A DNA stretch of 21,743 bases from a virus. The position numbers and the translations under genes were made by a program. The stretch lies in IMG/VR virus record IMGVR_UViG_3300022074_000425, positions 1 through 21,743 of that record. One strand, written 5' to 3'. Below are positions 1-21,743 of this stretch, piece by piece. Under the pieces are notes generated by a model. That model ran no database searches, was not told the origin of the DNA, and worked only from the letters and a program-made list of their open reading frames with translations. Within the stretch, counting starts at the first letter, position 1; each line of letters opens with the position of its first letter.

Positions 1-8
1 TGCAGCCT

Positions 9-1199
9 ATGCGCTCTCAGATTGCAGAGGGCAAGGTGTCTATCTATCAGTCACTCAAGGACATGCACAACGACAGGCAGATAGCTATGAAACCTGGCCG
101 TGCATTCAGCTTCATGTTCCCTGAGTTTGAGCACAAGCAGATCATCATGATGACTGATGCATACCTCAAGGAGTTTGCTGACCGTGACCTCACCTTGCAC
201 CAAGCTAAGGATGCTGAGTCATTCAAACGTGCATACTCGCATGAGCAGTCTCACAACGAGAACATCGACACCACTTGGTTTCGTAAGCATCTGGCTCACA
301 GCTGTATGCGCTACGAGTTTGATCACCTGCCTATGCACCCTGCAGAAGCCTATGCGTCTGGTGACTTCGAGATTGTGTATGCTACTGACTCTCATGGTCG
401 CATTGCTGCTCGTACTAACGTGTACTTCAAGCACCCTGACAAGCCACAGGCTTCACCTATCTACGGTGTATCAGAGCAAGCTATTGACTTTGTGTATGAT
501 CATCTGATACTACGTAATGTAGAGGTCAGAGACCCTGACTTCTCAGGTGCCAAGCTACGCAGAGTCGATCATGATGGTGGTGGCTTCATTGCACCATACC
601 TTGACCTAGCACCTCAGTCCCTCAATGACACTGGCTTATGGTTAGTGGTTACACATGGTGGTGAGATCAATGCCACTGACTATGGTGGGGTACTCAACGG
701 TCATTACACAACCTGTACTAGCTGTGGTGATGGTCTTGACGAGGATGACTACTACTACTCAGAGACTACTGATGAGCATTACTGTGAGTGTTGCTACTAC
801 AACGTCCACTTCTACTGTGAGTATGCAGGTGAGGACATTCATGAGGATGATGGTATCGTAGTATACAGAGTTATGCGTAGTGGTCAGCAGACTAACTTCA
901 GGGTATCTCGTGACTATGTACAGAACTGTGACACCTTCATCTACTGTGATGATGATGACGAGTATTGGGATGCAGATGACGTGACCTACATCGAGTGTGA
1001 GGACATCTGGGTATCACCCAATGGTATGGACGATTACTTCCTATCTGATTGGAGTGACGAGTGGTATCCCCGTACCGTGATGTGTACCCTTGACGATGGT
1101 AGTGATGTAGCTAAGTCTGAGCTAGATGAAGATGGTGGTATCTGGGAATTACAAGAAGATAACACATGGAAAAATGTACAAGGAGAATTAGATGTATAG
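9..1199 (+). CDS. Large Cys-rich acidic phage protein, possible zinc-binding
   Basis: Function not recognised. The frame is open to the left edge of the window, so the ATG at 9 may be internal and the gene 5'-partial. Counting from that ATG it has 396 residues. The N-terminal ~200 residues look globular, with a KPGRAFSFMFPE segment near residue 29 and a HPAEAYASGDFE segment near 110; my impression is that such sequence recurs in marine phage proteins of unknown function. Residues 236-270 hold CxxC (236-239), a CECC cluster (259-262) and C270, spaced like a zinc knuckle or treble clef. More Cys follow at 307, 313 and 330, separated by long Asp/Glu/Tyr runs. The C-terminal half is very acidic. 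It overlaps the next gene by 8 bp, so the two are probably co-translated. Zinc binding is an inference from Cys spacing only. Confidence 0.8.
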   Translation: MRSQIAEGKVSIYQSLKDMHNDRQIAMKPGRAFSFMFPEFEHKQIIMMTDAYLKEFADRDLTLHQAKDAESFKRAYSHEQSHNENIDTTWFRKHLAHSCMRYEFDHLPMHPAEAYASGDFEIVYATDSHGRIAARTNVYFKHPDKPQASPIYGVSEQAIDFVYDHLILRNVEVRDPDFSGAKLRRVDHDGGGFIAPYLDLAPQSLNDTGLWLVVTHGGEINATDYGGVLNGHYTTCTSCGDGLDEDDYYYSETTDEHYCECCYYNVHFYCEYAGEDIHEDDGIVVYRVMRSGQQTNFRVSRDYVQNCDTFIYCDDDDEYWDADDVTYIECEDIWVSPNGMDDYFLSDWSDEWYPRTVMCTLDDGSDVAKSELDEDGGIWELQEDNTWKNVQGELDV

Positions 1200-2148
1200 T
1201 TTGATAGAGATGCTGCGTTACATGAGGCCTGAAGCTTCGCAAGCGCAGAAAGAATTTTGTTTACGGTTCCTCGAACCTACCTTTGGGTTACCCGATATTC
1301 ACGGTAACTATGTCCACATCATTGGTGACAAGCCTCGACTATGCTTTGCGTCACACCATGATACAGTACACAAGCAGTCTGGTTATCAGAAGCTAGTGGT
1401 CATGAATGACGTGGTGTCTGTAGCTGACAGCAAGACTTCCAACTGCCTTGGTGCTGACTGTACCACTGGTGTCTGGCTCATGCTCAACATGATTGAGGCC
1501 GGCATCGAGGGTGTCTACGTAGTCCATGCAGCAGAGGAGATTGGTTGCAAGGGTAGCCGTGCATTGGTAGCTGACAACCCACCTTGGTTGAGTCATCTTG
1601 ACGCAGTGATCTCATTCGACAGATACGGTGACAACTCTGTGATCACACACCAGATGGGTATGCGTACTGCCTCTGATGAGTTCGCTAAGTCCTTCGCTGC
1701 AGCACTAGACCTACCACAACTAGAAGCTGATACGGGTGGCTCATACACAGACAGCAACGAGTACTCAGGTGTGGTCTCTGAGTGTACCAACATCAGTGTT
1801 GGTTACTATGGGCAGCATGGTGTCAACGAGACGCAAGACCTTGATTTTGCAGAGTTATTGTCTATTGCCTTGGTATCAGCTGACTGGTCTAAGCTAGTGT
1901 TTACTCGTGATCCAACTGTCTTTGAGGATGACTATGGACTCTACCCATACGGTAGTAACCGTACCTCTATTGACAGTGAGAACGTCAGTGACTTGATGAC
2001 TCTAGTACGAGACTATCCCAGTGCTGTTGCTGAGTTGCTTGACGCTTATGGCTTCACTCCATACTCGTTGATGGAGGAGTGTCACATCGAGGATACCAGT
2101 CAGTACTACACCTACCTCGATAACTATGCAGCAAGACGCTATGTGTGA
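1192..2148 (+). CDS. Zinc metallopeptidase, M20/M28/M42-like (clan MH)
   Basis: Predicted di-zinc exopeptidase (amino- or carboxypeptidase fold) of 318 residues. The full set of expected clan MH ligands can be read in order: an HxD motif in SHHDTVH (H55, D57), a bridging Asp in LGADCTTGV (D89), the catalytic/ligand Glu pair in AAEEIGCKGS (E115, E116), an Asp in SFDRYG (D143) and a late His in YGQHG (H209). Residues after ~235 form a short extra tail. There is no signal peptide, so it would act in the cytoplasm of the infected cell. An AAGGAG ribosome-binding site at 1180-1185 lies 6 nt before the ATG, inside the end of the upstream gene. Family assignment rests on motif order; M20, M28 and M42 cannot be separated by eye, and the substrate is unknown. 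It could instead act on a non-peptide amide. Confidence 0.85.
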   Translation: MYSLIEMLRYMRPEASQAQKEFCLRFLEPTFGLPDIHGNYVHIIGDKPRLCFASHHDTVHKQSGYQKLVVMNDVVSVADSKTSNCLGADCTTGVWLMLNMIEAGIEGVYVVHAAEEIGCKGSRALVADNPPWLSHLDAVISFDRYGDNSVITHQMGMRTASDEFAKSFAAALDLPQLEADTGGSYTDSNEYSGVVSECTNISVGYYGQHGVNETQDLDFAELLSIALVSADWSKLVFTRDPTVFEDDYGLYPYGSNRTSIDSENVSDLMTLVRDYPSAVAELLDAYGFTPYSLMEECHIEDTSQYYTYLDNYAARRYV

Positions 2149-2152
2149 CACG

Positions 2153-2180
2153 TTGACACAGTTGCTTGACAACCTAAAAT
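2153..2180 (+). promoter_or_regulatory. Candidate sigma70-type promoter
   Basis: TTGACA at 2153-2158, a 16-nt spacer, then TAAAAT at 2175-2180. A second TTGACA at 2166-2171 sits 16 nt before TATTTT at 2188-2193, so two overlapping start sites are possible. Both precede the palindrome array and would transcribe the recombinase and the genes after it. It is the best bacterial-type promoter I found in the + strand gene block. Recognition is by consensus only. Confidence 0.5.
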
Positions 2181-2187
2181 AAATGTG

Positions 2188-2270
2188 TATTTTAAATATA
2201 CTTAAAGTATAACTTAAAGTTTCTAACTTCTTTAAGAAGTAATTAAAAGCTTTAAGTGTACTTTAAGTAC
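2188..2270. repeat. Array of CTTWAAG-core palindromes (operator, iteron or att arm sites)
   Basis: Five copies of a CTTWAAG core occur at 2201-2207, 2213-2219, 2230-2236, 2250-2256 and 2261-2267. Four are centres of larger perfect inverted repeats with one central base: 2198-2210 (ATACTTAAAGTAT), 2211-2221 (AACTTAAAGTT), 2226-2240 (ACTTCTTTAAGAAGT) and 2258-2270 (GTACTTTAAGTAC). A degenerate sixth, TATTTTAAATA, lies at 2188-2198. Centre-to-centre distances are 11, 12, 17, 20 and 11 bp. The array lies between the candidate promoter and the recombinase ribosome-binding site, in an AT-rich non-coding stretch. Binding sites for a dimeric repressor, replication iterons or recombinase arm sites are all possible; the sequence alone does not decide. 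Confidence 0.7.
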
Positions 2271-2288
2271 GAACCTAAGGAGACTTAC

Positions 2289-2336
2289 ATGGACGATCCA
2301 CATGACGATGCCACAGGGTGGCTTGATGAGATTTAA
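2289..2336 (+). CDS. 15-residue mini-ORF before the recombinase (leader peptide candidate)
   Basis: An AAGGAG at 2277-2282 lies 6 nt before the ATG at 2289, the best-placed start signal in this region. It opens a 15-codon frame (MDDPHDDATGWLDEI) ending in TAA at 2334-2336. The recombinase runs in another frame and its ATG at 2326 lies inside the last codons of the mini-ORF, so ribosomes ending here could restart on the recombinase. This suggests translational coupling or a leader peptide. The peptide itself has no recognised function and could be only a byproduct of the start-site layout. Confidence 0.4.
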   Translation: MDDPHDDATGWLDEI

Positions 2337-3201
2337 AACAGCAGTTGAAAAATACTTGAGAACCAGACAGTTCAATTCTTTGTCGTATGCAACACAGAAA
2401 AACTATGAGTCATGCCTCAGGTCTTTCTGTCGTATGTCTTTGCTTGGCAAGACCATTGGTAACGTAACGGTCACCAACTTCACAACGATCCTCTGCACTG
2501 AGATGTATGACACATGGGAAGCTGAGTCCTCTACCTCCAATGCTAATCACAAGAGCAGGGTGTTCTCTGTGCTGATGAACTATCTGGTGTCAATGGACTT
2601 CATACCACACAACTGCATGTCCAGAGTCAGGAAGCGTACAAGCACACCACGTTCTGTGATCTGGACTCACGACCAAGTTGTATCATTCCTTGATACAGCC
2701 TTCACAAAGTTTGAGTGGCGTAACATCGGACTGATTGTTATGATGTGCTACGAGTGGGGGCAACGTCCAGTAGACATACGCAATCTCAAGTGGACTGACA
2801 TAGATGGTGCCGTGGTGACCATCACACAGTCCAAGCGTGGTGCTACCGTTGAGCTACCTGTGCCTGATAACCTGATGCCTATGCTTGAGCAACAACGTGA
2901 GGACTGGGACTTCCAAGACTACGTAGTGCCTCACCACAGGCCACAGGACAGCGCCTACAGGCCGCTAACAGTTTCTCAGATGACAGCACTGCTCAGAGAA
3001 GTTAAGGCTATTGCTGGGCTACCTGACGAGCTGCAGGTAGGTGACCTAAGGAAGACTGCTATTGTGGAGATGATTGAGGGTGGGGTTGACCACCTTGCAA
3101 TTCAATCTGTATCAGGGCATAAGAACGTGGCTAGTCTTAACCCGTACAATAAGTTTAGTTTGAACACAGCCAAAGCTGCACTTGAAAGGAGACAGCGATG
3201 A
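2326..3201 (+). CDS. int: Tyrosine recombinase / phage integrase
   Basis: Site-specific recombinase expected to join attP and attB or resolve genome multimers. Numbering from the ATG at 2326 (291 residues), an N-terminal SAM-like core-binding domain (about 1-95) with a typical TQKNYESCLRSF helix precedes the catalytic domain. Catalytic residues: Arg147 (GQRPVDIRNLKW), Lys170 (QSKRGA), Arg242 (GDLRKT), His265 (SGHKN) and the nucleophile Tyr274 (NPYNK), nine residues after the His as usual. The His of the HxxR box is replaced by Gly239. An earlier ATG at 2302 would add 8 residues but has no ribosome-binding site nearby; 2326 sits in the end of a well-initiated mini-ORF, so coupling favours it. 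The promoter and palindrome array lie directly upstream. It overlaps the next gene by ATGA. Confidence 0.9.
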   Translation: MRFKTAVEKYLRTRQFNSLSYATQKNYESCLRSFCRMSLLGKTIGNVTVTNFTTILCTEMYDTWEAESSTSNANHKSRVFSVLMNYLVSMDFIPHNCMSRVRKRTSTPRSVIWTHDQVVSFLDTAFTKFEWRNIGLIVMMCYEWGQRPVDIRNLKWTDIDGAVVTITQSKRGATVELPVPDNLMPMLEQQREDWDFQDYVVPHHRPQDSAYRPLTVSQMTALLREVKAIAGLPDELQVGDLRKTAIVEMIEGGVDHLAIQSVSGHKNVASLNPYNKFSLNTAKAALERRQR

Positions 3202-3386
3202 AAAGGAAAAGAGATATACCGCCTGAGGTATTCAGGCATTGGGCTAATTGTTTCATTGACGGTACGCTTGATGACGAGTATGCTGATGAGCTTGGAGAGA
3301 TCCTTGAGCTGCTTGCCAATAACGCAGAGTTCAATGAAGAGCTTAGGAAGAATCGTGGGGCTTGGTATGAAGGTTCCATACACTAA
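3198..3386 (+). CDS. Small hypothetical protein (62 aa)
   Basis: Unrecognised. It starts in an ATGA overlap with the recombinase stop, directly after GGAGACAGCG. It has a basic start (MKRKRDIPP), then an acidic helical body of about 45 residues ending in WYEGSIH. No membrane segment or Cys motif. It is probably translated together with the recombinase, so a small partner or regulator (for example a directionality factor) is conceivable, but nothing in the sequence proves it. Confidence 0.65.
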   Translation: MKRKRDIPPEVFRHWANCFIDGTLDDEYADELGEILELLANNAEFNEELRKNRGAWYEGSIH

Positions 3387-3501
3387 GCGTAACCCTATGG
3401 CTCAGGATCTTAGGCAACCTAAGTACAAGCAGCAGGTGATTCCTAATAAGAAGAAGCCTGTACCTAAACGTAAACAAAAACATAAAGGAGTTGAAAGCTG
3501 A
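3367..3501 (+). CDS. Small very basic phage protein (44 aa)
   Basis: The open frame extends upstream to 3256, but the start at 3367 is preferred. It follows a GTGGGG stretch, and it gives a protein whose whole length fits a pattern I associate with many T7-like marine phages: a RNPxAxxLRxxxYKxxV core followed by KK-rich and RK-rich tails (here KRNPMAQDLRQPKYKQQVIP, then KKKPVPKRKQKHK). About one third of residues are Lys or Arg, so nucleic acid binding is plausible. Function is not known. It overlaps the 3' end of the previous gene by 20 bp and the next start by one base. Confidence 0.7.
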   Translation: MKVPYTKRNPMAQDLRQPKYKQQVIPNKKKPVPKRKQKHKGVES

Positions 3502-3737
3502 TGTATTCATATCACGCAATAAACATCGACGGATCTACTACCCTTAGTCCTCAACTAAAAACTATCAAGGCTTTGCGGGAACGTTACTTCCGTCAAGGTG
3601 AGGTATTCAAAGATCACGGATCGGTATCTGAGATTGTAGTTTTTAAGGGGCGTAAGATACATGGTTACTATACCCCTGAGTTTAAGCTTGACAGCAGCAA
3701 GCCAGCTGATATACACAATATTTTTTATGGGATGTAG
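3501..3737 (+). CDS. Hypothetical protein (78 aa)
   Basis: Unrecognised soluble protein. It begins in a TGATG overlap with the preceding stop; AAAGGAG is a few bases further upstream than ideal, about 11 nt. The sequence alternates short beta-like segments (SEIVVFKGRKIHGYY) with a basic helix (LKTIKALRERYFRQGEVF). No catalytic motif, Cys pair or membrane helix is visible. It belongs to the chain of small genes between the recombinase and thyX. Confidence 0.65.
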   Translation: MYSYHAINIDGSTTLSPQLKTIKALRERYFRQGEVFKDHGSVSEIVVFKGRKIHGYYTPEFKLDSSKPADIHNIFYGM

Positions 3738-3740
3738 ATT

Positions 3741-3941
3741 ATGAAGATAACTAGAGTAAGTCCGTTTTCAAATAAGAAGACAACGCTTGAGATTGACGTG
3801 ACAGCTAGGCAAATAGCTTCATGGGAGAAGGGCGAGTTGATACAAGATGCAATGCCTAACTTGACAGCAGGTGAACGTGAGTTTATCAAGATAGGTGTTA
3901 CACCTGACGAGTGGGATGATATATTTGGAGTTGATAAATGA
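3741..3941 (+). CDS. Conserved small phage protein (66 aa), GELIQ/GVTPDEWDDIF type
   Basis: A compact protein with the pattern (T)xxIDVTxxQIxxWEKGELIQDAxPNLTAxEREFIKIGVTPDEWDDIF. From memory, very similar small proteins of unknown function recur in marine podoviruses and prophages, which supports it being a real gene; I cannot name a domain. It is acidic toward the C-terminus and has no membrane segment. It ends in an ATGA overlap with the next small gene. Confidence 0.75.
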   Translation: MKITRVSPFSNKKTTLEIDVTARQIASWEKGELIQDAMPNLTAGEREFIKIGVTPDEWDDIFGVDK

Positions 3942-4024
3942 CTGAGGCATTGACAGCACTTTGTATACTGCTATTTTTAATCCTTGGTATTGTTTTTATA
4001 ATAGTGAGTGAGGTAAATAAATGA
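3938..4024 (+). CDS. 28-aa single-pass membrane peptide
   Basis: Twenty-eight residues: a short N-terminus (MTEAL), a hydrophobic stretch of about 18 residues (TALCILLFLILGIVFIIV) and a short polar tail (SEVNK). It is locked in by stop/start overlaps on both sides: its ATG shares ATGA with the 66-aa gene's stop, and its TGA shares ATGA with the thyX start. That arrangement favours a translated gene rather than a chance frame. It probably sits in the host inner membrane. Its role is unknown; holin-like, antiholin or superinfection functions are all possible for such peptides. Confidence 0.6.
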   Translation: MTEALTALCILLFLILGIVFIIVSEVNK

Positions 4025-4743
4025 TTGAAGTAACACACGTAGATCACATGGGCAAAGACTTGAGCGTTGCTAATGCAGCACGAGTAAGCTTTGGCAAGAA
4101 GAGTGATCTGGATTGGAGTGACCCTTGGAGTCCACCCAAGTTGAGGGAGAAGGATGCCAAGCTGATACGCTACCTTGCTAAGAATGAACACATCAGCCCC
4201 TTTGGGCATTGCTTTGCAAGCTTCCACGTCAAAGCACCTGTGTTTGTAGCACGTCAGCTTGTCAAGCATAAGTTCTTACGGTGGAATGAGATCAGCCGTA
4301 GGTATGTGGACAATGAGCCTGAGTTTTTTATTCCTGTCGATTGGAGAGAAAAATCAGATGATAAAAAACAGGGTAGTGGTACTGGTTTTGTCAATGAACT
4401 GCCTCAAGATGACTCTGAAGACTATGCATCTGACAAAGGTTACTTGGTGGATCATTGGACTACAAATACAACCCGTTACGTAGAGGATAACATATACTAC
4501 CCTGCCCTGCATACTTATAGAGAGATGTTAGATGCAGGTGTATGCCCAGAGCAAGCACGTATGGTACTGCCACAGTCTATGATGACTGAGTGGTACTGGT
4601 CAGGTAGCTTAGATGCATTTGCTGACATGTGTAACCTACGCTGTAAGCCTGACACACAAGCTGAGACAAGGTTTGTGGCTGATGCTATCTCTGAGGAGAT
4701 GGAGAAACTATTCCCTGTGTCATGGGAAGCTTTATTGTCATGA
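4021..4743 (+). CDS. thyX: Flavin-dependent thymidylate synthase ThyX
   Basis: Makes dTMP from dUMP with methylene-tetrahydrofolate, FAD and NADPH, feeding phage DNA synthesis. The 240 residues match ThyX length and motifs. The signature RHR(x7)S region reads KHKFLRWNEISRRYV (residues 82-96): spacing to Ser92 is exact, but both arginines of RHR are lysines. Other supports are AARVSFGK at the N-terminus, HxSPFGHxxASFHVKAPVFVARQ (about 57-79), EQARMVLP with Arg180, and the C-terminal LRCKPDTQAETR, which resembles the LR..AQ.EIR of the family. Lys-for-Arg changes in this motif appear familiar from cyanophage ThyX, but that is from memory. The start at 4021 uses a GAGG ribosome-binding site and an ATGA overlap; the stop overlaps the next gene in the same way. 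Confidence 0.95.
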   Translation: MIEVTHVDHMGKDLSVANAARVSFGKKSDLDWSDPWSPPKLREKDAKLIRYLAKNEHISPFGHCFASFHVKAPVFVARQLVKHKFLRWNEISRRYVDNEPEFFIPVDWREKSDDKKQGSGTGFVNELPQDDSEDYASDKGYLVDHWTTNTTRYVEDNIYYPALHTYREMLDAGVCPEQARMVLPQSMMTEWYWSGSLDAFADMCNLRCKPDTQAETRFVADAISEEMEKLFPVSWEALLS

Positions 4744-4889
4744 CAGTAGTAGAGTTTATACCCTATATTATAACACTGTCTATCATGATTATCAGTATAG
4801 CTTTTATACCGTGCTGGGTAATATTTTTAATAGTAAGGAAAATTAATGCAAGAAAATACAGACAGAGCAATCAAAAAGGAGAAAGATGA
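4740..4889 (+). CDS. 49-aa small membrane protein
   Basis: Begins in an ATGA overlap with the thyX stop. Residues 5-32 are almost entirely hydrophobic (FIPYIITLSIMIISIAFIP, then CWVIFLIV). This is enough for one long transmembrane helix or a tight hairpin, since a proline sits in the middle. A strongly basic tail follows (RKINARKYRQ...), so by the positive-inside rule the C-terminus should be cytoplasmic. The size and layout fit a small holin or other inner-membrane peptide, but nothing proves this. A 16-codon frame at 4845-4895 with its own weak AAGGAA lies across its 3' part and could compete. Confidence 0.6.
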   Translation: MTVVEFIPYIITLSIMIISIAFIPCWVIFLIVRKINARKYRQSNQKGER

Positions 4890-5017
4890 TGATTGAAGTA
4901 ATTGGAATTGCAATTTTATCTGGTATAATTGGTATGATGCTTGGCTTGAAGATAGGTTGGCGTGATGCCAAGCGCCTCTATGATCCCTACCTACCAGGAT
5001 ATAAAGATGGCAGGTAA
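4886..5017 (+). CDS. 43-aa membrane-anchored small protein
   Basis: The start ATG at 4886 (or the adjacent ATG at 4889) follows AAAAAGGAGAAAG, a strong ribosome-binding site. An N-terminal hydrophobic segment (residues 4-22, VIGIAILSGIIGMMLGLKI) with glycine spacing is followed by a polar tail, GWRDAKRLYDPYLPGYKDGR. This is a single-pass protein with its tail probably in the cytoplasm. Function unknown. It overlaps the preceding small gene by ATGA and the next one by about 11 bp. Confidence 0.65.
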   Translation: MMIEVIGIAILSGIIGMMLGLKIGWRDAKRLYDPYLPGYKDGR

Positions 5018-5168
5018 TATCAACGGTGCAATCAAGGCGTCAGCTATAGTAGCATTTATAATAGCAGGTCTACCAATACTGGTTGCTATGACGTATGATG
5101 AGTTTCCACGCTATTGTAAACAGACAATACTGCTGCCATGTATAGGGGTGAGTGATGAAGATGAATGA
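5007..5168 (+). CDS. 53-aa single-pass membrane protein
   Basis: The ATG at 5007 is chosen because an AGGA lies about 8 nt upstream and it gives a short hydrophilic start before the membrane helix; the open frame itself continues upstream. A hydrophobic helix at about residues 9-27 (KASAIVAFIIAGLPILVAMT) is followed by a soluble tail with two Cys and an acidic end (GVSDEDE). Fourth in a run of tiny membrane proteins around thyX. Function unknown. Confidence 0.6.
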   Translation: MAGNINGAIKASAIVAFIIAGLPILVAMTYDEFPRYCKQTILLPCIGVSDEDE

Positions 5169-5331
5169 TGTAAAAATAATAAGCATAGAAGATCACGAGG
5201 ATGGCAGTGCTACGCTACAAGTAGAGTGTGATCCAGAAACTTTTATGGCTATCTTTAACGTAGGGTTTGTAGCCTTAGTCAAAGCTGGCTTAGAATCAGA
5301 AAGGAGTGAAGATGTACGCAGTGGAGATTGA
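5155..5331 (+). CDS. Conserved small phage protein (58 aa), EDHEDGSATLQVECDP type
   Basis: Starts at ATG 5155, or 5161 two codons later; GGGGTGAG lies about 6 nt upstream of the first. The sequence VKIISIEDHEDGSATLQVECDPETFMAIFNVGFVALVKAGL fits a pattern I recall from small uncharacterised proteins of marine podoviruses: a short beta-hairpin-like half followed by one helix. Soluble, acidic, no catalytic motif. Its 3' end overlaps the next gene by 20 bp. Confidence 0.65.
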   Translation: MKMNDVKIISIEDHEDGSATLQVECDPETFMAIFNVGFVALVKAGLESERSEDVRSGD

Positions 5332-5527
5332 GGTTGAGAAGGGTGAGTACACCCTAGTACGAAAAGAAAACCCTTGGACCTACGATACAGAGGTGCGAAC
5401 CTTTGAGACCAAGGAGCAAGCAGAGGCAGAAGCTGCAAGATGGAACACGGGGCGTGTAATTAACTATTTACATTACATCCGACCTATGACAAAAGAGGAG
5501 CGTGAAAGAGCAAAGCATGTCCGATAA
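5312..5527 (+). CDS. Hypothetical protein (71 aa)
   Basis: The ATG at 5312 is preferred over an in-frame GTG at 5306 because AAGGAG at 5301-5306 gives a 5-nt spacing. It is a soluble, highly charged protein with a beta-rich N-terminal half (MYAVEIEVEKGEYTLV) and a helix rich in Glu/Ala (KEQAEAEAARWNTGRV), ending in MTKEERERAKHVR. No enzymatic motif. It overlaps the start of the primase-helicase gene by 11 bp, so it is probably translated with the replication genes. Function unknown. Confidence 0.7.
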   Translation: MYAVEIEVEKGEYTLVRKENPWTYDTEVRTFETKEQAEAEAARWNTGRVINYLHYIRPMTKEERERAKHVR

Positions 5528-7118
5528 TCCACACTTAGCTTGTCCTTATACAGATTGTGGGTCAAGCGATGCATTCAATTGGAATGATGATGGCTATGGT
5601 CACTGTCATTCTTGTGGTAACGCATATCCATCTAGAGATATGTCAGAAACATTTGATTGGGTGAAGGCTGAATACCCTTTACCAGAAAGGAGAAAACCTA
5701 TGGAAATACCAGTGACGGGTATGACCTATCAGAACATCAGGGGTATTGATGCTGATGTCTGTGAGTTGTACGGTATCCAGTTGCAGACTGGTGAAGGTGG
5801 TGAACCTGTACGTTATGCGTACAAGTATCCACACACAGTCAAATACAGGCTGCACAGTGACAAGTCTAAGTCTTGGGTTAAGGATCGTGGGCTGGGTATG
5901 AACCACCTGTTTGGCCCTGACTTCAATGCTGGCACAAGCCAGCGGATCTACTTGACTGAGGGTGAGTTCGATGCAGCCAGTCTGTATCAGATCCTTGGCA
6001 AGACATTCCCTGTGAAGTCACTACCCTCTGCATCTATTGGCGAGAAGTTCATTAAGCACAATCACGCTTATCTGTCGTCATTCAGGGAGATCATCTATGC
6101 AGGTGAGCTTGATGCAGCTGGACGTACTGCTGCTGACAAGTTGTACCAAGCCTTCCCTGAGAAGTTCTGGTATGTGCCTATGACCAAGCACAAGGATGCC
6201 AATGACTTCTTGCAAGCAGGTGATGGTCAAGACTTGATGTGGTCTGCAAAGAAACCTCAACGGTATTCACCTGAAAACTTTTTCTGCTCTGATCAAGATG
6301 TAGAAGATGCAATCCTGAACGAGAATCCCTACGAGTATGTACCGACAGGTCACACTGGTCTTGATGATAAGATCCGTGGGATGGTCAAGGGTGGTATCAC
6401 CTTTATCAAAGCCCCAAGGGGTACTGGTAAGACTGAGGTGATCAGGTTCTTTGAGACTGGTCTCTTACGTGATGAAGAGAGCCGCATAGCTTTACTCCAC
6501 ATGGAAGAGATGAAGTCTACCACCTACCGTTCAATGGCTACCTATCAACTAGGTGTCAATGTCCGAACCAAGGATGATGCCAGAGAGAATGGTGTCTCTG
6601 AGGCAGCTGTGATTCAAGCAGCTAAGGACATGTCTCAGGGTGAACGTACCATTATCTTTGAGATGATGTCACACGATGACCCACTAAAGTTGCTTGACTA
6701 CATACGTCTTGCAGCTACAGTCTATGGTGCTGGCTTCATCTTTATTGATCACGTTCAGCGTCTAGCCTACCTGTCTAGCTCTGGTGTTGATGGTGCTACC
6801 AGTACACTGACCACACTAGGTTCTCGTGCAGCACAGTTAGCTAAGGAGTTGAACATCGGTGTGATCTTTATATCACAGGTCAATGATGATGGTAGAACAA
6901 AGTATGCCGCATCACTTGAAGAAGAAGCAATTATCTGTGTTAAGATCGAGCGTGATGTTGAGACAGACGATGAGATTCTTCAGAACACCACCAACTTTGT
7001 TGTTGACAAGAACAGACCGTTTGCTAAGTTGGGCCATGCTGGTTCAGTCTACTATGATCCAGAGACTACGATACTTAGTGAAGAGACACCGTTTATAAGG
7101 AGTGACCTAGCAGCATGA
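5517..7118 (+). CDS. T7 gp4-like bifunctional DNA primase-helicase
   Basis: Primes lagging-strand synthesis and unwinds DNA at the fork as a hexamer. Numbered from ATG 5517 (533 aa), there is an N-terminal zinc-binding domain with Cys9, Cys14, Cys30 and Cys33 (pattern C-x4-C-x15-C-x2-C). A Toprim primase core follows, with LTEGEFDA (Glu148, Asp152) and AGELDAAG (Asp199). A RecA-like DnaB/gp4 helicase domain then carries Walker A APRGTGKT (299-306, Lys305), Walker B FIFID (Asp411) and a FISQVNDDGRTKYA segment near 451-464. Length is close to T7 gp4 (566 aa). An in-frame GTG at 5502 exists, but AAAGAG 6 nt before ATG 5517 favours the latter. It overlaps the polymerase gene by ATGA, giving coupled synthesis of the two fork enzymes. 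Confidence 0.95.
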   Translation: MSDNPHLACPYTDCGSSDAFNWNDDGYGHCHSCGNAYPSRDMSETFDWVKAEYPLPERRKPMEIPVTGMTYQNIRGIDADVCELYGIQLQTGEGGEPVRYAYKYPHTVKYRLHSDKSKSWVKDRGLGMNHLFGPDFNAGTSQRIYLTEGEFDAASLYQILGKTFPVKSLPSASIGEKFIKHNHAYLSSFREIIYAGELDAAGRTAADKLYQAFPEKFWYVPMTKHKDANDFLQAGDGQDLMWSAKKPQRYSPENFFCSDQDVEDAILNENPYEYVPTGHTGLDDKIRGMVKGGITFIKAPRGTGKTEVIRFFETGLLRDEESRIALLHMEEMKSTTYRSMATYQLGVNVRTKDDARENGVSEAAVIQAAKDMSQGERTIIFEMMSHDDPLKLLDYIRLAATVYGAGFIFIDHVQRLAYLSSSGVDGATSTLTTLGSRAAQLAKELNIGVIFISQVNDDGRTKYAASLEEEAIICVKIERDVETDDEILQNTTNFVVDKNRPFAKLGHAGSVYYDPETTILSEETPFIRSDLAA

Positions 7119-8968
7119 TTGTATTTGATGTAGAAGCTGACAACCTCTTGGATGATGCTACTAAAATACATTGCTTATCTTACACATCTGATGGGGTTAA
7201 TTACGACACCTTGTTTGACTATAACGACATGCGTGACTTGGTTATGAGTCAAGCAGGTTTGATTGGTCACAACATTGTGCGGTATGATGCACCTTTACTT
7301 GAGAAGATATTGGGCATCAAGCTTGAGGCTAGATTGTTCGACACCCTACCTATGTCTTGGGTGCTGAACTATACTCGTGCTGGTAACAAGCATAAACTTG
7401 AGGCTTTTGGTGAAGACTTTGGTGTACCTAAACCTAAGATCAATGACTGGGTTAATCTCACTCAAGAAGAGTATGCTCACCGTTGTGTTGAAGATGTCAA
7501 GATAAACTGGTTGCTTTGGCAAGACTTACTCAAGCGATTCATGATCATCTACCAGAAAGACAAGGTGCTGTTGAATAAGTTCTTCCGCTACCTTGAGTTC
7601 AAGATGCGATGCGCAGCTGTAGCTGAGACTGTTGGTTGGAAGCTTGATCTAGACTTGGCTGTCAAGTGTATTGATGACTTGACTCAGCAGCAGATCAATA
7701 AGGTGGCAGAGCTTAAGACTGTGATGCCAATGGTTGCTAAGACTCAGGTAAAGCGTAAGCCTAAGAATTGCTTTAAGCAAGATGGTTCTCCATCTGCTCA
7801 TGGTGAGAAATGGTTTGCATTGCTTGATGAAAACAACCTACCAAGACATCATGACGAGGGTGTGCTTGTCCTCAAGGGTTATGATGAGCCTAACCCCAAC
7901 TCCCCGCCCCAAGTAAAAGACTGGCTGTTCTCTTTGGGTTGGGTACCTTGTACTTTTAAGTATGAGAAAGAAGATGATGGTACTGAAAGAACTATACCTC
8001 AAATCCGTAAAGAAGGTGAGCTTACTGACTCAGTACGTTTACTTGTTGAAGATAATCCTACGGTAGAAGTTCTTGAGGGTCTTACTGTCATTCAACACAG
8101 ACTTAAAATCTTTGAGGGATTTGTTGAGTGTGAGCGTAATGGTTATGTGAAGGCAGAGATTGATGGACTCACTAATACACTACGTTTCAAGCACAAGAAA
8201 CCTCTTGTCAACTTGCCTGGGGTGGACAGACCTTGGGGTAAGGAGATCCGTGGGTGCCTCACTGCACCTCAGGGTTACGTACTGTGTGGTGCTGATATGA
8301 CCTCTCTTGAGGACACATGCAAGCGTCACTACATGCACCCTTACGATCCAGACTATGTTCTTGAAATGTCAGAGGATGGGTTTGACCCACACCTTGACTT
8401 AGCTAAACATGCAGGAGCTGTATCACAGGATGACATCGACGCTTACAATCAAGGCAACAAGCCTGAGCTTAAAGCCTTGCGTAAGAACTACAAGGTAGTC
8501 AACTATTCTGCTACCTATGGTGTTGGTGCTGCTAAACTATCACGTACTACTGGTCTACCTGCTAATGAGTGTCAGGCTTTGCTTGAGGCTTATTGGGATC
8601 GTAACTGGTCAGTCAAGAAGTTTGCAGAGTCTCAACACATACGTAAACTAAATGGTGAGATGTGGGTACAAAACCCTGTCAGTAAGTTTTGGCACAGCTT
8701 ACGCTACGAGAAGGATGTGTTCTCTACACTCAACCAATCAACTGGTGCTTACTGCTTTGACAAGTGGGTTGCCTACTACCGTACACGTAGAGGTAATATC
8801 ATCGGGCAGTTCCATGACGAATCAATCAACTTAGTGAAAGAAGGAGATCAAGATGTTCACAGTAATACTTTGACTTGGGCTATTGAAAAACTTAATAAAG
8901 AACTTAAATTAAATGTTGACTTAGGTATAGACATACAATACGGTCAACGATATAGTGATGTACACTAA
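7115..8968 (+). CDS. Family A (T7/Pol I-like) DNA polymerase with 3'-5' exonuclease
   Basis: Replicative polymerase, 617 aa. Exonuclease domain: FDVEAD (Asp5, Glu7), GHNIVRYD (Asn53, Asp58) and RCVEDVK (Asp127). The usual Tyr four residues before that last Asp is Arg123 here. Polymerase domain: motif A GADMTSLE (Asp394, Glu399), O-helix motif B RKNYKVVNYSATYG (Arg456, Lys460, Tyr464) and motif C FHDES (His567, Asp568, Glu569). Tyr464 occupies the position of E. coli Phe762/T7 Tyr526, a T7-like state that in known enzymes lowers discrimination against dideoxynucleotides and in viral surveys is associated with lytic phages. Residues about 205-335 form a poorly conserved middle region without a CxxCxGxG zinc finger. 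No 5'-3' exonuclease domain. The ATGA overlap with the helicase-primase supports joint expression. Confidence 0.95.
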   Translation: MIVFDVEADNLLDDATKIHCLSYTSDGVNYDTLFDYNDMRDLVMSQAGLIGHNIVRYDAPLLEKILGIKLEARLFDTLPMSWVLNYTRAGNKHKLEAFGEDFGVPKPKINDWVNLTQEEYAHRCVEDVKINWLLWQDLLKRFMIIYQKDKVLLNKFFRYLEFKMRCAAVAETVGWKLDLDLAVKCIDDLTQQQINKVAELKTVMPMVAKTQVKRKPKNCFKQDGSPSAHGEKWFALLDENNLPRHHDEGVLVLKGYDEPNPNSPPQVKDWLFSLGWVPCTFKYEKEDDGTERTIPQIRKEGELTDSVRLLVEDNPTVEVLEGLTVIQHRLKIFEGFVECERNGYVKAEIDGLTNTLRFKHKKPLVNLPGVDRPWGKEIRGCLTAPQGYVLCGADMTSLEDTCKRHYMHPYDPDYVLEMSEDGFDPHLDLAKHAGAVSQDDIDAYNQGNKPELKALRKNYKVVNYSATYGVGAAKLSRTTGLPANECQALLEAYWDRNWSVKKFAESQHIRKLNGEMWVQNPVSKFWHSLRYEKDVFSTLNQSTGAYCFDKWVAYYRTRRGNIIGQFHDESINLVKEGDQDVHSNTLTWAIEKLNKELKLNVDLGIDIQYGQRYSDVH

Positions 8969-8985
8969 ACTTATAGGAGGGCCGA

Positions 8986-9498
8986 ATGGCTACACGTAAA
9001 GTAAAACTAACTGGTACTGCAGAGTGGGCAAAAGTATTCCCACAGAACCGTGACTTGCTAGGCTTTGATGGAGCTTATCAAGACTGTGATGGTGCTTGCA
9101 CTATTGATGTCATCTTGGATGACGAGAATATGTCTAAGTTAACAGCCACAGGTTCAATGAAACGAGGTACAGATGATCCAGAAGGACGAGGTAAAAAGGT
9201 ACGCCTCGTGCGTAAGTACAACACTGGCCGTGATTGGGACAGTGGGGCGCCTATTGTTACAAAGTCTGATGGTACTCCTTGGGATTACGATCTTGATGGT
9301 ACCATTGGTAATGGATCTACTGTAGAGGTACTCCTCTCAGTCTACGATACACGTATGAAAAGTATTGTAGGTACACGACTTGACAAGGTTACTGTCATTG
9401 ATCATGTAGAATACATCTCACCACAGGACGATGACAGCCCTTCCCCTGTCTTAGAGAAGCCTGTAGTAGCAGCTACCGAAGACTCAGTACTGTTCTAG
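8986..9498 (+). CDS. Single-stranded DNA-binding protein, gp2.5-like
   Basis: 170 aa, with an excellent AGGAGG ribosome-binding site before the ATG. Position right after the polymerase, beta-rich OB-fold-like composition, a basic/aromatic central part (GKKVRLVRKYNTGRDW) and an acidic C-terminal tail ending in a terminal Phe (ATEDSVLF) are all characteristic of T7 gp2.5-type SSBs. In those proteins the acidic tail and last Phe contact polymerase and helicase. Expected to coat single strands at the fork and promote annealing. Overall sequence identity to T7 gp2.5 is not obvious, so the call rests on tail, size and context. A hairpin follows the stop codon. Confidence 0.8.
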   Translation: MATRKVKLTGTAEWAKVFPQNRDLLGFDGAYQDCDGACTIDVILDDENMSKLTATGSMKRGTDDPEGRGKKVRLVRKYNTGRDWDSGAPIVTKSDGTPWDYDLDGTIGNGSTVEVLLSVYDTRMKSIVGTRLDKVTVIDHVEYISPQDDDSPSPVLEKPVVAATEDSVLF

Positions 9499-9510
9499 GG
9501 ATGTAACTTA

Positions 9511-9548
9511 GGGGGTGGTTGGTTTCCTTTCCTTTCCCTTCCACCCCC
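9511..9548 (+). terminator. GC hairpin with pyrimidine loop (partial terminator or mRNA processing site)
   Basis: GGGGGTGG at 9511-9518 pairs perfectly with CCACCCCC at 9541-9548, enclosing a 22-nt loop made largely of CTTT/CCTT runs. It fills almost the whole gap between the SSB and exonuclease genes. There is no U-tract after it; instead AAGGAG of the next gene begins at 9554. It is therefore more likely an attenuator, an mRNA-stabilising 3' end for the SSB message or a processing signal than a full intrinsic terminator. Confidence 0.5.
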
Positions 9549-9564
9549 AACTTAAGGAGTGACT

Positions 9565-10419
9565 ATGAAAAATATACAGACATTGGTAGACGATCTGTAC
9601 CAAGTGATACAAGGCCAAGGTGGTTGGACTAAAAGCATTAGCTCCCAGATGGGTAAAGCTATTGCTGACACTGCCAACAAAAGGTTTTCTAAACCACAGG
9701 AGCCACGGGGTTATCTATCTTTATCTTCTATTGGAACTCCTTGTAAGCGTAAGCTATGGTATAAAATTAATAAGTCTGGTGAAGGTGAGCAGCTAGAGTC
9801 CAACACCTTACTCAAGTTCTTCTATGGCGACATGATCGAAGAGCTTATCCTAAGCATGACGTTAGCAGCTGGACACGATATGCAAGGGTCACAGGATAGG
9901 TTAGACGTTCATGGTATCAAGGGGCATAGAGATGCAGTCATTGATGGTATGACTGTTGATGTAAAGTCTTGTAGCTCCTATGCATTCAAGAAGTTCAAAG
10001 AGGGGAACCTACGTGATGATGACCCGTTTGGTTATATATCTCAGCTTAGTTCTTATGTTTATGCAGGTAAGGATGACCCACTTGTTACTGACAAGACTCA
10101 TGGTGCTTTTCTTGCTATTGATAAGCAGAATGGACATATTTGTTTGGATGTTTATGATTTCACTGAAGAACTAAAAACAAAAGAGTTTGAAATGAAAGAG
10201 GCTGTGGCTATGATTAAGGGTAAGATACCTGAGGATCGTATTAAGCCAGTACCTCAGTCAAAGACTAGCCCTAACATGAAACTGTCTATGGCTTGTAGTT
10301 ATTGTGAATACAAGAAGCTATGCTGGCCTAACATGCGTAAGTTTGTTTACAGCTATGGCCCAGAGTTCCTTGTTCATGTTGAGAAAGAACCAAGGGTTGC
10401 GGAGACAGTAGATGACTAG
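9565..10419 (+). CDS. PD-(D/E)XK exonuclease with Fe-S cluster (Cas4/RecB-like)
   Basis: 284 aa from ATG 9565 (AAGGAG at 9554-9559; an in-frame GTG at 9559 is less well placed). Core nuclease residues: a GHRDAVID segment with Asp123, TVDVKS with Asp132 and Lys134, and QLSSYVYAG with Gln160 as the RecB-type QxxxY. Four Cys sit where Cas4, AddB and Dna2-type nucleases bind a 4Fe-4S cluster: Cys60 in IGTPCKRKLWYK, and Cys244, Cys247, Cys253 in CSYCEYKKLC. In T7-like phages the gene at this place is the 5'-3' exonuclease (gp6 role) that degrades host DNA and removes primers; this protein probably replaces it. The family call is firm; polarity and the Fe-S cluster are inference. Confidence 0.88.
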   Translation: MKNIQTLVDDLYQVIQGQGGWTKSISSQMGKAIADTANKRFSKPQEPRGYLSLSSIGTPCKRKLWYKINKSGEGEQLESNTLLKFFYGDMIEELILSMTLAAGHDMQGSQDRLDVHGIKGHRDAVIDGMTVDVKSCSSYAFKKFKEGNLRDDDPFGYISQLSSYVYAGKDDPLVTDKTHGAFLAIDKQNGHICLDVYDFTEELKTKEFEMKEAVAMIKGKIPEDRIKPVPQSKTSPNMKLSMACSYCEYKKLCWPNMRKFVYSYGPEFLVHVEKEPRVAETVDD

Positions 10420-10756
10420 ACAAGCCAAGCAGAAAGGCCGCTTGGGTCAGCAAGAGATTAGAGATAGGTTACTTGAAGCCTTCCCTGAGTTTGAGCCAGA
10501 TGATATTAAGTCTACTACGATGGGGGAATCAGGGGCTGACATCCAGCTATCTCCTGCAGCTAGAAAAAAGTTACCTCTATCTGTCGAGGTGAAGAGACGG
10601 AAAGCAGAACTTAAAACTGTTTATCGTTTTATGGAACAAGCCTCTAGACATTCAGAGCATGAGCCTGTAGTGTTCTTTAGATCAGACAGAAAACCGTGGG
10701 TAGTAATGGTTGGTCTTGATCACTACATAGACTTATTAAGGAATTGGAAAACATGA
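10412..10756 (+). CDS. Hjc/VRR-like PD-(D/E)XK endonuclease, putative Holliday junction resolvase
   Basis: 114 aa, overlapping the exonuclease gene by 8 bp. Possible active site: Glu15 in the first helix (KGRLGQQEIRDRLL), Asp43 in ESGADIQLSP, and Glu59-x-Lys61 in SVEVKRRK, followed by a helix beginning ELKTVYRFMEQA. The length and the E...D...ExK layout fit small archaeal-type resolvases and phage endonuclease I equivalents. It would resolve branched replication and recombination intermediates before packaging. Residue assignment is by motif spacing only; a VRR-NUC-type enzyme with another specificity is the main alternative. Confidence 0.72.
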   Translation: MTRQAKQKGRLGQQEIRDRLLEAFPEFEPDDIKSTTMGESGADIQLSPAARKKLPLSVEVKRRKAELKTVYRFMEQASRHSEHEPVVFFRSDRKPWVVMVGLDHYIDLLRNWKT

Positions 10757-10980
10757 CAGTAAAAATATGGGACATATCAGTAGGGCCAATATCAGTAGAC
10801 GAAGCGCCTGATGATGAAGACTTCCCAGAAGGTTGTAATTATTTTGTCGTCTGTAAAGCAGAGATAGATGGTGAGATGGAAGAAGTAAACTTTTGGTTTG
10901 AAGACCTTGCGCAGATACATGAATGGCAGAAACATTTTAGGACCAGTATCCAGCCGCTTGAAATAGACGAAGAACACTAG
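10753..10980 (+). CDS. Acidic hypothetical protein (75 aa)
   Basis: The start at 10753 is chosen because it forms an ATGA overlap with the resolvase stop; an upstream in-frame TTG at 10744 is unlikely. The product is strongly acidic (about one quarter Asp/Glu), with a beta-rich middle (NYFVVCKAEIDGEMEEVNFWF) and an ending LEIDEEH. No recognised family. It lies between two nuclease-like genes and may be a partner or DNA mimic, but there is no direct sign of this. Confidence 0.65.
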   Translation: MTVKIWDISVGPISVDEAPDDEDFPEGCNYFVVCKAEIDGEMEEVNFWFEDLAQIHEWQKHFRTSIQPLEIDEEH

Positions 10981-10990
10981 GAGAATAAAC

Positions 10991-11455
10991 ATGGCCGTTA
11001 GAAAACCTTTTGAACCACACTTGTATGATCGCTTTGACAACCCTGCTAAGGTAAAACTAATTAAAATCCTACAGCATCAGGGTCATGAGATCTCTTCTGT
11101 AAAGGAGAACTACTATGCTGATGTAGAGTCAACCCGAAAGGGTATCACCTACTATAGTGAAGCAGAAGTTAAGCGAGGTTGGTCTGAAGACTGGCCTGAG
11201 GATTGGACTGAGATTAGAATCCCAGAGCGTAAGACACGGCTACTTAAGAAGTATGATCACAACGTAAACTTCTTTGTGTTCAATAATGACCTAACTGCTT
11301 GTTGGAAGATACGAGGATCTCAGATGACTAATGATACTATCCGTGAGGCTAAGGGTAGATACATCATGAAGGGTGAAAAGTTCTTCCACATACCCTACAA
11401 AGAAGCTGAACTAGTGACATTAAATAGCTTGACCAACAGTCAAGAATCTGTATAA
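10991..11455 (+). CDS. Putative PD-(D/E)XK-like nuclease-fold protein (154 aa)
   Basis: AGGAGAATAAAC places a ribosome-binding site before the ATG. A candidate restriction-endonuclease-like core is visible: Tyr-Tyr-Ala-Asp44-Val-Glu, a beta-hairpin ending in Ser-Glu-Ala-Glu59-Val-Lys61, then WPEDWTEIRIPERKTRLL, followed by VNFFVFNNDLTACWKI. The D...ExK spacing (about 15 residues) is compatible with catalysis. I think I recall similar proteins in other phages without a proven function. Its place behind two clear nucleases suggests DNA processing. Assignment is tentative; it could be a catalytically inert structural relative. Confidence 0.6.
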   Translation: MAVRKPFEPHLYDRFDNPAKVKLIKILQHQGHEISSVKENYYADVESTRKGITYYSEAEVKRGWSEDWPEDWTEIRIPERKTRLLKKYDHNVNFFVFNNDLTACWKIRGSQMTNDTIREAKGRYIMKGEKFFHIPYKEAELVTLNSLTNSQESV

Positions 11456-11469
11456 CTAGGGGTTTCCAA

Positions 11470-11631
11470 ATGAACTACGAAGTCCACCTAGCAATACTCG
11501 TAGATAAAGATGCTAATTTCCTGGAGATTTCTGGGGATAACTGTGGAGTACTAAAAGAGATAATTGAAGATGCTCTGTACGACATAGACGATGTAACCGT
11601 AACCCAATGTGAGGTAAATAAATATGACTAA
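11470..11631 (+). CDS. Small hypothetical protein (53 aa)
   Basis: Starts after an AGGGGTTTCCAA stretch. The product MNYEVHLAILVDKDANFLEI... is a small soluble alpha/beta protein with an acidic second half (EIIEDALYDIDDVTVTQCEV). The pattern of beta strand, helix, beta strand suggests a compact ferredoxin-like fold, without any functional motif. Its last codons contain the ribosome-binding site of the next gene, and the two frames overlap by 8 bp. Confidence 0.6.
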   Translation: MNYEVHLAILVDKDANFLEISGDNCGVLKEIIEDALYDIDDVTVTQCEVNKYD

Positions 11632-11830
11632 ACTAACTCTTGACGAAAACGAATATGAGATTGATGACATGACTGATGAGCAGAAAGAGATTCTAAACAT
11701 CTTGAATGTAGGCTCCAATGCTTCAGCACTACTAAATCACATCACTCAGTGTGTCACTGCTATTCAGCAGATAAAGACTAATGAATTGAAACAGTCATTG
11801 GAAGGTAGTGAGGATGATCAATCGGAGTGA
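11624..11830 (+). CDS. DUF6447-like small phage protein (68 aa)
   Basis: Acidic, helical protein beginning MTKLTLDENEYEIDDMTDEQ, followed by a long amphipathic helix (LLNHITQCVTAIQQIKTNELKQ). The opening, a short beta-hairpin with an xLxExEYxIDDMxxEQ pattern and then one helix, resembles phage proteins grouped as DUF6447; that naming is from memory and unproven. Function unknown. It is translated from a GAGGTAAATAA leader identical to that of thyX. It overlaps the mazG start by 17 bp. Confidence 0.6.
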   Translation: MTKLTLDENEYEIDDMTDEQKEILNILNVGSNASALLNHITQCVTAIQQIKTNELKQSLEGSEDDQSE

Positions 11831-12200
11831 TCTAGAAGCGTTTGGCTATTTTGATATGTTTCAGAATAGTCCAGACTATGAAGAAGATCCTGTCCGTTTT
11901 TATAGCCAGTTTGTAGAGGACAAAGTATTAACTAAAGGACGTGAACGTCTAGTAGAAAATACTTTGGGCCTCTCTGGTGAAGCAGGTGAGGTATCTGAAA
12001 AAGTAAAGAAACTCTTTCGGGATAAAGATAAGTTCAAGGATGAAGATATTCTGAAAGAGTTAGGTGATGTGTTGTTTTATACAGTAGCCTTAGCAAACAT
12101 CTTCGGGGGTAACCTACGTAAGGTTATGGAGATGAACATGGCAAAGCTAGATGACAGAGAGCAACGTGGTGTACTAAAGGGAAGCGGAGATAATAGATGA
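11814..12200 (+). CDS. mazG: MazG-like nucleoside triphosphate pyrophosphohydrolase
   Basis: 128 aa from ATG 11814 (an in-frame GTG lies at 11808). The MazG metal site is present: Glu56 and Glu59 in LSGEAGEVSEKVKK and Glu82 and Asp85 in ILKELGDVLFYTVALA, the E-x2-E...E-x2-D arrangement of all-alpha NTP pyrophosphatases. It hydrolyses NTPs or dNTPs to the monophosphate. In marine phages it is thought to tune nucleotide pools or alarmone levels. Its ATGA overlap with the ribonucleotide reductase gene supports a nucleotide-supply role. The first ~45 residues are an extension without clear motifs. Confidence 0.88.
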   Translation: MINRSDLEAFGYFDMFQNSPDYEEDPVRFYSQFVEDKVLTKGRERLVENTLGLSGEAGEVSEKVKKLFRDKDKFKDEDILKELGDVLFYTVALANIFGGNLRKVMEMNMAKLDDREQRGVLKGSGDNR

Positions 12201-14146
12201 GCAACTACCTACCAACAGACTATCAATCCTTCATTCATACTTCACGGTATGCACGGTGGCTTGAAGACGAAGGGCGACGAGAGAACTGGGATGAGACAGT
12301 TCAACGATACATAAAGAATGTTGTTTACAAGTCTTTTCCTAACAACAATCTAGATAGACCCCTTACTGATAAAGAGTTAGCTTTTGATTGGGGTAAGGTT
12401 GAGCAAGAGATTTACGATGCCATTATGTCACTAGAGGTTATGCCTTCTATGCGAGCTATGATGACTGCAGGTCCAGCTGCTACTCGTGACAATACCTGTA
12501 TGTACAACTGTAGCTACCTACCCGTAGATGACCCTAAGTCCTTCGATGAGGCTATGTTTATCCTGCTCTGTGGTACTGGTGTCGGCTTCAGTGTCGAGCG
12601 GCAGTTTGTCAGTAAGTTGCCTGAGATCCCTGAGTTGTTTGTCAGTGAGACTACCATTGTTGTCAAAGACAGTAAGGAAGGTTGGGCTAAGGCGTTTCGT
12701 CAAGTTCTTGCTCTCCTCTGGGCTGGTGAAATCCCTCAATGGGATATTGGGTTAGTTCGTCCTGCAGGTGCAAGACTTAAAACATTTGGTGGTAGAGCAT
12801 CAGGTCCAGCACCTTTGGTTGACTTGTTTAACTTTACTATTAAAGTTTTTAAAGATGCACAAGGACGCAAGCTATCTAGCATAGAATGTCATGACATCAT
12901 GTGTAAGATTGGTGAGGTAGTTGTCGTAGGTGGTGTACGTAGATCAGCTATGATCTCTTTGAGTAACCTCAGTGATGATCGTATGCGTCATGCTAAGTCA
13001 GGTGCATGGTGGGAGAATGATCCACAACGTGCCTTAGCTAATAACTCTGTGAGCTACACAGAGAAACCAGATGCTGTATCCTTCATGCGTGAGTGGATGG
13101 CACTGGTAGAGTCAGGAAGTGGAGAGCGTGGTGTATTCAATCGTCAAGCAAGTAAGAAGCAAGCTGAAAAGAATGGTCGGCGTGATCCTAACTATGAGTT
13201 CGGGACTAACCCGTGTAGTGAGATCATACTTAGACCGAATCAGTTTTGCAATCTCACTGAAGTTGTGGTACGTGCGACAGACAGCATGGAAGATCTTGAG
13301 CGTAAAGTTAAACTGGCTACGATTCTGGGAACCATACAATCCACCTACACCAAGTTTCCATACTTGCGTAAGGTGTGGAACAAGAACACAGAAGAAGAGC
13401 GTCTGTTGGGTGTGTCACTTACAGGGATAATGGACAACTCCTTGATGACTATTAAGAACAAAGGCTTGGAGAAGACTCTTGAATATCTTCGTGGGATTTG
13501 TGTTTCTACTAATGCTGAATGGGCTGACCGTCTTGGTATACCTGTTGCTGCTGCAATTACATGCGTCAAACCGTCAGGGACGGTATCGCAATTGGTGGAT
13601 AGTGCCAGTGGCATACATGCTCGCCATAGTCCCTATTATATCCGTACTGTGCGTGGTGATAATAAAGATCCCCTAACACAGTTCATGACTGATCAGGGCA
13701 TTCCTAGTGAACCTTGTGTTATGAAGCCAGATCAAACAACGGTATTTAGTTTTCCTGTAAAGTCTCCAACTAAGGCAGTGGTTACTGAAGATATGACAGC
13801 CATTGAACAACTTGAGACTTGGTTGATGTATCAACGATATTGGTGTGAGCATAAACCCTCAGTGACAATCAATGTGCGTAAGGATGAGTGGTTTGAAGTA
13901 GGTGCATTTGTGTACAAGTACTTTGACGAGATGTCGGGCGTATCCTTCTTGCCTTACAACGAGCACACTTATCAACAAGCACCCTATCAAGAAGTAGATA
14001 AGGATCAGTATAAGGACTTGCTTTCTGCTATGCCATCTGCTATTGCTTGGAGTGAGCTGGCTAACTACGAGAAGGAAGACAACACAGTATCAATGCAGAC
14101 AATGGCCTGTACAGGTGATGTTTGTGAGATGGTTGATATAACATAG
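12197..14146 (+). CDS. nrdJ: Adenosylcobalamin-dependent (class II) ribonucleotide reductase
   Basis: Reduces ribonucleotides to deoxyribonucleotides using a B12-derived radical, independent of oxygen and of a second subunit. 649 aa. The active site aligns with Lactobacillus leichmannii RTPR by spacing: Asn338, thiyl Cys340 and Glu342 in TNPCSE, redox Cys351 in NQFCNLTEVV, and its partner probably Cys105 in MYNCSYLPV. The C-terminal C-x4-C (Cys638, Cys643) in ACTGDVCEM is the disulfide relay that reloads the site. LLCGTGVGFSVERQ (124-136) and VGGVRRSAMISLS (244-256) are further family signatures. Somewhat shorter than the 739-aa Lactobacillus enzyme. It overlaps mazG by ATGA. Activity depends on B12 made or imported by the host. 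Confidence 0.95.
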   Translation: MSNYLPTDYQSFIHTSRYARWLEDEGRRENWDETVQRYIKNVVYKSFPNNNLDRPLTDKELAFDWGKVEQEIYDAIMSLEVMPSMRAMMTAGPAATRDNTCMYNCSYLPVDDPKSFDEAMFILLCGTGVGFSVERQFVSKLPEIPELFVSETTIVVKDSKEGWAKAFRQVLALLWAGEIPQWDIGLVRPAGARLKTFGGRASGPAPLVDLFNFTIKVFKDAQGRKLSSIECHDIMCKIGEVVVVGGVRRSAMISLSNLSDDRMRHAKSGAWWENDPQRALANNSVSYTEKPDAVSFMREWMALVESGSGERGVFNRQASKKQAEKNGRRDPNYEFGTNPCSEIILRPNQFCNLTEVVVRATDSMEDLERKVKLATILGTIQSTYTKFPYLRKVWNKNTEEERLLGVSLTGIMDNSLMTIKNKGLEKTLEYLRGICVSTNAEWADRLGIPVAAAITCVKPSGTVSQLVDSASGIHARHSPYYIRTVRGDNKDPLTQFMTDQGIPSEPCVMKPDQTTVFSFPVKSPTKAVVTEDMTAIEQLETWLMYQRYWCEHKPSVTINVRKDEWFEVGAFVYKYFDEMSGVSFLPYNEHTYQQAPYQEVDKDQYKDLLSAMPSAIAWSELANYEKEDNTVSMQTMACTGDVCEMVDIT

Positions 14147-14156
14147 GAGAAATAAA

Positions 14157-14345
14157 ATGTATGTTCTAGTGCTTATAATGTTCTTTGAAGATAGGTATAA
14201 ACTACAAAGTCACGATACGTTCTTCCCAAGCCAAGTTGCTTGTCATCAGTTTGCAACCCCACTTAAAAAAAGACTTATGGACACTAGACCTTCACCTAAC
14301 TCTGATGTAAAATACTATTGTTTTGAAATCCCTAAAGAGGTTTAA
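14157..14345 (+). CDS. Small hypothetical protein (62 aa)
   Basis: AGGAGAAATAAA precedes the ATG. The start MYVLVLIMFFEDRYK is hydrophobic and could be a beta strand or a short membrane segment; the rest is soluble, with HDTFFPSQVACHQFATPLKKRL in the middle and VKYYCFEIPKEV at the end. Two Cys flank the helix. I have an impression of similar strand-helix-strand small proteins in other phages, without known function. It abuts the DUF3310 gene directly. Confidence 0.6.
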   Translation: MYVLVLIMFFEDRYKLQSHDTFFPSQVACHQFATPLKKRLMDTRPSPNSDVKYYCFEIPKEV

Positions 14346-14579
14346 ATGAAATACGATCCAGTAAACAGCCCAGCACATTACAAGTTAAGTGGTGGTATAG
14401 AGTGCATTGATTATATTAAACAGGTGCTAACCCTTGATCAGTTCATTGGTTATTGCCACGGTAATATGATCAAGTATCAACACAGGTACATGTACAAGGG
14501 TAACCCTGTTCAGGATATGGAGAAAGCAGAATGGTATCTAAATAAAATGTTAGAGGCAATGGAGGAAATGCACAAATGA
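14346..14579 (+). CDS. DUF3310 protein (77 aa)
   Basis: Matches the DUF3310 pattern over its length: NSPAHYKLSGGIECIDYI, GYCHGNMIKYQHRY, then MYKGNPVQDMEKAEWYLNKM. The conserved PxHY, GNxxKYxxRY and DxxKAxWYL elements are all present. The family is widespread in phages and in T7-like genomes is sometimes labelled a nucleotide kinase, but its biochemical role is not settled. It starts one base after the previous stop, with AAAGAGG upstream, and ends in an ATGA overlap with the next gene. Confidence 0.85.
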   Translation: MKYDPVNSPAHYKLSGGIECIDYIKQVLTLDQFIGYCHGNMIKYQHRYMYKGNPVQDMEKAEWYLNKMLEAMEEMHK

Positions 14580-14743
14580 AACCATACGAAGAAGGTATAA
14601 AGGCTTTTAGAGAGGGCAACTTAGGTAACCCTCATAAGCTAAATACTAAGCAGGGCAGGGAGTGGGAGATGGGCTTTAACAAAGCTTACTTCCGTAACCT
14701 TGAAAGGGTTAAGTTGAATGAACAAAAACAAAAAGAGTCTTGA
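14576..14743 (+). CDS. Rmf/CrpP-like small protein (55 aa)
   Basis: A 55-aa basic protein starting in an ATGA overlap with the DUF3310 stop. The pattern YEEGIKAFREGNLGNPHKLN then REWEMGFNKAYF resembles the Rmf/CrpP fold: a first helix with GxxAFxxG, an NPH/NPY turn, then W-x2-GF in a second helix. Rmf dimerises and inactivates ribosomes in gamma-proteobacteria, and CrpP-like proteins were reported with other roles. Here it could modulate host ribosomes or simply share the small helical fold. The similarity is by pattern only. Confidence 0.65.
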   Translation: MKPYEEGIKAFREGNLGNPHKLNTKQGREWEMGFNKAYFRNLERVKLNEQKQKES

Positions 14744-14939
14744 AGAAGAGGCCAAAAGTTACAGGCAGAAAAAGATAAAGCCACCGCTGAAAAACAAAGC
14801 ACTTACTTCTCGTAGGTACTTAGCTGGTCAAGCGATGGCTGCGTTGTTATCAAGATCTCCAGGTCACATACACAGAGGAGATATAAAACGTGAGTCATAT
14901 GATTGGGCTGACTTCATGTTAGAGGATGATGATGAATAA
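14718..14939 (+). CDS. Conserved small phage protein (73 aa)
   Basis: Basic N-terminal 30 residues (MNKNKKSLEEEAKSYRQKKI...), then a compact helical part SRRYLAGQAMAALLSRSPGH, and an acidic C-terminus (DWADFMLEDDDE). The RYLAGQAMAALL core with a later YDWADxM seems to me to recur in phage small proteins of unknown role. It overlaps the previous gene by 26 bp and is the last + strand gene; a terminator hairpin begins three bases after its stop. DNA or protein binding is possible, not shown. Confidence 0.7.
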   Translation: MNKNKKSLEEEAKSYRQKKIKPPLKNKALTSRRYLAGQAMAALLSRSPGHIHRGDIKRESYDWADFMLEDDDE

Positions 14940-14942
14940 CAA

Positions 14943-14966
14943 AAGGGGGCTTCAAGTGGCCCCCTT
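14943..14966. terminator. Bidirectional intrinsic terminator between convergent gene blocks
   Basis: AAGGGGGC at 14943-14950 and GCCCCCTT at 14959-14966 form a perfect 8-bp stem with an 8-nt loop. Read on the - strand it is followed by TTTTGTTATT, a good U-tract; read on the + strand by the weaker TTAAGTTTATT. It lies in the 31-bp gap between the last + strand gene and the stop of the 1159-aa - strand gene, where both blocks must end. Confidence 0.85.
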
Positions 14967-14970
14967 AAGT

Positions 14971-17900
14971 TTATTCTAATCCAAGATCTTTTTTTAATTT
15001 CTCTTCGTTATTAGCGAAGTTCTCTACTAGATCTTCTAGCAACAATAGTTGATTTACATCTAGTGTCCACATATCTTTTTCATTTATTTTAAAATAATCT
15101 AAGGCTCTTCGTAGGTCTGCTTTTTTACCTTTATTTTTTACGGTAAAGATAAGCTTAGTCTTTTTTTCTTCTGGATCAATAGACCTATCTAAGGCTTCTA
15201 AAGAATCCTTCTTAGCTATAGACAATATGTCTGTAAGAGTATTACGTTTCTCCCTTAAGGATAGACTGTCCCACTGACCACTATCGACTACAGAATCCGC
15301 ATAGATTTCTAAACGTGGACGGACATACCTATTAAAAACATTAACTGCTTCGGGAGACTTACTCCTTATCTCAGTTTGCCATTGAGGTTTACCAACATCA
15401 TTATACAGTTTTTGAATAGTGGTTGAAGGCAGCACTTCCCTGTAGCCAGAAAGTCTACCAATAGGGACTTGACCAGGCTCTCTTGTAAGAGCTTGTTCCT
15501 TCTCTGTCGTAGCTATACCGACACGACTCTTCATCTCATCTGGATCAACAGAAGCATCGGCTAATACCTCAAAGATCTGATCCATGTATCTAAGGGAATC
15601 ATTAACAACTTTATTACCCTCTTTCTTATCAACTACTTTATAATCCTCTCCCCTAGCCATAGCAACAGCTTGGTTGATTGGGTCAAACCTTCTAGTAAAA
15701 CCTGATACGTGTTGTGAAGTTAAATCTCCAAGAAACATACCGGTTAATTCTAAAAATTCTCCATCTTTAGCTTCACCAGCAAGGTAAATAGCTTTACCTA
15801 CTATACCAAAAGCTTCTCCCATATCGTCAGTTAAAGCACGAGTACCAAAGTTATCTCCAAAAGCTACAAAAAGATCTTGTGGTACTGACCCATCACGTAT
15901 TGCATGAGCACCCATACGACCTACAAGCATGGGAACATTTCTTGGGTAGTCGTAGAGGTAACTTTTTACAGCACCAAACTCATCCCTGTCTTCATACCAA
16001 GCAAGCCCTTCTTCTAAGTTATCTATCTGAGATACTGTTGCTATTGCTACAGTTCCCCAACCTACAGCTGTTTTAGTGCTGAGATCCATTGTATCCCTAG
16101 TAACAACATCTTTACCACCAGCTTTAATTGTATACTTATTAAGTAAGCTTAAGCCAGAGTGATCTAACATAAATGCAACACTGTTATTCCAAAACTGTCC
16201 AAACGGAGCTAATGCACCAAGCACAGGCACTGACCTAACGTTTTCAATTATGTTTGCAGTTTGACCTACTAGATCGTCTTGATTACCAAACTTCTTAGAA
16301 AAGGTATTCCTTAGTGCATTTTGTACAGCTCTAGCTTCAAGTTCAGCAAACTCTTTGAATGCCTCTGATCCTGGCTCCGATAACAAACCAACAAGATTTG
16401 GATCATCCATAAACTCATGATAGGTTTTATTATACTTAAGTCTAATCTCCCTATCCAAAGAGTATTGAAACTCCTGTGTTTTTGTCAAAAAGTCTTGAGC
16501 TTTAACACCGTAAGCTGTCTCAAAAAAGTTACTAAATTTTTGATAATTACTTTTATTTGGAATCTCTTTTGGATTTAGTTTAAACTCATCTAAAATACCT
16601 TTGAGTTCTACTCCACCATTAATATACCTAAACAACTCTTGCTGTGCACCTGGACGAATAGCAAGATAGTCCATAACAGATTCATAAGTCCCGTAAGCAT
16701 CAACCATATTACGTACCTTCTGTCTTTGAAGGCTCATCATTTGAGTAGCTAAATTTTTATACTTAAGTGCATTTACACTATCACCCTTCAGGGTATTAAA
16801 CACAGAACCACCACCATACAGAGCAGCACGAATCATATCAGATGCACTTTGATTTATTGTTGCAGCTTTCCAACCAATAACGTTTAGGCCCGTGGTTCCA
16901 GGATGAGTAACAATAGCTCTTACTAAATTCTCTTGTACGTTTACTAAACGTTCACCAAAAGTTTTCTTTATTCCTTTTTCTTTTTCTAAAGGATCTAAAA
17001 CTGCCTTAGCTGCTTTTTCTGCAGATGTTTTTTTAGGGTCAAGCCCCATAGCCTGAAGACGTTTAGCTATCTGAGACTCTACGTTTAATCTTTGACCTGC
17101 TTCACTTGCAGTCTTTGCACCGATATTTAAAAAGTCTTCAAAAGAAAAATCTTTAAGTTGATCTGAAGAATCACGAAGTATCTCATAAGCTTCTTCTACA
17201 AGTTTTTTATTTTGTGATGGCATATCTTCAAGTGCTTCTTTAATATATAAAGAAACCTGCATGTCCTCTGGTTTTTTATAGCCAGCCTTACTTAGTACAG
17301 AGGCTACACCATCCCAACCCTCTTCTTCACTACCAATAAAAAACTTTAAGGCAAACTCGGTGTCGTAATCTACAGAAGTCTTAGGGTTGTTAGAAACCTC
17401 AGTAAGTTTTTTACCTTCCTTAACCATCCTAGCCCAAGTAGTTGTTCTTTCTTTTAGTTCAAAAAGTTCTTGAGCTAACTGTTCAGAAGATAGTTTTTGT
17501 AATCCCTCAAACTTCTTAACTTGACCAGCCCTATGTAGTTGTATTGAAGCTAGAGGTATGGCCTTTTTGTTCTTAAGATATACTAAACCAAGTTGTGTTG
17601 CTCCACCCAATGCACCAGTGGCTGTAGATATGCCAGCTTGAAAGGGATCTATCTCCTCTTTAAATCCAGATATAACTTCTGCTTTTTGTTGTGCTACATC
17701 GAGTGCACCAGCAGAGACCATATCAAAACCAAGAGAACCATAGATAGATTTTTTATCGGCTTTATCCAGTATAGCTTTAGTCTTAGACTTTTTTAGTGCC
17801 TCTTGATAAGCTCTTTGAGTGACTTCAGTTTGAACTTTAGCTGCAGCTTTTTTACTGCCAGTTCTTTTTAACTCTTTTGATGCTGCCTGTCTACCAACCC

Positions 17901-18450
17901 TAAAGGCTAAGTTTTTAGCTCCCTGTACAGCAGTCTTACTGGCACCTATACTAAAGAGTTTACCTGCACCAAGAGATACTATATTAATTGGATCTACAAT
18001 AAGTGACCTAGCGTAATCGTATACAGCATCAGCTTTTTCTCCAGTGGTTCTGTCTTTGCTAAAGGCACCACCCAAAGAGTCAAACAATTTGTAAGCATCC
18101 TGTGCAGCTTTACGTTTGTTAGCTAACTTAACATCATCACCAGTGTTTAAAAAGGTAAGCTCACTTAAGGTTATTAACGACTGACCAGAATTAAAGCCAC
18201 GCATATGATTTACATAGGAATTAATAATGTCTTCTTTATCATTCTCAGAGGTATCCATACCATGTCTCTGAGACATGTACCGTTCAATAACTTCAAAGTT
18301 ATCATCAACAGATAAGGTTTCTACAAGACCTTTACCCTCTGTTTTTGTAGGTTCAAATCCTTCAGGTACAGGTTGCGTATCTTCTATAACTTCATTATCC
18401 AACTCAGTTGGAGTCGAAATAGCCCTTAGTTTATCTGCGTAGCTGGTCAC
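14971..18450 (-). CDS. Very large putative internal virion (DNA ejection) protein, 1159 aa
   Basis: Probable functional equivalent of T7 gp16 (1318 aa), the last and largest of the internal core proteins that form the ejection channel. Support: size, last place in a structural block following a tail lysozyme, and several glycine/alanine-rich hydrophobic stretches that could enter a membrane (roughly residues 150-180, 270-290, 510-545, 735-780 and 790-805). These are separated by charged helical and coiled-coil regions. No lytic transglycosylase motif is seen at the N-terminus, unlike T7 gp16; the muralytic activity seems to be on a separate gene upstream. The start is GTG at 18448-18450 with GGGGA 7 nt before it, 2 bp after the upstream gene. 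No homology to a named family is evident to me, so the role is inferred from context. Confidence 0.8.
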   Translation of the reverse strand: MTSYADKLRAISTPTELDNEVIEDTQPVPEGFEPTKTEGKGLVETLSVDDNFEVIERYMSQRHGMDTSENDKEDIINSYVNHMRGFNSGQSLITLSELTFLNTGDDVKLANKRKAAQDAYKLFDSLGGAFSKDRTTGEKADAVYDYARSLIVDPINIVSLGAGKLFSIGASKTAVQGAKNLAFRVGRQAASKELKRTGSKKAAAKVQTEVTQRAYQEALKKSKTKAILDKADKKSIYGSLGFDMVSAGALDVAQQKAEVISGFKEEIDPFQAGISTATGALGGATQLGLVYLKNKKAIPLASIQLHRAGQVKKFEGLQKLSSEQLAQELFELKERTTTWARMVKEGKKLTEVSNNPKTSVDYDTEFALKFFIGSEEEGWDGVASVLSKAGYKKPEDMQVSLYIKEALEDMPSQNKKLVEEAYEILRDSSDQLKDFSFEDFLNIGAKTASEAGQRLNVESQIAKRLQAMGLDPKKTSAEKAAKAVLDPLEKEKGIKKTFGERLVNVQENLVRAIVTHPGTTGLNVIGWKAATINQSASDMIRAALYGGGSVFNTLKGDSVNALKYKNLATQMMSLQRQKVRNMVDAYGTYESVMDYLAIRPGAQQELFRYINGGVELKGILDEFKLNPKEIPNKSNYQKFSNFFETAYGVKAQDFLTKTQEFQYSLDREIRLKYNKTYHEFMDDPNLVGLLSEPGSEAFKEFAELEARAVQNALRNTFSKKFGNQDDLVGQTANIIENVRSVPVLGALAPFGQFWNNSVAFMLDHSGLSLLNKYTIKAGGKDVVTRDTMDLSTKTAVGWGTVAIATVSQIDNLEEGLAWYEDRDEFGAVKSYLYDYPRNVPMLVGRMGAHAIRDGSVPQDLFVAFGDNFGTRALTDDMGEAFGIVGKAIYLAGEAKDGEFLELTGMFLGDLTSQHVSGFTRRFDPINQAVAMARGEDYKVVDKKEGNKVVNDSLRYMDQIFEVLADASVDPDEMKSRVGIATTEKEQALTREPGQVPIGRLSGYREVLPSTTIQKLYNDVGKPQWQTEIRSKSPEAVNVFNRYVRPRLEIYADSVVDSGQWDSLSLREKRNTLTDILSIAKKDSLEALDRSIDPEEKKTKLIFTVKNKGKKADLRRALDYFKINEKDMWTLDVNQLLLLEDLVENFANNEEKLKKDLGLE

Positions 18451-18452
18451 TA

Positions 18453-19445
18453 TTAAATCCCCGAAAGAGTGTCTAAATAAGTTTGGTCAAGACCAAAACC
18501 TAAATCGTTTGTAAATACAGCGGCTGCTAGTCCCCCCCTAGCAATAAAGCTTAATGCTATGCTGGGGTCTAGTTTCATCATGGCTTTATAAGCTTCATAA
18601 TCTTTATCATTATTTAAAAGATTTTCTATTCTTTTAATTTCTTTTTGTTTTTCTCTAACCTGCCCAAGTGTTAAATTCTCACCTAATTGTTGGCTATCAG
18701 GTATAGTATCATCATAATCACTCAAAATATTAAGTGTCTGAGTTTGTATCTCAGCAAAACTTTCGTCATATCTACCCTGTACAGTTTTTTCCATCTCGTT
18801 TATTTGTTGAACTGTATAGTCTTCTTGTTCTGCTAATACACCAAGATCAGTTGTAACCCCTAGTGGACCTTCCTTACGACCCCTAATTGTAGGAGCAGAA
18901 ACACTAGCTTCAATATCTGCACCTGTAACACCCATGATATTAGAAGAGTATACGTCATACATAACATCCTCTAAGTCTTTTGGACTAAAGATCTTACCAA
19001 GTATTGTAGACTCTTGTTGTTCAGGCTTTTTAATTTTTGCACCAGTAATAAAGTCTGGTGTAGCCTGTTTAATTAAATCTGCGGCAGATACGTCACTAGG
19101 TGCAGCATAATTAGTTGCTTGAATTACAGCATCATTAAGAATTGTTTCGGTTAGTCTACCCTCTAACTCCGCAGCTTGTGCAGCTGCAGCTATTCTTAAA
19201 AGTTCTTTTGGGTTTTCAGATAGTATACCGAGAGAAGATTCTTTATCTAATCCTTTTGAATCTAGATAATCATAAGCAGCTTCAAGTTTTGTGCGAGACT
19301 CTTGAACTTCTTGCTGTCTTTTAAGTCCAGACTTCCACAAATACTCTTGCATAGCATCTGACTTAGACTTAGTATACTCTCTATTCTCTTTCATCCTATC
19401 AGCTAAACCGCCTAAGAATGCTCCACCTAAAACTGCACCTAACAT
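18453..19445 (-). CDS. Putative internal virion / structural protein (330 aa)
   Basis: Begins with a glycine-rich hydrophobic segment (MLGAVLGGAFLGGLADRM), then long charged helical regions (about 20-120 and 200-290) and an Ala/Phe-rich ending (LSFIARGGLAAAVFTNDLG). The opening is like small membrane-active virion proteins, and the helical body fits a core protein. It stands directly before the 1159-aa protein, the place held by gp14/gp15-type proteins in T7-like genomes. GAGG in the last codons of the upstream gene serves as ribosome-binding site. No family recognised; the virion assignment is by position. Confidence 0.75.
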   Translation of the reverse strand: MLGAVLGGAFLGGLADRMKENREYTKSKSDAMQEYLWKSGLKRQQEVQESRTKLEAAYDYLDSKGLDKESSLGILSENPKELLRIAAAAQAAELEGRLTETILNDAVIQATNYAAPSDVSAADLIKQATPDFITGAKIKKPEQQESTILGKIFSPKDLEDVMYDVYSSNIMGVTGADIEASVSAPTIRGRKEGPLGVTTDLGVLAEQEDYTVQQINEMEKTVQGRYDESFAEIQTQTLNILSDYDDTIPDSQQLGENLTLGQVREKQKEIKRIENLLNNDKDYEAYKAMMKLDPSIALSFIARGGLAAAVFTNDLGFGLDQTYLDTLSGI

Positions 19446-19448
19446 ATC

Positions 19449-19973
19449 TTACCTCGCCATTAAACCTTTTGGTTTTACTTCTTCTTCAACTGCTAGTTCT
19501 TCTTGAGGCATGGCCTCTGCTGTAACAGCTTCTTCAGACTCTTTTAAGAGTGCGTAGCCTTTATCTTGTTGATCTTGTGGGGTAGCCCTATTAGCAGCAA
19601 CAAGCATAGCTGCCCTTTCCATTGGATCTACCTTAGGTTCCTCAAAGGTTTCTTGATACTCTACTCCAGCTTTATCGGCAGCCTTCATAATAAATTTTCT
19701 TACGATGGGTTCTGCAATAAGGCTAATATCAATACTATGTACACCCTTTGCCACTGCACCAGTCATAATAGAATCACTTAAGTTCTTAGCAGGTACACCA
19801 AAGTCTAGAGCAAAGAAAACATTATCAATAACTTCTTCATCAGAGATACGATCTATATGATATCGAATAGCCTCATCAGGATCTGTTATCTGTGGGGGTC
19901 TTTCCCAAGGAAAGTTTTTAGGTTCATCTGTTAAAGATTGGCCAGGAATTGCTCCTTGAAGTGATTGTATCAT
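19449..19973 (-). CDS. Conserved virion-associated protein, PWERPP motif (174 aa)
   Basis: An N-terminal motif PGQSLTDEPKNFPWERPPQI is followed by DPDEAIRYHIDRI. From memory, the PWE(R/N)PP motif occurs in uncharacterised structural proteins of cyanophages and pelagiphages. The middle is helical (residues 45-110). The last 60 residues are Glu/Ala-rich and look disordered, ending VKPKGLMAR. Its ATG shares one base with the lysozyme stop (TAATG), with AGGAG 7 nt upstream. Role unknown; expression with lysozyme and ejection-type proteins points to the virion. Confidence 0.75.
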   Translation of the reverse strand: MIQSLQGAIPGQSLTDEPKNFPWERPPQITDPDEAIRYHIDRISDEEVIDNVFFALDFGVPAKNLSDSIMTGAVAKGVHSIDISLIAEPIVRKFIMKAADKAGVEYQETFEEPKVDPMERAAMLVAANRATPQDQQDKGYALLKESEEAVTAEAMPQEELAVEEEVKPKGLMAR

Positions 19974-20737
19974 TATTCTACTCCTGCGTAGTAATTAGCT
20001 TTAGATACTCTGTTTTTCATCATAGGTTTTCCTGGTCTTAAATATCCTTGTGAAAATACACGAGCTGCTTCTTCTGCAGTTTTAGTTTCTTGTAACTTTT
20101 TCATAAACCTTCCCTCAGAAGTGTTTTGAACTTCGTGTATAAAAAAACCAAAAGATGCTTCGTAAGAATCTGGATTTAAATTATTTTCTTTTGACCAAGA
20201 TTCAAATGCTTTTCTTCTTGGTCCAGTCCACATCGCAAAACCCCTACCACCTTTAGAACCAGGAACTACAGGTTTTATTTCTTGCAGGTAATTAAACCCA
20301 CCTGTTTCATGATCAAAGTTACCTACTATACCTGCAGCTTGAAAATCTGTTAAACCCAAAACTTCTGATACATCTCCCATAAGCCTTTGTCCAACATCTT
20401 CTTTATTAGCATCTTTAACCATAGCTTTAGGTGTATCAGACATACCAAGATTTTTCTTAGCCTCTGCTAATTCGGGGGCATCTTCTTGAAATACCTCATT
20501 AAGAATTTCGTCCCAACTTTGACCCCAAGATGCTACTTGTTTAGAAGTATCTGCGTAGGTATTTTTTACTTTTTGCATTTCACCTTTTGCACTAGGCATA
20601 CCTACAGTCTGTGCTTTAGGTTTAGATCTAGCCCGACCTAACCCAATAATACTATCTGGCTCTTGTATATCAGTAGTATTTTTACTTAGTAAAGCAGACT
20701 TTTTTCTTTGTCTGTCCTGTCTTAAACTTAGCGACAT
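19973..20737 (-). CDS. Phage tail lysozyme (Phage_lysozyme2-like), virion-associated
   Basis: Peptidoglycan hydrolase expected to open the cell wall during DNA entry. 254 aa: a basic, probably disordered N-terminal ~110 residues (MSLSLRQDRQRKKSALL...), then a tail-lysozyme domain at about 115-250. Domain hallmarks are LGLTDFQAAGIVGNFDHETGGF (residues 127-148, likely catalytic Glu144), GSKGGRGFAMWTGPRRKAF (about 160-178) and SYEASFGFFIHEV. The GIxGNxxxESG...GGxGxxQW pattern defines this family; here Glu-Thr-Gly and Ala-Met-Trp replace the more usual residues. There is no signal peptide and no holin next to it, so a structural rather than lysis role is likely. AAAGAGG precedes the ATG. Confidence 0.85.
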   Translation of the reverse strand: MSLSLRQDRQRKKSALLSKNTTDIQEPDSIIGLGRARSKPKAQTVGMPSAKGEMQKVKNTYADTSKQVASWGQSWDEILNEVFQEDAPELAEAKKNLGMSDTPKAMVKDANKEDVGQRLMGDVSEVLGLTDFQAAGIVGNFDHETGGFNYLQEIKPVVPGSKGGRGFAMWTGPRRKAFESWSKENNLNPDSYEASFGFFIHEVQNTSEGRFMKKLQETKTAEEAARVFSQGYLRPGKPMMKNRVSKANYYAGVE

Positions 20738-20757
20738 ATTTAAACCTCTTTCAAGTT

Positions 20758-21743
20758 TTAGAAATCAATAATTTTTAGGAAGACTTCAGATAAAAAATCT
20801 CCGCTTTTTGAGGTAGCTTCAATTTTAGCTTGAAGCTCTGCAGCTGTTACAGTGGCATCTGCTGCCATTTGTTGCAACAAAATTTGAGTAGCATTATTGG
20901 CATTACTTTCAGCGGTTTGAAAAGCTAAAGACATAATATCACGTTCACGTTGCCATACAGCGTCTAGATTAGTTTGAGTCATTGAATTAATAGCTGTAGC
21001 AAAAGTCATATTGCTTTCATTTTGTGCAGCAGTATTAAGCGTAGCTATATTCTGTCTCCACTGAGCATTAGCTTGCGCCACAACTAATCCATTAGTTGCA
21101 TTAAATTGATCTCGTTGTTGTTGTAAGTTAGCATTAAACTCACGAACAGCATTTACAGAATTTACATTAAACTGATTTACGGAATTAGTTTGTGCTGCAT
21201 TAAACTGTGAAGTTTGACTGGACAATGAAGCAAAAAATTGTTTAGTTTGATTTTCACTTGAAGCATTAAACTGTAGTGCAGCATTCTCAGCGGCTTGATC
21301 AGTAAACAAAGCTTGAACATTTTGTTGTGACTTAAACAGTGCAGTCTGCTGTTCTCTATCAAGGTTTGCCATATCCATTGCCAAGAAGTTCTGAGCATTT
21401 TGTACTGCAGCTTGTTGACGATTATTAAGATTAGCCATGTCCATGTTAGCAACTGCAGCAGCTTCTGCCATGATACCGGCTTGACGATTAGACAGATTAG
21501 CTAGGTTCATGGTATTAGCAGCACGAGAGTTCTCTAAAGCTACCTGCTGCTCTGCTGTAAAGTTCATGTTAGCTATGTCAGCAATACGAGAAGAGTTCTG
21601 TACACGAGCTTGGAAGGCTTGATCAAACTCTTGACCCATAAACTGAGCACGTTGTTGTGCACCTAGCATAGCACGTTGTTGACGGTTTGACAAGTTCTGA
21701 GCTTCAAAAGATGCAATTGTTTGTGCATCTGCTTGAGCAATAG
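20758..21743 (-). CDS. Ala/Gln/Asn-rich repeat structural protein (5'-partial)
   Basis: The frame is open through the right edge of the window, so the N-terminus is missing; a TTG at 21693 within the frame is not a convincing start. Within the visible ~328 residues, degenerate repeats contain (A/D)xANLxNRQQ, as in NLSNRQQRAM, NLANLSNRQAG, DMANLNNRQQAA and DMANLDREQQTA, spaced about 25-35 residues. They are followed by repeated QFNA/EFNA elements and then NAQWRQNIATLNTAAQN. This composition gives long helical rods. It looks like a structural protein I associate with cyanophages and pelagiphages, possibly a tail or core fibre. It is the first visible gene of the - strand block and stops 20 bp before the lysozyme start. 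Confidence 0.8.
   Translation of the reverse strand, partial: IAQADAQTIASFEAQNLSNRQQRAMLGAQQRAQFMGQEFDQAFQARVQNSSRIADIANMNFTAEQQVALENSRAANTMNLANLSNRQAGIMAEAAAVANMDMANLNNRQQAAVQNAQNFLAMDMANLDREQQTALFKSQQNVQALFTDQAAENAALQFNASSENQTKQFFASLSSQTSQFNAAQTNSVNQFNVNSVNAVREFNANLQQQRDQFNATNGLVVAQANAQWRQNIATLNTAAQNESNMTFATAINSMTQTNLDAVWQRERDIMSLAFQTAESNANNATQILLQQMAADATVTAAELQAKIEATSKSGDFLSEVFLKIIDF

Follow-up and report, generated by a model that had tools for sequence, protein, structure and literature searches.

The window, a 21,743-bp virus record analysed over its whole length, carries a dense array of palindromes (array 1) directly upstream of its integrase gene, and comparison with related phages demonstrates that such arrays are real, conserved, and paired, lie at inferred promoter starts, and occur independently of the integrase. 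In our reading, array 1 is probably an operator-like element, paired with a second array (array 2) and recognized by a putative dimeric regulator, that controls the rightward promoter, which would serve the integrase, thyX, and replication genes. Protein binding, repression, and the identity of the protein are what we infer. Paired phage operators are of a known kind, and the present one is a variant through its layout and the absence of a recognisable regulator.

The record represents a mosaic marine phage with CRP-6-like replication genes and an HMO-2011-type structural arm. Its DNA polymerase is nearest to that of CRP-6 (53%), and its minus-strand proteins, for example the one encoded at 19452-19973, match HMO-2011, CRP-2, and CRP-9, so that the window can be assigned to a mosaic phage of the CRP-9/CRP-13 kind. 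HMO-2011 and the Roseobacter phages CRP-207, CRP-2, CRP-603, CRP-1, and CRP-345 have integrases that share 34-41% identity with that of the window. CRP-9 and CRP-13 have been described as mosaic phages (PMC8528129), and HMO-2011-type genomes as having divergent arms, mosaic modules, and an integrase in some members only (PMC9038755, with CRP-9 and CRP-13 in PMC8528129). These are phages of the kind studied here, and a word search of both papers found no mention of promoters, intergenic elements, or a regulatory array. In the annotated isolate genomes, the rightward replication arm and the leftward structural arm converge, and the arms of the window do so near 14.95 kb. The window contig extends only 2.2 kb beyond array 1 on the upstream side and stops before its second array.

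HMO-2011-type phages have been reported to dominate and to be widespread in the ocean; little is known about if and by what means they decide between lysis and lysogeny. A conserved paired promoter element offers a concrete handle on gene control in members with and without an integrase, and two promoters, their sites, and one candidate protein can now be named for cultured roseophages.

Palindromes and promoter upstream of the integrase gene

The initial annotation had described a dense cluster of CTTWAAG palindromes before the integrase gene, and the coordinates and spacings that it gave (11, 12, 17, 20, and 11 bp) are correct. Cores start at 2201, 2213, 2230, 2250, and 2261, and a scan across the 21.7-kb window located just four more. 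The five cores fall in a 92-bp segment in which a mean of 0.12 is expected, and none of 20,000 dinucleotide shuffles reached five, which places the cluster far above a composition-matched expectation. Perfect palindromes of odd length are centred at 2193 (with a degenerate TTTTAAA core), 2204, 2216, 2233, and 2264; those with arms of at least 5 number five, against about 0.5 expected from dinucleotide shuffles (p ~1e-4). The annotation had overlooked the promoter, the inverted repeat that spans the cluster, and array 2. The elements of the array 1 region are the following:

2144..2159, plus strand: imperfect dyad TGTGACACGTTGACAC, covering the end of the preceding peptidase gene, just before the promoter
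2166..2193, plus strand: sigma70-type promoter, TTGACA (2166-2171), 16 bp, TATTTT (2188-2193)
2199..2269, plus strand: array 1 as a whole, hairpin-forming, a 71-nt imperfect inverted repeat with 31 pairs that begins at the inferred start
2197..2211, plus strand: site 1, TATACTTAAAGTATA, core ACTTAAAGT at 2200-2208, covering the inferred +1
2211..2221, plus strand: site 2, AACTTAAAGTT, core at 2212-2220, 12 bp from site 1
2226..2240, plus strand: ACTTCTTTAAGAAGT, the lineage-specific tip of the inverted repeat, with CTTTAAG present by sequence only
2249..2257, plus strand: site 3, GCTTTAAGT, with a degenerate half-site; its hairpin partner is site 2
2258..2270, plus strand: site 4, GTACTTTAAGTAC, core at 2260-2268, 11 bp from site 3
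2277..2282, plus strand: AAGGAG ribosome-binding site, directly behind array 1
2289..2336, plus strand: 15-codon leader ORF, MDDPHDDATGWLDEI followed by a stop, overlapping the integrase start; many relatives have a similar leader
2326..3201, plus strand: tyrosine integrase, 291 aa, the first large gene of the operon under array 1

The copy at 2230 is the tip of a long inverted repeat (ACTTC-TTTAA-GAAGT) and not a tandem copy of the site, and the tip sequence differs in most relatives. The unit that recurs is ACT-N(2-3)-AGT, of which each arm of the repeat holds two copies.

The first site follows the TATTTT -10 element by 6 bp, and transcription would start near 2200, as judged from the promoter sequence. 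A promoter with the first site near its -10 element was found in 35 of 39 array-1 regions and in 1.4% of shuffles, the array-1 loci, like those of array 2, being related sequences and not independent ones. The first site lies -1 to 6 nt past the -10 element in 34 of these 39 regions and 14 nt past it in one more. Because it stands so close to the -10 element, the first palindrome covers the inferred start, a position more in keeping with a repressor or a roadblock than with an activator. The elongation roadblock described for the Kpn2I C protein (PMC6237814) likewise involves a protein site past the start that can block transcription, as we propose here; there, unlike in the present case, a known protein serves the control of restriction-modification.

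Upstream of the -35 element, a dyad of the type TGTGACA-n3-TGTCACA was matched in 15 of 39 array-1 regions, and the dyad at 2144-2159 is possibly the site of a second regulator. Downstream, an alternative integrase start at 2302 is probably not used, since similarity to relatives begins at 2326, and the overlap of the leader ORF with the integrase start suggests translational coupling. The counterpart of the leader in relatives is MDDPHDDCTHWIGKI; it has been lost in a few (L034, L076). A complete tRNA-Arg(TCT) gene lies between the array and the integrase gene in many relatives (for example, L013, L015, and L021), is absent from the window, and is truncated in L063. It also accompanies the array-1 operon in CRP-9 and CRP-13, where an integrase homologue is lacking; such genes lie, for instance, at L220:6146-6222 and L221:3978-4054.

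Conservation and the second array

Relatives of the integrase are encoded at 80 IMG/VR loci, and array 1 lies directly upstream of the gene in nearly all relatives with an integrase identity of at least 62%. In their common layout, two pairs of palindromes are separated by a centre of about 25-40 bp, the members of the first pair standing 10-12 bp apart. The core variants seen in relatives are ACTTWAAGT, ACTTAAGT, CCTTAAGG, and ACTATAAGT. When spacers were restricted to A/T, ACT-N3-AGT proved the commonest of all 64 half-site palindromes in the array-1 regions, with 70 copies in 7.4 kb.

Since the array adjoins the integrase gene in this clade and has a symmetric layout of two sites, a centre, and two sites, it might be taken for an attP with arm-type or core binding sites of the integrase, and recombinase arm sites had indeed been suggested. 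The position upstream of the integrase holds in this clade, but the array is not a feature of the integrase. CRP-9 and CRP-13 carry array 1 (5189-5260 and 3430-3524, respectively) before another gene; sequence comparison found no integrase match in either, and integrase annotation is absent from positions 1-50,000 and the end of CRP-9 and from positions 1-20,000 and the end of CRP-13. In L131, too, a promoter and two sites precede another gene. A matching array stands at the lysis/structural promoter 6-7 kb away, and the 291-aa integrase has no recognisable N-terminal arm-binding domain; its match to phrog_1 begins at profile position 164, and the catalytic domain occupies residues 122-284 of the 299-aa ORF. 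We regard an attP as largely refuted and extremely improbable. In a search for integrated relatives with att junctions, no close prophage was detected among genome contigs. An 86-kb IMG/VR contig (G015; L107, L117-L119) was rejected as a prophage: it joins two related strains, with 84% identical segments 57.9 kb apart, and is a chimera with a 57.9-kb unit, not one genome.

In a scan of whole records, the second array was found 6-7 kb upstream in most of 15 relatives. It sits in a divergent region before a leftward gene for an 84-aa protein that heads the lysis/structural arm (minus strand, L102:3779-4030; homologues in L140-L219), and the array-2 promoter of these relatives faces the opposite way to that of array 1. 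Perfect or near-perfect sigma70 promoters, such as TTGACA-N17-TATAAT, run into array 2, and in L103, L105, and L127 the promoter of the 84-aa gene itself has a site overlapping its -10 region. Across 64 non-redundant loci, ACTTWAAGT occurs 137 times upstream of the 84-aa gene, against 1.7 expected. CRP-9 and CRP-13 also possess array 2 before this gene, with genome-specific variants in both arrays, and array 2 is retained in divergent relatives with 53-58% integrase identity.

An AT-rich array next to replication genes, with a skew minimum close to array 2 (in L102 the minimum is at 4506 and array 2 at 4113), could also be a replication origin or a set of initiator iterons, another suggestion of the initial annotation. 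We consider this very unlikely. The GC skew has no turn at array 1 (in the window, its minimum is at 631 and its maximum at 14959), skew turns fall at transcription switches, the turn near array 2 being a transcription divide as well, and the sites are palindromes at promoter starts, with two arrays per genome. To the right of array 2, about 1.2-1.4 kb are apparently non-coding in L102 (4200-5480) and L100 (3421-4900), the latter stretch packed with CTATCCYTTNGGATAG-like repeats; these stretches are possibly an origin or an RNA.

The type of site, ACTNNNAGT or ACTNNAGT, matches between both arrays of a genome. Exact ACTWWWAGT was present in both arrays or in neither, with complete agreement in 20 two-array genomes, which belong to few lineages only. 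In the six even-spaced genomes (G001, G012, G014, G017, G018, and G026), which are even in both arrays, array 1 lacks sites with a 3-bp spacer, and array 2 holds no more than a single loose match to such a site. Because site type agrees between distant arrays of the same genome, the sequences suggest that one trans-acting protein may read both.

This protein could be a global regulator of the host whose sites were adopted by the phage; the sites are conserved in phages, and the phage ligand is a candidate only. We judge this quite unlikely, as spacing and core vary between phages and agree within a genome, and CtrA-type TTAA direct repeats do not match the variants of CRP-9. CRP-9 and CRP-13 share a host strain (Rhodobacteraceae FZCC0023) and differ in their site variants, which favours a phage-encoded protein over a host protein.

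Complementarity between the halves of array 1

The RNA of the window at 2198-2280 folds into a single hairpin (-27.3 kcal/mol, z -6.3), and the array-1 regions of relatives fold likewise, with z below -3 in 18 of 23 non-redundant leaders. When left and right halves were swapped between 21 lineages and folding was re-optimised, native arrays reached -23.1 kcal/mol and chimeras -14.7 kcal/mol, a mean cost of 8.4 kcal/mol (p = 2e-5). For 22 central segments that contain no sites, the values were -4.7 and -2.1 (p = 1e-5); a slight bias may persist in both comparisons from the way in which the hairpin centre was chosen. Since native pairing beats the chimeras, the halves of array 1 are matched within each lineage. 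These tests replaced counts of arm compensation at half-sites, in which 29 arm-only cases stood against a single palindrome-only case; such counts are biased because the alignment was picked for arm complementarity.

A plain operator model leaves this lineage-specific complementarity unexplained. It would be accounted for if the element acted mainly as RNA: the transcript would begin with a long AU-rich 5' hairpin, which could lend stability to the mRNA, serve as an RNase III-type processing site, or control access to the ribosome-binding site directly behind it. The folding energies, the advantage of native arms even in the site-free centre, and the 29 G.T against 8 A.C mismatches counted for the coding strand of array 1 point in this direction; we hold the RNA reading to be unlikely. 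Against it, array 2 shows no strand bias (37 G.T, 43 A.C) and is weakly structured, with z below -3 in only 14 of 35 loci, so that a universal long hairpin at array 2 was rejected; the energy advantage of the sense strand in array 1 falls short of significance (p = 0.06). Moreover, a hairpin alone does not need conserved tandem ACT-AGT palindromes in each arm, and template-switch correction of imperfect palindromes could yield complementary arms. Replication slippage that perfects palindromes could likewise be a source of the matched halves.

The candidate regulator and comparison with known systems

The earlier proposal of a dimeric regulator gains support, at the level of sequence, from the constant half-sites, the helical spacing, the placement at the start site, the second array, and the shared site type. 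In the operator model that we prefer, a dimeric DNA-binding protein, encoded by the phage or, less likely, by the host, would recognize ACT-N(2-3)-AGT palindromes, two of which, 11-12 bp apart, would flank a variable centre on each side, the first overlapping the sigma70 start. With a matching array at the leftward lysis/structural promoter, a single protein would govern the two main transcripts through the arrays at the rightward and leftward promoters; the simplest mechanism would be a block of initiation or of early elongation. The array-1 hairpin would then serve a second function in the mRNA leader or have arisen incidentally as palindromes were corrected in the course of replication.

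By position and presence alone, the 84-aa protein is the leading candidate for this regulator. Among the proteins encoded in the compared segments, it is the only one present in 29 of 29 genomes, and it is encoded in at least 591 IMG/VR stretches confirmed by tblastn. The protein contains the near-invariant stretch HIPRSDVFYVRE, and its structural model is helical with a mean pLDDT of 87, compared with 66-75 for the other four models. The start codon follows a -10-like TATAAC by 2-7 nt in many relatives, so the mRNA may be leaderless. Sequence searches for the 84-aa protein found no PDB match, no library family match, and no recognised DNA-binding fold; a fold search gave no PDB match with an E value below 0.7, the best VIA-align Z being 2.7. 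No residue of the protein clearly tracks odd or even sites, and the differences seen are those between lineages. The protein is also present in HMO-2011, CRP-2, and CRP-207, in which ACT-AGT arrays are weak or absent. A helix-turn-helix gene between the arrays of L102 was considered as a repressor and rejected, as it is found in few genomes.

A dual element, in which the sites would be operators for a new regulator family represented by the 84-aa protein and would also form the transcript hairpin, thus controlling transcription and mRNA fate of both main transcripts, is a speculative extension to which we assign a low probability. If it were true, one sequence would govern both processes in an abundant group of marine phages.

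In lambda, the paired operators OL and OR are bound by the lysogeny repressor at sites between the -35 and -10 elements. The arrays resemble OL/OR in that two clusters of tandem palindromes lie at two outward-facing promoters that start the main transcripts, and in that a site may overlap the regulator-side promoter, as in some relatives here. Unlike in lambda, the sites described here extend from +1 downstream, are 11-12 bp apart, and form an overall inverted repeat, the regulator is a candidate only, and the leftward transcript is that of the lysis/structural arm. The Rco conjugation switch of plasmid pLS20 (PMC4207663) likewise has its regulator sites clustered at divergent promoters, and it involves DNA looping and a known repressor; those promoters overlap, whereas the arrays here are kilobases apart. 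At a genome position similar to that of array 2, the divergent region of CRP-6 (L222:44500-44800) contains many GTTGCARRAATGTCAC-like repeats, which belong to another repeat family.
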